Assembly: GCF_015708085.1 (NCBI RefSeq)
Contig: NZ_JADNYM010000032.1
Location: 1-49,548, forward strand
Source: Arthrobacter terrae
GTDB lineage: Bacteria > Actinomycetota > Actinomycetes > Actinomycetales > Micrococcaceae
Direction: 5' to 3'
Length of the DNA: 49,548 nt
Shown: positions 1 through 49,548 of the stretch, piece by piece
How the letters are laid out: each line of letters begins with the position of its first letter
Numbering within the stretch: position 1 is the stretch's first letter
Made by a program: the position numbers and the translations under genes
Notes under the pieces: model-generated
The model's input: the letters and a program-made list of their open reading frames with translations, nothing else
Database searches by the model: none
Told to the model about the DNA's origin: nothing

Positions 1-519
1 GATTTGTTCTGGTTGGAGGACTGCACGCCGGCGGAGAACCAGGACGCCTTCCGGCTGGTCCGCTCGCATACGACGACGCCGTTGGCGGTCGGTGAGGTGT
101 TTAACACCGTTTTTGATTTCCAGACCCTGATCCGTGAACAGCTGATTGATTATGTGCGGGCCGCGTCCACGCACTTCGGGGGAATTTCGCCTTTGAAGAA
201 GGTCATGGACTATGCCGCGCAGTACCAGATTAAGTCCGGTTTCCATGGTCCCACCGATGTTTCCCCGGTCGGGTTGGCCGCGCAGACGCATCTGGGGCTG
301 GCGATCCATAACTTCGGGATTCAGGAATACATGGAACACAGCGGGACGACGAACACGGTCTTTGAACAATCCATGACCTTCGCCGACGGGTACCTGCATC
401 CGGGGGAGAAACCCGGACTCGGTGTTGAACTCAATGAAGAAGCCGCTGCGTCCTTCCCGTACCAGCAGGCGTACCTGCCCTACAACCGTCTGGCCGACGG
501 CACGGTGCATGACTGGTGA
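1..519 (+). CDS. manD: D-mannonate dehydratase ManD, C-terminal part (cut by window edge)
   Basis: This is the C-terminal 172 residues of an enolase-superfamily dehydratase that converts D-mannonate to 2-keto-3-deoxygluconate. The reading frame is open from the first base, so the N-terminus lies outside the window. Visible marks are [12 protein letters not shown] and LAVGEVFN (acidic metal-binding loop), [10 protein letters not shown] (active-site His), FGIQEYMEH, and the characteristic C-terminus [14 protein letters not shown] through LADGTVHDW shared by the ManD/RspA group. The stop overlaps the GTG start of the gluconokinase, so the two are translationally coupled. KDG kinase and KDPG aldolase follow downstream and complete the route. 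Some ManD-like proteins have very weak activity on mannonate, so the substrate is family-based inference. Confidence 0.9.
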
Positions 520-1085
520 AAGCGCTTACCCCGGTCCCGGTCCCGGTCCCGGTCCTCCACCCGACGGTCGTCATGATGGGTGTTTCCGGCTGCGGGAAAA
601 CCACCATCGGCGCTCTTGTCGCTGCTGCCCTGGACACACCGTTCGTGGATGCGGATTCCCTGCACCCGGTGGACAACATCGCGAAAATGGCTGCTGGTAT
701 CCCGCTGACGGACGCGGACCGCTGGCCCTGGCTCGCCGTCGTCGGCCGTTCCCTGGCCAACGCAGCCGGGACCGGTGCCGGTCTGGTGGTTGCCTGTTCC
801 GCGCTCAAACGCAGCTACCGCAACGCGATCCGCGCCCAGGCCCCCGACACCGTCTTCCTGCACCTGCACGGCAGCCGCGAGGTTCTCAGCACCCGGTTGG
901 AAGGACGCAGCGGACACTTCATGCCCGCCACCCTCCTCGATTCTCAACTGCAGACCCTGGAACCCCTCGGACCCGAAGAAAACGGCCACACCGTAGACAT
1001 CAACCAACCCGTGGACGGGATCGTGAACCAGGCAGTTTTGGCCACCGGCCTGCAGCTAAACGCGGAACCTGCCGTCGCACCATAG
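516..1085 (+). CDS. gntK: gluconokinase (GntK/IdnK family)
   Basis: This cytoplasmic kinase phosphorylates D-gluconate to 6-phosphogluconate with ATP. The P-loop GVSGCGKTT lies near residue 21, followed by the gluconokinase blocks [32 protein letters not shown] and [24 protein letters not shown]. The GTG start at 516 overlaps the manD stop (GTGA). The first ~18 residues are a Pro-Val run ([11 protein letters not shown]) not expected in the family and encoded by a 6-bp tandem repeat. A later ATG at 573, just before the P-loop, would give a more usual start, although GTG is favoured by the overlap. It acts beside ManD in sugar-acid use; here gluconate and mannonate branches both reach the KDPG level. 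Confidence 0.88.
531..554 (+). repeat. CCGGTC hexamer, four tandem copies
   Basis: Four head-to-tail copies of CCGGTC lie inside the 5' end of the gluconokinase gene and encode alternating Pro-Val. Copy-number change by slippage would lengthen or shorten the N-terminus in frame, two residues per unit. Confidence 0.9.
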
Positions 1086-1140
1086 CGCTGATCGGGTGCG
1101 GAGCTCCCCTTGGATCGCGCTGCAGGACTATGCTGATCCG

Positions 1141-1545
1141 ATGGCAACGGCTACCGAAATCCCGGACTGGCTGCAGTATGTCTCCGCCGGGGCACCCCTG
1201 GCCATCCTGGTTGGCGCCGTCATCGCGGGGGTCATCGGTTTGGTGACACTCGTCGAGCGCACCCGGGCCGACAGGCGAGACCAATTTTGGCAGCGCCTGC
1301 AGTGGGCCATCGACGCAGCTATTTGCACCAGCGATCGGATCCGGCAGCGGACGGGCCTTATCGTCCTTGCCCGGTTAGGGGTCAGCGACCTCTGCCGTGA
1401 TGAAGACGCGGATCTTCTGCGTGACATCGCTGACGGCGTCACGGCCCAATTGCTGTCCGGACCGGTGGACGGGGCCCGGGCCACGGACGATAATGGAAAG
1501 AGAGCATATGAAGAAGGTGACGCTAGTGACAACGGAAAAAGCTGA
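1141..1545 (+). CDS. hypothetical single-pass membrane protein
   Basis: I do not recognise a family. Starting at ATG 1141 the protein has a short hydrophilic head, one clear membrane helix (about residues 15-36, rich in Ala/Val/Ile/Gly), then a basic stop-transfer segment (VERTRADRRDQFW) and a soluble helical tail that ends in acidic, Asn-rich residues. An upstream start at 1096 is possible but adds a poor peptide (MRSSPWIALQDYADP). No strong Shine-Dalgarno site is visible. The tail resembles small actinobacterial proteins annotated only as hypothetical. The 3' end overlaps the next small gene by 38 bases, which suggests one transcript. It follows gntK by 55 bases but need not belong to that pathway. 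Confidence 0.55.
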   Translation: MATATEIPDWLQYVSAGAPLAILVGAVIAGVIGLVTLVERTRADRRDQFWQRLQWAIDAAICTSDRIRQRTGLIVLARLGVSDLCRDEDADLLRDIADGVTAQLLSGPVDGARATDDNGKRAYEEGDASDNGKS

Positions 1546-1714
1546 GGGAATGCAACCGAAGCTTATCAAGCAGCTGTCCCCTTCCGGCGATTACGAGGTG
1601 TCGCTGCCCACGCAAAGCAGGACCGTCGTGGTAGCCAACAGGGAAGACGCCCTCGTGCTCGAAGCCGCCGAAAACCTACGCCGCGCCCTGGATTCGCGGC
1701 ACAGCAAACACTAG
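1508..1714 (+). CDS. small hypothetical protein (68 aa)
   Basis: The start ATG 1508 is chosen because a purine-rich site (GGAAAGAG) sits 5-12 bases upstream and the protein then begins MKKVTLVTTEKAEG. The longer upstream frame reads as the shadow of the neighbouring gene. The product is a small soluble protein with a possible short beta-rich centre (YEVSLPTQSRTVVVANRED) and a C-terminal helix (ALVLEAAENLRRALDSR). No family recognised. It overlaps the preceding membrane-protein gene by 38 bases in another frame and is followed after 32 bases by the convergent IclR gene. Confidence 0.5.
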   Translation: MKKVTLVTTEKAEGMQPKLIKQLSPSGDYEVSLPTQSRTVVVANREDALVLEAAENLRRALDSRHSKH

Positions 1715-1746
1715 CGGCCGCCGTCGCCCGGACATGGACGTCCCGG

Positions 1747-2478
1747 TTAGCCAAGCTCCGCGGAGATCAGCGAGGCAGTCTTTTGAATGAGCGGCAGGTG
1801 CTCCTTGAGCCGCTCCAGGTCAGCCACCATGCGGATGGCCGTTACGGAGAGCGCACCGGCTACTGAGTGAGAGTCGAGAATTGGCACGGCGATGCAGTTG
1901 ACGAAACCTTCGTGTTCGCCGTCGTCCACCGCCCAATGGCGTTTTTCAATCTCGGCCAGCTGCTTATCCAGCGCAGCCCGGGTAGAAAGCGTGTTGGGGG
2001 TATACCGTTTCCAGCTGGTGCCTTGGAGCACCGCATTGCGCCCGGTCAGATCCAGCTCGGCCAAAACAGCCTTGCCGACGCCGGTGCAGTACGCCTCCAC
2101 GGATTTGCCGATCCGCGAATACATCCGCACACCCGCCGAATCCTCAACTTTGTCCACGTAGACAATGCTGTGCTCCATCAGCGCAGCCACATGGATGGTG
2201 TTTCCAACGACCTTGTGCAGCGCTCGAATGTGTACATGTGCGGCCTCACGCAGGTCGAGGTTGTCCACGGCCAGCTTGGACAGGGACACCAGATGCAGTC
2301 CGAGCGAATACTTACCGTCGCGTCCGCGGCGGACGTAGCCAACCTCCGCCAGGTCAGCCAGCTCGCGGAACATTGTGGACCTGTGCAGATCGAAGGACGC
2401 GGCCAGTTCGTTGACCGACCGGGGTTCCTGGGCAATCGCGTCGATGATGCGCGCCGCCCTGCGGACACTTTGGGACAT
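1747..2478 (-). CDS. IclR-family transcriptional regulator (KdgR-like role)
   Basis: This is a 243-aa repressor/activator of the IclR family. It has an N-terminal winged helix-turn-helix (about 5-65: RAARIIDAIAQEPRSVNELAASFDLHRSTMFREL) and a C-terminal effector-binding domain (about 80-240: GNTIHVAALMEHSIVYVDKVE, YCTGVGKAVLAEL, DDGEHEGFVNCIAVPILD). The ATG at 2478 is preferred over one 22 codons upstream because GAGG lies about 9 bases before it and the HTH then starts at the usual distance. It is divergent from KDG kinase, and IclR proteins of the KdgR group often sense 2-keto-3-deoxygluconate. Control of the adjacent KDG kinase and aldolase genes is therefore the likely role, by context. 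Confidence 0.85.
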   Translation of the reverse strand: MSQSVRRAARIIDAIAQEPRSVNELAASFDLHRSTMFRELADLAEVGYVRRGRDGKYSLGLHLVSLSKLAVDNLDLREAAHVHIRALHKVVGNTIHVAALMEHSIVYVDKVEDSAGVRMYSRIGKSVEAYCTGVGKAVLAELDLTGRNAVLQGTSWKRYTPNTLSTRAALDKQLAEIEKRHWAVDDGEHEGFVNCIAVPILDSHSVAGALSVTAIRMVADLERLKEHLPLIQKTASLISAELG

Positions 2479-2596
2479 CAGATTTTCCTCTTCCTGGAGT
2501 CCTGCTTGCTGCATATATTGCATACCGGGTTGCGGGATCCGCAAAATACTCCATAATCTACTCCGTCATTTAGGAGATACCAAGTTCACCGGGTGT

Positions 2597-2627
2597 GCAT
2601 ATACCGCAACAACGTTGTGTTATATGC
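2597..2627. promoter_or_regulatory. inverted-repeat operator candidate in the IclR/kdgK intergenic region
   Basis: The arms GCATATA and TATATGC flank a perfect 10-bp palindrome, ACAACGTTGT (2609-2618). The site lies 22 bases before the kdgK start, where a repressor would block transcription. A related half, TGCATATATTGCAT, lies near 2511. IclR proteins bind such short palindromes. The assignment to this IclR gene is inference. Confidence 0.45.
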
Positions 2628-2649
2628 TCCAGAGAATGAAAGACGATAC

Positions 2650-3543
2650 ATGAGCACCGACGCCGGCCCGGAGATCATCACGATTGGCGAGACCATGCTG
2701 CTCGTGACTCCCACCGTGGGCGAGGCGCTTGAAGATGCTGCAACGTTCCACCTTGATGTCGGCGGTGCGGAGTCCAACTTGGCCTCCCATCTGGCGTCCC
2801 TGGGCCGCTGCGCCGCCTGGGTGGGGCAGTTCGGCAATGACGCCCTGGGCCGCCGCGCGCTACGGCTGCTGCGCGGCCGCGGCATCGACCTGCGCTGGGC
2901 CCGGATCGAACCCTCGGCGCCCAGCGGCGTGTACTTCAAGAACCCCGGTCACGGCGTCCAGTACTTTCGTACCGGCTCGGCCGCATCCTTGATGAATCCC
3001 GGAACCGTCCGGGATATCCCGCTGGAGCAGGCTGCTGTCGTCCATCTTTCCGGCATTACGCCCGCATTGTCAGCTGGCTGCTCCGACTTGGCTGACGCCG
3101 TCGTCCGGCGGATTTCCGGCAGCGGCACTGTGCTGAGCTTCGACGTTAACTACCGCGCGCCGTTGTGGGATATCGCGCAGGCCGGCCCACGGCTGCGAGA
3201 CCTTGCGCGGCAGTCAGATCTGGTTTTTGTGGGACTGGACGAAGCGGAAGTACTTTGGGGAACAAAGACACCCGAGGACGTCCGCGATCTGCTGGACGGA
3301 GTACCGACCCTGATCATCAAGGACGGCGACGTCGGAGCCACCGAATTCTCCCCCACCGGGAAAGCCTTCGTCCCTGCCATGAAATGCGCCGTCGTCGAGG
3401 CCGTGGGTGCCGGCGATGCCTTCGCCGCCGGCTACTTGGACGCACTGCTCAGCGGGCTCCCGCCCGAACGATGCCTGCAGGCCGGCCACGAGTGCGCGGT
3501 CAAGGTCCTGCGGTCTACCGGTGACTACCCGCTCGACGGCTGA
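2650..3543 (+). CDS. kdgK: 2-dehydro-3-deoxygluconokinase (PfkB family)
   Basis: This ribokinase-like enzyme phosphorylates KDG to KDPG. PfkB marks are ITIGETMLLVTP at the N-terminus, the substrate-binding DVGGAESNLASHLASLG with GQFGNDALGRR, the central SFDVNYRAPLWD, and the C-terminal ATP/catalytic motif GAGDAFAAGYLDALLSG, in which Asp is the base. The start ATG 2650 removes a 19-residue upstream extension and has purines (GAAAGACG) just before it. The 297-residue length is normal. It sits between its probable regulator (divergent IclR) and the KDPG aldolase, with ManD upstream as the KDG supplier. Other PfkB sugar kinases look alike, but this context supports KDG strongly. Confidence 0.86.
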   Translation: MSTDAGPEIITIGETMLLVTPTVGEALEDAATFHLDVGGAESNLASHLASLGRCAAWVGQFGNDALGRRALRLLRGRGIDLRWARIEPSAPSGVYFKNPGHGVQYFRTGSAASLMNPGTVRDIPLEQAAVVHLSGITPALSAGCSDLADAVVRRISGSGTVLSFDVNYRAPLWDIAQAGPRLRDLARQSDLVFVGLDEAEVLWGTKTPEDVRDLLDGVPTLIIKDGDVGATEFSPTGKAFVPAMKCAVVEAVGAGDAFAAGYLDALLSGLPPERCLQAGHECAVKVLRSTGDYPLDG

Positions 3544-3616
3544 CGGCCGTATGGACCCGCAGGCAGCTCCGCCTTCAGTGAGCACCTTTGTGACCCCGCC
3601 AAGAGAAGGATCGACC

Positions 3617-4237
3617 GTGACCATCACAGCAGCCCAGTCCAACGACTGGTTCAGCCACAACTTCGAAGCCGCCCCCATTATGGCCATCCTGCGCGGCTTC
3701 GGCGTCCGGCGCAGCCTTGAACTCGCCACCATTGCCTGGGACCTGGGCATCAACAGCGTCGAAATTCCCATCCAGTCCCCCCAAGACATTGAAAGCCTCG
3801 CCGCCATCGCCTCCGCCGGTGCCGCCCGCGGCCTGCACGTCGGGGCCGGCACCGTCCTGACCCCCGATCATGTGCGCCAAGCCGCCGACGCTGGCGCCGC
3901 CTTTACGGTCAGTCCCGGCCTGGACCTAGACACCGTCGCGGCTTCGTTGGCCGCCGGGATGCCCAGCCTGCCCGGCATCGCCAGCTCCTCCGAGATCCAA
4001 CGTGCGCTGGGCCAGGGCCTTAGCTGGGTCAAGGCATTCCCAGCCACCGCCCTGGGAACCACCTGGTTCAAGGCCCAGCTCGGACCCTTCCCGCAGCTGA
4101 ACATCGTCGCCACCGGGGGCGTGGACGCCGGCAACCTCCGCGACTACCTTGGCGCCGGAGCCCGCGTTGGCGCCGTCGGCTCCGCCCTCGCCGACGAAAG
4201 CCAGCTCAGCGAGCTCGCGGCCATCATCGCCGGGTAG
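3617..4237 (+). CDS. eda: 2-dehydro-3-deoxyphosphogluconate (KDPG) aldolase
   Basis: This class I aldolase cleaves KDPG to pyruvate and glyceraldehyde-3-phosphate. It is a 206-residue TIM barrel of normal length. Visible catalytic residues are the Schiff-base Lys139 in WVKAFPA, Glu49 in VEIPIQSP, and Arg26 in AILRGFG. The phosphate-binding loop ATGGVDAGN is near the C-terminus. The start is GTG 3617 because a strong AGAGAAGGA site ends 6 bases upstream; the frame upstream of it is the antisense-like shadow of kdgK. It lies 73 bases after kdgK in the same direction and is almost certainly co-transcribed with it, completing mannonate/gluconate breakdown. Confidence 0.9.
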   Translation: MTITAAQSNDWFSHNFEAAPIMAILRGFGVRRSLELATIAWDLGINSVEIPIQSPQDIESLAAIASAGAARGLHVGAGTVLTPDHVRQAADAGAAFTVSPGLDLDTVAASLAAGMPSLPGIASSSEIQRALGQGLSWVKAFPATALGTTWFKAQLGPFPQLNIVATGGVDAGNLRDYLGAGARVGAVGSALADESQLSELAAIIAG

Positions 4238-4256
4238 CGGAACCTTTTACTGTCTC

Positions 4257-4293
4257 CCCGGGCCCGGGCCCGGGCGGTTCGGCGCGCAACCGC
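4257..4293. terminator. GC-rich palindromic run and hairpin after eda
   Basis: An 18-base self-complementary run of CCCGGG (three copies, 4257-4274) overlaps a GCGGTT/AACCGC stem (4274-4293). There is no T-tract, so intrinsic termination is uncertain. The position after eda and before an unrelated gene fits a transcription boundary. Confidence 0.4.
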
Positions 4294-4319
4294 GCAACCG
4301 CCTAGTCTAGGCTGGCAGC

Positions 4320-5327
4320 ATGGATTCCCACGAAGTGCAGCTGGCCAGCTACCCGGACGGCGCCGTCGAGGCCCGGAATTTCAGGATAGAAACGGCGCAG
4401 GTCCCGGAGCTTGGCCGCGGGCAGGTGTTGGTGCGTCTGCGTCGGCTGGGCCTGAACGCCGGGCTGGCCAATCGGATCGGTGGCCCGAACACGGCCTACG
4501 GCCCGGGCATTCATCCCGGTGACGTGCCGGCGAGCGACGGCGTCGTGGAGGTTCTTGACTCCCGCAGCGATCTGTTCCATCAGGGCGATCTCGCCGTCCG
4601 AAAATCGCCGTGGCGCAGTATCGAAGTAGCCGCAGCCGACGAGCTGCGCCGCATCCCCGCACTGGGAGCTGACATCCCGCTAGAGGCCCACCTGACAGTG
4701 CTTGGACATGTCGGTTTCACCGCGTACACCGGCCTGATGCGGTTTGGCGGGGTGCGGGCGGAAGACACCGTCTACATTTCCGGGGCAGCCGGCGGTGTGG
4801 GCAGCTGTGCCGTGCAGTTCGCCAAGGCCGTCGGCGCCACCGTTATTGGCAGCGCCGGTTCCGCCGAGAAGGTGCGGCTGCTCGGCGAATTGGGCGCTGA
4901 CTCAGCCTTCAACCACCACGACGGCGCGGCCCTGGACCTGCTGCACGGAGCAGCCACTGACGGGATTGACCTGTGCTATGACAACGTTGGCGGCGAACAG
5001 CTGGAAGCCGCCCTGGAGGTGCTCCGCTTTGGCGGGCGCGTCGTGATCTGCGGTGCCGCGTCCCAGTATGGGAAGGCCGGCGACCGCCGCGGTCCGGTGA
5101 ACTACCTGCGGATGATCCACCAGCAGCTGACCATGCGCGGCTTCGATGTGACATTCAATGAGGACCTGCGCCAGGACTTCGAGTCCGACGCCACCCGGTG
5201 GTTGCGGGCCGGGACAATCCACAGCGTCCACACCTTAATTGACGGCTTTGGCCGCATCCCAGAGGCTTTCGCATCGCTGCTTTCGGGCGGCAACAGCGGC
5301 CGCATGATTGTCGACTGCGACGGCTGA
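4320..5327 (+). CDS. NADP-dependent oxidoreductase, medium-chain reductase (CurA/LTB4DH-like)
   Basis: This is a zinc-independent medium-chain dehydrogenase/reductase of 335 residues. The N-terminal catalytic domain carries LVRLRRLGLNAGLANRIGG. The Rossmann domain has the YISGAAGGVGSCAVQFAKAVGATVIG nucleotide fold, then GIDLCYDNVGGEQLEAALEVL and GGRVVICGAASQY, all typical of the alkenal/one oxidoreductase and leukotriene-dehydrogenase group. These enzymes reduce activated double bonds of alpha,beta-unsaturated carbonyls with NADPH. The Cys ligands of zinc alcohol dehydrogenases are absent. The gene stands alone on its strand between the sugar-acid cluster and the copper region, so its physiological substrate cannot be read from context. 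Confidence 0.82.
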   Translation: MDSHEVQLASYPDGAVEARNFRIETAQVPELGRGQVLVRLRRLGLNAGLANRIGGPNTAYGPGIHPGDVPASDGVVEVLDSRSDLFHQGDLAVRKSPWRSIEVAAADELRRIPALGADIPLEAHLTVLGHVGFTAYTGLMRFGGVRAEDTVYISGAAGGVGSCAVQFAKAVGATVIGSAGSAEKVRLLGELGADSAFNHHDGAALDLLHGAATDGIDLCYDNVGGEQLEAALEVLRFGGRVVICGAASQYGKAGDRRGPVNYLRMIHQQLTMRGFDVTFNEDLRQDFESDATRWLRAGTIHSVHTLIDGFGRIPEAFASLLSGGNSGRMIVDCDG

Positions 5328-5403
5328 GCGCAGAGGCATCGGGCCGCCGGGCGAGCCTTAACCGCCCTTGAGCTGACGGCCCATAATGCACTGGCCGCAC
5401 ACT

Positions 5404-5661
5404 TCATTCCTGACGCCTCAGCGCTGTGCGCCGGGCAGTGAATTCCTGCTCGTCAATTTCTCCACGGGCGAAGCGCTCAGAAAGAATGCGCTCGGCCTCG
5501 TGGTGCGACGGCCGCGCAACATACGGACCTTCACCCGGATGGGCGCGCCGAACCAGCAGCACAACGACGGTGACCACCCCGGCCCAGAAAATCAGCATCA
5601 ACACAGCCATGGCCACCCACGCGCCGATACCCCAGCCGTTCCCATCCCAGTCATACATCAT
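5404..5661 (-). CDS. small membrane protein with C-terminal SHOCT motif
   Basis: The protein has a short aromatic N-terminus (MMYDWDGNGWGIGAW), one membrane helix (about 13-38, MAVLMLIFWAGVVTVVVLL), and a C-terminal SHOCT-type helix pair (HEAERILSERFARGEIDEQEFTARRTAL). The start is set at the ATGATG of 5661/5658 by a GGAGGAGG site 7 bases upstream. SHOCT domains are short oligomerisation motifs; no enzymatic role is known. It is divergent from the giant multicopper oxidase with a shared promoter region. A paralogue (20945-21217) is coupled directly to the second oxidase, which implies a function in the same process, perhaps at the membrane. Confidence 0.8.
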   Translation of the reverse strand: MMYDWDGNGWGIGAWVAMAVLMLIFWAGVVTVVVLLVRRAHPGEGPYVARPSHHEAERILSERFARGEIDEQEFTARRTALRRQE

Positions 5662-5761
5662 GATCCGACCTCCTCCAAAGACAATAGGGCCGGGTACACA
5701 CCCGGAACAGGGGCTTAGGTCCCTCAATGCAAATACGGGGACAAGAGACGCTTCCGGCTAG

Positions 5762-5777
5762 ATGACACTTATGTCAT
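5762..5777. promoter_or_regulatory. ATGACA-N4-TGTCAT inverted repeat between divergent SHOCT and oxidase genes
   Basis: A perfect 16-bp inverted repeat (ATGACA CTTA TGTCAT) lies about 100 bases from each divergent gene start. The position is right for an operator controlling both. The binding protein is unknown. The nearby two-component response regulator is one candidate, by proximity only. Confidence 0.45.
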
Positions 5778-5860
5778 AAACCGCCCGTTTTGGCCCTCGG
5801 TGGCGCACCCTCTTCACATAGAGTCCGCAATCCCGGACTCCGCTTGTTAGGGGAAATATT

Positions 5861-8800
5861 ATGCAACCATCTGCCCGTCCCCGTTTTCACCGGGCCCCGA
5901 AGCGTAGTCTGGCCAGGCCGGCTGCCATCCTGGCGCTGGCGCTGTTGATCAGCAGTGTCGGCCCCTTGGGAGGTATGCGCACTCCCTTCCAACCCGATAT
6001 TGCCGCAGCCGCCATCCCCTCGAGTACCACCGACATGACCAAGGTGCCGCACTACTTCGGTCCCTACCCCAACTGGGCAAACAGCCCGCAGACGTTGGCG
6101 GACGCGATGGTAAAAATTAGCGTCGGTACCCCTACACCGGTCCTGTACGGCAACCCGCTGACCAAGCGCAATTACGCGACCGACTACGCGAAGCCGACTG
6201 GTGAACTGGGTCCGGTGCTGGTGGTGCTGGACCATGCCAAGCTGCCCGCTGGCACGCTCAACAACTTCCAGAGCTGGAACCAGGGCACCGCTGGGGCGAG
6301 CCCGACCACCTCGGCGGGCAGCCTCTTCCACGCGCTGGTGCTGCGGCCCACCGGCAGCGCCGGGGAGTACACCGTCGTCTACGCCAGCGACGAGCTGAAG
6401 GTTCCGACGCCGATTGTGGACTCCGGAGAGGTCATGACCTATCCCGTGCCAGCTGTGACAGTACAGAAGGATGACGTGATCGGCTTCTACGGTCAAGGGA
6501 TTCCGATCGACACTCAAGTGCCGGCCAACGGCGACACCTTGAGCACACCGGCAACCAGTGACCCGACGCTGAACACTAACGTTTCCCCAGCCAAGGACAG
6601 CACCATCAAGCTCGGTGCCTCGAACTACCCGGACTTCTCCCACGACCGGACCTACTCCTTTGGGGCCGAAGTCACGCCGACCATCACCGATCCGGGCACT
6701 GGCGCGGAAGCTACGGCCTCGGTGGACCCGAAAACGGGCGCCATCTCCGGTGTTACAGTGACCAGCCCGGGTGACGGCTACGCCGTCCCGCCCACGGTAG
6801 AGATCACGACCGCTGGAGTCACTCCGACTACGGTGGCCAAGGCCACCGCCAAGATTGCCACCGGCGTCCTCACCGGCATTAACGTCAACGAGACCGGTTA
6901 CGGGTTTACCGCCCCAGCCGTAACGCTAACGGGCGGGAACCCCACTGCGGGATCCGAGGCGCATGCGCTGGCCAGCGGCGCAGTCGACAATCTGAAGCTG
7001 ACCGACGGCGGCAAGGGCTACCAGGCCCAACCGCTGGTGAACTTCTCCAAGCCTGACCTCGCAGACGGCGAACAGGCCACCGGCAGTGCGACGATGGACA
7101 CTAACGGCGTGGTTACCGGCGTCGTGATTGCGAACGCGGGCAGCGGGTACACCTCCACCCCTACCGTAACCCTCACCGATGCCAGCAAGACCCCACCCAC
7201 TCAGGTGGCCAAGGCTGAGGCCACCATCGGTGTCACCCGCATCGACGTCACCTACGGCGGCGCGGGCTACAGCTCCACACCGACCGTGGCAGTCGCTGAC
7301 ACAGTGGGCACGGCAGACAAGGGCGCCAGCGCCACCGCAAAGGTTGCGGTCAAGGGATCGGTCACCGACATAGTGGTCACCGCGCCCGGAGCGGGCTACC
7401 TCACACCGGGGATTAAGAAGTTCGTCGACACACTTCCGGGGGAGGGAGCGGCCAATGCTAACGACCTGGGGCAGTACATCCCGGTAGCGGTGCCCGACAC
7501 CACCACTTACCCCGGCACCGACTACTACGAGATCGCGGTGGTGCAGTACCGGATGAAGTTCCACCGGGACCTGCCGGCCACTCTGCTCCGTGGCTACGTC
7601 CAGCTCTCGACCAGCGTCGTCCCGGGCAAAAAGGTCGTCCTTGGCAACGCCAATCTCGATCCTGCCCTGCCTGACAGTCCCATCAGCTTCGGCGGGGTTG
7701 ACAATCCGCACTACCTCGGCCCGACAATCGTCGCCACGAAGAACAAGCCCGTCCGGGTACTGTTCCGCAACCTGCTGCCAACGGGCGTGGATGGCGACCT
7801 GTTCCTCCCGGTCGATACCTCGGTGATGGGTGCCGGTGCCGGTCCTAAGATGATGACGCTCGACCCTAAAACCAAGATCCCGGTGGACATGGCGAAGGAT
7901 GAGAAGAGCGTCCTCGACGGCGTGCGCAACCCGATGTGCGGGCAGACTCCGAAGCCGACCACGTGCTACTCGGAGAACCGTGCCACTTTGCACCTGCACG
8001 GCGGTATCACCCCGTGGATCAGCGACGGCACGCCACACCAGTGGGTCACCCCGAGCGGTGAGAACACGGCGTACCCCAACGGTGTCAGTGTCAGCAACGT
8101 GCCGGACATGCCGGACCCCGGTCCCGGTGCGGAGACCTTCTTCTACACCAACCAGCAGAGCGCACGGATGATGTTCTACCACGACCACTCGTGGGGCATC
8201 ACGCGGCTCAACGTATACGCCGGCGAGGAAGCCGGCTACATGATCACTGACGACACCGAACAGAAACTGATGGCTCCCGGTGGCGCCCTGGAAGGTCTCG
8301 GGATGGGCACCTCGCTCACCGTCCAGGACAAGACCTTTGTGCCGAGCGCGAAGCGGATGGCTCAACTCGACCCAACCTGGGATCCGAAGAAGTGGGGCGG
8401 CGAGGGCAACCTTTGGCAGCCGCACGTCTATATGCCCGCACAGAACCCTAGCGACCCCAGCGGGATGAGCGCATTCGGCCGCTGGTTCTACGGCCCGTGG
8501 TTCTGGCCGCCGGCAAAAGATGCCAAGTACCCGCCAATGGCCAACCCCTACTACGATCCCGCCTGCGACCCGAACGTGGTTGCCTTCTGCGAACCGGCCC
8601 TCATCCCGTCGACTCCCAACAACTCTGTCGGCATGGAGGCCTTCCATGACACGCCGGTGGTGAACGGCACCGCCTACCCCACAACAACCATGGACCCAAA
8701 GACATACCGGTTCCGGATCCTTAACGGCTCCGACGATCGGTTCTGGAACCTTTCCTGGTACGTCGCCGATCCTGCCACCGGCACCGAGGTCGCACTGAAG

Positions 8801-11476
8801 TCCAGCGAGGTCTCGATGGCGCAGACCGACCCGGTCGTCATGCCGACGCCGGACACCACCAAGAGCCCCAAGGGCCCTGATTGGATCCAGATCGGTAATG
8901 AGGGCGGCTTTCTGCCGACCCCGGCAGTGGTCCCCGCCCACGAGACGACGTTTATCACCGACGCGACCCGATTCGACGTCGGCAACGTCGACCAGCACTC
9001 GCTGCTGCTCGCGCCCGCTGAACGAGCCGACGTGATCGTCGACTTCTCCGCTTACAAGGGGAAGACGCTGATCCTTTACAACGACGCACCGGCGGCGTTC
9101 CCGGGCCGGATCCCCGGTTACGACTACTACACCGGTGGGCCGGACATGGCCCCGGCTGGCGCTCCTACGACCCTTCCCGGTTATGGGCCCGACACCCGGT
9201 CGGTCATGCAGGTCAAGATTTCGAACGCCGCGCCCGCGTTGGCCTTCGACCGGCCGAACACCACCGCTGACCAGATGGGCAAGCTGATGGCAGCATTCGA
9301 TCACCACACCGACGCAGCAGGCCAACCCGCGGGCGTCTTCGAGTCTAGTCAGAACCCGATCGTTGTCGGCCAGTCCGCGTACAACCAGGCCTACGGGAAG
9401 AGCTTCGTCAGCAGTGGGTACTGCAACGCGGCCAGCAACCCCGCCGCCAAATGTGACGGCCTCGTCCGGATCGCGGAGCAAGGAGGAGACAAGTTCAAGT
9501 TCGACACCCTCGCAGGGCCCCAGCTCAGCATTCCAATCGAGGGTAAGAGCGTTCACGATGAGATGAACTCGGCGAATTTCGACGAGTGGGGCCGGATGAG
9601 CGGCAACATCGGGCTGGAGGCGCCCGGGGCAACACCGCTGCTCCAAAACGTCATACTGTACCCGTATGTCAACCCCGCCACGGAGAAGCTGGACGGCACC
9701 ACGGGGACGAACAGTCTCAATGTGGCCCCGATTTCCACCAGCACCGACGGCACGCAGATCTGGAAGATCACGCATAACGGCGTGGACACCCATCCGCTGC
9801 ACTTCCACCTCAACGACGTACAGGTGTTGAACAGAGTTACCTGGGACAACATCATCATTCCGCCTGAACCGACAGAACTTGGCTGGAAGGACACCGTGCG
9901 TGTCAGTCCTCTGGAGGACACAATCGTGGCGGTCAGGCCCATCCTGCCGAAACTCCCGTTCGCCATCCCGGACAGCAACCGGCCACTGAACCCGATGATG
10001 CCACTGGGCGCCAGGGGCTCAACGACCGGCTCGAACGGGTCCGAAGCCGGGTTCAACAACACCGACACCAACGGTAATCCGATCGCCCCGATCAGCAACG
10101 ACATGACCAACTTCGGCTGGGAGTACGTGTGGCACTGCCACATCCTCAGCCACGAGGAGATGGACATGATGCGGCCCATCTCGGTCAGTACGCCCCGCAC
10201 GCTGCCCGATGGGTCGGTGGTGAGCTTCACTCGACCCACAAATGACGTGCTGCTGAGCTGGACCGACGGGACCCCGGTGTCGATCACCGATCCCACTACC
10301 TGGGGCAATGCGAAAAACGAAGTCGGCTACAAGGTCGAGCGCGCACCACTGACCAACGGCACGGTCGGTGGCTACGCGCAGATCGCCACCACGCTGGCGA
10401 ACGTCACCACCTACACCGACAAGACCGCCGGGACCGGCCAGTACGCCTACAGGATCACGGCTTGGAACGCGGCCGGGAACGCGGCGTCCGCACCGCTACT
10501 CACCGCTTCCACCACGCCCAGGGTGACCACCAATAACCCCGCATCAGGGGCGACCGGGGTGGCGACCAACGTTCGGCCGACCGTCACTTTCAACGAAGCC
10601 GTCACCGGCGTCAGCAACACCACGTTCACGTTGAAGCAGGGCGCCACGAATGTTCCGGCTTCGGTGAGTTACAGCACGGCGACGCGGACGGCCACCCTCA
10701 TCCCGACGACGGCACTGACCGCTGACAAGCCTTACACCCTCTCGTTGACCACGGCCATCAAGAGCGTGTCGGGCGGCTCGCTCGCGGCGACGAGCTGGGA
10801 CTTTGTCACCGGACCCAGCCCGACAATCAGTACCACCAACCCCGCAGCCGGAGCCACCGGCATCAGTCTGGGAACGACTACCACGCGGACCCCGTTGAGT
10901 GCAACGTTCAGCGAGTCCGTGACCGGTCTTCCCACTACCGCTGCCAGCACGCCCAACTTCACCCTGAAGCTGGGGACGGCGACCATCGCCTCGAAAGTGA
11001 CCTACAACGCCACCACTCGGGTCGTCACTCTGACCCCGGATACTCCGTTGGCCAGTGACCGCACCTATACCCTGTCCCTGAGCAACGCGGTCAAGGACGT
11101 GGCCGGCAACCCGCTCACCGCCAGGACGTGGACATTCATCACCGGTCCCGCCCCAGTCGTCACGGCTCGGACCCCGGCAGTCAACGCCAACGGGGTCAGC
11201 CGAACGGCGAACATCACTGTAACTTTCAGCGAGGTAGTCGCCGGTCTGCCGACCATGGCCACGGCGAACGGGAACTTCACGATCAAGCGGACGTCGACCG
11301 GCATCGCCTTCACCTCCGCGGTCAGCTACTCCAGCACCACGAAGGTGGCAACGCTCAACCCGACCGGTACCCTGCTGGCCAACACCCAGTACACCGTCAC
11401 CCTCAGCAGCGGGATCAAGGACACCGCTGGCAACCTGCTGACTCCTGTCACCTGGAATTTCACTACCGGCAAGTAG
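5861..11476 (+). CDS. giant secreted multicopper oxidase with beta-repeat insert and Ig-like tail
   Basis: This is an 1871-residue exported oxidase. Residues 1-45 form a long signal peptide (basic start, AAILALALLISSVGPLGG). Residues ~280-520 hold about five repeats of ~35-60 aa with a GYxxxPxV signature. The cupredoxin core follows with all four copper motifs: HLHGG (H711, H713), YHDHSWG (H774, H776), HPLHFH (H1311, H1314, H1316) and WHCHILSHEEMDMM (H1425, C1426, H1427, H1431, axial M1436). A fibronectin III-like domain lies at ~1455-1545, then three SbsA-type Ig-like (Big_5) repeats to the end, each closing TW-F-TG. The set of ligands predicts an active enzyme. Size and repeats recall MofA-like manganese oxidases more than ~500-aa laccases, but the metal or organic substrate is inference. 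The preceding SHOCT gene is divergent; a strong hairpin follows. Confidence 0.88.
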   Translation: MQPSARPRFHRAPKRSLARPAAILALALLISSVGPLGGMRTPFQPDIAAAAIPSSTTDMTKVPHYFGPYPNWANSPQTLADAMVKISVGTPTPVLYGNPLTKRNYATDYAKPTGELGPVLVVLDHAKLPAGTLNNFQSWNQGTAGASPTTSAGSLFHALVLRPTGSAGEYTVVYASDELKVPTPIVDSGEVMTYPVPAVTVQKDDVIGFYGQGIPIDTQVPANGDTLSTPATSDPTLNTNVSPAKDSTIKLGASNYPDFSHDRTYSFGAEVTPTITDPGTGAEATASVDPKTGAISGVTVTSPGDGYAVPPTVEITTAGVTPTTVAKATAKIATGVLTGINVNETGYGFTAPAVTLTGGNPTAGSEAHALASGAVDNLKLTDGGKGYQAQPLVNFSKPDLADGEQATGSATMDTNGVVTGVVIANAGSGYTSTPTVTLTDASKTPPTQVAKAEATIGVTRIDVTYGGAGYSSTPTVAVADTVGTADKGASATAKVAVKGSVTDIVVTAPGAGYLTPGIKKFVDTLPGEGAANANDLGQYIPVAVPDTTTYPGTDYYEIAVVQYRMKFHRDLPATLLRGYVQLSTSVVPGKKVVLGNANLDPALPDSPISFGGVDNPHYLGPTIVATKNKPVRVLFRNLLPTGVDGDLFLPVDTSVMGAGAGPKMMTLDPKTKIPVDMAKDEKSVLDGVRNPMCGQTPKPTTCYSENRATLHLHGGITPWISDGTPHQWVTPSGENTAYPNGVSVSNVPDMPDPGPGAETFFYTNQQSARMMFYHDHSWGITRLNVYAGEEAGYMITDDTEQKLMAPGGALEGLGMGTSLTVQDKTFVPSAKRMAQLDPTWDPKKWGGEGNLWQPHVYMPAQNPSDPSGMSAFGRWFYGPWFWPPAKDAKYPPMANPYYDPACDPNVVAFCEPALIPSTPNNSVGMEAFHDTPVVNGTAYPTTTMDPKTYRFRILNGSDDRFWNLSWYVADPATGTEVALKSSEVSMAQTDPVVMPTPDTTKSPKGPDWIQIGNEGGFLPTPAVVPAHETTFITDATRFDVGNVDQHSLLLAPAERADVIVDFSAYKGKTLILYNDAPAAFPGRIPGYDYYTGGPDMAPAGAPTTLPGYGPDTRSVMQVKISNAAPALAFDRPNTTADQMGKLMAAFDHHTDAAGQPAGVFESSQNPIVVGQSAYNQAYGKSFVSSGYCNAASNPAAKCDGLVRIAEQGGDKFKFDTLAGPQLSIPIEGKSVHDEMNSANFDEWGRMSGNIGLEAPGATPLLQNVILYPYVNPATEKLDGTTGTNSLNVAPISTSTDGTQIWKITHNGVDTHPLHFHLNDVQVLNRVTWDNIIIPPEPTELGWKDTVRVSPLEDTIVAVRPILPKLPFAIPDSNRPLNPMMPLGARGSTTGSNGSEAGFNNTDTNGNPIAPISNDMTNFGWEYVWHCHILSHEEMDMMRPISVSTPRTLPDGSVVSFTRPTNDVLLSWTDGTPVSITDPTTWGNAKNEVGYKVERAPLTNGTVGGYAQIATTLANVTTYTDKTAGTGQYAYRITAWNAAGNAASAPLLTASTTPRVTTNNPASGATGVATNVRPTVTFNEAVTGVSNTTFTLKQGATNVPASVSYSTATRTATLIPTTALTADKPYTLSLTTAIKSVSGGSLAATSWDFVTGPSPTISTTNPAAGATGISLGTTTTRTPLSATFSESVTGLPTTAASTPNFTLKLGTATIASKVTYNATTRVVTLTPDTPLASDRTYTLSLSNAVKDVAGNPLTARTWTFITGPAPVVTARTPAVNANGVSRTANITVTFSEVVAGLPTMATANGNFTIKRTSTGIAFTSAVSYSSTTKVATLNPTGTLLANTQYTVTLSSGIKDTAGNLLTPVTWNFTTGK
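6701..7411 (+). repeat. GYxxxP beta-repeats inside the giant multicopper oxidase
   Basis: Five diverged protein repeats are encoded here. Each has a strand pair 'G-x-I/V-T-x-I/V-x-V' followed by G-Y-x-x-x-P (for example SPGDGYAVPPTVEI, NAGSGYTSTPTVTL, YGGAGYSSTPTVAV, APGAGYLTP). They lie before the copper-binding core and have no catalytic residues of their own. They probably form a beta-rich stalk or adhesive module. Confidence 0.8.
10516..11473 (+). repeat. three Big_5 (SbsA Ig-like) domains at the oxidase C-terminus
   Basis: Three ~105-110-residue units each begin with NPA-GATG or TPAVNANG, contain 'TFSE-V-G' and 'YTLSL--A-KD-AGN', and end TW-F-TGP/K. Such domains are found in cell-surface proteins and probably hold the enzyme at the wall or in a matrix. 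Confidence 0.8.
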
Positions 11477-11490
11477 CATCTCCGACAACG

Positions 11491-11530
11491 CCCACCGCCG
11501 CCCGGAAGCTATCATCCGGGGGGCGGTGGG
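11491..11530. terminator. long GC hairpin after the giant oxidase
   Basis: CCCACCGCC-g-CCCGG and CCGGG-g-GGCGGTGGG form a stem of about 14 pairs with a 10-base loop. It sits 15 bases after the stop codon and ends 45 bases before the next start. No T-tract follows, so it may be a partial terminator or an mRNA-stabilising stem. Confidence 0.7.
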
Positions 11531-11574
11531 CCCGGCCTTGCATGGGCACCGTCACACAGGACGAGGAGACCATC

Positions 11575-13260
11575 GTGTCGAGAAGAACGCATCACAGGAA
11601 CCGCGAACAGGAATCCCGGGCCCGCGGACCACTGGTCCGCCGGCTCCTCGCGTTGTTGTTGGCAACCCTGACTGTGGTGCTGGTGCTCCCTCCGGCACCA
11701 GCCTTGGCGCACACCGCGCTGCTGTACACGACGCCGGTTGAGGGCGCAGTACTCGCCCAGGCGCCCACCGTGGTGGAACTCGCCTTCGACGAGCAAGTCT
11801 CCCTGATCCCCGATGGCCTCCAACTCTATGACGGCAGCGGTGGTCACCGGACGGTGTCCGGGGAGGAAGTGGACGCGATTGTCCGGGTAAACCTGCCGTC
11901 AAACCTCGGCGAGGGCAGCTACGCGCTCGGCTGGCGGGTGATTTCCGCCGACTCCCACCCTGCGTCCGGGACGCTGTCGTTCATCGTGGGCCGGGCCAGC
12001 GCATCGGTCCCGACCATCGCCAAAAGCTATACAGGACCCGTGGACGTGCTGTACGGGGTTCTCACCGCGTTGGGCTATCTGGGCCTTTTTTATCTTGTGG
12101 GTCTGACGGTTTTCGATATTTTCGTTGCCCGGACCGCCGCTGTAGCTCCCCTGCTGCCGCGGGTGGCCGCACTCGTCTCCGTTTGTGCCTACGTCGTCCT
12201 GGTGCCCCTCACCGCGGTGCGCGAGCTGGGGTTGGGTCTTAGTGCGCTCTTGCAACCGACGGCCCTCACCCCCGGATGGTCCGGGAGCGCCGTATTGACT
12301 CTGCTCCTCGCCGGGACCGGGGTTGCGCTGATGCTGCTCCGGGGGCGTCTGCCGCGTCGGGAAGGATTCTGGGTCGGCACTGTGGGGGCCGGTACGGCGC
12401 TGGCCTCCGTGCTGCCCGTCGGCCACACCCGAACCTTCGGCCCCGGCTGGCTGGTGATGGGCGCCGACCTGGTCCATGCCGCGACAGCAGCAGTTTGGCT
12501 GGGCGGTCTTGTGGCTCTTATCCTGCACGTTAACCGTGCCCGACGGCGAAAGGATAATCCGGGCAAGGCTGCCGTGGTCCTAGGCAGGTTCTCTACCCTG
12601 GCCGGTGGGCTTGTCGTCCTATTGGGCGTCACCGGAACCATCCTGGCCGTGGTGATGGTCGGCTCGGTGACGGCCCTCGTCACCAGCTCCTACGGCCGGC
12701 TGCTGCTGATCAAACTTGGCGTGGTCGCGGTCATCGGCGCGTTTGCGGTTTGGAACCGATTCGGTCTGGTCCCTCACCTGGCGCGCGAGGCCATCACGGG
12801 GATAGCCTGGCGCCGGCTGGCACTGGCCATCCGTCTGGAGGTGCTTGGGGTGGTGCTGGTCGTTGGGCTCACCTCGGCCCTGACGCTGCAAAATCCGCGG
12901 GCAACCGATACCCCCGCTGACCCGGCTGCGGTTGGGACGCCCGTGGTCGCCGACCTCGGCGCCGGTCACCTCACCGGCCGGTTCAGCCCTGGCACGGCAG
13001 GAGTCAACGTCATCACCTTCGACCTCACCGACGCGGGGGGTGCGCCCATCGTGCCGCTCGGCATGCCACAGGTCAGTGTGGCGGAACCTAATCTGAGCCT
13101 CGGACCGGTGACCGCCAAGGTTGAGCTGGGGACAACGCCAGGCAGTTACCGGGCCGTCGTCGTGCTCCCCGTAGCGGGTCAGTGGAAGATCACCACCGCC
13201 GTCCGGATCAACGAGTTGGAACAGCCCGCCGCCGTCGCCGACTTGGTCATTGTGAGATGA
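11575..13260 (+). CDS. copCD: CopC-CopD copper resistance fusion protein
   Basis: This 561-residue membrane protein has, in order, a signal peptide (to ~45), a CopC domain beginning exactly with the mature His (ALAHTALLYTTPVEGA, His46) and carrying the second copper site in SADSHPASG (D126, H128). Then comes a CopD domain with eight or nine membrane helices (~150-435) including GHTRTFGPGWLVMGADLVHAATAAVWLGGL, and a C-terminal extracytoplasmic YtkA/FixH-like domain (~460-561). CopC-CopD proteins bind Cu(II) outside the membrane and pass it inward. The GTG start at 11575 is fixed by GAGGAG six bases upstream and by the signal peptide. It follows the oxidase after a hairpin, and copper supply to that enzyme is a likely role. 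Confidence 0.88.
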   Translation: MSRRTHHRNREQESRARGPLVRRLLALLLATLTVVLVLPPAPALAHTALLYTTPVEGAVLAQAPTVVELAFDEQVSLIPDGLQLYDGSGGHRTVSGEEVDAIVRVNLPSNLGEGSYALGWRVISADSHPASGTLSFIVGRASASVPTIAKSYTGPVDVLYGVLTALGYLGLFYLVGLTVFDIFVARTAAVAPLLPRVAALVSVCAYVVLVPLTAVRELGLGLSALLQPTALTPGWSGSAVLTLLLAGTGVALMLLRGRLPRREGFWVGTVGAGTALASVLPVGHTRTFGPGWLVMGADLVHAATAAVWLGGLVALILHVNRARRRKDNPGKAAVVLGRFSTLAGGLVVLLGVTGTILAVVMVGSVTALVTSSYGRLLLIKLGVVAVIGAFAVWNRFGLVPHLAREAITGIAWRRLALAIRLEVLGVVLVVGLTSALTLQNPRATDTPADPAAVGTPVVADLGAGHLTGRFSPGTAGVNVITFDLTDAGGAPIVPLGMPQVSVAEPNLSLGPVTAKVELGTTPGSYRAVVVLPVAGQWKITTAVRINELEQPAAVADLVIVR

Positions 13261-13330
13261 GCTCCCGGCCCCGGTCCGACTCGGCGTGCGACCCCGATAG
13301 CACGGCAGCTGCTCGGCAGAGGTGCCCACG

Positions 13331-14437
13331 TCAGCTGCGGAAGTCAACCGGTTCATTGAGGGGACCACGGTCAGCCGGATCGTAGGCGGTTTCTCCGACT
13401 GGGGTAAGCGGCGACGGCTGTACCGGAAGTCGCAGGGTGAAGGTGGTTCCGTGACCAAGCGAGCTGGCCACCGAGACGGTGCCGCCACGGGCTTCCGTGG
13501 CTGCCTTCACGATGGCCAGGCCCAGCCCGCTCCCGGCGCGCTCGCCCGCAGTAGACGCAGTCCGGAAGATCTCGAACACGGTGTCAAGATCCGCGGCGGG
13601 GATACCCGCCCCGGTGTCCCGCACTGTCAGGACCAGCTCGTCGCCATCGGCGTCCGCCGTCATCGCAATAGTGTCTCCCGGACCGGTAAACCTAACCGCA
13701 TTCTCCAGCAGGCAGTCCAGCATCGCCTCGAGTCGCTCGTTGTCGCCCTGCGCGGTACCGACCGTACTCCGGGAGCTCCAGATCCGGTCGGCGGTGACCG
13801 ACCATCGGCGCAAGACATCGATCAGTATCCGGTCGACGTCGACCGGCTCAGGGGACGACGGCTCCACGACCCGGACCAGAGTGAGCAAGTTGGTCGCCAA
13901 GACAGACGCCTTGACGAGTTCGGCCACCACCAGCTCAGCGTCCTCGCGCACCGTCGGCTCGGCAGACTGGTCGGCAATGAGTTGCGCGTAGCCCCGGGCA
14001 ATAGTCAGCCGGGTGCGTACCTCATGCGAACCGAACCGGGCTGCGTTCTCCCGCTGCTCACTGCGGTGCCGGTCGGCCTGCTGCAGTGCCCGCAACCGGG
14101 CCTGAGCGGTCCACTGCCGGTTCACGTGCCAGATCAGCAGCGAGAGAATGCCGCCCATCAGGACGGTCTCGCTGCATTCTTCCCACGCGATGACCCCTGC
14201 CATCGCGTGATGGACCAGGGCAAACCCCGTTACCATCGTGATGACGCCGAAGACGACCAGGGTGGCACGCCGAGGCCACGGGCACAGTCCGTAGACCAGC
14301 GCGAAACTGGCCCATACGAGGTGGAAGGGGATGGTTTCCTTGCCGGGCAGCGAGAAGGTGAAGTAGCAGTTCACTCCTGCGAACAACGCCCATGCGGCGG
14401 CGAGGACGACTTTAAGCCGCGATCCTATATCCGACAT
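13331..14437 (-). CDS. membrane sensor histidine kinase
   Basis: The N-terminal third has five or six hydrophobic helices (AAAWALFAGVNCYF, FHLVWASFALVYGL, VFGVITMVTGFALVHHAMAGVIAW, LMGGILSLLIW). A dimerisation/phosphoacceptor helix follows with the H-box SHEVRTRLT (an atypical SHEVR for SHELR). The ATPase domain has the N-box LLENAVRF, G1 DTGAGIP, F-box FEIFRT and G2 GSGLGLAIVKA. It lacks a large periplasmic sensor domain, so it may sense within the membrane. ATG 14437 is preferred over an upstream TTG; it overlaps the response regulator gene by 26 bases, so the pair is co-translated. It converges on copCD, and a copper-stress role is possible but not shown. Confidence 0.87.
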   Translation of the reverse strand: MSDIGSRLKVVLAAAWALFAGVNCYFTFSLPGKETIPFHLVWASFALVYGLCPWPRRATLVVFGVITMVTGFALVHHAMAGVIAWEECSETVLMGGILSLLIWHVNRQWTAQARLRALQQADRHRSEQRENAARFGSHEVRTRLTIARGYAQLIADQSAEPTVREDAELVVAELVKASVLATNLLTLVRVVEPSSPEPVDVDRILIDVLRRWSVTADRIWSSRSTVGTAQGDNERLEAMLDCLLENAVRFTGPGDTIAMTADADGDELVLTVRDTGAGIPAADLDTVFEIFRTASTAGERAGSGLGLAIVKAATEARGGTVSVASSLGHGTTFTLRLPVQPSPLTPVGETAYDPADRGPLNEPVDFRS

Positions 14438-15089
14438 TGCGCACCGTTTCAATCTTGTCGTTCGACAGTTTAGACCGCAGTCGGCGCACGCAGACGTCGA
14501 CGACGTTCGTCCCGGGGTCGAATTTCGTCCCCCAGACGCGCTCGAGCAGCTCGGTCCGTGTACACGGCTCGGGCGCTCGCTCGAGGAGGAAGACCAGGAG
14601 CACGAATTCCCGGTGCGTCAACGGGATGCGGCTCCCGCTGACCACGAGTTCCCTTTGCTGCACATCGATTTCGATGCCGGCCCTACGGAGATAGCGGGTA
14701 ACTTTCGCAGCCGATACCTGCGTCGATGCGGGCGTTCGGATGCGTGCGTTGACCCGGGCGAGCAGCTCGGCATTGGCGAACGGTTTGGCCAGGAAATCCA
14801 CCGCACCGCCCTCCAAAACACCGACCCTGGTGGCCACCTGCGTCATCGATGACAGCACCAGGACGCGGCTCGCCGGACGGAATCGCATCAGTTCGGCGAG
14901 CACGTCCTCGCCGCGTCCGTCCGGCAGTACGAGGTCGAGAATGATCAGTTCCGGGTCGACAGCGCGGATCGCCGCCAGAGCGCCGGCCACCGTGCCTGCC
15001 ACGGTAACCGTATGGCCGGCACCACCGAGGATGCGGCCGAGGAGTCGGGCCAGAACGGGCTCGTCCTCGACGACCACGATGCGATTCAC
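14412..15089 (-). CDS. OmpR/PhoB-family response regulator
   Basis: This 225-residue regulator has an N-terminal receiver domain with the acidic pair E9/D/E (VVEDEP), phospho-acceptor Asp52 (LDLVLPDG) and Lys102 (AKPF). A C-terminal winged helix (about 125-225) carries LTHREFVLLVFLLERAPEPCTRTELLERVWG and VDVCVRRLRSKL-YRIAA. It starts with GTG at 15089, overlapping the stop of a possible small upstream gene (GTGA). Its 3' end overlaps the kinase gene. The kinase partner is encoded immediately downstream. Targets are unknown; the nearby oxidase and copCD genes are the first candidates. Confidence 0.9.
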   Translation of the reverse strand: MNRIVVVEDEPVLARLLGRILGGAGHTVTVAGTVAGALAAIRAVDPELIILDLVLPDGRGEDVLAELMRFRPASRVLVLSSMTQVATRVGVLEGGAVDFLAKPFANAELLARVNARIRTPASTQVSAAKVTRYLRRAGIEIDVQQRELVVSGSRIPLTHREFVLLVFLLERAPEPCTRTELLERVWGTKFDPGTNVVDVCVRRLRSKLSNDKIETVRNVGYRIAA

Positions 15090-15283
15090 GTCAGTGACCG
15101 CTGCGCGAGGACGATGCCAGACGGTGCAATACGGTTATTCATGCGATGTTCCGCCAATTCCTGCCGGACGTACTCCACCACCTCGTGGCTAAGCCGGCAT
15201 GGGATTACCCGGCTGCACTCATCGTCCGCCAGGGCTCCGCAGCAGTCAACACGTATAAATTCAACGACCCAAGTAGTTACCAA
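15086..15283 (-). CDS. possible small protein translated just before the response regulator
   Basis: A 65-codon frame ends in a TGA that overlaps the GTG start of the response regulator, the coupling used elsewhere in this genome. The sequence is hydrophilic with three Cys in the first half (DCCGALADDECSRVIPCRLSHEVVEYVRQELAEH). No family recognised. The 5' end is unsure: the frame opens with TTG at 15283 and there is no good ribosome site, so the real start may be internal or the frame may be chance. The next 278 bases (15284-15561) hold no gene I can support. Confidence 0.35.
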   Translation of the reverse strand: MVTTWVVEFIRVDCCGALADDECSRVIPCRLSHEVVEYVRQELAEHRMNNRIAPSGIVLAQRSLT

Positions 15284-15561
15284 GGTGCGCAGTGAGCACT
15301 GAGCCAGTCCGGCACATCGTCAGCTCAGCACTTAGCGTCCGTCGGCTGTTGTCTCGAGCCTGCTCTCTGTGGGTCTCTTTGTCCATTGCCGGTAAGCGAC
15401 GCCAAGCCCCCTCTCAGGGGTTCCACTCCAAAACCAGGTGAACGGGTGCCGACCCACCTCCCTGTCCGTCCTCCCGTCTGCGCTCTCCCTATTAGCCTGA
15501 TGCCCAGTTTCCGGGCCTAAAATTCCGAGTGTGCGGAACCAGTAAAGCGGCTCACCGCCGC

Positions 15562-16842
15562 TCAGTGGTCCCATCGGTACATGAAAGCGGCCATGGCATC
15601 GCGGTTCACGCTTTGCAGCGATTTGAACGTCCGGGTGCCGTTGGCTTCGGTCCAGCCGGTGGAAATCCTTTTCGAAGCGAGCCAGGCCATTTCTTTATAG
15701 AACTGCTGCCCCGTTGAGACGTCAGCGAACGCAGATATCTTAGGTGCCGTGTAGGCCGGCGAACCGGAGAGGCGGTAGATGAAGGCAGCCATGACATCCC
15801 GCGCGACGGGCTGCAGCGGTCGGAAGGTTTTGGTGCCGTTCGCTTCGGTCCAGCCGGTGGAAATCCTTTTCGAAGCGAGCCAGGCCATTTCTTTGTAAAA
15901 CTGCTGACCGGTGGAGACGTCTGCGAAGGGGGACGTTTTGGGTGCTGTGTACGCGGGTGAACCGGCGAGACGGTACATGAAAGCAGCCATGGCATCCCGG
16001 CTCACGGAGTCAAAGGGCCGGTAGGTTTTGGATCCGTTGGCCTCGGTCCAGCCGGTGGAGACCCTTCTGTCAGCGACCCAGTTCATTTCACTGAGAAACT
16101 GCTGCCCGGCACGCAAGTCGCCGAAAGGGGACGCTGGTGCTGGTGCTGGTGCAGGTGCAGGTGCAGGTGTCTGCACAGAAGAGCGATAGCCGGCCATGTT
16201 CGAGACGACCATATGCCAGCCCGCGTACGGTCCGGAGGTCGGCACAACATAGCCGACGCCGGCGTCAGTTTCGCGCCCGTCCAGCATGGCTGCCCGGTGT
16301 GAGGGCGAACTCATCCACCAGTCAACAATATTTTGCGGCGTGAAATTGAAACCGATGATTTCGGCGTACCACGTCGCGCCAGCTGAAATCCTCGGGCCGC
16401 CGCCGTCAGCCCGGTGGATGGTCCCCCAATCAAAGTTGGGGTCCTTGGTGGCTTCACCAAGATGGTTTGCCCATTCCTGTGAGACGTCAGCGACGTTCTG
16501 GTTCCAGCGCAGTGCAGGCACCCCGGCGTCGCGTCGCCGGGCGTTCATCAGTTGGAGGACCTGCGCAGCGTAGGTGTCGCTGGAGTCTGAATTTACACCG
16601 GTGGACAGAGGGTTCCCGGCAGCCGTGCCGGCCGGCATCAGTGCGCTCCCCGCTGGCAGAGTCATATCCGCTGGAGGTTTGGGTGTATCCGGCATAACAG
16701 GGATGAGATCGGATTCGGCTGGGACAGATACGGTGCCCGTCCGTTCTGTGGCGTTCGCTCCCGCGAACGGGAGGGATGCGCACCCCAATGCGAGGGCAAG
16801 AGCAAGGGGCAGGGCTGAGGCGCTGAGGGCAAACTTTTTCAT
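15562..16842 (-). CDS. secreted CAP-domain protein with three SLH-like C-terminal repeats
   Basis: The protein has a signal peptide (MKKFALSASALPLALALALG), a low-complexity Pro/Ala stretch, a CAP (SCP/PR1-like) domain at about 85-215 (ARRRDAGVPALRWNQNVADVSQEWANHL, WWMSSPSHRAAMLDGRETDAGVGYV, WHMVVSNMAGY), a PAPAPAPA linker, and three ~64-residue repeats of FADVSTGQQFYKEMAWLASKRIS / AMAAFMYRLAGSPAYTAP type. These repeats are the actinobacterial SLH-like wall-binding module also present in the GH25 gene nearby. ATG 16842 is chosen to start at the signal peptide; 23 upstream codons are unlike protein. Bacterial CAP proteins have no settled biochemical role. Two of the repeats are very similar at DNA level. 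Confidence 0.87.
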   Translation of the reverse strand: MKKFALSASALPLALALALGCASLPFAGANATERTGTVSVPAESDLIPVMPDTPKPPADMTLPAGSALMPAGTAAGNPLSTGVNSDSSDTYAAQVLQLMNARRRDAGVPALRWNQNVADVSQEWANHLGEATKDPNFDWGTIHRADGGGPRISAGATWYAEIIGFNFTPQNIVDWWMSSPSHRAAMLDGRETDAGVGYVVPTSGPYAGWHMVVSNMAGYRSSVQTPAPAPAPAPAPASPFGDLRAGQQFLSEMNWVADRRVSTGWTEANGSKTYRPFDSVSRDAMAAFMYRLAGSPAYTAPKTSPFADVSTGQQFYKEMAWLASKRISTGWTEANGTKTFRPLQPVARDVMAAFIYRLSGSPAYTAPKISAFADVSTGQQFYKEMAWLASKRISTGWTEANGTRTFKSLQSVNRDAMAAFMYRWDH

Positions 16843-17741
16843 AACCAGTATTTCTTGTCGGGGACATCGTGGGCCTGGCTTGTGTGCGGCCGGTAGCGGA
16901 ACCCAAATCATGTGTGTGGCATAAATGAGAAGTGTCCCCGCGTCATTGCCGGTCAGGACCCTCTATCGGCACCTCGGATCCGTGCGTAAGGCTGGACCGT
17001 TGAAAGATACCTGCTCTACTTGGTTATGACCCGGCAAGATGGCAGGTAATCTGCGCATTCAAGGCCGGCCAGATCCGTGAACTACCGTCCCTGATCCGTG
17101 AGGGTCCGTGGGCGGTGGCGAGCTGGGATGGTTCTACTGAGCGGCCACGTCGTGGGCCAGCGGGATGGCGTTGCCTGCCGATGATGCCGCCGACGCTCCG
17201 ACAAGGCCTGTGCAACGACGCCAATCGAAGCCGCAGTGGTAGTGATGGCGCCCTGTGTGCGGGACTTCGACGTGTCGGTGACCGACTTTGCGCCAACGCG
17301 AGGTTGCGAAGGTCTCCCGGTTGCAGTCCAAAGGGCATGAGGTGCGGCTGCGGATGTTGCAACGCAAAACGTGCAAAGTTTGTACAGGCCGGATGGATGG
17401 GCCCGGTCAATCAGCGTGGCGGGCCGGATATGCAGGAGGGGCGTCACGCGCTGGGGTCGGCATGGTCCGGGCATTCCAAAGCCGGCAGGCGCTGTTCACT
17501 GCAACGCTCCCGCCGATCCACACGTCGTGCCTTTTTTACAAAAGGTGACTGCAACAGGTAACGGCGTGGCTGGCGAAGTCGATAGTGAGCTGCAGGACGG
17601 GTGGTCTACAGTTCCGCCGTCGCCAACAAAAAACCGAAGGGTTCCCCCTCAGATCCGATGGTTTACCAAGGCTGAACATCGGGCGCGCCTACGCACGCCC
17701 GCCTGACCGGTCCGATTAGCCCCGAAAGGTCTCACATTCCC
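16843..17741. other. gene-free stretch between the two wall-protein genes
   Basis: About 900 bases contain only frames of shadow quality in all six readings, several cut by stops and with Cys/Arg/Ser-rich, non-protein-like composition. A direct repeat of GATCCGTGA occurs near 17071 and 17094, and a short AT-rich stem (CCTTTTTTACAAAAGG) near 17530. I considered a c-di-AMP riboswitch upstream of the lysozyme gene and did not find its conserved core. It may be decayed coding DNA, but no parent gene was recognised. Confidence 0.5.
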
Positions 17742-19178
17742 ATGCTTGCCTCTCCCGGTCGCCCAACGGCCTCATCCCGGAACTTCGTGTCCCCCGCTTG
17801 GTTCCGCACGCTGACCAGCGCGGTCCTCCTCATTGCTGTGTCCATGCTCGTCGATGTACAGGGCGCTTCGGCGGCACCGTATCCGCCGCCGTCGGCACCG
17901 TCATCTTCAATCGTGGACCAAGGTCATGCGATGGGATCCACGATTCGTGGCCATGAAGGCTCGTCCTCGGCAGCTTCACGAACCACGACGGCGTATTCCG
18001 CACCTGCCGGTGTTCCCGGAATGGATGTCAGCGGCTGGCAGGGAAACGTAGACTGGGCGAGGGCCACGGCCAACGGTGCAAAATTTGCCTATATTAAGGC
18101 CTCCGAAGGAACGGGGTTTACCAGCAACTATTTCGCCAGTCAGTACAACGGCGCCTTCGCAGCGGGCATGATCCGCGGTGCTTACCATTTCGCTTTACCG
18201 GACCGGTCCACCGGAAAAGCACAAGCTGACTTCTTTGTCAGCAACGGCGGCGGTTGGTCCCCCGACGGCGGGACCCTGCCCCCGCTTCTTGACATCGAGT
18301 ACAACCCGTACGGAGACACCTGCTACGGTCTGAGCCAGTCCGGAATGGTCCGGTGGATCAACGATTTCGCCAAAACGGTCAGAGACCGTACGGGACGTCC
18401 GCCGGCAATCTACACGACCGCGGACTGGTGGACGAGGTGCACTGGCAATAACGCCGGGCTCAGCGATAATCCGCTGTTCATAGCCGCTTATTCCACATGG
18501 GTGGGTCCAATGCCGGCCAGCTGGGATACTTACAGCTTCTGGCAACACGCCGACAGCGGCATCTTCCCTGGAGATCAGGACGTCTTCAATGGGACCTTGC
18601 GCCAGCTGACCGCCTTTGCCACCGGCCCCGGCCCGGCGTTTACTGACGTCAGCGCCGCCGATCAGTTTTTTGCGCCGATCAACTGGATGGCTGCCACGCA
18701 GATCTCGACCGGCTATCCCGGCGGCACCTATCGCCCCCTGAATACCGTGAACCGCGACGCAATGGCCGCATTCCTCTACCGCCTCGCCGGTTCCCCCGCC
18801 TACACGGCACCGGCGAAATCCCCCTTCACCGATCTGGGCACCACGGACCCCTTCTACAAAGAGATCAGCTGGCTGGCCTCTACCGGCATCACCACCGGCT
18901 ACCCGGAGGGCAGCTACCGCCCCCTGAATACCGTGAACCGCGACGCAATGGCCGCATTCCTCTACCGCCTCGCCGGTTCCCCGGCCTACACGGCCCCGGC
19001 GAAATCCCCCTTCACCGATCTGGGCACCACGGACCCCTTCTACAAAGAGATCAGCTGGCTGGCCTCTACCGGCATCACCACCGGCTACCCGGACAGCACC
19101 TACCGCCCAGGAGATACAGTGAACCGCGACGCAATGGCCGCATTCCTCTACCGCTTCCGCAACACCCTTCCCGGTTAG
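17742..19178 (+). CDS. secreted GH25 lysozyme (N-acetylmuramidase) with three SLH-like repeats
   Basis: This 478-residue wall hydrolase has a signal peptide (to ~45), a Ser/Pro-rich spacer, and a glycoside hydrolase 25 barrel at ~92-290. Catalytic residues are visible in PGMDVSGWQG (Asp95) and LLDIEYN (Asp184, Glu186), with FAYIKASEG and FWQHADSG also typical. Three SLH-like repeats (~297-478; FTDV-FYKEISWLASTGITTGYP-YRPLNTVNRDAMAAFLYRLAGSPAYTAP) follow and probably bind wall polymer. The enzyme cleaves the beta-1,4 bond between MurNAc and GlcNAc in peptidoglycan. The same repeat type ends the divergent CAP protein, so both should be held in the same wall layer. Confidence 0.9.
   Translation: MLASPGRPTASSRNFVSPAWFRTLTSAVLLIAVSMLVDVQGASAAPYPPPSAPSSSIVDQGHAMGSTIRGHEGSSSAASRTTTAYSAPAGVPGMDVSGWQGNVDWARATANGAKFAYIKASEGTGFTSNYFASQYNGAFAAGMIRGAYHFALPDRSTGKAQADFFVSNGGGWSPDGGTLPPLLDIEYNPYGDTCYGLSQSGMVRWINDFAKTVRDRTGRPPAIYTTADWWTRCTGNNAGLSDNPLFIAAYSTWVGPMPASWDTYSFWQHADSGIFPGDQDVFNGTLRQLTAFATGPGPAFTDVSAADQFFAPINWMAATQISTGYPGGTYRPLNTVNRDAMAAFLYRLAGSPAYTAPAKSPFTDLGTTDPFYKEISWLASTGITTGYPEGSYRPLNTVNRDAMAAFLYRLAGSPAYTAPAKSPFTDLGTTDPFYKEISWLASTGITTGYPDSTYRPGDTVNRDAMAAFLYRFRNTLPG
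18732..19103 (+). repeat. 186-bp tandem duplication in the GH25 gene
   Basis: Two successive 186-bp units (62 codons each) are almost identical: within the first ~170 bases I see only two substitutions (near CCCCC/CCCCG and GGCACC/GGCCCC). Synonymous sites are conserved too. This points to recent duplication or gene conversion rather than selection on protein alone. Confidence 0.88.
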
Positions 19179-19185
19179 AGACCGT

Positions 19186-19401
19186 TTACTCCCGGTCGGC
19201 GCCGCCGCGGCTTCGACGACGGCCGGGGATGAGGTAGTCAGCCAGGCTCTGACCGGTGTCGGAGCCGAGCTTGGCCTCGAAGGTGGCGCGGACATCGATT
19301 TCGGAAAGCACGCTGAAGCCCTGACCCGAGAGTGCTTCACGGGTCAGGGTTACTGCTTCTTCATAGGGCCGGGAGACGGTGATGGTGTGTCCGTAGCTCA
19401 T
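19186..19401 (-). pseudogene. truncated DUF302-domain protein
   Basis: The first ~45 residues (MSYGHTITVSRPYEEAVTLTREALSGQGFSV through SEIDVRATFEAKLGSDTG) match the start of DUF302 proteins. The conserved second half (LGACNP-type block and hydrophobic C-terminus) is missing and replaced by a basic tail ending RRRSRGGADRE. The start is well supported by AAGGAG before ATG 19401. It lies 56 bases after the second multicopper oxidase on the same strand and probably belonged to that operon. The break adjoins the convergent GH25 gene, so a deletion at that border is likely. A shortened but expressed protein cannot be excluded. Confidence 0.6.
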
Positions 19402-19457
19402 TGCTGAGCTCCTTCATCGGTTTGCTCATTCACGCAACGGACTGTGGGTCCGCTATG

Positions 19458-20945
19458 CTACCGGGCTTCGATCAAGCCCATCATGCCGCTGTCCTCGTGG
19501 TCCAGGATATGACAGTGATAGACGGTTTTACCAGGGAAGTCATCGAAGGCGATCCGGACCCGGACGCTGCTGCGGGCCGGGACGTTGACGACATCCTGCC
19601 ACTCGGGGCTATCCACCGGCTGGCCGGCCTGTTCGACGACCTGCATCGGCCACACGTGCAGGTGCACGGGGTGGTCCATCGGGCTCGTGTTCCGCAGAGT
19701 CCATTCCTCGATGGCACCGGCGGGGACCGTGGTGTCAACCCTGGTGGGGTCAAACGGCCTGCCGTTGATGATGAAACTCATCTTCCCGGATCCCATCCCA
19801 CCGTCCATGCCGCCGCTGTTCATGCCCATTCCCATGGCGAAGACCAGTTCCCTGTGGGCGGTCACCGTGGTGGCCCGCAGGTCCCTGGGTGCCGGCTGCG
19901 GCGGGACCGGTCCCGGCGTAGCCGCCGGCGCGCCGGTAACGTAAAGGGTGGCCAGGACGGTCCCGTCCGGGACGGTCCGGGATTGTCCGCCACCGTTATT
20001 GCCCCCCAGCATGGCTCCCATGCCGCCCCTGTCCACCGGCAGGGCCTGCAGGATCGCGGTCCCTGCGCCAGTGGTGACGAGCAGGTCGGCCCGGTTGCCC
20101 GGGGCCAGCAGCACCTCTTCAACGTCCTTGGGACTCTGGAAGCGGCCCGAATCCAGGCCCAGCAGTTGCAGGTGCTGGCCGTCAAGGCGTAGTTTCAGGT
20201 AGCGGGAGGCGCAGGCATTGACGATCCTCCACCGTTCACGCTCGCCCGGTCGGGCGGCCAGGGCCGGGTTCAGCTGCCCGTTGACCAGGACCAGTGCACC
20301 TTCCCGGCCCATCACCTTCTCCATCGCGGACACGGTGGCGGTGGAACCGCCCCCGGTGAGGGAGATGTCCGAGATGACCAGGACCCGTTCCCTGGTCACG
20401 GGCACGGGTCGGGGGTCCTGGACTATGATCGCCCCGTACAGGCCGCCGAAGACCTGGTCGGCGACGCTTCCGTGGTGGTGCGGGTGGTACCAGTACACGC
20501 CCGGCGGATGGTTCACCGGCAGCCGGTACTCATAGTTAAAGAACTCTCCCGGGGCGATCGAAACCAGCACGTTGTCGCTGTTACCCTGCGGGGAGACGTG
20601 CAGCCCGTGGACGTGCAGGTTGGTCGGATCACCCAGGCTGTTCTCCAGCGTCACGTTCAGCCGGTCCCCGGGCTGCAGGATAAGGGTGGGGCCCGGCAGG
20701 GACCCGTTATAGGACAGCGCAATGGCGTCTCTACCCGCGATCCGCACCTGGCCCCGGGCCGCTGACAGTTTTATCTGCAGCCGGCCATCGGCACTGCGCA
20801 GGGCGTGCGGTTCACTCAGGTCCAGGCCGCCGGCGGCTTGGAATCCCATGGCCTGGTTCCAGAGCAATCCGGCCGCGCCCGTCGCTGCCGCCGCAGCACC
20901 CACACCTCCCAGCATCAGGGCACTGCGGCGGCTGAGAGGTTGCAT
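19458..20945 (-). CDS. Tat-exported multicopper oxidase (CueO-like)
   Basis: This 495-residue three-cupredoxin oxidase has a twin-arginine signal (SRRSALMLGGVGAAAAATG). Copper motifs are HVHGLH (H111, H113), YHPHHHG (H154, H156), HPVHLHVWP near 425 and YHCHILDHEDSGMM near 476-488, the last with the T1 Cys, His and axial Met. A Met/Gly-rich segment (MGMGMNSGGMDGGMGSGKM) precedes the third domain, as in Cu(I)-oxidising CueO enzymes, where Met-rich regions bind Cu(I). It likely oxidises Cu(I) or phenolics outside the membrane. Its ATG overlaps the SHOCT gene stop (ATGA), and the DUF302 remnant follows: one operon. Confidence 0.9.
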   Translation of the reverse strand: MQPLSRRSALMLGGVGAAAAATGAAGLLWNQAMGFQAAGGLDLSEPHALRSADGRLQIKLSAARGQVRIAGRDAIALSYNGSLPGPTLILQPGDRLNVTLENSLGDPTNLHVHGLHVSPQGNSDNVLVSIAPGEFFNYEYRLPVNHPPGVYWYHPHHHGSVADQVFGGLYGAIIVQDPRPVPVTRERVLVISDISLTGGGSTATVSAMEKVMGREGALVLVNGQLNPALAARPGERERWRIVNACASRYLKLRLDGQHLQLLGLDSGRFQSPKDVEEVLLAPGNRADLLVTTGAGTAILQALPVDRGGMGAMLGGNNGGGQSRTVPDGTVLATLYVTGAPAATPGPVPPQPAPRDLRATTVTAHRELVFAMGMGMNSGGMDGGMGSGKMSFIINGRPFDPTRVDTTVPAGAIEEWTLRNTSPMDHPVHLHVWPMQVVEQAGQPVDSPEWQDVVNVPARSSVRVRIAFDDFPGKTVYHCHILDHEDSGMMGLIEAR

Positions 20946-21217
20946 CAGGCATCGTCCCCGAGGACCTTGAGCCGTTCACGGTATTCCTCTGTGCTCAATT
21001 CTCCCTTGGCGTACCGTTCGTCCAGAATCCGTCGGGCGGTAGTGGCGCCCATAGCGCTTGGGCGTTCCGCGCCCGGGCCAGGGCCTCGGCCGGTCCCGGA
21101 TCGGTTAATTCCCCCGGAAAAAGTCCGCACAGCAAGGATCACGAGCAGGACGACACCGATAATCAGGAGCAGCCAGAATAGCCACGTCCAGTCCATCATG
21201 AAACCGTATCCGTTCAT
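20945..21217 (-). CDS. small membrane protein with C-terminal SHOCT motif
   Basis: The N-terminus is a Met/aromatic stretch (MNGYGFMMDWTW), followed by one membrane helix (LFWLLLIIGVVLLVILAV), a Gly/Pro linker, and the SHOCT pair ATTARRILDERYAKGELSTEEYRERLKVL. The start ATG 21217 is preferred over GTG 21220 because the AGGAAAG site is then better spaced. It is the first gene of the oxidase operon (ATGA overlap). It parallels the SHOCT gene divergent from the giant oxidase, so the pairing of SHOCT protein with multicopper oxidase occurs twice within 16 kb. Confidence 0.82.
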   Translation of the reverse strand: MNGYGFMMDWTWLFWLLLIIGVVLLVILAVRTFSGGINRSGTGRGPGPGAERPSAMGATTARRILDERYAKGELSTEEYRERLKVLGDDA

Positions 21218-21350
21218 CACTTTCCTGCTCCGTTCCTGGTTCCCCGGCCACTGTCGTGACGGCCGGCGCGGGGGTCATGGCAGTTCGTGACCGGAAGCGG
21301 CTCGGGCCACAACGCCGCAGTCCCGGGTTTGGTTTTGGGCTGGTGACGGC

Positions 21351-21638
<288 letters not shown>

Positions 21639-21646
21639 CTAATTTT

Positions 21647-21662
21647 ATACCGCTGGGGGTAT
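21647..21662. promoter_or_regulatory. CstR operator, cstR promoter
   Basis: ATACCGCTGGGGGTAT is one mismatch pair away from the palindrome ATACCCC-NN-GGGGTAT. It sits between cstR and the divergent dioxygenase gene and probably mediates autorepression. Confidence 0.82.
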
Positions 21663-21714
21663 ATAGTCCAGCCGTAGGCCGTGCGCATCCGGCCCGGCGC
21701 TGACTACTTGCAAG

Positions 21715-21730
21715 ATACCCCCTGGGGTAT
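21715..21730. promoter_or_regulatory. CstR operator, persulfide dioxygenase promoter
   Basis: ATACCCCCTGGGGTAT is nearly a perfect palindrome and lies 71 bases before the dioxygenase start. It matches the known G/C-tract operator form of CsoR/CstR repressors. Confidence 0.87.
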
Positions 21731-21801
21731 TACCGTTGTGGAGAGAGGAACGGAGAATCCCCTCCCGGAAACTCCCCCACCGCCCAACGAAGGAGAGCCC
21801 C

Positions 21802-23211
21802 ATGCTTTTAGAGCGCATCTACGATGAAGACCTGTCCCAGGCCAGCTACCTGATCGGCTGCCAGGCCAAGGGCGAAGCCCTTGTGGTGGACCCCCGACGG
21901 GACATCGCCGTCTACCAGGCCTTGGCGGCAGCGAACGGGATGAAGATCGTCGCCGTCACCGAAACCCATATCCACGCGGACTTCCTCTCCGGGACCCGCG
22001 AACTGGCCGCCGCGACCGGTGCCACCGCTTATGTCTCCGGTGAGGGCGGGGTGGACTGGCAGTACGGGTTCGCCGCCGAACGCCTGAGCGACAACGACGA
22101 GATTATCCTGGGCAACATCACCATCAAGGCCGTGCACACCCCCGGCCACACGCCCGAGCACCTGTCCTTGCTGATCACCGACGGGGCGTTCGCCGACACT
22201 CCGGGATACTTGCTCTCCGGGGACTTCGTCTTCGCCGGTGACCTGGGCCGCCCTGACCTGCTGGACGAGGCCGCCGGCGGCATGGACACCCGCTTCGCCG
22301 GGGCCAAGCAACTCTTCACCAGCCTGCGGGATAAATTCCTGACCCTGCCGGACCATGTTCAGGTCCACCCCGGCCACGGCGCCGGCAGTGCCTGCGGTAA
22401 GGCCCTGGGCGCTATCCCTTCCTCCACGGTCGGTTACGAGCGGCTCTACGCCTGGTGGGGGCCGTACCTGGCCGCCAACGACGAGGAAGGCTTCATTAAC
22501 GAACTCCTCAACGGCCAGCCCGACGCCCACGCCTACTTCGGCAGGATGAAGCGCGAAAACCGGCAGGGTCCGGCCGTGATGGGCGAACGCGCCCCGCTTG
22601 AGGAACTGCAGAGCGCTGACGTCGCCCGGGACCTCGCCTCAGACACAGTAACGTTCGTGGACACCAGGGCCAACACCGAGGTCCATCAGGGTACCGTCAC
22701 CGGCTCTGTGAACATCCCGGCAGGGAAGTCCACCGCCAGCTTCGGCGCCTGGGTCGTGGACCCGGAAAAGGACAAGAACCCGCTGGTGCTGCTGGCCCCG
22801 GACCGGGCGTCCGCGCAGCAGATGTGGGACCACCTGGTCCGGGTCGGCATCGACCAGGTCGCCGGCTACCTCACCAGCACCGAGGGCCTGCCGGCGAGCA
22901 CGCCGAAACTGATCCGGCCCGAAGAACTCGAAGGCTTTGACGCCGCGATGGTGCTCGATGTCCGCAACCGCACCGAGCATGCCGCCGGGCACATCCCCGG
23001 CTCCCATCAGCTCAGCGGCGGCCGGCTGATGTGGCACCTGGAGGAACTCCCGACCGCAGGCACCATTGTGTCCTACTGCCAAAGCGGGGTCCGGAACTCC
23101 GTGGCCGCCAGCGCGCTGCGCCGCGCGGGCTACGACGTCGTCGAACTCCACGGCAGCTACACAGGCTGGGCCGCCTGGCAGCAGTCACGCGACACCCTCT
23201 CCAGCAACTGA
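21802..23211 (+). CDS. cstB: persulfide dioxygenase-rhodanese fusion (CstB-like)
   Basis: This 469-residue enzyme has an N-terminal metallo-beta-lactamase domain (1-~245) with Fe(II) ligands in THIHADFLSG (H56, H58, D60), VHTPGHTPEH (H115) and SGDFVFAGDLGRPDL. Two rhodanese domains follow. The first (~290-365) has LLAPDRASAQ where the active Cys loop should be and is therefore non-catalytic. The second (~375-469) has the Cys loop SYCQSGVRNS (Cys426). The enzyme oxidises low-molecular-weight persulfide to sulfite and, through the rhodanese, thiosulfate. ATG 21802 is preceded by AAGGAGAG at 6-8 bases. It is divergent from cstR and under the 21715 operator. Confidence 0.9.
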   Translation: MLLERIYDEDLSQASYLIGCQAKGEALVVDPRRDIAVYQALAAANGMKIVAVTETHIHADFLSGTRELAAATGATAYVSGEGGVDWQYGFAAERLSDNDEIILGNITIKAVHTPGHTPEHLSLLITDGAFADTPGYLLSGDFVFAGDLGRPDLLDEAAGGMDTRFAGAKQLFTSLRDKFLTLPDHVQVHPGHGAGSACGKALGAIPSSTVGYERLYAWWGPYLAANDEEGFINELLNGQPDAHAYFGRMKRENRQGPAVMGERAPLEELQSADVARDLASDTVTFVDTRANTEVHQGTVTGSVNIPAGKSTASFGAWVVDPEKDKNPLVLLAPDRASAQQMWDHLVRVGIDQVAGYLTSTEGLPASTPKLIRPEELEGFDAAMVLDVRNRTEHAAGHIPGSHQLSGGRLMWHLEELPTAGTIVSYCQSGVRNSVAASALRRAGYDVVELHGSYTGWAAWQQSRDTLSSN

Positions 23212-23213
23212 CC

Positions 23214-24491
23214 TTGGCCACAACTGAAACAAGTGATTGCGGTGTACGGCCCGCGGTCACGCTGGGCCTGCGGCAGAACCTGGCCCAGTTCATACTCCTA
23301 GTCGCCGTCAACGCCCTCGTCGGCGGCACCCTCGGCCAGGAACGCACGGTATTGCCCCTGCTGGCGGACCAGGTCTTCCACCTGAACCTCTACACATCCG
23401 CGCTGACATACATCCTGGCCTTCGGGCTGGCCAAGGCCGGAACCAACTACTTTGCCGGCACCCTCTCGGACCGCTACAGCCGAAAGCCGGTCCTCGTGGC
23501 AGGCTGGCTCATCGCCATCCCCGTGCCCCTGCTGCTGATTCTCGGGCCCTCCTGGGGCTGGATCGTCGCCGCGAACGTGATCCTGGGCATCAGCCAGGGC
23601 CTGACCTGGTCCACCACCGTGATGATGAAGATGGACCTCGCCGGGCCGGCCCGCCGTGGCCTGGCCATGGGCCTGAACGAGGCGGCCGGCTACCTCGGCG
23701 TCGCCGCCACCGCACTGGCCACCGGCTACATCGCCGCCAACTACGGGCTGCGGCCGGGGCCGTTCCTGCTCGGCGCCGCCTACATCGCACTCGGCCTTGG
23801 CCTGTCCGTCCTGTCCGTGAAGGAAACCCATCACCATGCCAAACTGGAAGCCGCCAACCACACCACGGCCCACGCCGGTGCGCACGCGGATCTAAGCAAT
23901 CGGCAGGTCTTCACCCTCACCAGCTTCCGGGATAAGTCCCTGTCTTCGGTCAGCCAGGCCGGCATGGTGAACAACCTCAACGACGGCCTCGCCTGGGGAC
24001 TGTTTCCCGTCATGTTCGCCGCGGCCGGACTGACCATCGAAAAGATCGGCATCCTCGCCGCCGTTTACCCCGCCGTCTGGGGCGCGGGTCAGCTCGCCAC
24101 CGGCGCACTATCCGATAAATACGGCCGCAAACCGCTGATCGTAGGCGGCATGGTCGTCCAGGCGGTGGCACTGGGCATGGTCGCCGTCGGCAGCAACTTC
24201 GGGTTCTGGCTGGCCGCAGCGGTCCTGCTCGGCGCCGGCACCGCCATGGTCTACCCCACCCTGCTGGCCGCCATCGGCGACGTCGCGCACCCGGCCTGGC
24301 GGGCCCGCTCCGTCGGAATCTACCGGCTCTGGCGGGACGGCGGATTCGCCGTCGGCGCGCTGCTCGCCGGGATCCTCGCCGATGCCTACGGCATCCCGGC
24401 CGCCGTCACCGTCGTCGGTGCCCTCACCGCGGTCTCAGGAATCCTCGTGGCCGTCCGGATGCGCGGCACCGACCACAAACCCGCCATCTAA
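23214..24491 (+). CDS. MFS transporter of the sulfur regulon
   Basis: This 425-residue major facilitator has about 12 membrane helices with the loop signatures GTLSDRYSRKPVLVAG (between helices 2 and 3) and the matching GALSDKYGRKPLIVGG in the second half. The central loop is His-rich (KETHHHAKLEAANHTTAHAGAHADL), which could bind metal. The start is taken as TTG 23214, two bases after the cstB stop, because the frame has no ATG or GTG before the first helix; translational coupling would explain the weak site. Its position directly after cstB suggests export of a sulfur compound or import of a related anion. The substrate is unknown. Confidence 0.8.
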   Translation: MATTETSDCGVRPAVTLGLRQNLAQFILLVAVNALVGGTLGQERTVLPLLADQVFHLNLYTSALTYILAFGLAKAGTNYFAGTLSDRYSRKPVLVAGWLIAIPVPLLLILGPSWGWIVAANVILGISQGLTWSTTVMMKMDLAGPARRGLAMGLNEAAGYLGVAATALATGYIAANYGLRPGPFLLGAAYIALGLGLSVLSVKETHHHAKLEAANHTTAHAGAHADLSNRQVFTLTSFRDKSLSSVSQAGMVNNLNDGLAWGLFPVMFAAAGLTIEKIGILAAVYPAVWGAGQLATGALSDKYGRKPLIVGGMVVQAVALGMVAVGSNFGFWLAAAVLLGAGTAMVYPTLLAAIGDVAHPAWRARSVGIYRLWRDGGFAVGALLAGILADAYGIPAAVTVVGALTAVSGILVAVRMRGTDHKPAI

Positions 24492-24628
24492 GCAACCGCA
24501 CCGGCGCCGGAGTAGACCCCTCCCACCGCCGAGTCCGATTCACGACGCCGGCCAGCCAGAGACCGACGTGACGGCGACGCGCGGTCTCCCCGGACCTCCG
24601 ATTCACCGTACGCACTTATTTCCCGAGA

Positions 24629-24644
24629 ATACCCCATGGGGTAT
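24629..24644. promoter_or_regulatory. CstR operator, promoter of the small Cys-rich protein
   Basis: ATACCCCATGGGGTAT is a perfect 16-bp palindrome located 38 bases before the start of the 55-aa gene. Confidence 0.87.
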
Positions 24645-24682
24645 ATTTCAATGACAATCCAGCCAAATAGGAGAGCAAGCAG

Positions 24683-24850
24683 ATGTGCCGTGCAGTGACA
24701 TGTAAGACATGCGGTAAAACGACGTGGGCCGGCTGCGGTCAGCACGTTGACCAGGTTATGCGCGGGGTTCCCAGCTCCCAGCGCTGCCGCGGACACGAGC
24801 AGGAAAAGTCCACAGGGAGGGCCTTCTTCGCGAAGCTGTTCGGACGCTAA
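24683..24850 (+). CDS. small Cys-rich protein (55 aa), probable zinc ribbon
   Basis: The product reads MCRAVTCKTCGKTTWAGCG, then QHVDQVMRGVPSSQRC, RGH and a basic tail AFFAKLFGR. It has five Cys, with CxxC near residues 7-10, and two His, which suggests a small zinc ribbon or a thiol target. The start at 24683 is fixed by AGGAGAG eight bases upstream. Similar short proteins with an MCRxVxCxxCGKTTW start occur in other actinobacteria as hypothetical proteins. The perfect CstR operator in front and the strong hairpin behind make it a stand-alone member of the sulfide regulon. A role in sulfane-sulfur or zinc binding is a guess. Confidence 0.85.
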   Translation: MCRAVTCKTCGKTTWAGCGQHVDQVMRGVPSSQRCRGHEQEKSTGRAFFAKLFGR

Positions 24851-24885
24851 GCCCACCCTGCCGGCCCACGGTACTGGGGCAATGG

Positions 24886-24935
24886 GGAATAGCGAAAGCG
24901 CCGGAGGAAACATCCTTCGGCGCTTTCGCTATTCC
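24886..24935. terminator. bidirectional terminator hairpin
   Basis: The arms GGAATAGCGAAAGCGCCG and CGGCGCTTTCGCTATTCC are perfectly complementary over 18 pairs with a 14-base loop, followed by TTTG. It separates the small Cys-rich gene from the convergent TauE gene and can serve both. Confidence 0.9.
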
Positions 24936-24948
24936 TTTGTCGCCACTG

Positions 24949-25713
24949 TCAGGAAAGGATTGCCTGGATGGCAACGTAAGCGGCAATTACCAAGACCAGG
25001 ATGCCAAAGCCGCGCTTGAGCGCTGCATCCGGAATCCTGCTGCCGATCCGTCCGGCCACGAGCGAGGCAGCCATCGCGGTTACGGCGAAGGCTGCCGTGA
25101 CGGCCCAGTCGATCTGCAGGTCGCCCATGTGGGCGGCGAAGCCGGCAGCGGAGTTAATGACGATGACGACCAGGGATGTGCCGACGGTCAGCGCCATCGG
25201 GAGCCCGAGAACCAGCGTGAGGGCCGGGACGATCAGGAAACCGCCCCCGACGCCGAGCAAACCGGTCAGGAACCCCACGACGGCGCCGGTGGCGATCGCC
25301 TTGGGCAGGCAACTGCGCCAGTTGATCCCGCCGCCGGGGAGGGCACAGGCTCCTCCGGCTGCTGTGGACGGTCTGAGCATCCGAACCCCGGCGAAGACCA
25401 TGATCGCGGCGAAGACCAGCAGTAGGATCTTCGGGTCAAGGAGCCGGTTAACTACCGCCCCGAGGTAAGCGGTCACGGTTCCTGCCGCGCCGATGATCAG
25501 CGCCAGGCGCCAGTTCACCCCGGCGCGCAGCCGGGGCAGCACCGCGACGGCTGAGGAAGCGCCGACAACGACCAGCGACGTGGGGATCGCCGCGGCAAGC
25601 GGTAGCCCCACGCCATAGACCAGGGCGGGCACGGCGAGAATGGATCCGCCGCCTCCGACCAGGCCGAGCAGTGCGCCCACGATCAGCCCGAACGCCGCAG
25701 CGGAGATGATCAT
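24949..25713 (-). CDS. TauE/SafE-family sulfite exporter
   Basis: This 254-residue membrane protein has eight hydrophobic helices in two related halves. Each half opens with the family motif: GLIVGALLGLVGGGGSILAVPALVYGVGLPLAAAIPTSLVVV and VVGFLTGLLGVGGGFLIVPALTLVLGLPMALTVGTSLVVI. Such proteins export sulfite or sulfoacetate. Here sulfite is the product of the persulfide dioxygenase, so export of that toxic anion fits. The ATG overlaps the stop of the rhodanese-DUF2892 gene by 4 bases; the three genes from 26796 down to 24949 run in one direction and start behind a CstR operator. Confidence 0.88.
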   Translation of the reverse strand: MIISAAAFGLIVGALLGLVGGGGSILAVPALVYGVGLPLAAAIPTSLVVVGASSAVAVLPRLRAGVNWRLALIIGAAGTVTAYLGAVVNRLLDPKILLLVFAAIMVFAGVRMLRPSTAAGGACALPGGGINWRSCLPKAIATGAVVGFLTGLLGVGGGFLIVPALTLVLGLPMALTVGTSLVVIVINSAAGFAAHMGDLQIDWAVTAAFAVTAMAASLVAGRIGSRIPDAALKRGFGILVLVIAAYVAIQAILS

Positions 25714-26330
25714 ACGCCGGCGCTCAGGCTCTGCAGGGCCTGGTGCGCGGTCGGCTCATTAGCGGAGCGGTTCCACGGCATTTTAGAGAGCACCTGTCCC
25801 ATGGCGCAGCTGTTCGTCGCTGCGGAAAACGTCAGCCCGGCCCCGATCCCGCCAGCGATCAGCCCCAGCTTGGGCGAGACGAATTTGCTGCCAAGCACGC
25901 CGGCCAGGACGAGGGAGCCAGCGGCCATCCGGACCTGCCGCTCCAGCGCCCAAGGGCCACGGCCGCGGCCGCGGCCGCGGATCACGTTACCGCCGGCGGC
26001 TGCATACGCCGGAACCCCTCCGGAGAGGACACTAACACCGGCCCGACCAACAGCATCCAGGTGCTTGCGGGCCTGCTCGGCCCGGTTACCGGACTGGCAG
26101 ACAAGGACCACACGGGTACCCATCTTTGCCGCGAACTCTTCCGCATGCTCGCTGAGCATAGCCAGCGGTACATGATAGGAGCCCAAAATGTGCAGGGAAT
26201 CAAACTCTGCGCCGCTGCGGACGTCAACGATCATCAGATCGTCGTGGTTATCCTCCCAAGTCTTCAGGGTCGAGGCATCGATGGACCTGGGAGCGGCATC
26301 AGGGGCGTTGGTCGTGTTCAAGGAAGTCAT
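25710..26330 (-). CDS. rhodanese with C-terminal DUF2892 membrane domain (YgaP-like)
   Basis: Residues ~15-115 form a single rhodanese domain with the active Cys loop VCQSGNRAE. A Gly-Arg linker (RGRGRGRG) encoded by GGCCGC repeats follows. Two membrane helices (AAGSLVLAGVLGSKF, LGLIAGGIGAGLTFSAAT) end with the DUF2892 signature NSCAMGQVLSKMPWN. Related YgaP is a membrane-tethered sulfur transferase. The start ATG 26330 gives the normal N-terminus (purine site AAAGAGA upstream); the longer frame is not protein-like. It is coupled to the TauE gene (ATGA), so it may hand sulfur or sulfite to the exporter. Confidence 0.87.
   Translation of the reverse strand: MTSLNTTNAPDAAPRSIDASTLKTWEDNHDDLMIVDVRSGAEFDSLHILGSYHVPLAMLSEHAEEFAAKMGTRVVLVCQSGNRAEQARKHLDAVGRAGVSVLSGGVPAYAAAGGNVIRGRGRGRGPWALERQVRMAAGSLVLAGVLGSKFVSPKLGLIAGGIGAGLTFSAATNSCAMGQVLSKMPWNRSANEPTAHQALQSLSAGV
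25961..25980. repeat. GGCCGC tandem repeat encoding the Gly-Arg linker
   Basis: Three and a third copies of GGCCGC lie between the rhodanese and membrane domains of the preceding entry. Slippage would change linker length by two residues per unit. Confidence 0.85.
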
Positions 26331-26493
26331 GATCTCTTTCGGTGTGTCTTGGAGCGTTTCTGGTGGCGGCCCGCGTTTACGGGTTGCCGCCGGCCACCGT
26401 CCGGTTCCCCATGTCAGAGACACGGGCAGGGTCCGGGCAAGTGGAAGCCCGGGCGGCATGTGGGGGACATGCCGCCCGGGCGGTCTGGTGAGC

Positions 26494-26796
26494 TCAGCTG
26501 ATGGGGAAGCCTGCGGCTGTCCAATCGAGCATTCCGCCAGGCATGGTGTACGCAGTGAAGCCTGCGGCCGCGAGCTGCTCCGCGGCCACGGCGCTGCGGC
26601 GTCCGCTCCGGCATACTGCGATGACGGGACGTGATTTGTCCAGGTCTTTGAAGCGCTCGGGCAGTTCGCCTAAGGGAATGTGCCTAGCGCCGGGGATCAT
26701 GTCTAGGGCGACTTCAGCTGATTCGCGGACATCCACAATTTGGGCGTCGCCGCCGTTAGTGAGCTGCTCCGAGAGCTGCTGTGGGGTAATTTCCAT
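26494..26796 (-). CDS. single-domain rhodanese (thiosulfate sulfurtransferase)
   Basis: This 100-residue rhodanese has QIVDVRESAEVALDMIPGARHIPLGEL and the catalytic loop VCRSGRRSAVAA, with Cys62 predicted to carry the persulfide, and the C-terminal GGMLDWTAAGFPI. Full length, cytoplasmic, no signal. It is the first gene of the minus-strand sulfur operon, 164 bases before the rhodanese-DUF2892 gene, and a 32-bp palindromic CstR site lies 73 bases upstream. Role: moving sulfane sulfur between low-molecular-weight persulfides and acceptor proteins. Confidence 0.9.
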   Translation of the reverse strand: MEITPQQLSEQLTNGGDAQIVDVRESAEVALDMIPGARHIPLGELPERFKDLDKSRPVIAVCRSGRRSAVAAEQLAAAGFTAYTMPGGMLDWTAAGFPIS

Positions 26797-26868
26797 GGCT
26801 AAACCTTTCGGTAGGACGGGGCTGTCGCGGTGGGGCCGGACGCCGATGATGGCGGGCGTTCGTTCATT

Positions 26869-26900
26869 TAATTATTATACCCCTAGGGGTATAATAATTA
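26869..26900. promoter_or_regulatory. extended palindromic CstR operator at the rhodanese promoter
   Basis: The core ATACCCCTAGGGGTAT (26877-26892) is a perfect palindrome and the symmetry extends to 32 bp through AT-rich arms (TAATTATT/AATAATTA). The AT-rich arms probably overlap a promoter -10 region. The palindrome lies between the rhodanese operon and a thioredoxin remnant, so it once served divergent genes. Confidence 0.88.
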
Positions 26901-26904
26901 GTCT

Positions 26905-27114
26905 ACGGCAACCATCGATATTTCCGAAAAGACCTTTAGCGGCATCATCACCGGCGACGACACCGTGCCGGTGGAGTTCTGGGTAGCCTGGTGCACGCCC
27001 CGCCTGCCCACCCTGAGGGACTTGGGGAAAAAGACCCTCGTCGCCTCCCAGCCGGGGGCAATGAACGCGACCGGACCCGAGAAGCTCATCACCGGCATCA
27101 AGGATGCTGGACTT
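26905..27114 (+). pseudogene. thioredoxin remnant (trxA-like), internally deleted, start codon lost
   Basis: Translation gives TATIDISEKTFSGIITGDD then VPVEFWVAWCTP, the start of a thioredoxin, then jumps to RLPTLRDLGKK and VASQPGAMNATGPEKLITGIKD, the end of one. The second active Cys and about 50 central codons are gone, the usual ATG is ACG, and there is no ribosome site because the CstR palindrome ends four bases before. A frame stays open far beyond the expected end without thioredoxin features. An intact copy in this position would have put a thioredoxin in the sulfide regulon. Confidence 0.75.
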
Positions 27115-27724
27115 GGAAGAGATACGGGCGATAATGGCAGCCGAGTAACCCTCATTGGCAGCAAATGCGGGATCCCAGCGGACGACGACCAGGGAATACT
27201 CTTGCGCGGCTGGGTTCCGTGGACGGTTACTGGCGTCAGCTTGGTAGCTGGCGGTGGGCTGAATTGCCGCAGCCGGTTCGTTTCTGGCAGGCCTGCCACA
27301 TCTGCTGGGCTGGGCGTTGCGGGAGCGCCTCCAACTGGAATGGAGGGCCGTATCGCCCCCGTTACACACCCCCGTTGACGGCGATGCGCATACTACCTGC
27401 CGACCCATTTTTCCCGCGAAGGCGCGTCCGTCGAGCAGCCGGTCAGCCTAACGGCAGCGGGCGTCACCGGCGAATGTATGGCCAAGCCGGCCGCTGTTCG
27501 TGCCGGGCGGCAATGACTGGACGCAGGAAGGGGGCGGGCCGGTTGACCCGGTGGCTGGAAGGACACCACATCCCGGCCGCAGCGCAGGGGCACCCGGAAT
27601 TTACCGTTACCTTCGACTCCCCGTCCTAGATGGGCCCGATCGGCTACGGCCGGCTCCGGCCCACCCATGACTTGCTGGAAGAGACCCGACCTCCTTGTCT
27701 TTGCATGCAAGGCGCCCGGCGACA
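27115..27724. other. unassigned, probably decayed DNA
   Basis: About 600 bases between two recognised remnants. Several frames are open on both strands but none gives convincing protein or matches a family. One minus-strand reading contains a protein-like stretch (PAAQEYSLVVVRWDPAFAANEG), without continuation. I treat it as coding debris; no RNA gene or repeat is visible. Confidence 0.5.
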
Positions 27725-28352
27725 TCAAGCGGCAAAGGTGTTGATCCGGGCGTCGGGGCTCTCCCCGGGCAGGCCGACGACGGGTCTGGGGCGCCCGCTC
27801 TGGGCCGCAAACATGGCTTCGACGACGATCTCCGAGGCCCTTAGGCATGGTCAAGGACCATGACGCGCTTGGCCCCCGTGTCGAACCGGGCCCGGGTATC
27901 GAACTGAGCCCTGATGTCGAATTTCTGGCACGCCTCCTGGTCCCGAAGGTCGAACGGAATCAACCCGACGAAGAGAACCGTGGTGTTGAATGCTGCCAGG
28001 CGGTGCATAGGCATACGTGCACGTTCATCGCTCCGGGCTCCGGGTCACCATCGCAATGCCCGGAAGCTCGTCCATTTTCCCGTCGGCCCCGCCATGTAGC
28101 TGACCCCCTCATGACGACACACAATGGTTTCAATCGGGAGGCATGTAAACCTTCCAGGACCTCGAGGTAGCTCTCCCCCGGGACCACATAGAGCCGTCGA
28201 ACACCGTGGGCCAGAAGCGACTCGACAACGACGTGACCTGCCGATACCGCCGGGGGAGCATGGACGTCAGTGGAAGATGTCCCGCAATCAGCCCTTTTCT
28301 GCGTCGTCGCGTCTTTGCCTGTGGTGTGGACGGCGACGTTCAGTAACGGCAT
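27725..28352 (-). pseudogene. ThDP-dependent enzyme remnant (acetolactate synthase-like), frameshifted and truncated
   Basis: From ATG 28352 (AAGGAAAC upstream) the frame reads a normal N-terminus: SAGHVVVESLLAHGVRRLYVVPGESYLEVLEGLHASRL. Family sequence then continues only by switching frame: RHEGVSYM, ADGKM/PGIAMVTR, AMNVHVCLCTAWQHSTP, LFVGLIPFDLRDQEACQKFD, AKRVMVLDHA-stop, and ASEIVVEAMFAAQSGRP. At least four frameshifts and one stop are needed, and everything past ~210 residues of an expected ~550 is missing. RHEG, GPGAMN and HTAWQDSTP-type blocks identify ThDP enzymes of the acetolactate-synthase group. It is the last gene of the minus-strand operon above, so that pathway has probably lost a step. 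Confidence 0.82.
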
Positions 28353-28402
28353 GGTGTTTCCTTGTCTATGAATTAGCGGTGTCGCGATTGCCTCCGGCGT
28401 TC

Positions 28403-29770
28403 TCAGGCGTGGAGTGAGGCGGCGTCTTCGAGGTTTTTGCCCTTGGTTTCCGGTGCCATGAAGTAACTGGCTCCGGCTCCGACCAGGGCAATGCCAGCGG
28501 CGATCCACATGGTCCCGGAGAGTCCCAGATGGGTCAGGGCCAGGGGCGTGGCGAAGGTGCCGATGGCGGCCCCGATGCGACTGGTTCCGGTGCACAGGCC
28601 GACGGCGGTGGCCCGGACCTTGGTCGGGAACAGCTCGTTCGGGTAAATCCATTCCAGGATTGAGGGCCCGCCGTTGAAGATGGCGTAGAAGGCGAAGGCC
28701 AGCGCGATAAGGCCAAGCGGGGCGGTGGGGAAGAGGGCGAGGAACAGCAGGCCGACGCCGGAGAGGATGAAGCCCCAGATCAGGACGGGGCGGCGGCCAA
28801 GCTTATCGACGACGAGCAGGGCAACAATGTTGCCGACGAGGAAGAATAGATTGATCAGCCCGTAGCCGATGTTGGCTGCGTCGCCGGACTCGAGGTGGAA
28901 CAGGGCCAGGATCTGCGGTCCAAAGGCGTAGATCGAGAACAGCGTCACGATGGTGCAGGTCCAGAAGATGGAAATGAAGATGACGCGGTTCAGGTAGCCG
29001 CCGGTCAGCACCATTTTGAAGGCCTTGCCGGTGCTGAGCTTGACGGCGTTGGGATCGTGGGCCGTGATCCCGTCCAGGGTTGCTTCTTCACCGATGGTCT
29101 TTTTCAGGATTACCAGGGCCTCGTCGTGGCGGCCCTTGCCGACCAGCCAGTGCGGGGATTCCGGGATCGTGGCCCGGGCAATAAGGATCAAGACGGCCGG
29201 TACCGCCGAGGACAGGAGCATCCAACGCCAGCCGTCATCGAGCGACAGCAGCCAGTAGCCGACAAAGGCTGCAACGGTGGCCCCGACGAACCACATGGCG
29301 TTCAAGCCGCCCAGCAGCCGGGCCCGCCAATTTGACGGCACGAATTCGGCAACGAGCGCGGTGGCGATCGGATAGTCGGCGCCGACGGCAATACCGATGA
29401 GCAGGCGCAGAGTGAACAGCTGCCACGGCTCATTGGCCCAGAACTGCGCAATCGAGAACACGATGATCGCGACCAGGTCGATCGTGTACATGAGCTTGCG
29501 GCCGATTTTGTCCGTGATGTTGCCGAAGACCAGTCCGCCAATGAACACCCCGACCAGTGCGGAAGCGCCGATGAGCCCGTTCCACCACTCGTTCATCTGC
29601 CATTGGGGGATGATCTGGACCAACGCGATGCCGATGATGGCCAGAATGTAGCCGTCCAGGAACGGACCGCCGGAGCTGAAGAGGGTCAGTCGCTTGTGGA
29701 ACGAGTTCAGCGGTGCTGAATCGATGGTTAGTTGGGAGGTGGGTGCTGGAACGGGTGCGTGGGAGAGCAT
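28403..29770 (-). CDS. MFS transporter (sugar-porter/AAHS-like)
   Basis: This 455-residue carrier has 12 predicted membrane helices. Signatures are DGYILAIIGIAL in helix 1, GNITDKIGRKLMYTIDL in loop 2-3, the PESPHWLVGKGRHDEA central loop typical of sugar-porter and aromatic-acid families, LVVDKLGRRPVLIWG in the second half, and PETKGKNLEDA at the C-terminus. It follows RidA by 67 bases on the same strand and is likely the uptake system of this operon. The substrate is unknown. The family includes carriers for sugars and small organic acids. Confidence 0.85.
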   Translation of the reverse strand: MLSHAPVPAPTSQLTIDSAPLNSFHKRLTLFSSGGPFLDGYILAIIGIALVQIIPQWQMNEWWNGLIGASALVGVFIGGLVFGNITDKIGRKLMYTIDLVAIIVFSIAQFWANEPWQLFTLRLLIGIAVGADYPIATALVAEFVPSNWRARLLGGLNAMWFVGATVAAFVGYWLLSLDDGWRWMLLSSAVPAVLILIARATIPESPHWLVGKGRHDEALVILKKTIGEEATLDGITAHDPNAVKLSTGKAFKMVLTGGYLNRVIFISIFWTCTIVTLFSIYAFGPQILALFHLESGDAANIGYGLINLFFLVGNIVALLVVDKLGRRPVLIWGFILSGVGLLFLALFPTAPLGLIALAFAFYAIFNGGPSILEWIYPNELFPTKVRATAVGLCTGTSRIGAAIGTFATPLALTHLGLSGTMWIAAGIALVGAGASYFMAPETKGKNLEDAASLHA

Positions 29771-29837
29771 GATGGTTCCGATCTGGGCTTAAGGAAAGCG
29801 GCGATGGTTGCCCAACAGATCCGTGACCGGAGGTGGG

Positions 29838-30218
29838 TCAGGCTGTTACGGCTGCGACGGCATCGATTTCGATGCGCTTCTGGCCCCGGAAACGGGCAAC
29901 CTGCACCGTGGTACGGGGAGGCAGTGGATGGCCGCTGAGCCGGGTGAGGTAGGCGGCGTTGAAATCGTCAAACTCGTCCAGGTCCGCGAGGAAGACGGTG
30001 AGTTTGAGGAGGCTGGACAGGTTGGAATGTGCATCCGCCAGGGCGTTTTCCAGGTTGTCGAAGGCCTGGACCACTTGGCCGGCAATGTCGGCCGGGGTCG
30101 TGCCGTCGGCACGGGCCGGTATCTGCCCGCAAAGAAAGATGATGCCGTTGACGGCGGCCGAGGCCGAGTAGGGCCGTGGTTTGCCGTCGGAGAACTGGAT
30201 GCGCTCGATGCTGCTCAC
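29838..30218 (-). CDS. RidA-family enamine/imine deaminase
   Basis: This 126-residue RidA/YjgF protein has the family layout: PYSASAAVNGIIFLCGQIPARADG, DIAGQVVQAFDNLENALADAHSNLSSLLKLTVFLADLDEFDDFNAAYL and the C-terminal PPRTTVQVARFRGQKRIEIDAVAAV, where Arg of PPRTTVQV is the conserved ligand. The GTG start at 30218 overlaps the stop of the upstream gene (GTGA) and replaces a longer frame that is the shadow of that gene. RidA proteins hydrolyse reactive enamines; some act in aminomuconate breakdown. In this operon it probably removes or consumes an imine intermediate. Confidence 0.87.
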   Translation of the reverse strand: MSSIERIQFSDGKPRPYSASAAVNGIIFLCGQIPARADGTTPADIAGQVVQAFDNLENALADAHSNLSSLLKLTVFLADLDEFDDFNAAYLTRLSGHPLPPRTTVQVARFRGQKRIEIDAVAAVTA

Positions 30219-30931
30219 CGGTCCGCCATGAGGTAGTTCCGGGAGAGCTGATACATGCGAAGCCATTCGTATTCACTTACTTTCAGAGGATTTTGACAGA
30301 TGTTGGCGTCCTGGCGGTCCAGGCCGGTGGTGCCGGGAAGGACAACGACGACGGTGTTCTCCCCCTCTGACCGCGGCAGCAGCGATGCTGCCATGGCTGC
30401 GCTGGGCGGCTCACTTGCCGAGGTGACGGAGCCATGGTGGACGGAGAGGTATTCCGTGCCGGCCTTGGTGGAGATGGCCACAATAATGGTGCGCTGCAGG
30501 TTGGCGCTGCGCCGCAGCAGCAGGTCATTCCACAGTGGGCGCGGGATCCCGGACACCGTTGTGCGGCTGACCCGGACTTCTTCGGCGCCGCCGCTGGCGG
30601 CCAGGTCGATCAGCTGCATCGCCGAACGCAAGGCCGGCTGGTCCGGGCAGTCGAGTTCGTGCACGGTGACGCCGGCCCAGGCAGTCGACCTGGTGGCTGC
30701 GGCACGCACGGGCTGGGACCAGTCCGCCGCGAGTAGTTGCTCCAGCAGGGCAAGCCCGTGCTTTGAGTCGACTTCGGCCCGCAATACGGCCAGTCCGCCT
30801 TCCTGCGCCTCGGCAGGGTCCGCACCCGCAGCGCACAGGGCGCGGAACGCCGATTCGACGATCTCGCGGGGCTGGACGGAGCAGACGGCGGTCCCAGATA
30901 CTGTGGTCCCAGATACTGTGGTCTCAGACAT
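30215..30931 (-). CDS. unknown 238-aa protein of the catabolic operon
   Basis: I do not recognise a family. After a low-complexity start (MSETTVSGTTVSGTAVCSVQ, from a short DNA direct repeat) there is a helical segment (REIVESAFRALCAAGADPAEAQEGGLAVLRAEVDSKHGLALLEQLL), a middle portion with many Val/Thr and a conserved-looking SRTTVSGIPRPLWNDLLLRRSANLQRTI, and a C-terminus ending EYEWLRMYQLSRNYLMADR. No membrane helices. ATG 30931 lies inside the end of the dipeptidase gene (8-base overlap) and its stop overlaps the RidA start (GTGA). Such a design implies expression in fixed ratio with its neighbours, possibly as a subunit or chaperone for one of them. Confidence 0.72.
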   Translation of the reverse strand: MSETTVSGTTVSGTAVCSVQPREIVESAFRALCAAGADPAEAQEGGLAVLRAEVDSKHGLALLEQLLAADWSQPVRAAATRSTAWAGVTVHELDCPDQPALRSAMQLIDLAASGGAEEVRVSRTTVSGIPRPLWNDLLLRRSANLQRTIIVAISTKAGTEYLSVHHGSVTSASEPPSAAMAASLLPRSEGENTVVVVLPGTTGLDRQDANICQNPLKVSEYEWLRMYQLSRNYLMADR

Positions 30932-31916
30932 TGGCCTTCTCCTTGGTGGTGTCCATGACCTCGGCGAACAGGCGGCTGAAGTTGCCGCCCAGGACCGCGG
31001 CAATGGTGCCATCGGTGAGTCCGGCGGCCACTAGTCCTTCGGTGAGCCGGGGGAAGTCTTCGGGCCCGGTGAACCAGTTGGGCCAGGCGGGCCACCGGGG
31101 TGAGTTTTCCGGTGCGGTGGGCTGCCAGCGTCCGTTGCGGAGCCACCCGACGAATTCGTGGTCCCAGCCGCGGGTGCAGTCGCTGCCCAGACCGACATGT
31201 GAAGGCCCATACTGGTCCACCATGCGTGCGACCATGCCGGCAAAGCTCTCGATGGTCATGTGCTCGCCACCGCTGACGGTCGGGTAGAGGCAGCAGCCAA
31301 TGACTCCGCCGCGGTCAACGAGCGGCTGGATGACATCGTGGGGCTTGTTTCGGGGCGTGTCAAAGAACCACAAGGGGTTTGAATGGGTGATCGCGACGGG
31401 CACCGTGGAGGCCTCGATGGCCTCGCGGCTGGTGCGGTACCCGACATGGGACAGGTCAATCAGCATCCCGACGCGGTTCATCTCCGACACCACCACACGT
31501 CCGTAGCGTGTGAGGCCGGAGTCCTCGGCCTCAAAGCAGCCGCCTCCGAGCAGGTTCTGGTTGTTGTAGGTCAGCTGGGCTATGCGGACGCCGAGGCGGT
31601 GGAAGAGTTCCACATAGCGGTAGTCGTCCTCGAAGGGGCTGGTGTTCTGGAAGCCAAGGAAAACGGCGATCTTGTTTTGTTCCTTCGCCCTTTCGATGTC
31701 GGCGCCGCTGGTGGCAAGGAAGAAGAGGTCGTCGTTGCGGTTGGCCAGTTCGAGCCATTGGGCGATGGAGCGGATGGTTTCGGCGGCGTTTTCCCAGACG
31801 GCACAGGTGGCGTTGACAGCGCTGACGCCTCCGGTGCGCAATTCCTCCAGCACCGGCCGGCTCCAGTTGCTGATCTGCAGTCCGTCCACGACGGTTGCCT
31901 GCTGGTGCATACTCAT
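30924..31916 (-). CDS. membrane-dipeptidase-like (M19) metallohydrolase
   Basis: This 330-residue TIM-barrel hydrolase has the M19 renal-dipeptidase layout: QLTYNNQNLLGGGCFEAEDSGLTRYGRVVVSEMNRVGMLIDLSHVG (metal/active-site region), VAITHSNP (His ligand), GGVIGCCLYP, and VGLGSDCTRGWDHEF near the C-terminus, ending AVLGGNFSRLF. No signal peptide, so it is cytoplasmic here despite the family name. M19 enzymes cut dipeptides, beta-lactams and other small amides. Its ATG overlaps the upstream stop by one base (TAATG). In this operon it may open an amide of the imported substrate. Confidence 0.84.
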   Translation of the reverse strand: MSMHQQATVVDGLQISNWSRPVLEELRTGGVSAVNATCAVWENAAETIRSIAQWLELANRNDDLFFLATSGADIERAKEQNKIAVFLGFQNTSPFEDDYRYVELFHRLGVRIAQLTYNNQNLLGGGCFEAEDSGLTRYGRVVVSEMNRVGMLIDLSHVGYRTSREAIEASTVPVAITHSNPLWFFDTPRNKPHDVIQPLVDRGGVIGCCLYPTVSGGEHMTIESFAGMVARMVDQYGPSHVGLGSDCTRGWDHEFVGWLRNGRWQPTAPENSPRWPAWPNWFTGPEDFPRLTEGLVAAGLTDGTIAAVLGGNFSRLFAEVMDTTKEKANV

Positions 31917-33637
31917 TATTTCTCTCCTTCAGGTGCCAGCGGAAACAGCCAGTCGTCGTCGTCGGTTCCACTCATGACCTCCGCCACGCGCGGGGCGCCG
32001 CTGAACAAGGTGACGCGAACCCAGTCGGTGGACTGCGGGCTGAAGTTGTTCATTCCGTACGTCGCCAACTGGAAGCGTTGGGTGCTCAGCGGCAGGAATT
32101 GTGCATCCACGAGGTTGTCCTGCACATCGCCGTAGCGGTAATCCTTGGTCTGCTGGATCCGTTCGGCAGCGAATCGGTCGTCCGGATGGGCCAGCAGGAA
32201 TTCGGCCACGCTGGCCCCGTCGGGGAAGGCCGCCAGGTCGGCCGTCAGCGTGTTGATGCGGCGTGCAACGTCCGTGCAGTGCTCCACCGTGCCCGCCGCC
32301 TTCTGCGTCCGTTGCGCCCGCCGCGGTTCTTCGCTGTCCGCGGAGGTGTACCAGTAGTAGAGGGAGTGCTCCGGGGCGGCAAAGTCGTAGCTGCGGGTCC
32401 AGCCGTAGTTCTGCTCCAGCAGTGCCCGCAATTCGCCGCAGCGCATGGCTGGGTCGAAGGCCGGCGGAGCGGCCACAGTGAGAAGTGCGTCGGCTTCCTG
32501 GTCAAAATCGTTCCGGAGTTCAATGACGATGGAGGCAAAGAGACCGCGGGCTTCCGGGCTGAGGTCGGCCGCCAGTTCGTGCAGGCGCGCCAGCACGGGA
32601 GCGGCCTTCCCTCCGGAGGCCATGAAGGTCTGGAGTTCGCGGAGCAGCTGGCGAAGTTGCGGTCTGATCGAATCGGTCGACAGGAACGGCACGGTCTTCA
32701 GTTCGGACTTTTCCGCCAGGTGCCGGTCCGCCCTGTCAAGAAGTTCGACAACCCGGCCCAGATCAGGATTTTCCGGTGCGTAACTGGCGGCGAGTCCCAC
32801 CGCGAGGGGAAGCTCGCGGAGCTTGCACCAGGCGTCGAGGTAGCCGGGGTGGTTGACCAGGAACGGCACCATGCCCAAGCCGGTGGCGTTGCCCAACCCA
32901 AAGTACTTGCCCCACTGCGCATTCAGGGGAACAGCATCGGTTCCCGCGGCCCGCGCCTTAGCCTTGGCAACATGCTCCACCAGGTCCATGCTGAGCTCGC
33001 GCAACAGCCACGCGGCGAGCATTTGAGAACGGTAAGGGACAGACAAGGGGTGGCCGGCCGGCAGGGTGGCCAGCTCCTTGAGACCGAACTTGCCGTTGCC
33101 GTAGAACGCGGTGCTGCGGATCAGATAGGGGCTGGGGCCAATCTTCGCAACGTCGGGCTGGATCCCCGCGGCAAGGCAGTCGCTGACATAGTCGAAGAAA
33201 CGGGCGCTGCGGTTGGCCCTGGTCATGATGATTGTTTCCGGGTCGGTGCGACCTTGTTCCTGGACCGTGACATTGCGGCGCAGCTCCGCCTCACGCTCCG
33301 GGCTCAGAACACCTTCGATGAGTGCCGCCGTGACGTCCCAAGCATTCGCGATGACCCTGTCGGTGCGTTCGCTTTCTTCCAGTGCCTGGCAAAAAGCGAT
33401 GAACTTCAAGCTGTAGCCCTCGGCGTCGATGGTGTAGACCGCGGTACCCCGGCCCAGCTCGTCCAGCTCCAGCCGGGACTTGGTCACGCGCCATTGATGG
33501 GAGGCCGCGCGGCGGAGCATAGTGCGGGCAAAACTGTGGCGTGTGCCCCAGGCGCCGTTCATGTCGGAGCCGCAGAGCACAGCCTCCGGGGCGCGCAGCT
33601 CACACCTGGTTTCTTCGTCGATGAGGTTCATGGTCAT
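31916..33637 (-). CDS. unknown 573-aa protein of the catabolic operon
   Basis: This large soluble protein has no family I can name. It is largely helical with conserved-looking blocks: AVLCGSDMNGAWGTRHSFARTMLRRA, GEGYSLKFIAF-type AEGYSLKFIAFCQALEESERTDRVIANAWDV, DPETIIMTRANRSARFFDYVSDCLA, STAFYGNGKFGL and QWGKYFGLGNATGLGM. There are no P-loop, Rossmann or metal motifs that I recognise. ATG 33637 overlaps the ALDH stop (ATGA) with AAGAAGG upstream. Its place as the second gene of the operon, between ALDH and the hydrolase, suggests a main enzyme or subunit of the pathway. Base use looks like its neighbours, so it is not a foreign insert. Confidence 0.8.
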   Translation of the reverse strand: MTMNLIDEETRCELRAPEAVLCGSDMNGAWGTRHSFARTMLRRAASHQWRVTKSRLELDELGRGTAVYTIDAEGYSLKFIAFCQALEESERTDRVIANAWDVTAALIEGVLSPEREAELRRNVTVQEQGRTDPETIIMTRANRSARFFDYVSDCLAAGIQPDVAKIGPSPYLIRSTAFYGNGKFGLKELATLPAGHPLSVPYRSQMLAAWLLRELSMDLVEHVAKAKARAAGTDAVPLNAQWGKYFGLGNATGLGMVPFLVNHPGYLDAWCKLRELPLAVGLAASYAPENPDLGRVVELLDRADRHLAEKSELKTVPFLSTDSIRPQLRQLLRELQTFMASGGKAAPVLARLHELAADLSPEARGLFASIVIELRNDFDQEADALLTVAAPPAFDPAMRCGELRALLEQNYGWTRSYDFAAPEHSLYYWYTSADSEEPRRAQRTQKAAGTVEHCTDVARRINTLTADLAAFPDGASVAEFLLAHPDDRFAAERIQQTKDYRYGDVQDNLVDAQFLPLSTQRFQLATYGMNNFSPQSTDWVRVTLFSGAPRVAEVMSGTDDDDWLFPLAPEGEK

Positions 33638-35094
33638 GCCTTCTTGGGGGCCAGGCGCAGATAGGCGGTCTTTTCGTGGGTGAAGAAAGTGGCGGCGGCG
33701 GCGCTGTTCTGCTCCCGGGGTCCGGCGAAGGTGGAATCCTTCATACCCCCGAACGGTGCATGGAGCTCGGACCCTGTGGTCGGGGCGTTGACCTTGACCA
33801 AGCCTGCCTGCAGCGCGGAAACGCAGCGGCGAATGGCACGCTCATCACTGCTGAAGACAGCGGCGGTGAGGCCAAAGACGGTGTTGTTGGCCAGTTCAAT
33901 GGCCTCCTCCAGGGTCTCTGCGTGCAGCACTGTGGTGACGGGGCCAAATACTTCCTCCTGGCAGATGGTCATGGAGCGCGGTCCGGTCAGCACCGTGGGG
34001 GCGACGTAGCTGCCTTCCCCCTTCGGCAGGACCGCCTGGGCCAGGATTTCCCCACCTTCCGAAAGCGCTTGTTCGACGGCGGCGTTGATTTCTTCACGGG
34101 CCGACGGCGAAACGACGGGGCCGATCTGGACCGAGGCATCCGTGCCCGGTCCCAGGACCAGCTTCGAGACTTTGTCCTTGACTCGTGCCAGGAAGTCCTC
34201 GTGCCCGCCGCCGACCAGGATCACGCGCCGCGTGGCGGTGCACTTCTGGCCGGTGGAACCCATGGCGGCGGCGACAACACTGGTGGCAGCCAGTTCAGCA
34301 TCCGCGTCCGGAAGGACGAGTGTGGCGTTGTGCCCGCCGAGTTCAAGCTGCAGTTTCGCTCCCCGTCCGCAGACAATCCCACGGATGTGGTGGCCGACCG
34401 GCACGGAGCCGGTAAACGTCACACCACCTACCAAGGGATCGGACACCAGTTCCGAGCCCAGCTGACCTGGGCCCAGAATCAGGTTGACGACACCGGCGGG
34501 GATGCCGGAGGCGGCCAGCGCCTCCATCAGCAGAACAGATACACCAGGCGTATTACTAGCCGACTTCCACACCACCGTGTTCCCGTGCAGGAGCGCCGGA
34601 GCGATCTTCCAAGCCGGAATCTGCAGGGGGAAGTTCCACGGGGTGATCACCCCGACCACGCCCAGCGGCCGCCGCACGGTCAGGATCCGCTCCTCCGGGT
34701 GGCTGGAGGGGAATTCGGTGCCGACGGGATTGCGGGCGGAGGCGGCATGGTAGTCAAAGGTGTCCGCCGATGCGTCGACCTCCATCCGGGACTCCGCGAT
34801 CGTCTTGCCGTGTTCGGCCGTCATGACGGCGGCGATTTCCTCGGCCCGTTCCCGGATGGCTGCTGCGGCGGCGGCCAGGACCCGGCCGCGTGCCAATATG
34901 CCCAGCCCGTCCCAGGACGTGCCTGCAGAAGCGGCGGCCTGGATCGCCTGCGCCAGGTCCGCGGAGCCGGCCTGGTGGTAGCTGGTCACTGCCTCCTCCG
35001 GCACTGCCGGGTTGTGCCGGGACACGAATGCACCGGATCCGTCCACCCAGGTACCGTTGATGAAGCTGCTGGCTGGCTTGGTCATTACAGGCAT
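33634..35094 (-). CDS. NAD(P)-dependent aldehyde dehydrogenase
   Basis: This 486-residue ALDH has all catalytic features: the N-terminal FINGTWVDGSG, GVITPWNFPLQIPAWKIAPALLHGNTVVWK (cofactor/oxyanion Asn), TFTGSVPVGHHI, LELGGHNA with the general-base Glu, STGQKCTATRR with the nucleophilic Cys, and EEVFGPVTTV. ATG 35094 is preceded by AAAGGA and gives the normal N-terminus; the 23 codons upstream read into the divergent promoter. It is the first gene of the minus-strand operon and is divergent from the LysR gene at 35213. It oxidises an unidentified aldehyde intermediate to the acid. Confidence 0.9.
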   Translation of the reverse strand: MPVMTKPASSFINGTWVDGSGAFVSRHNPAVPEEAVTSYHQAGSADLAQAIQAAASAGTSWDGLGILARGRVLAAAAAAIRERAEEIAAVMTAEHGKTIAESRMEVDASADTFDYHAASARNPVGTEFPSSHPEERILTVRRPLGVVGVITPWNFPLQIPAWKIAPALLHGNTVVWKSASNTPGVSVLLMEALAASGIPAGVVNLILGPGQLGSELVSDPLVGGVTFTGSVPVGHHIRGIVCGRGAKLQLELGGHNATLVLPDADAELAATSVVAAAMGSTGQKCTATRRVILVGGGHEDFLARVKDKVSKLVLGPGTDASVQIGPVVSPSAREEINAAVEQALSEGGEILAQAVLPKGEGSYVAPTVLTGPRSMTICQEEVFGPVTTVLHAETLEEAIELANNTVFGLTAAVFSSDERAIRRCVSALQAGLVKVNAPTTGSELHAPFGGMKDSTFAGPREQNSAAAATFFTHEKTAYLRLAPKKA

Positions 35095-35212
35095 TGTCAA
35101 TCCTTTGTTCCGTTCCAATCTGTGACTTCTCTCACGGACAACGCTAGACGCATCGCGTTGCAAAATAAAATATCTATTTGACGCCCATCAATACCTGTCT
35201 AATCTTGATTAC
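35095..35212. promoter_or_regulatory. divergent promoter region between ALDH operon and its LysR gene
   Basis: This 118-base AT-rich gap holds both promoters. An ATCAA-N13-TTGAT inverted repeat (about 35186-35208) sits next to the LysR start, of the T-rich type LysR proteins bind. Control of the operon by the divergent regulator is the usual arrangement and is inferred. Confidence 0.5.
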
Positions 35213-36184
35213 ATGAACCTCAGACGTCTTGAACTCTTTGTCGCAGTCGCCGAAGAGCTCCACTTCAACCGGGCAGCCCAGCGCCTCCACATGGCACAGC
35301 CGCCGTTAAGCCAGCAGATCCGCAAGCTGGAGGAAGAGTGCAAGGTGGCCCTGTTCGTGCGTAATTCCCGCAATGTGGAACTGACAGCGGAGGGTGAGGT
35401 GCTCTTGGAGCACGCGCGCAAAGTCCTGGCTCAATACGCCATCATGACGGCGGCCCTGGCGCACGCCAGGGACGGCGAACTTGGCCGGCTGAGACTTGGC
35501 TTTGTTTCTTCGGCAGCTATCTACATGGTGCCCGGGCTGGTCCGGGACATGCGCTCTTGGTGGCCGGGAATCGATCTGCAGTTGCGCGAGGAGACCACGG
35601 ATATGCAATTGGAGCTCATTGCCGCCGGCAGCCTTGACGCGGGCATTGCGCGGGAGGTGCGGACAGTGGCGGGCATCAGTGCCACCGTGCTCATGCACGA
35701 ACCCCTGGTGGTCGCCGTGGCCGCCGACCATCACTTGGCCACCCGGTCATCTGTGGCCCTAAAGGAGCTGAAAGGTGAGGCCTTCATCGCTTTCCCGCGA
35801 AGCCGCATCTCCTCGCTCTTTGACCACATTTCGGCACTGCTCCATGCCGTGGGTGTGGATTTCGACATTGCCCAGGAAGCCGTCCAGTTTCCCACCATTC
35901 TCGGTTTGGTCTCCGCCCACCTGGGCATCGCGGTGGTGCCGGAGTCGATGCGTGCGTTTGCCATCCCGGGCCTGGTCTATCTGGACATTGAGGACGCCAA
36001 CGCCACCTCGACCGTCAGCCTGATCTACTCCACGGAAGCCTCCAACCCCCTGCTCGTGTCAAAAATCAGGGCAGCGTTCGGGAAATCCTCGCCGACTGAG
36101 CCGGCGCGACCTCACGGGACGAATGAGCCGACGGAGCCAGCCGCCGTGCCAGATCCCGGCGTGTCACCTGGTGCGCCGTCATGA
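35213..36184 (+). CDS. LysR-family regulator of the catabolic operon
   Basis: This 323-residue regulator has the N-terminal helix-turn-helix MNLRRLELFVAVAEELHFNRAAQRLHMAQPPLSQQIRKLEEE, and a periplasmic-binding-protein-like effector domain from about residue 90 (GRLRLGFVSSAAIYMVPGL, DAGIAREV, AFPRSRISSLFDHI, GIAVVPESM). The C-terminus is extended with a Pro/Glu-rich tail (PTEPARPHGTNEPTEPAAVPDPGVSPGAPS) that is not part of the fold. Divergent from the ALDH operon, it is likely its activator and responds to a substrate or intermediate of the pathway. The following 156 bases to the next LysR gene (convergent) carry no gene. Confidence 0.9.
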   Translation: MNLRRLELFVAVAEELHFNRAAQRLHMAQPPLSQQIRKLEEECKVALFVRNSRNVELTAEGEVLLEHARKVLAQYAIMTAALAHARDGELGRLRLGFVSSAAIYMVPGLVRDMRSWWPGIDLQLREETTDMQLELIAAGSLDAGIAREVRTVAGISATVLMHEPLVVAVAADHHLATRSSVALKELKGEAFIAFPRSRISSLFDHISALLHAVGVDFDIAQEAVQFPTILGLVSAHLGIAVVPESMRAFAIPGLVYLDIEDANATSTVSLIYSTEASNPLLVSKIRAAFGKSSPTEPARPHGTNEPTEPAAVPDPGVSPGAPS

Positions 36185-36340
36185 ACTGCGGGTCAGGGCT
36201 GTCTTGAATTTTTTTGAGGGCGTTTCCCAGCATGTGTTGTCGATGTAGCTGCAGATTGGCGGCCGATGGCGGAGCGGGCCTGGCGTAGTTGCGCTGAGTC
36301 AGGACGAGCGTGGGGGTCGGGGCGGGCGTCGGGCAGAGAT

Positions 36341-37225
36341 TTAGCCTGTGAGGACGCGGCTTGCGATGTCCAGGAATTGCTGCGTCAACTCATCAGCGCC
36401 ACCGTCCGGGAGGACTGCTGAAAGTTGTGAGGTTGCGTTGTCCTCAGCCAGTTCGCGGTAGACGAGTCCCGGAAGTACGGTGGCCCGGACCGAGGCTGGA
36501 ACGATGGCCACTCCCATGCCGCTGGCGACCAGGCCCAGTGTCGTGGGGAAAGCGAGGACCTCCATAGCATCGCTGAGATCAATGCCTGCATGCTGGCAGA
36601 GCGCGGAAATTGTCCGCGACATGGCGGGCGCAACATGCTTGGGCAGGACGATGAACCGCTCCCCCTGCAGGGTACTGAGTTTGACGTGATCGGTCGCGGC
36701 CGTTGGGTGGCGGTCCGGGCATGCAAGAACCAATTTTTCCCGCGCGAGCGGGATAATCGAGGTTCCGCGCGCGTGGACAACATCGCGGACTAACCCCAGA
36801 TCCATTTGACCGCTAAGAACCAGTTCGATCTGCTGCTGCGAAGGCATTTCCTGCAGGCTGAGCCTGACGTCCGGATGTTCGTGACTGAAGGGGGCAACGA
36901 TCCGCGGCAACAGGTCGTATGCTGCCGACGGAACAAAGCCGACGCGTAAGTACCCCTGCCGTCCGGAAACCAAATCGGCAATCCGCTCTTTCACATGCGT
37001 TTCGGACGCGGCGAAAACCTTTGCCTGCTGCGCCACGGCCACACCCAACCTCGTGAGAGCGACCTCCCGGGTTGTGCGATGCAGCAGGCGTGCGCCCACC
37101 TCCCGTTCCAAAAGATTGATCTGCTGGCTCAGCGCGGGTTGTGAGAGGTGCAGGCGCACCGCTGCGCGCCCGAAGTGGAGTTCTTCTGCCACCGCAAGGA
37201 AATACTGCAGACGTCTGGTTTCCAT
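36341..37225 (-). CDS. LysR-family regulator of the VOC/MHS/ADH cassette
   Basis: This 294-residue LysR protein has the DNA-binding start METRRLQYFLAVAEELHFGRAAVRLHLSQPALSQQINLLEREVGARLLHRTTREV, and an effector domain (GYLRVGFVPSAAYDLLPRIVAPF, DLGLVRDVV, VLPKHVAPAMSRTI, GVAIVPASV). It is only moderately like the LysR protein 350 bases away, so this is not a recent duplication. It is divergent from the VOC gene, and a typical LysR site lies just upstream of its own ATG. It probably activates the three-gene cassette and represses itself. Confidence 0.88.
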   Translation of the reverse strand: METRRLQYFLAVAEELHFGRAAVRLHLSQPALSQQINLLEREVGARLLHRTTREVALTRLGVAVAQQAKVFAASETHVKERIADLVSGRQGYLRVGFVPSAAYDLLPRIVAPFSHEHPDVRLSLQEMPSQQQIELVLSGQMDLGLVRDVVHARGTSIIPLAREKLVLACPDRHPTAATDHVKLSTLQGERFIVLPKHVAPAMSRTISALCQHAGIDLSDAMEVLAFPTTLGLVASGMGVAIVPASVRATVLPGLVYRELAEDNATSQLSAVLPDGGADELTQQFLDIASRVLTG

Positions 37226-37234
37226 GCCTCTATT

Positions 37235-37255
37235 TATATAAGGAAATCTTATATA
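37235..37255. promoter_or_regulatory. LysR-type operator TATATAAG-N5-CTTATATA
   Basis: A perfect inverted repeat of 8-bp arms with a 5-base centre contains the classic LysR core ATAAG-N5-CTTAT (T-N11-A). It lies 10 bases before the LysR ATG and about 110 bases before the VOC gene, as expected for an autorepressed divergent activator. Confidence 0.75.
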
Positions 37256-37362
37256 TGCGCAAGTATTTCCGCCTTCTGTTTCTTAGTGTCGAGGGTCACT
37301 ATTAAGAGCGATCCCGGTGGTCAACGAAACCCCCGGACCCTTCGACAAACGAGGAACCTAAG

Positions 37363-37815
37363 ATGAACATCGCCCACATTGGCTTCACGGTCTCAGATCT
37401 TGATGCGGCCATCGACTTCTTCGTGAACCACTTCGGATTTCATCTGCGACACCGGCAGATCCAAGACAACCCGTACACGAGGGCCACCGTGGGGGTGCCC
37501 GATGCCGTCATCGACAACGCAATACTTTCGACCGCCGAACACCTTGGCGCGGAACTGCAGTTGCTTCAGTACATTCAGCCTGAATGCGACGGCTCGTTTC
37601 TGCCCGCTCACCACCCGGGTGCAACCCATCTCGCCCTGGTTGTCGACGACATCCGAGAAATCTACGGTACTTGCATCAATTCGGGCGTCGAGTTCGTGTC
37701 ACCGCCAAATGAGATAGACACCGGGCGAAACACTGGCGGAATTATCGCCTACGCCATTGGGCCCGATGGTCTTCGCGTGGAACTGTTTCAGCCAGCTACC
37801 GTGTTCAGCTTCTAG
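37363..37815 (+). CDS. VOC-superfamily protein (glyoxalase/dioxygenase fold)
   Basis: This 150-residue protein holds two beta-alpha-beta-beta-beta modules of the vicinal oxygen chelate fold. The first begins MNIAHIGFTVSDLDAAIDFFVNHFGF, with His5 as a candidate metal ligand. The second has PGATHLALVVDDIREIYGTCINSGVEF with another His, and the closing GPDGLRVELFQP with the final Glu ligand. The three usual ligands (His, His, Glu) are present, so metal-dependent catalysis (lyase, isomerase, epimerase or dioxygenase) is possible. It is the first gene of the cassette with an MHS transporter and a zinc dehydrogenase. No substrate can be named. Confidence 0.83.
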   Translation: MNIAHIGFTVSDLDAAIDFFVNHFGFHLRHRQIQDNPYTRATVGVPDAVIDNAILSTAEHLGAELQLLQYIQPECDGSFLPAHHPGATHLALVVDDIREIYGTCINSGVEFVSPPNEIDTGRNTGGIIAYAIGPDGLRVELFQPATVFSF

Positions 37816-37841
37816 TAATGCATACCCACAAGGAGTCACCG

Positions 37842-39194
37842 ATGACTAGTACCACCTCGAACACGGTTTTGTCCCCACGCGAACGCAGAAAAGCAATCGT
37901 CGCCGCGGCCGCTGGCAACTTTAGCGAGTGGTACGACTTCAGCGTATATGGCGTCGTCGCAGCCGTCATTGCAGTGAACTTCTTTCCCGCCAAAGACCAG
38001 TTCGTTGCGCTTCTCAGCACTTATATCATTTTTGCTCTTACGTACATCACACGCCCGCTGGGCGGCCTTCTGACCGGATGGATTGCCGACACATACGGTC
38101 GGCGACCCGCGCTTGCTCTGACCATTGCCGTGATGACAGTGGCTACGGCAGCCGTGGGAGTGCTCCCGTCTTACGCCGCGATCGGAGTGGCGGCACCGAT
38201 CCTGCTGCTCTCATGCCGCTTGCTGCAGGGGCTCGGAGCGGGCGGCGAGTACGGCTCGGCCATAAGTTTTCTCTATGAGCACAGCGCCCCAGAGCGGCGA
38301 GCCCGTACCATCAGCTACTTGGTCTCGAGCACATTCCTCGGAGTGCTCGCTGGCGTAGGATTCGCCAGCCTCCTCAGCGCAATCATAGGCAATACGGCAT
38401 TCGCGGAATGGGGATGGCGAGTGCTGTTCATTATCGCGCTCCCCATCGGATTGATCGGGATGTACATCCGGAAACATGTTCAAGAGACGCCAGAGTTCAT
38501 CGCGCTTCGCAAGGCCGACGAACTTGCCAAGGTCAAGCCCAGCCCCGTACGGGACTCGTTCAGATCGCACAAGGCAACGATGGTCGTCTTCATTCTGGCG
38601 ATCGGAATCTATCCGTTGATCACCACGACCATCACGTCATACTTCACTACCTTCCTAGTCCGTACTGTGAAGATTGCGCCGAGCGAGGCCTACACCATCA
38701 CCCTGATCACAGACGTCGCCCTCATTCTCGCGGCGCTAGGCACCGGGATGATCGTCGACAAGATCGGTATGTATCGCACACTTCTTAGCGGCGCCCTTCT
38801 AGTCGCGGTCCTTGGTGTACCAATTTTCTTGATCGCCTCTGGTGGCCACTCCGCATCGATACTCGCGGGTGTCATTCTCGGAGTTTGCGGAGGCATACTC
38901 GCTGTACCGGCTGCCCTGGCCGTTTCGCAGATGTTTCCACCCACCGTTCGTGTCACAGCCGGATCGTTCTCTTACAACATCACAGTGATCCTGTTTGGCG
39001 CGACCGGCCCTCTGCTCGGCGTCGCGCTAACGGGACAGAGCGGAAACGTATACGCGTACGGGATCTATCTCTCCACGATTGCGCTTGTCTCCGCGGGGGC
39101 AATTTTCCTGGGGCGCAGCCGGATCCGTCGAGTCGACGGCATCGACGCCCATTCTTCGATTCCCCCAGAATCACTCGTTAACGTCAAGCGCTGA
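37842..39194 (+). CDS. MHS-family (metabolite:H+ symporter) MFS transporter
   Basis: This 450-residue 12-helix carrier has the MHS hallmarks NFSEWYDFSVYGVVAAVIA in helix 1, GWIADTYGRRPALALTI after helix 2, and LLQGLGAGGEYGSAISFLYEHSAPERRA, ending the first half with WGWRVLFIIALPIGLIGMYIRKHVQETPEF. These carriers take up shikimate, proline/betaine, dicarboxylates or aromatic acids with protons. ATG 37842 is preferred over 37818 because AAGGAG lies eight bases before it. It follows the VOC gene by 26 bases and is the import step of the cassette. Base composition is lower in GC than the flanks. Confidence 0.87.
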   Translation: MTSTTSNTVLSPRERRKAIVAAAAGNFSEWYDFSVYGVVAAVIAVNFFPAKDQFVALLSTYIIFALTYITRPLGGLLTGWIADTYGRRPALALTIAVMTVATAAVGVLPSYAAIGVAAPILLLSCRLLQGLGAGGEYGSAISFLYEHSAPERRARTISYLVSSTFLGVLAGVGFASLLSAIIGNTAFAEWGWRVLFIIALPIGLIGMYIRKHVQETPEFIALRKADELAKVKPSPVRDSFRSHKATMVVFILAIGIYPLITTTITSYFTTFLVRTVKIAPSEAYTITLITDVALILAALGTGMIVDKIGMYRTLLSGALLVAVLGVPIFLIASGGHSASILAGVILGVCGGILAVPAALAVSQMFPPTVRVTAGSFSYNITVILFGATGPLLGVALTGQSGNVYAYGIYLSTIALVSAGAIFLGRSRIRRVDGIDAHSSIPPESLVNVKR

Positions 39195-39238
39195 CGAAGA
39201 CTTACTAATCCAAATTTTCTATCGAAAGGCCAGCAGAG

Positions 39239-40321
39239 ATGCGAGCTGCAGTTCTTCGCGAAGTTCCAGGAAAATTCTCCATCGAGAACGTTGATCTAGA
39301 CAAGCCACGCGGGGAGGAGGTTCGCATCCGCACCATGGCGGCTGGAGTCTGCCAAACCGAGCTCCACATCATGGAGGGCCGTAACCCGGCCCTTCTACCA
39401 ACGGTTCTAGGCCATGAATCGGCTGGCGTCGTGACCGCGATCGGCGAAGACGTCACCCACGTTAAGCTTGGTGACCATATCGTCACATGTGTCTCGAGAT
39501 TCTGTGGAGAATGCAGGCAGTGCCTGACGGGACACCCGTCTCTCTGCCACGCCGTGTCAACGGGCAGGGCCGCCGGTGCGCCCCCTGCGCTCTCACAGAA
39601 CGGTAATTCGATCAATCAGTTCGTCGGCCTGGCATCGTTCGCAGAGGAGATGCTCGTTCATGAAAGAAATACGGTCAAAATTGACCGCGACATCCCATTT
39701 GACCGTGCAGCGTTGGTCGGCTGTGCCGTCTTGACCGGCTGCGGAGCCGTGTTCAACTCGGCTCAGGTCCGCGCAGGAACAACCGTTGCGGTCATCGGTT
39801 GTGGTGGTGTTGGGCTCAACTGCATTCAGGGGGCACGGATCGCCGGGGCGCTGAGAGTGATCGCGATCGACAAATCCGCCGCGAAATTGGCCCTCGCGAA
39901 ACAGTTCGGCGCTACGGACGTTATCGACGCCAGTTCCTGCGATCCGGTCGCGGCCGTAAGAGACCTCACACTTGGCGGCGTCGAGTATAGCTTTGAAGCG
40001 ATCGGACTTCCCTCGACGATCGAGCAGGCAATCGCGATGCTCAGCCGAGGCGGGGTGACGACCGCAATCGGAATGATCCCAGACGGAGCGACGGTTAGGG
40101 TGAGCGGCGCCGACATGATGGCAGAACGCCGACTGCAGGGTTGTCGTATGGGTTCGAACCGGTTCCGGTTAGACGTCCCGAGACTGCTCGAACTGTACAA
40201 ACAGGGACGGCTTATGCTCGACGAGCTTATTTCGGACCGAGTAGACCTCGACTCAGTAAACCAAGCTTGCGCGAAGCTAAAGTCAGGTGCGGCCGCACGT
40301 AGCGTCATCATGTTCGAATAA
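39239..40321 (+). CDS. zinc-dependent alcohol dehydrogenase (MDR, class III-like)
   Basis: This 360-residue zinc alcohol dehydrogenase has the catalytic zinc Cys in GVCQTELH, the zinc/proton-relay GHESAGVVTAIG, four structural-zinc Cys in CGECRQCLTGHPSLC, and the NAD-binding VIGCGGVGLNCIQGARIAGA with Asp at the end of beta-2 (IAIDKS), so NAD is preferred. Residues GCAVLTGCGAVFNSAQV resemble the class III/NDMA-dependent group. It is the last gene of the LysR-controlled cassette, 44 bases after the transporter, and oxidises an alcohol or reduces an aldehyde of the unknown substrate. Confidence 0.88.
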   Translation: MRAAVLREVPGKFSIENVDLDKPRGEEVRIRTMAAGVCQTELHIMEGRNPALLPTVLGHESAGVVTAIGEDVTHVKLGDHIVTCVSRFCGECRQCLTGHPSLCHAVSTGRAAGAPPALSQNGNSINQFVGLASFAEEMLVHERNTVKIDRDIPFDRAALVGCAVLTGCGAVFNSAQVRAGTTVAVIGCGGVGLNCIQGARIAGALRVIAIDKSAAKLALAKQFGATDVIDASSCDPVAAVRDLTLGGVEYSFEAIGLPSTIEQAIAMLSRGGVTTAIGMIPDGATVRVSGADMMAERRLQGCRMGSNRFRLDVPRLLELYKQGRLMLDELISDRVDLDSVNQACAKLKSGAAARSVIMFE

Positions 40322-40346
40322 ACTGCTGACCTCTTCTTCAAATAGC

Positions 40347-40366
40347 GGCGCTTTTGACGCCTTTTT
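40347..40366 (+). terminator. short hairpin with T-tract after the dehydrogenase gene
   Basis: GGCG-CTTTTGA-CGCC followed by TTTTT lies 26 bases after the stop. The stem is only 4 bp, so strength is uncertain. Confidence 0.45.
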
Positions 40367-40385
40367 AAGTTACTCAACCTCTAGT

Positions 40386-40441
40386 GAGGCTTCGCCTCTG
40401 ACCGCGGAGGTGGTTGGTTGGCTAGCGCTGATGACCTCCGC
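40386..40441. repeat. two stacked hairpins at the cassette end
   Basis: GAGGC-TTC-GCCTC (40386-40398) is followed by GCGGAGGT/ACCTCCGC arms (40404-40411 and 40434-40441) that enclose GCTAGCGC, and CTAGCGC occurs again near 40448. The stacked palindromes look like an extragenic palindromic element or the scar of a mobile-element end. Confidence 0.6.
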
Positions 40442-40512
40442 TTCGCTCTAGCGCATTCTGAAGGGATGCGATGGGCGTGTGGCGATGGTGGTGGTTGTGG
40501 TGGGAAATATGT

Positions 40513-40785
40513 GACACTAATGCGGAGTTCCATACCCGGATAGTGGAGATGACAGGTAACGAGCTACTCAGGATGCATATGAAGTCCCTGGCTGGCCGGG
40601 TACCTTGGCTGTTCGCACACACACCCGACCAGGATCCCCGCATCCAATGCGCCGAGCACCTTGCCCTTTGCAAAGCAATATACGACGGAAGGCCCAATTT
40701 AGCAGCCGCTCTGGCTTTGTCGCACATTGAAATGGGGCGCAAACCATCCTTGGAGGCGCTTAAAGGGGTCTTGCCTCCGAAGTAG
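40513..40785 (+). pseudogene. GntR-family (FCD domain) regulator, C-terminal fragment
   Basis: The frame DTNAEFHTRIVEMTGNELLRMHMKSLAGRVPWLFA through IQCAEHLALCKAIYDGRPNLAAALALSHIEMGRKPSLEAL is the C-terminal half of an FadR-type effector domain, with the ligand His of AEFH and of EHLALCKAI present. The winged-helix DNA-binding half and the first part of the FCD domain are absent; upstream codes for an implausible Trp-rich start. Without a DNA-binding domain it cannot act as a regulator. It is debris from a gene that ran rightward. Confidence 0.78.
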
Positions 40786-40978
40786 CGCGGTCCCCCGATG
40801 GCAGAGGCGATGACAGCTACGAGGGTGCCGAACGCGACCAAGGTGAGCTGGTGCCACTGCACCGCCATGAACAGCTCGACACGTTCGTATCGTAGAAACC
40901 GGACTGGTTGCAGAACGCAAGTTTCTTCACTCAGGGTTGCCATGACCGTTTCGTGGCATATTTTTCGGTGGTCGCTTG

Positions 40979-41068
40979 GCCGTCGCGGCAATCGTGCCCG
41001 CAGACATCACCGGCTCCGGAACGATCTGCGTGGCCACAGACCCGACGTACCCTCTTTTTGAGGCATGA
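40979..41068 (+). pseudogene. fragment of an amino-acid ABC transporter substrate-binding protein
   Basis: The 29 codons AVAAIVPADITGSGTICVATDPTYPLFEA then stop match the mature start of solute-binding proteins of the polar amino-acid type, where V-P-A-D-I---G-L-V-TDP-YPP-E is standard. Signal peptide and all the rest of ~250 residues are missing. The preceding 190 bases and the bases up to the tRNA contain no recognised gene; a GCCCC-TTATC-GGGGC stem lies at 41204-41218. Confidence 0.6.
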
Positions 41069-41258
41069 GGAGGCCCTGGACACCAGTGCCGTCGTGGATG
41101 CCTTCAGCCCGATGGAAGGGCCTCCGCCTCCCGCCAAGAAGGGTGAAAACTAATGAATATGGAGACCCAATGTGGAGAGTTTGGGGAGACTTAAGTTGAA
41201 ATAGCCCCTTATCGGGGCCATTGCAACTACCGAAATCCCCGTCATTCCGGGCTTTTTG

Positions 41259-41332
41259 AGCCCCCTGTCGGATTCGAACCGACGACCCCCGCTTTACAAG
41301 AGCGGTGCTCTGGCCAACTGAGCTAAGGAGGC
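41259..41332 (-). tRNA. tRNA-Thr (anticodon TGT)
   Basis: The minus strand reads a complete cloverleaf: acceptor GCCTCCT/AGGGGGC, D-arm with TTAGCTCAGTTGGC-AGAGC, anticodon loop CTTGTAA (TGT, threonine), variable loop and T-arm GGTTCGAATCC. CCA is not encoded, as is common in actinobacteria. The 3' end faces the debris-rich stretch at 40.4-41.2 kb, the usual attachment side for integrating islands. Confidence 0.95.
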
Positions 41333-41370
41333 GTAACCGGCCCAAAAGCCAGCTACACAAGACTAGCCCA

Positions 41371-41403
41371 GGGGCGCCCGCATCGCTAAATGCGACCGCC
41401 CCG
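41371..41403 (-). terminator. hairpin after the DsbA-like gene
   Basis: GGGGCG-c-CCGCAT and ATGCG-a-CCGCCCC form an interrupted stem of about 11 pairs, located 29 bases after the stop of the DsbA-like gene. Confidence 0.55.
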
Positions 41404-41431
41404 AGGCCCGTCCGGAAACCAGCGAAAACCG

Positions 41432-42328
41432 CTACTTCTTCGCGTCGATAATGGGCTGCGCAAACGCGTCGAACGCAACTGACGTATCCGTGTACTGCTT
41501 GCCGTCCACGAACACGGTGGGGGTGCCGTTGATGTTGTGCGCATGGGCAACGGCCGTACTGTACTGGATGTACGGCCGGTAGGTGGAGTTGTCCACACAG
41601 CTGCCGATGTCCGCAGCTCCCACGTCCTTTGCCATCTTTTTCAGCTCGTCGTTGCTTAGGCCTGCACTGTTTTCGGCGGGCTGCTTGGCGAAGAGAGCAC
41701 TGAAGTAGGCGGCGTATTTGTCTGGGGATTCATCCACCACACAGGCGGCGGCGGCGGCCGACCGCGAGGAGTAGTTGGTAGTGGAGTATTGGTCCAGGAT
41801 GCCGGCGGCCCGGTACTCGACGGTTGCTTTCCCGGAGTCCTGCCATTGCTTGAGCACCGGGCCGTAGGTGTCCTCGAATTGTTTGCACGCGGGGCAGATG
41901 AAGTCCACGTAAGCCACAATCTGCACGGGCTCGCCCGCTGGGCTGGGTTCAATTCCGATCGCGCCCAGGTCGGTGGCCGTGGCGCTGGCCCCGGCGGAAG
42001 GTGCGGCCGTCAGCGTGGCCTTGTCGACCTGCCCCGGGGACGGGTGCTCCAGCACGCCGTTTTTGCCCTGCACAACGCCTCCGTAGATGTTGGCGTTGGC
42101 GGGGACGGGTCCGCTGGCGGCGGTTTCCGGCGCTTTTTTGGTCCCCTGCACAATCAGCAGCGCGACGATGGCGACAACGACGACGGCGGCCAGCAGGACA
42201 CTGCCGCGGATCAGCCAACCGTTGCGTTTCTCCTTCTTGGCGTGTGCTTCGCGGATCCTGCGGGCCTCTTCACGGGCCTGCGAGGTTCGTTCGGCTTTGC
42301 TGGGACGTGGCTCGTTCTGCGGGGTCAT
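41432..42328 (-). CDS. membrane-anchored DsbA-like thiol-disulfide protein
   Basis: This 298-residue protein has a charged cytoplasmic start (basic, coiled-coil-like AERTSQAREEARRIREAHAKKEKRNG), one membrane helix (about 38-62, LIRGSVLLAAVVVVAIVALLIVQG), a linker, and an extracytoplasmic thioredoxin-fold domain with active site DFICPACKQFED (CPAC) and the cis-Pro loop NGTPTVFVDGK. Two further Cys (ACVVDES, GSCVDN) could form a structural disulfide. It catalyses disulfide exchange in exported proteins. ATG 42328 has GAGGAAC upstream; the 63-codon extension overlaps the otsA promoter and is rejected. Confidence 0.88.
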   Translation of the reverse strand: MTPQNEPRPSKAERTSQAREEARRIREAHAKKEKRNGWLIRGSVLLAAVVVVAIVALLIVQGTKKAPETAASGPVPANANIYGGVVQGKNGVLEHPSPGQVDKATLTAAPSAGASATATDLGAIGIEPSPAGEPVQIVAYVDFICPACKQFEDTYGPVLKQWQDSGKATVEYRAAGILDQYSTTNYSSRSAAAAACVVDESPDKYAAYFSALFAKQPAENSAGLSNDELKKMAKDVGAADIGSCVDNSTYRPYIQYSTAVAHAHNINGTPTVFVDGKQYTDTSVAFDAFAQPIIDAKK

Positions 42329-42519
42329 AGTTCCTCGTGTCAGTGGGCGCGGAAGTTCCACGCGGCGGCAACTCCCCCATTTTAGGGGACGAACCGGGGA
42401 GTTCGGGTTACACCCCACCGGCGGCCTGCATTGAGGGGCTGTACTAACGGCCAAAAGGCGCGAAGTTTCCGGAACATATAGGCTGGCGGATAAGCACCAG
42501 ACAAACGCGGGAGACACTG

Positions 42520-44007
42520 TTGTCCGATCCTCAAACTCGTCCGAGCCAGATCATTCAAGCACGCACCCCGATGGGCAATGCACCCCGGGGAAATTTCGAT
42601 TTCATCGTCGTGTCCAACCGCCTGCCGGTGGACAGAATTCCGGCGTCGGAGGGCGACGGCGGCTGGCGGCGTTCTCCGGGCGGCCTCGTCACCGCGCTTG
42701 CCCCGGTCATGAACAAAGCCGACGGCGCCTGGGTCGGCTGGCATGGTGCACCGGATGAGGATCTGGCGGCCTTCGATAACGACGGCATGCGGCTGATCCC
42801 GGTGACGCTCAGCAGCGACGAGGTTGAGCAGTATTACGAGGGTTTCTCCAATTCAACGCTCTGGCCGCTGTACCACGACGTCATTGCGCCGCCGGAGTTC
42901 CACCGCACCTGGTGGGATGTGTACCGACGGGTCAACCATCGGTTCGCCGACGCCGCCGCGCACTCCGCTGCCCAGGGCGCCACGGTCTGGGTGCAGGATT
43001 ATCAGCTCCAGCTGGTGCCGCGGTACCTGCGGCAGAGCCGGCCGGACCTGCGGATCGGCTTTTTCAACCACATCCCGTTCCCGCCGCCGGAGATTTTCGC
43101 GCAGCTGCCCTGGCGCCGGGCCATTATTGACGGGCTCCTCGGCGCGGACCTGATCGGCTTCCAGCGACCTAACGACACGGCTAATTTCCTGCGCTCGGCC
43201 CGCCGTTTCCTTGGCGCGAGCGTGAAGCAAAAGCAGGTGCATGTTCCAACGCCCGACGGCGAAATGAGCCATATTGCGCGCGCCGAGGCCTTCCCGATCT
43301 CCATTGATGTAGAGCACATCCAGACGCTGGCCCGCCGCCCGGATGTGATTGAACGGGCACGCCAGATCCGCAGCGATCTGGGCAATCCCACAACCATCCT
43401 GTTGGGCGTGGACCGGCTGGACTACACCAAGGGCATCCCGCACCGGCTCAAGGCCTACGGCGAACTGCTCAGCGAGGGGAAGGTGAAGGTTGAAGACGCG
43501 TCGATGATCCAGGTCGCCAGCCCCAGCCGGGAACGCGTTGAAACGTACCGGATGCTGCGTGAAGAGGTCGAGGGTACCGTGGGCCGGATCAACGGCCAGT
43601 TCGACACTATCCAGAACACCGCAGTGCGGTATCTGCACCACAGTTACCCGGTGGAGGAAATGGTGGCGCTCTACCTTGCCGCTGACGTCCTGCTCGTCAC
43701 GGCCCTGCGGGACGGTATGAACCTGGTGGCCAAGGAATATGTTGCCGCCCGGGTCAATAACACCGGCGCGCTGGTGCTCAGTGAATTCACCGGCGCTGCG
43801 GACCAGCTCCGGCAGGCGATGCTGGTCAATCCGCATGACATCGACGGGCTGAAAGAGACCATTATGGCCGCGGTCAATCTCAGCCCAGCGGCCGCCAGCC
43901 GCCGGATGCGTGCTATGCGCCGGCAGGTGCTGGACCATGATGTGGAGCGCTGGTCGCAGGATTTCCTGGTCACGCTGGATGAAAAGGCCGTCCGGGATGA
44001 CCGCTGA
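42520..44007 (+). CDS. otsA: trehalose-6-phosphate synthase
   Basis: This 495-residue GT20 glycosyltransferase joins glucose from UDP-glucose to glucose-6-phosphate. Visible motifs are FIVVSNRLPVD, GGWRRSPGGLVTAL, WVQDYQLQLVPRYLRQSRPDLRIGFFNHIPFPPPEIF, LLGVDRLDYTKGIPHRLKAYGELL with the catalytic Arg/Lys, and ALRDGMNLVAKEYVAAR with FTGAADQL near the C-terminus. TTG 42520 is taken as start, with GGGAGA upstream. It overlaps otsB by 11 bases, so the two enzymes are made together. Trehalose serves osmoprotection. Confidence 0.94.
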   Translation: MSDPQTRPSQIIQARTPMGNAPRGNFDFIVVSNRLPVDRIPASEGDGGWRRSPGGLVTALAPVMNKADGAWVGWHGAPDEDLAAFDNDGMRLIPVTLSSDEVEQYYEGFSNSTLWPLYHDVIAPPEFHRTWWDVYRRVNHRFADAAAHSAAQGATVWVQDYQLQLVPRYLRQSRPDLRIGFFNHIPFPPPEIFAQLPWRRAIIDGLLGADLIGFQRPNDTANFLRSARRFLGASVKQKQVHVPTPDGEMSHIARAEAFPISIDVEHIQTLARRPDVIERARQIRSDLGNPTTILLGVDRLDYTKGIPHRLKAYGELLSEGKVKVEDASMIQVASPSRERVETYRMLREEVEGTVGRINGQFDTIQNTAVRYLHHSYPVEEMVALYLAADVLLVTALRDGMNLVAKEYVAARVNNTGALVLSEFTGAADQLRQAMLVNPHDIDGLKETIMAAVNLSPAAASRRMRAMRRQVLDHDVERWSQDFLVTLDEKAVRDDR

Positions 44008-44785
44008 TCCGGCCGGGCTTCCCGCAGACCTGATCGCCGCCGTCGAACGTTTGTGCCGGACGCCGCGGCTGCTGGTGGCCATGGACTTTGACGGCACCAT
44101 GGCCCCCCTGGTCCCGCTGGCCGGTGACGCGCGCCCGCTGCCGGCAGCTGCGGACGCCTTCGCCGCCTTGGCGCAGCTGCCGGGCACGACGACGGCGCTG
44201 ATCTCCGGGCGCGCACTGGCCAGTCTGCGCCGGGTCGCCAGCCCGCCGCGGGAGGCCCTGCTGATCGGCAGTCACGGCGCAGAAGTGTGGCTCGGACCCG
44301 ACGCACGGCCGCTGACATTGACCGAGGACCAGGCACGATTGCTCGGACAGGCCAGCGCCCTGCTCCGGGATATTGCCGGGGAGCACCCGGGAACCCTGCT
44401 GGAGGAAAAACCCGCCGGCATTGTCCTGCACACCCGAATGGCGACCGATGCTGTGGCTGCCGCCGCCGTCGAACAAGCGCATCTTGCCCTTGACGCCCTA
44501 CCCGGCGTCTATCTAAGCGCCGGCAAGCGCGTGCTGGAAGTCTCCGTGGTGCGCGCAGACAAAGGCCAGGGGCTGCGGACGCTGCGCGACGCGGTCCACG
44601 CCACTGCGGTGCTCTTCGCCGGCGACGATGTCACAGACGAACACGGCTTCAGCGCCCTCGGTCCGGAGGACGTCGGCGTCAAAGTGGGTTCCGGGCAGAC
44701 GGCAGCCCTATTTCGGATCGATTCGCCGGAGGCGGTCGGGCCGCTGCTGGAGTTGGTGCTGGACTCCCGCCGGACCCGCGGCTGA
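43997..44785 (+). CDS. otsB: trehalose-6-phosphate phosphatase
   Basis: This 262-residue HAD-family phosphatase releases trehalose from trehalose-6-phosphate. Motif I is MDFDGTMAPLVP (nucleophile Asp and acid Asp), motif II ALISGRAL, motif III the Lys in KGQGL, and motif IV FAGDDVTDEHGF. ATG 43997 lies within the end of otsA; the longer frame upstream is its shadow. Normal length; completes the OtsAB pathway. Confidence 0.92.
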   Translation: MTADPAGLPADLIAAVERLCRTPRLLVAMDFDGTMAPLVPLAGDARPLPAAADAFAALAQLPGTTTALISGRALASLRRVASPPREALLIGSHGAEVWLGPDARPLTLTEDQARLLGQASALLRDIAGEHPGTLLEEKPAGIVLHTRMATDAVAAAAVEQAHLALDALPGVYLSAGKRVLEVSVVRADKGQGLRTLRDAVHATAVLFAGDDVTDEHGFSALGPEDVGVKVGSGQTAALFRIDSPEAVGPLLELVLDSRRTRG

Positions 44786-44950
44786 GCATACCCGGCCGGC
44801 ATGCTGCTGCTGCCCCAGCTGCTGAGATGAACATCACGTTTTGTGTGACATACTGCTGAGGTGGCGCACGCTGCCGCGGCTAACTGAATACAAATCACCA
44901 TTCACTACGGATCGTTCGGCACGTACCTGCCGATGAAGGGATTGAAGACT

Positions 44951-46033
44951 GTGGCTACAGTTACTTTTGACCACGCTACGCGTTTGTACCCGGGCACCGA
45001 GAAGCCCGCTGTTGACAAGCTCAACATTGAAATCGCCGACGGCGAATTCCTCGTCCTCGTTGGACCCTCCGGCTGCGGTAAATCAACCTCGCTGCGCATG
45101 CTCGCCGGACTGGAAGACGTTAACTCCGGCCGGATTCTGATCGGTGACCGCGATGTGACCGACATCCCCCCGAAGGACCGCGACATCGCGATGGTTTTCC
45201 AGAACTACGCGCTCTACCCGCACATGTCCGTGGCGGATAACATGGGCTTCGCCCTGAAGATCGCCGGCGTGCCGAAGGAAGAACGCGCCACCCGGGTCAA
45301 GGAAGCTGCCCGGCTGCTGGACCTCGAGGCGTACCTGGACCGCAAGCCGAAGGCGCTCTCCGGCGGTCAGCGCCAGCGCGTTGCCATGGGCCGGGCGATT
45401 GTGCGTAATCCGCAGGTCTTCCTGATGGATGAGCCGCTGTCAAACCTTGACGCGAAGCTGCGCGTGCAGACCCGCACGCAGATCGCCTCGCTGACCCGCC
45501 GGCTCGGTGTGACCACCGTGTATGTCACGCACGACCAGGTCGAGGCAATGACCATGGGCGATCGCGTGGCTGTGCTCAAGGACGGGCTGCTGATGCAGGT
45601 CGATACCCCGCGGGCGCTGTATGACCACCCGAATAATGTCTTCGTGGCCGGCTTCATCGGCTCCCCCGCCATGAACCTGCTCGAGCTGGCCGTCACCGAC
45701 GGCGGCGTGAAGTTTGGCGGTGCCGTCTATCCGGTACCCAGCGAGGTGCTCGGTGCCGCCGCAGGTAATACGGTCACCGTGGGCGTGCGGCCGGAAGATC
45801 TGGAAATGGCTCCGGAGGGCGAAGGCCTCCAGGTTGAGGTTGACGTCGTCGAAGAACTGGGCGCGGATGCCTACATTTACGGGCACACCACGGTGGACGG
45901 CAAGAACTACGACATGGTGGCCCGCGTTGACGGCCGTCGCCCACCGGCGAAGGGTGACCGCTTGTTCGTGCGTCCACAGCAGGGCCACATCCACCTCTTC
46001 GACAGCACCTCCGGACTGCGGCTCGGAGACTAA
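44951..46033 (+). CDS. ugpC: sugar ABC transporter ATPase (UgpC/MsmK/MalK type)
   Basis: This 360-residue ABC ATPase has Walker A GPSGCGKST, Q-loop VFQNYALYPH, signature LSGGQRQRVAMGRAIVRNP, Walker B VFLMDEPLSNLD, and H-loop YVTHDQVEAM. The C-terminal ~120 residues form the regulatory TOBE domain (TVTVGVRPEDLEM, GHIHLFD) found in carbohydrate importers. The start is GTG 44951 by family alignment (MATVTFDHATRLYPG); ATG 44933 is not ruled out. No permease or binding protein lies nearby, consistent with a shared ATPase that energises several sugar transporters, as MsmK does. Confidence 0.92.
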   Translation: MATVTFDHATRLYPGTEKPAVDKLNIEIADGEFLVLVGPSGCGKSTSLRMLAGLEDVNSGRILIGDRDVTDIPPKDRDIAMVFQNYALYPHMSVADNMGFALKIAGVPKEERATRVKEAARLLDLEAYLDRKPKALSGGQRQRVAMGRAIVRNPQVFLMDEPLSNLDAKLRVQTRTQIASLTRRLGVTTVYVTHDQVEAMTMGDRVAVLKDGLLMQVDTPRALYDHPNNVFVAGFIGSPAMNLLELAVTDGGVKFGGAVYPVPSEVLGAAAGNTVTVGVRPEDLEMAPEGEGLQVEVDVVEELGADAYIYGHTTVDGKNYDMVARVDGRRPPAKGDRLFVRPQQGHIHLFDSTSGLRLGD

Positions 46034-46050
46034 GCAGGATCCACCTAGCG

Positions 46051-46090
46051 CGCGGCGGCAACCTCCGGGGTGCCGCCGCGTTTGTGTTGT
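46051..46090 (+). terminator. intrinsic terminator after the ATPase gene
   Basis: CGCGGCGGCA and TGCCGCCGCG pair over 10 bases with a 10-base loop, followed by TTTGTGTTGT. It lies 17 bases after the stop. Confidence 0.88.
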
Positions 46091-46133
46091 TCGGCGCCTG
46101 TGTTGATCGGCGCCTGTGTTGTTCAGCGCCTGT
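46086..46133 (+). repeat. 16-bp tandem repeat, three copies
   Basis: Three head-to-tail copies of a 16-mer (GTTGTTCGGCGCCTGT, with one change in each of copies 2 and 3) lie between the terminator and the DUF4032 gene. Each contains the 6-bp palindrome GGCGCC (AGCGCC in copy 3). Confidence 0.85.
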
Positions 46134-46172
46134 GCCATTTAGCGTTGCCACCATTTAAGCGAGAATTGACCC

Positions 46173-47531
46173 ATGACGGAATCAGCAGGCGCCCGGTGGA
46201 CAGATGAGCCCACGGACTTCGGCCAGAAGGGGAAGCTCCCCCGACCGGAGGCACCACCGGCCGGTGTTCTTGGCTCGCTCAATATCACTGCGGCAACGGC
46301 GGCACCTGAACTGCTGGACCTCCCCTGGCACATCGCCCTGGAGGAATGGCCGGAGGAAAACCTGGCCGCCCTGCCCCGCGGAATCTCCCGGCATGTGGTG
46401 CGCTTCGCCCACCTCAGCGGCTCCGTCATCGCTATCAAGGAAACCAGCGAGCACGTAGCAAAGCATGAATACCACATGCTCCGTAAGCTGCGGCGCCTGG
46501 ACGTTCCCTGCGTCGAACCGGTCGCCGTCATCAGCGGGCGCACCACCGCAGAAGGAGCCGCGCTGGACCCGGTGTTGGTCACGCGCCATTTGAAATTCTC
46601 ACTGCCGTACCGCGCACTGTTTTCGCAGATGCTGCGTCGGGACACCCTCACCCGCCTCATTGACGCCCAGGCGCTTCTGCTGGTCCGACTGCACCTCATC
46701 GGCTTCTACTGGGGTGATGTCTCACTTTCCAATACGCTGTTTCGCCGTGACGCCGGGGCCTTCGCCGCCTACCTGGTGGATGCCGAAACCGGCGAACTGT
46801 ACCCGGACCTCTCCACCGGGCAGCGCGAATACGACCTGGAGATCGCCCGGGTCAACATTGCCGGCGAACTGATGGATCTGCTGGAGGGTGGCCTGATCGA
46901 AGAAAAGGTGGATCCGGTTGCCACCAGCGAGCTGATCATGGACAGCTACCGCCGGCTCTGGGGGGAGCTGACCGGGAAGGAGTCCTTTGAGCTTGGTGAG
47001 CGCTGGCGCGTGGGTGCCCGCATCCGGCGCCTCAATGAACTGGGATTCGACGTTGGCGAGTACACGATTAAAACCACCCCCGACGGCGCCACCATCTCAT
47101 TGCAGCCGAAGGTAGTCGACGCCGGACACCACCAACGCAGGTTACTGCGCCTGACGGGAATCGATGCCCAGGAAAACCAGGCCCGGCGGTTGCTTAACGA
47201 CATGGACACCTACCGTGCGGACAACAGCCCTGAAGTGGACGAGGAAATCAGCGCCCACTCCTGGGTCAGCCACGTGTTCGAGCCAATTGTCCGGTCCATC
47301 CCCCGCGAACTGGGCGGCAAGTTAGAACCGGCCGAAGTAGTGCACGAGGTGCTGGAGCACCGCTGGTACATGTCTGAGCAGCAGGACCGTTACGTTCCGC
47401 TAGCGGAAGCCGTGCAGTCTTACCTGGACACCATTCTCCGGCACCGGCGCGACGAGGCCGCCATCATGCTCACCGCGGATACCGCCACCATGAAGATTCT
47501 GGAAGGCGGCACGCTGGGGTCTGACCGGTAG
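46173..47531 (+). CDS. DUF4032 protein with kinase-like fold; last codons altered by a Tn3 insertion
   Basis: This 452-residue protein belongs to the DUF4032 group. The N-terminal half resembles a lipopolysaccharide-kinase-like fold (HVVRFAHLSGSVIAIKETSEHVAKHEYHML, LLVRLHLIGFYWGDVSLSNTLFRRDAGAFAAYLVDAETG), with the HRD-like segment WGDVSLSNTL. The C-terminal half holds the DUF4032 domain (~245-445, ending EAVQSYLDTILRHRRDEAAIM). Biochemical role unknown. Its natural end is interrupted: the first 16 bases of a Tn3 inverted repeat supply the last codons and stop, giving LGSDR-stop. After the element the sequence GGCGAGGATTCCTAA follows, so the original end was LGEDS-stop. The change is confined to the last three residues (E-D-S to S-D-R), and function is probably kept. 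Confidence 0.9.
   Translation: MTESAGARWTDEPTDFGQKGKLPRPEAPPAGVLGSLNITAATAAPELLDLPWHIALEEWPEENLAALPRGISRHVVRFAHLSGSVIAIKETSEHVAKHEYHMLRKLRRLDVPCVEPVAVISGRTTAEGAALDPVLVTRHLKFSLPYRALFSQMLRRDTLTRLIDAQALLLVRLHLIGFYWGDVSLSNTLFRRDAGAFAAYLVDAETGELYPDLSTGQREYDLEIARVNIAGELMDLLEGGLIEEKVDPVATSELIMDSYRRLWGELTGKESFELGERWRVGARIRRLNELGFDVGEYTIKTTPDGATISLQPKVVDAGHHQRRLLRLTGIDAQENQARRLLNDMDTYRADNSPEVDEEISAHSWVSHVFEPIVRSIPRELGGKLEPAEVVHEVLEHRWYMSEQQDRYVPLAEAVQSYLDTILRHRRDEAAIMLTADTATMKILEGGTLGSDR
47511..47515. repeat. 5-bp target-site duplication, left copy
   Basis: ACGCT directly precedes the left inverted repeat; an identical copy follows the right repeat at 49363. Confidence 0.88.
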
Positions 47532-47553
47532 TGGAACAGTGGTTGGCGCTAAG
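47516..47553 (+). repeat. Tn3-family left terminal inverted repeat (38 bp)
   Basis: Begins GGGGTCTGACCGGTAGTGG and ends GTTGGCGCTAAG. It contains the present stop codon of the DUF4032 gene. Differs from the right end at four of 38 positions (10, 12, 14, 17). Confidence 0.92.
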
Positions 47554-47575
47554 GAATTAGTTTGGGTGGCATGAT

Positions 47576-48157
47576 TCAGGTGTTGCTGGTTGGCAGGTGT
47601 CGGTATATAGAGGCACGGGAAACGCCCAGGGCTTTGGCGATCCGCGTGGGGCTTTCCCCGTTGGCGTGTCTGGCCTGGGCAGCGGCGAGGGTATCGGCAT
47701 CCATGACGGTGGGGCGGCCGCCGGTGCGGCCTTGGGAGCGGGCTGCGGCGAGTCCGGCCATGGTTCGTTCACGGATCATGTCGCGTTCGAGTTCGGCGAA
47801 CGCGGCCATCATGACGAAAAAGAATTTCCCTTCTCCAGTCGAGCTGTAGGTTCCCGTCAGGGTTCCGGTGAGAATGCGCAGGCCTACCCCCTGGTCATAG
47901 AGGCCGTCGGCGATGGTGAGCATTTCCTTCACCGATCGGCCGAGGCGGTCCAATTTCCAGACGCACAAGGTATCCGTCGGACGGAGATGGTCGATTGCTT
48001 CTACGAGTCCCGGGCGCGCGGTGGCGCGGCTGGAAATTTTGTCCTCGAAGATCCGGCCACAGCCGGCAGCCTCAAGGGCATCGCGCTGGAGTTGGGAGTC
48101 TTGACCGTTGGTGGAAACGCGTGCATAGCCGATGAGATTGAAATGGTGGGTTTCCAT
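47576..48157 (-). CDS. tnpR: serine resolvase of the Tn3 element
   Basis: This 193-residue serine recombinase has the catalytic domain (1-~140) with Ser15 in LIGYARVSTNGQD and the Arg-rich KLDRLGRSVKEML, the long E-helix region GKFFFVMMAAFAELERDMIRERT, and a C-terminal helix-turn-helix (GRPTVMDADTLAAAQARHANGESPTRIAKALGVSRASIYRHL). It resolves cointegrates at the res site that lies directly upstream. Full length and probably active. It is transcribed away from the transposase remnant. Confidence 0.93.
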   Translation of the reverse strand: METHHFNLIGYARVSTNGQDSQLQRDALEAAGCGRIFEDKISSRATARPGLVEAIDHLRPTDTLCVWKLDRLGRSVKEMLTIADGLYDQGVGLRILTGTLTGTYSSTGEGKFFFVMMAAFAELERDMIRERTMAGLAAARSQGRTGGRPTVMDADTLAAAQARHANGESPTRIAKALGVSRASIYRHLPTSNT

Positions 48158-48177
48158 GGGTCAACTGTCGCACAACC

Positions 48178-48216
48178 GTCTCACAACATCGCTGCGTGTC
48201 GGACATGTTGTGAGAC
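48178..48216. promoter_or_regulatory. res-like resolvase binding site
   Basis: GTCTCACAACAT and ATGTTGTGAGAC (12-bp arms, 15-base spacer) lie 21 bases upstream of tnpR, between it and the transposase, where Tn3 res sites are found. A third ACCGTCTCA copy near 48258 suggests further subsites. Confidence 0.72.
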
Positions 48217-48525
48217 CGGTTATGGACGGTTTTTGATCGGCGTGTCGCCGGACCCCGAAACCGTCTCAAAACCGTTTTTGAAGAGTTGGCTGAACATGGC
48301 TCCGGCCCCAGATATTGGCCATCTGTAGCGGTTGAGAGCGGTTTTGCCGATCTTCTAATGCCTGGTCACGCGGAAGGACACGGGGCACCATTTTCGCCCT
48401 GTTCCGCACACGAGGGTTGTGGTCACGAACCTTCAGCCATGATGCGTGCTGCGCTTTGCCGTGATACTTGCCTAGGAGCCGGGCCACCGGACCTTCGTCG
48501 GCGTCTCGCAGCACCAGTATCATTT

Positions 48526-49296
48526 TCAGAGGACTCCCGCACCGCAAGCCGCCGTGTCCGGCTCCACTGTCGAGTTGGTGTATTCAAACGATTTCTTACA
48601 GGTGGTGGCACGGACCATCTCGGGACCCGATGCCCGGGGCGGGGCCCGACGCAGCCGCTCCAATCCCGAGGACCGGGAATCGCCCGGCACCGTGCGCAAA
48701 CCATCAAGGCAGCGGCAAAGATCCGGTGACACCCGTTCCGCCAACATCGAATACAACCGATCCCCGGCCATCGCTCTGACCTCGGCGACGAGTCTGGCCA
48801 ACACGCTCACACCCGGTAACAGCACCCGCTCCGCACGAAGCCACGCTACGCCTTGATCAAAGAGCTGGGTCGGTCGCTCGGCCCGTGTCCACGCACGCGC
48901 CATCAAGAAGCTTCTAAATTCTTTGGCAGTCTCTGGTTCTGAGAATCGCCGGTACCCATATGCCCGGGCTATCTCCCAGCGGTGCTCGTAGGGCGTCTTT
49001 GACCGCTCCATGTAACTGCCCAAAACGGAATCGTCGACGATTTCGAGTTGTGTTGCCACGAAATTGATCACCTCTTCCGGGACCGCCAACGGATTATCAA
49101 AAAACGTTCCCAGAAACCGCAGTGTTCCCAATTGAATCCCAAAGCCCAGCCGGCTGCCCTCGCCACGACGGCGACCCACCAGCTCCAAGTCCTGGTCATC
49201 TAGAAAGAAGAACCGTTCCAACTCGGCCCGTGAAATCGGACCTGAGAACTGGCCATATACCGCTACTTGGTCATCACTGAGAAATTCAACTGGCAT
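48526..49296 (-). pseudogene. tnpA: Tn3-family transposase, N-terminal fragment (DUF4158 region)
   Basis: From ATG 49296 the product starts MPVEFLSDDQVAVYGQFSGP and continues with the N-terminal DNA-binding region of TnpA (RFFFLDDQDLELVGRRRGEGSRLGFGIQLGTLRFLGTFF, VINFVATQLEI, YGYRRFSEPETAKEFRSFL, QGVAWLRAERVLLPGVSVLARLVAEVRA). After about residue 226 (PPRASGPEMVRA) homology ends and 30 unrelated residues lead to a stop. A full transposase is about 1000 residues, so the catalytic DDE part is deleted. The fragment could still bind the inverted repeats and interfere with related transposases. Confidence 0.88.
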
Positions 49297-49324
49297 GCAA
49301 CCAACCTAAAGCCAAGCTGGAAGT

Positions 49325-49362
49325 CTTAGCGCCAACCACTGTTCCGCTGCAGCTCAGACCCC
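49325..49362 (-). repeat. Tn3-family right terminal inverted repeat (38 bp)
   Basis: Reads on the minus strand GGGGTCTGAGCTGCAGCGG, ending GTTGGCGCTAAG, matching the left end at 34 of 38 positions. Confidence 0.92.
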
Positions 49363-49367
49363 ACGCT
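49363..49367. repeat. 5-bp target-site duplication, right copy, and restored DUF4032 tail
   Basis: ACGCT is repeated here and is followed by GGGCGAGGATTCCTAA, which in the DUF4032 frame reads L-G-E-D-S-stop, the pre-insertion end of that gene. Confidence 0.88.
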
Positions 49368-49444
49368 GGGCGAGGATTCCTAACCAGCACCATGCCCTTT
49401 CGGGAACCCACCAGGGGTCCGGGTTGTGGGGTGTTAAAGGGGTC

Positions 49445-49469
49445 AGGCCCCGCACGGTGTGCGGGGCCT
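49445..49469. terminator. strong hairpin between DUF4032 and the rRNA operon end
   Basis: AGGCCCCGCAC-GGT-GTGCGGGGCCT is a perfect 11-bp stem with a 3-base loop. It lies just beyond the 3' end of the 5S gene and probably terminates the rRNA transcript; it could serve the convergent DUF4032 gene as well. Confidence 0.85.
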
Positions 49470-49487
49470 GGTCCTTTGAATGGTTGT

Positions 49488-49548
49488 CCGGCGGTGTCCT
49501 ACTCTCCCACACCCTCACGAGTGCAGTACCATCGGCGCTGTGGGCCTT
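49488..49548 (-). rRNA. rrf: 5S rRNA, 3' part (cut by window edge)
   Basis: The minus strand reads AAGGCCCACAGCGCCGATGG, then TACTGCACTCGTGAGGGTGT, GGGAGAGTAGGACACCGCC and GGAC, the conserved 3' half of actinobacterial 5S rRNA. The 5' half lies outside the window, so the rRNA operon enters from the right. Confidence 0.95.

Follow-up and report, generated by a model that had tools for sequence, protein, structure and literature searches.

A LysR-linked operon of Arthrobacter terrae and its possible role in the catabolism of homarine or a related pyridinium betaine

Described systems and operon layout

Bacterial homarine catabolism is reportedly the subject of an article by Ferrer-Gonzalez et al. 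(2026; Nat Microbiol 11:1531). Its genes go by the name homABCDER. According to a passage of PMC13390433, N-methylglutamate dehydrogenase (Mgd) participates in the catabolism of homarine, and the tmaR gene, of the AraC type, often adjoins the mgd operon. Ruegeria pomeroyi, according to a passage of PMC12817926 that names no genes, draws down homarine fast. A second comparison is offered by the kpi system for 4-hydroxypyridine catabolism of Arthrobacter sp. IN13 in which, by the relevant part of PMC7356986, a pyridine ring is opened by a hydrolase-family enzyme towards a proposed N-formyl intermediate. In contrast to the operon described here, however, the opener KpiC belongs to Pfam01979, which is matched by no operon protein, and the operon is without a flavin monooxygenase by Pfam.

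In the window, i.e., the whole stretch of 49,548 nucleotides of A. terrae DNA that was analysed, a LysR-type regulator (35213..36184, plus strand; Pfam HTH_1 and LysR_substrate) is divergent from minus-strand genes in the order ALDH-U573-M19-U238-RidA-MFS, where U573 and U238 are proteins of 573 and 238 amino acids. The earlier note had described an operon with tight overlaps and a divergent LysR gene; both are real, and all seven genes lie where it had placed them. The junctions are ATGA for ALDH/U573, TAATG for U573/M19, an 8-base overlap (ATGTCTGA) for M19/U238, and GTGA for U238/RidA, with gaps of 67 bp between RidA and MFS and 118 bp between ALDH and LysR. This order is kept in all nine full loci from Arthrobacter, its kin and Cryobacterium, LysR being the divergent partner of ALDH in each. 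Within the 118-bp divergent promoter region, an alignment of 10 intergenic regions contains a conserved TATTGA-N6-TCAAATA (35175..35193, no strand assigned), an imperfect inverted repeat read by eye, which is a candidate LysR site. A repeat finder returned no inverted repeat 8 bases long or longer, and a promoter and terminator scan gave fewer sites than in shuffles.

A candidate route through the operon

The operon might serve, under LysR control, to catabolise a pyridinium carboxylate betaine that is methylated on the nitrogen and in which this nitrogen adjoins the carbon bearing the carboxylate. The leading candidate is homarine (N-methylpicolinate), and we would give this reading slightly less than an even chance. 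The MFS transporter (28403..29770, minus strand; Pfam Sugar_tr/MFS_1), which is 89-99% identical in nine relatives and takes the place of the BCCT or betaine ABC transporter of related loci, would import the betaine. Attack on the ring and its opening would then fall to U573 together with U238, its Ldh_2-like partner, and the modified M19 protein; the product would be a five-carbon aldehyde whose nitrogen still carries a one-carbon group. The aldehyde would be oxidised by ALDH (33634..35094, minus strand; Pfam Aldedh, 465.5 bits), for which 2-oxoglutarate-semialdehyde dehydrogenase (NF042993) is the best of 43 families matched, at 436 bits and under the equivalog cut-off of 770. The one-carbon group would be removed as formate, and RidA might hydrolyse the resulting N-methyl-2-iminoglutarate to 2-oxoglutarate and methylamine. 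In the related proteobacterial loci, an Ldh_2 reductase in place of RidA would instead yield N-methylglutamate, to be demethylated by an adjacent tetrameric-type dehydrogenase.

The RidA imine/enamine hydrolase (29838..30218, minus strand; PF01042, 86.5 bits, cut-off 27.3) keeps the Arg of the P-x-R stretch, a conserved residue with a functional role in RidA proteins, and scores 79.7 bits with TIGR00004, below the cut-off of 106.25. General protective roles are common among RidA proteins, which counts against the proposed route. Its start is the GTG at 30218 and not the upstream ATG at 30266; relative L012 has ATG at the 30218 codon. Uptake of a nitrogen-containing compound and its breakdown via an aldehyde, the substrate of ALDH, and an imine, the substrate of RidA, as suggested earlier, are supported. 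That the pathway is undescribed is doubtful, since the set of genes agrees with the catabolism of homarine. That catabolism is already published, and for that reason the operon probably represents a known pathway in a soil version. The literature searched on homarine catabolism and on the gene set contained no description of these genes. If the reading is correct, homarine-type betaine breakdown would extend from proteobacteria to soil-type actinobacteria.

Distribution of the gene set and its exits

Relatives of U573 occur on 168 plasmid records, 18 of which were fetched, two of these (L027 and L030) without annotation; M19 lies near U573 in 15 of the 16 annotated stretches read. In two phyla the same trio is found repeatedly, made up of U573, M19 and a protein of the U238/DUF3726 type, and two lineages encode U573 as a fusion with its partner. 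This co-occurrence is not random, and it supports the earlier suggestion that the two unfamiliar proteins stand at the centre of the pathway. The gene set is partly common to marine and plant-associated proteobacteria.

Among 26 loci of the window clade, RidA was found in 15, an Ldh_2 reductase in eight, both in none and neither in three (L064-L066), as scanned with HMM E values up to 1e-8 and models built partly from the same loci, absence meaning not found in stretches of 11.3 to 21.7 kb (21 kb for the window). The mutual exclusion has a Fisher p of 1e-4, or 0.002 with close relatives collapsed. The count omits L067, whose stretch has Ldh_2 but no ALDH or LysR, and L019, which ends within U573. 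Also omitted are L006-L009, L020-L025 and L078, which are short, belong to the other clade or duplicate loci that are in the count. Because Sulfitobacter, which has RidA, nests inside the Ldh_2 clade of the tree, RidA and Ldh_2 were exchanged within one lineage. Should the proposed route be correct, RidA would give this pathway a second exit, by hydrolysis.

The transporters of the 26 loci are MFS in 11, BCCT in 10, betaine ABC in four and another ABC in one; the actinobacterial L074 has the same core, including RidA, but with BCCT. A sarcosine-oxidase-type alpha subunit scores above 1000 bits in five of the eight Ldh_2 loci and in none of the 15 RidA loci, the window included, where the NCBIfam models matched by tetrameric-type genes cannot separate Mgd from sarcosine oxidase. 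By their annotation, the weaker matches in L034, L033 and L032 (78 to 130 bits) belong to other FAD enzymes. At Ldh_2-type loci with sarcosine-oxidase-type genes, purU and folD are present in Roseateles and purU in Shinella. Five proteobacterial loci (L026, L028, L032, L039 and L040) combine Mgd-type genes with a LysR gene and five structural genes, in line with the five letters and the R of the name homABCDER. A gene annotated as GlxA-family or helix-turn-helix lies between their Mgd-type and operon-type sets, and in both loci scanned (L026 and L032) this regulator is of the AraC type. In contrast to these loci, the window operon has RidA for Ldh_2 and MFS for BCCT or ABC, and it lacks Mgd-type neighbours. 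This last point speaks against the homarine reading, as do L064-L066 with neither RidA nor Ldh_2.

The U573 tree, which omits L017, L018, L019, L071-L073 and L077, has two clades, told apart by 11 alignment columns (alignment A1 omits L017, L018 and L019, two having broken frames and one being cut off; A2 omits L018 and L019). Neighbours of the second clade are IclR, Pot-type ABC and, in some loci, GabT/SSADH genes, which shows that the U573 family acts in more than one setting. Both the clade division and the second setting fit a reading that is a real possibility, if short of likely: the same enzyme system would act on a different compound, a betaine or an N-heterocycle in which nitrogen and carboxylate are neighbours, such as N-methylproline, pipecolate betaine, picolinate or a plant betaine, and this would not be a homarine operon. 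Homarine is chiefly a marine compound and Arthrobacter and its kin are mostly soil bacteria, which counts towards the other substrate, as does the window genome, which shows no copper amine oxidase, no Ldh_2, and no type-III glutamine synthetase over the cut-off (best 326 against 469.6 bits), so that no methylamine outlet was found; this also weighs against the homarine reading. However, the window proteins group with the loci that have betaine transporters and Mgd-type neighbours and are not members of the second clade.

M19, U573, U238 and the ThDP enzyme remains

The M19-like protein (30924..31916, minus strand), of the 2i5g subfamily, scores 240.3 bits with Peptidase M19 (PF01244; gathering score 26 bits), and its best PDB match is the amidohydrolase 2i5g (E value 3.3e-69). 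In the binuclear site of M19 dipeptidases, roles are played by an N-terminal HxD and a bridging Glu. All 40 M19 copies have Q90-N91 (Gln-Asn) where 3id7 has Glu, and none has a His at 13 or an Asp at 15, so that the aligned HxD is absent, although four copies carry an unaligned HxD elsewhere within the first 30 residues; H157, H178 and D246 (two His and one Asp) are kept. Since half of the usual metal site is missing in 40 of 40 copies, the operon protein is probably no dipeptidase, and the plain amide hydrolysis assigned to it by the earlier note is unsupported. The 2i5g protein, which we take to be PA5396 of P. aeruginosa, encoded beside dimethylglycine genes, has GFQN at the same place. If the proposed reading is right, 2i5g-type M19 "membrane dipeptidases" would seem to be misnamed. 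We know of no link of 2i5g to U573, and the literature searched on PA5396 with dimethylglycine and dipeptidase gave no description of the operon's genes.

The altered site also bears on which of the three proteins would cut the ring. It would suit a rather unlikely alternative, compatible with homarine as substrate, in which the modified M19 takes the place of U573 as ring opener, using O2 and one metal ion, after U573-U238 has prepared the substrate. The amidohydrolase-family KpiC of strain IN13 opens dihydroxypyridine with O2, by the part of PMC7356986 concerned, where an enzyme requiring one Fe2+ per subunit is also cited. KpiC, however, is in a different Pfam family from M19, and in L037 and L077 the scan found no M19 next to U573.

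U573 (31916..33637, minus strand), the putative core subunit, matched no family in Pfam, NCBIfam or PDB sequences, in agreement with the earlier view that it resembles nothing nameable; a profile of 19 U573 rows gave a single match to PDB sequences (E value 0.97), taken as nothing. Its dN/dS (NG86) is 0.19 against L012 and 0.10 against L010, the corresponding values for U238 being 0.30 and 0.21, so both frames are under purifying selection. An AlphaFold model of U573 from eight close rows had a mean pLDDT of 43.8, and its fold was left uninterpreted. Of its alignment columns, 56 are conserved in 33 or more of 36 sequences, with Arg and Gly frequent among them, a pattern like that of an active site. 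No His or Cys reaches this level (His263 is kept in 32 rows), which makes an iron-dependent dioxygenase with the usual His ligands unlikely, and no residue pattern or model pointed to an oxygenase. In L067 a separate luciferase-like monooxygenase adjoins U573, which for this reason may not be the oxygenase.

U238 (30215..30931, minus strand) occupies the DUF3726 position. With its model (pLDDT 80.7), the best 26 PDB chains by Foldseek are named dehydrogenases or reductases or YiaK-type oxidoreductases of the Ldh_2 family (best E value 4.2e-5, TMq 0.36-0.55). The model thus resembles a shortened Ldh_2 fold in its core, whereas the whole chain superposes poorly, the rmsd being 6.6-19 A. A U238 profile aligned with Ldh_2 by hhalign (E value 1.3e-4, probability 54%), while U238 itself has no match to PF02615 (Ldh_2), and its relative in L064 reaches 30.8 bits (E value 2.2e-7), below the cut-off of 38.8. 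DUF3726 (PF12525) likewise gave no match to U238, 12.1 bits with the L074 relative (cut-off 22.1), and an hhalign E value of 0.016 (probability 2.8%). The U238 profile had no match among PDB sequences, nor had U238 one among viral structures at E <0.001. Compared with the Ldh_2 family, which includes malate/L-lactate, ureidoglycolate and piperideine-2-carboxylate dehydrogenases, U238 lacks about 100 residues, and its position aligned with the Ldh_2 SHG stretch is not conserved. Of the earlier statement that it cannot be named, the lack of any Pfam match stands, but the protein has relatives and a recognisable model. Among the fold matches is piperideine-2-carboxylate reductase 1wtj, which we take to be a DpkA. 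The imine reductase DpkA is reported in a passage of PMC6237917 to act in reductive methylamination of pyruvate. No paper naming DUF3726 was found in the literature searched.

That U573 and U238 are a chaperone, sensor or storage pair with no catalytic part in ring opening, the known families running the pathway, is improbable: the shortened U238 with its unconserved SHG position and the lack of a fold for U573 would agree with it, but the conserved columns of U573 are active-site-like, and without U573 only M19 is left in the core as a candidate first enzyme. A broader and doubtful proposal is that U573, U238 and the half-sited M19 form a new three-protein ring-opening enzyme for pyridinium and related N-heterocycles, whose two clades would take different substrates and whose product, in the window clade, would pass to a hydrolytic (RidA) or a reductive (Ldh_2) exit, each replacing the other in evolution. 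If the homarine reading is right, a probable role would be available for U573, which matched no family library searched, and for DUF3726.

Next to the MFS gene lie the remains of an accessory ThDP enzyme gene (27491..28351, minus strand), recognised by blastn to L010 as about the first third of the gene (27762-28351) plus a single piece in inverted orientation (27491-27727). Among nine long relatives, the gene 3' of MFS is intact only in L010 (576 aa), has an in-frame stop in L017 and is in pieces in L011; in the other six it was not found within the sequence stretch compared, and a core role was rejected. The ThDP enzyme is thus unsupported as the member of the pathway and operon that the earlier note had made it. 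In the second U573 clade, the one ThDP gene scanned, that of L043, has its best match to a different NCBIfam model.

Organization and distribution of the operon

In the window, at positions 28403–36184, a LysR gene is divergent from genes for ALDH, U573 (573 aa; 31916–33637, reverse strand), M19, U238 (238 aa; 30215–30931, reverse strand), RidA and an MFS carrier. The tightly overlapping arrangement described in the earlier note was confirmed, with overlaps of ATGA, TAATG, 8 bases and GTGA and reading frames under purifying selection. Pfam and NCBIfam assigned ALDH, M19, RidA, MFS and LysR and gave no match to U573 or U238, the two proteins for which the note could name no family. The genome is 4.43 Mb, and the closest relatives detected belong to Arthrobacter and Paenarthrobacter.

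The scan of a genome collection returned 10 loci, from Arthrobacter, Paenarthrobacter, Pseudarthrobacter, Specibacter, Cryobacterium and one Micrococcaceae MAG. The order LysR, ALDH, U573, M19, U238, RidA, MFS is identical in all nine of sufficient length, two of which (L017 and L018) have broken frames; the tenth stops inside U573. The distribution is patchy: own genome included, the operon occurs in 4 of 59 close relatives, all of one genus, and in 6/394 genomes in the class, 5/396 in the phylum and 8/396 in the order. ALDH and U573 are split across two frames in Paenarthrobacter Z7-10 and Pseudarthrobacter Fe7 (L017, 4888–8069; L018, 6545–9711; L008/L009), reflecting either decay or sequencing error.

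Behind the operon lies a decayed stretch (26875–28400) with remains of a ThDP gene, one piece inverted; in the related locus L010 a second ALDH comes after the ThDP gene, and nothing in this stretch of the window matches it. Beside the operon (36341–40321) is a second group comprising LysR, glyoxalase-like, MFS carrier and alcohol-dehydrogenase-like genes, the last two assigned by reading alone; in L010, too, the operon is adjoined by relatives of the first three. A gene resembling resolvases was identified at the right edge (47576–49296) by reading without a search, as was the beginning of a protein like Tn3-type transposases.

U573 and its partner

U573 relatives were found in 168 plasmid records, those hosts that were listed being proteobacteria; 166 cover at least 80% of U573, all at <60% identity. 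Sixty-four Sinorhizobium plasmid records carry them. Of 18 stretches fetched, 16 were annotated, and the gene after U573 is annotated as DUF3726 in 10 (one fused) and as a hypothetical protein in six, with an M19-type dipeptidase nearby in 15. A single 814-aa protein combines U573 and DUF3726 in Mesorhizobium sp. 131-2-1. In five genomes of one actinobacterial genus U573 lies inside 863–878-aa open frames, followed in four by a U238-like part (tblastn); the fifth (L070) has the 863-aa frame. Because fusion occurs in two lineages, the sequences point to U573 and its U238/DUF3726-type partner working as a pair. The kinship of U238 to DUF3726 rests more on position than on sequence.

A tree of 36 U573 proteins separates a LysR/ALDH clade, including the window, from an IclR-regulator clade (support 99/98), and 11 alignment columns tell them apart. 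In the second clade a Pot-type ABC transporter follows M19 in all five annotated M19-bearing loci (L035, L036, L038, L042, L043), some of which also have RidA, an acetolactate-synthase-like ThDP enzyme, GabT or SSADH. On S. meliloti pSymB (L036, 8223–19671) the cluster reads IclR-U573-U238-like-M19-ABC-aminotransferase-SSADH-RidA. In L067 (3804–8018), genes for Ldh_2, an alpha/beta hydrolase, AA_synth (PF06684) and a luciferase-like monooxygenase face the U573-M19-U238-like set; amino-acid-synthesis-family and alpha/beta hydrolase genes are also close to U573 in Mesorhizobium ciceri (L037).

Across the 36 U573 sequences, 56 alignment columns are conserved in at least 33, none of them His or Cys, and U573 yielded no usable model. 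The predicted U238 structure (pLDDT 80.7) resembles Ldh_2-type enzymes (Foldseek TMq up to 0.55, with high rmsd), the DpkA structure 1wtj being among its matches. One U238 relative matches Ldh_2 by sequence, below cut-off, and hhalign relates U238 to neighbouring Ldh_2 enzymes (E 1.3e-4).

All 40 M19 copies have Gln-Asn at the Glu position of 3id7, lack the aligned N-terminal HxD, and retain H157, H178 and D246. A GFQN stretch is shared with 2i5g. KpiC of Arthrobacter offers a precedent for a ring opener from a hydrolase family (PMC7356986). Ring opening may thus be performed by U573-U238 or by M19.

Exchange of RidA and Ldh_2

RidA hydrolyses imines, and DpkA is kin of Ldh_2. Among 26 first-clade loci, 15 have RidA, eight Ldh_2, none both and three neither (Fisher p 1e-4 for all loci and 0.002 after collapsing close relatives). 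Since relatedness inflates these numbers, the nesting of Sulfitobacter (RidA type) within the Ldh_2 clade of the U573 tree is the stronger argument for exchange. A sarcosine-oxidase-type alpha subunit (>1000 bits) occurs in 5/8 Ldh_2 loci and 0/15 RidA loci. The exchange would be explained by one common imine leaving through either RidA or Ldh_2; such an imine, we infer, requires nitrogen beside a carboxylated carbon. As an imine reductase, DpkA yields an N-methyl amino acid (PMC6237917).

Proposed substrate and pathway

BCCT or betaine ABC transporters, present in 14 of 15 first-clade loci without an MFS gene, point to a quaternary nitrogen in the substrate; neither was found in 15 second-clade stretches scanned. 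Mgd-type genes, folD and purU near related loci point to an N-methyl group. The homarine operon, reportedly named homABCDER, leads to N-methylglutamate. Homarine catabolism involves Mgd, according to PMC13390433. By bookkeeping, homarine, O2 and two hydrogens would give an N-formyl-N-methyl aldehyde acid, and oxidation, deformylation and then reduction would lead to N-methylglutamate. Alternatively, after oxidation and deformylation, hydrolysis would release 2-oxoglutarate and methylamine; no methylamine outlet was evident in the window genome, which has one sarcosine-oxidase-type alpha subunit, away from the operon.

The earlier note's core idea, catabolism of a nitrogen compound with the two unnamed proteins at the key step, stands in broad terms. 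The operon probably encodes a soil version of homarine-type catabolism, and the chance that the substrate itself is homarine is about even. A five-carbon aldehyde as ALDH substrate would fit its top-scoring model, 2-oxoglutarate-semialdehyde dehydrogenase, which scored below cut-off.
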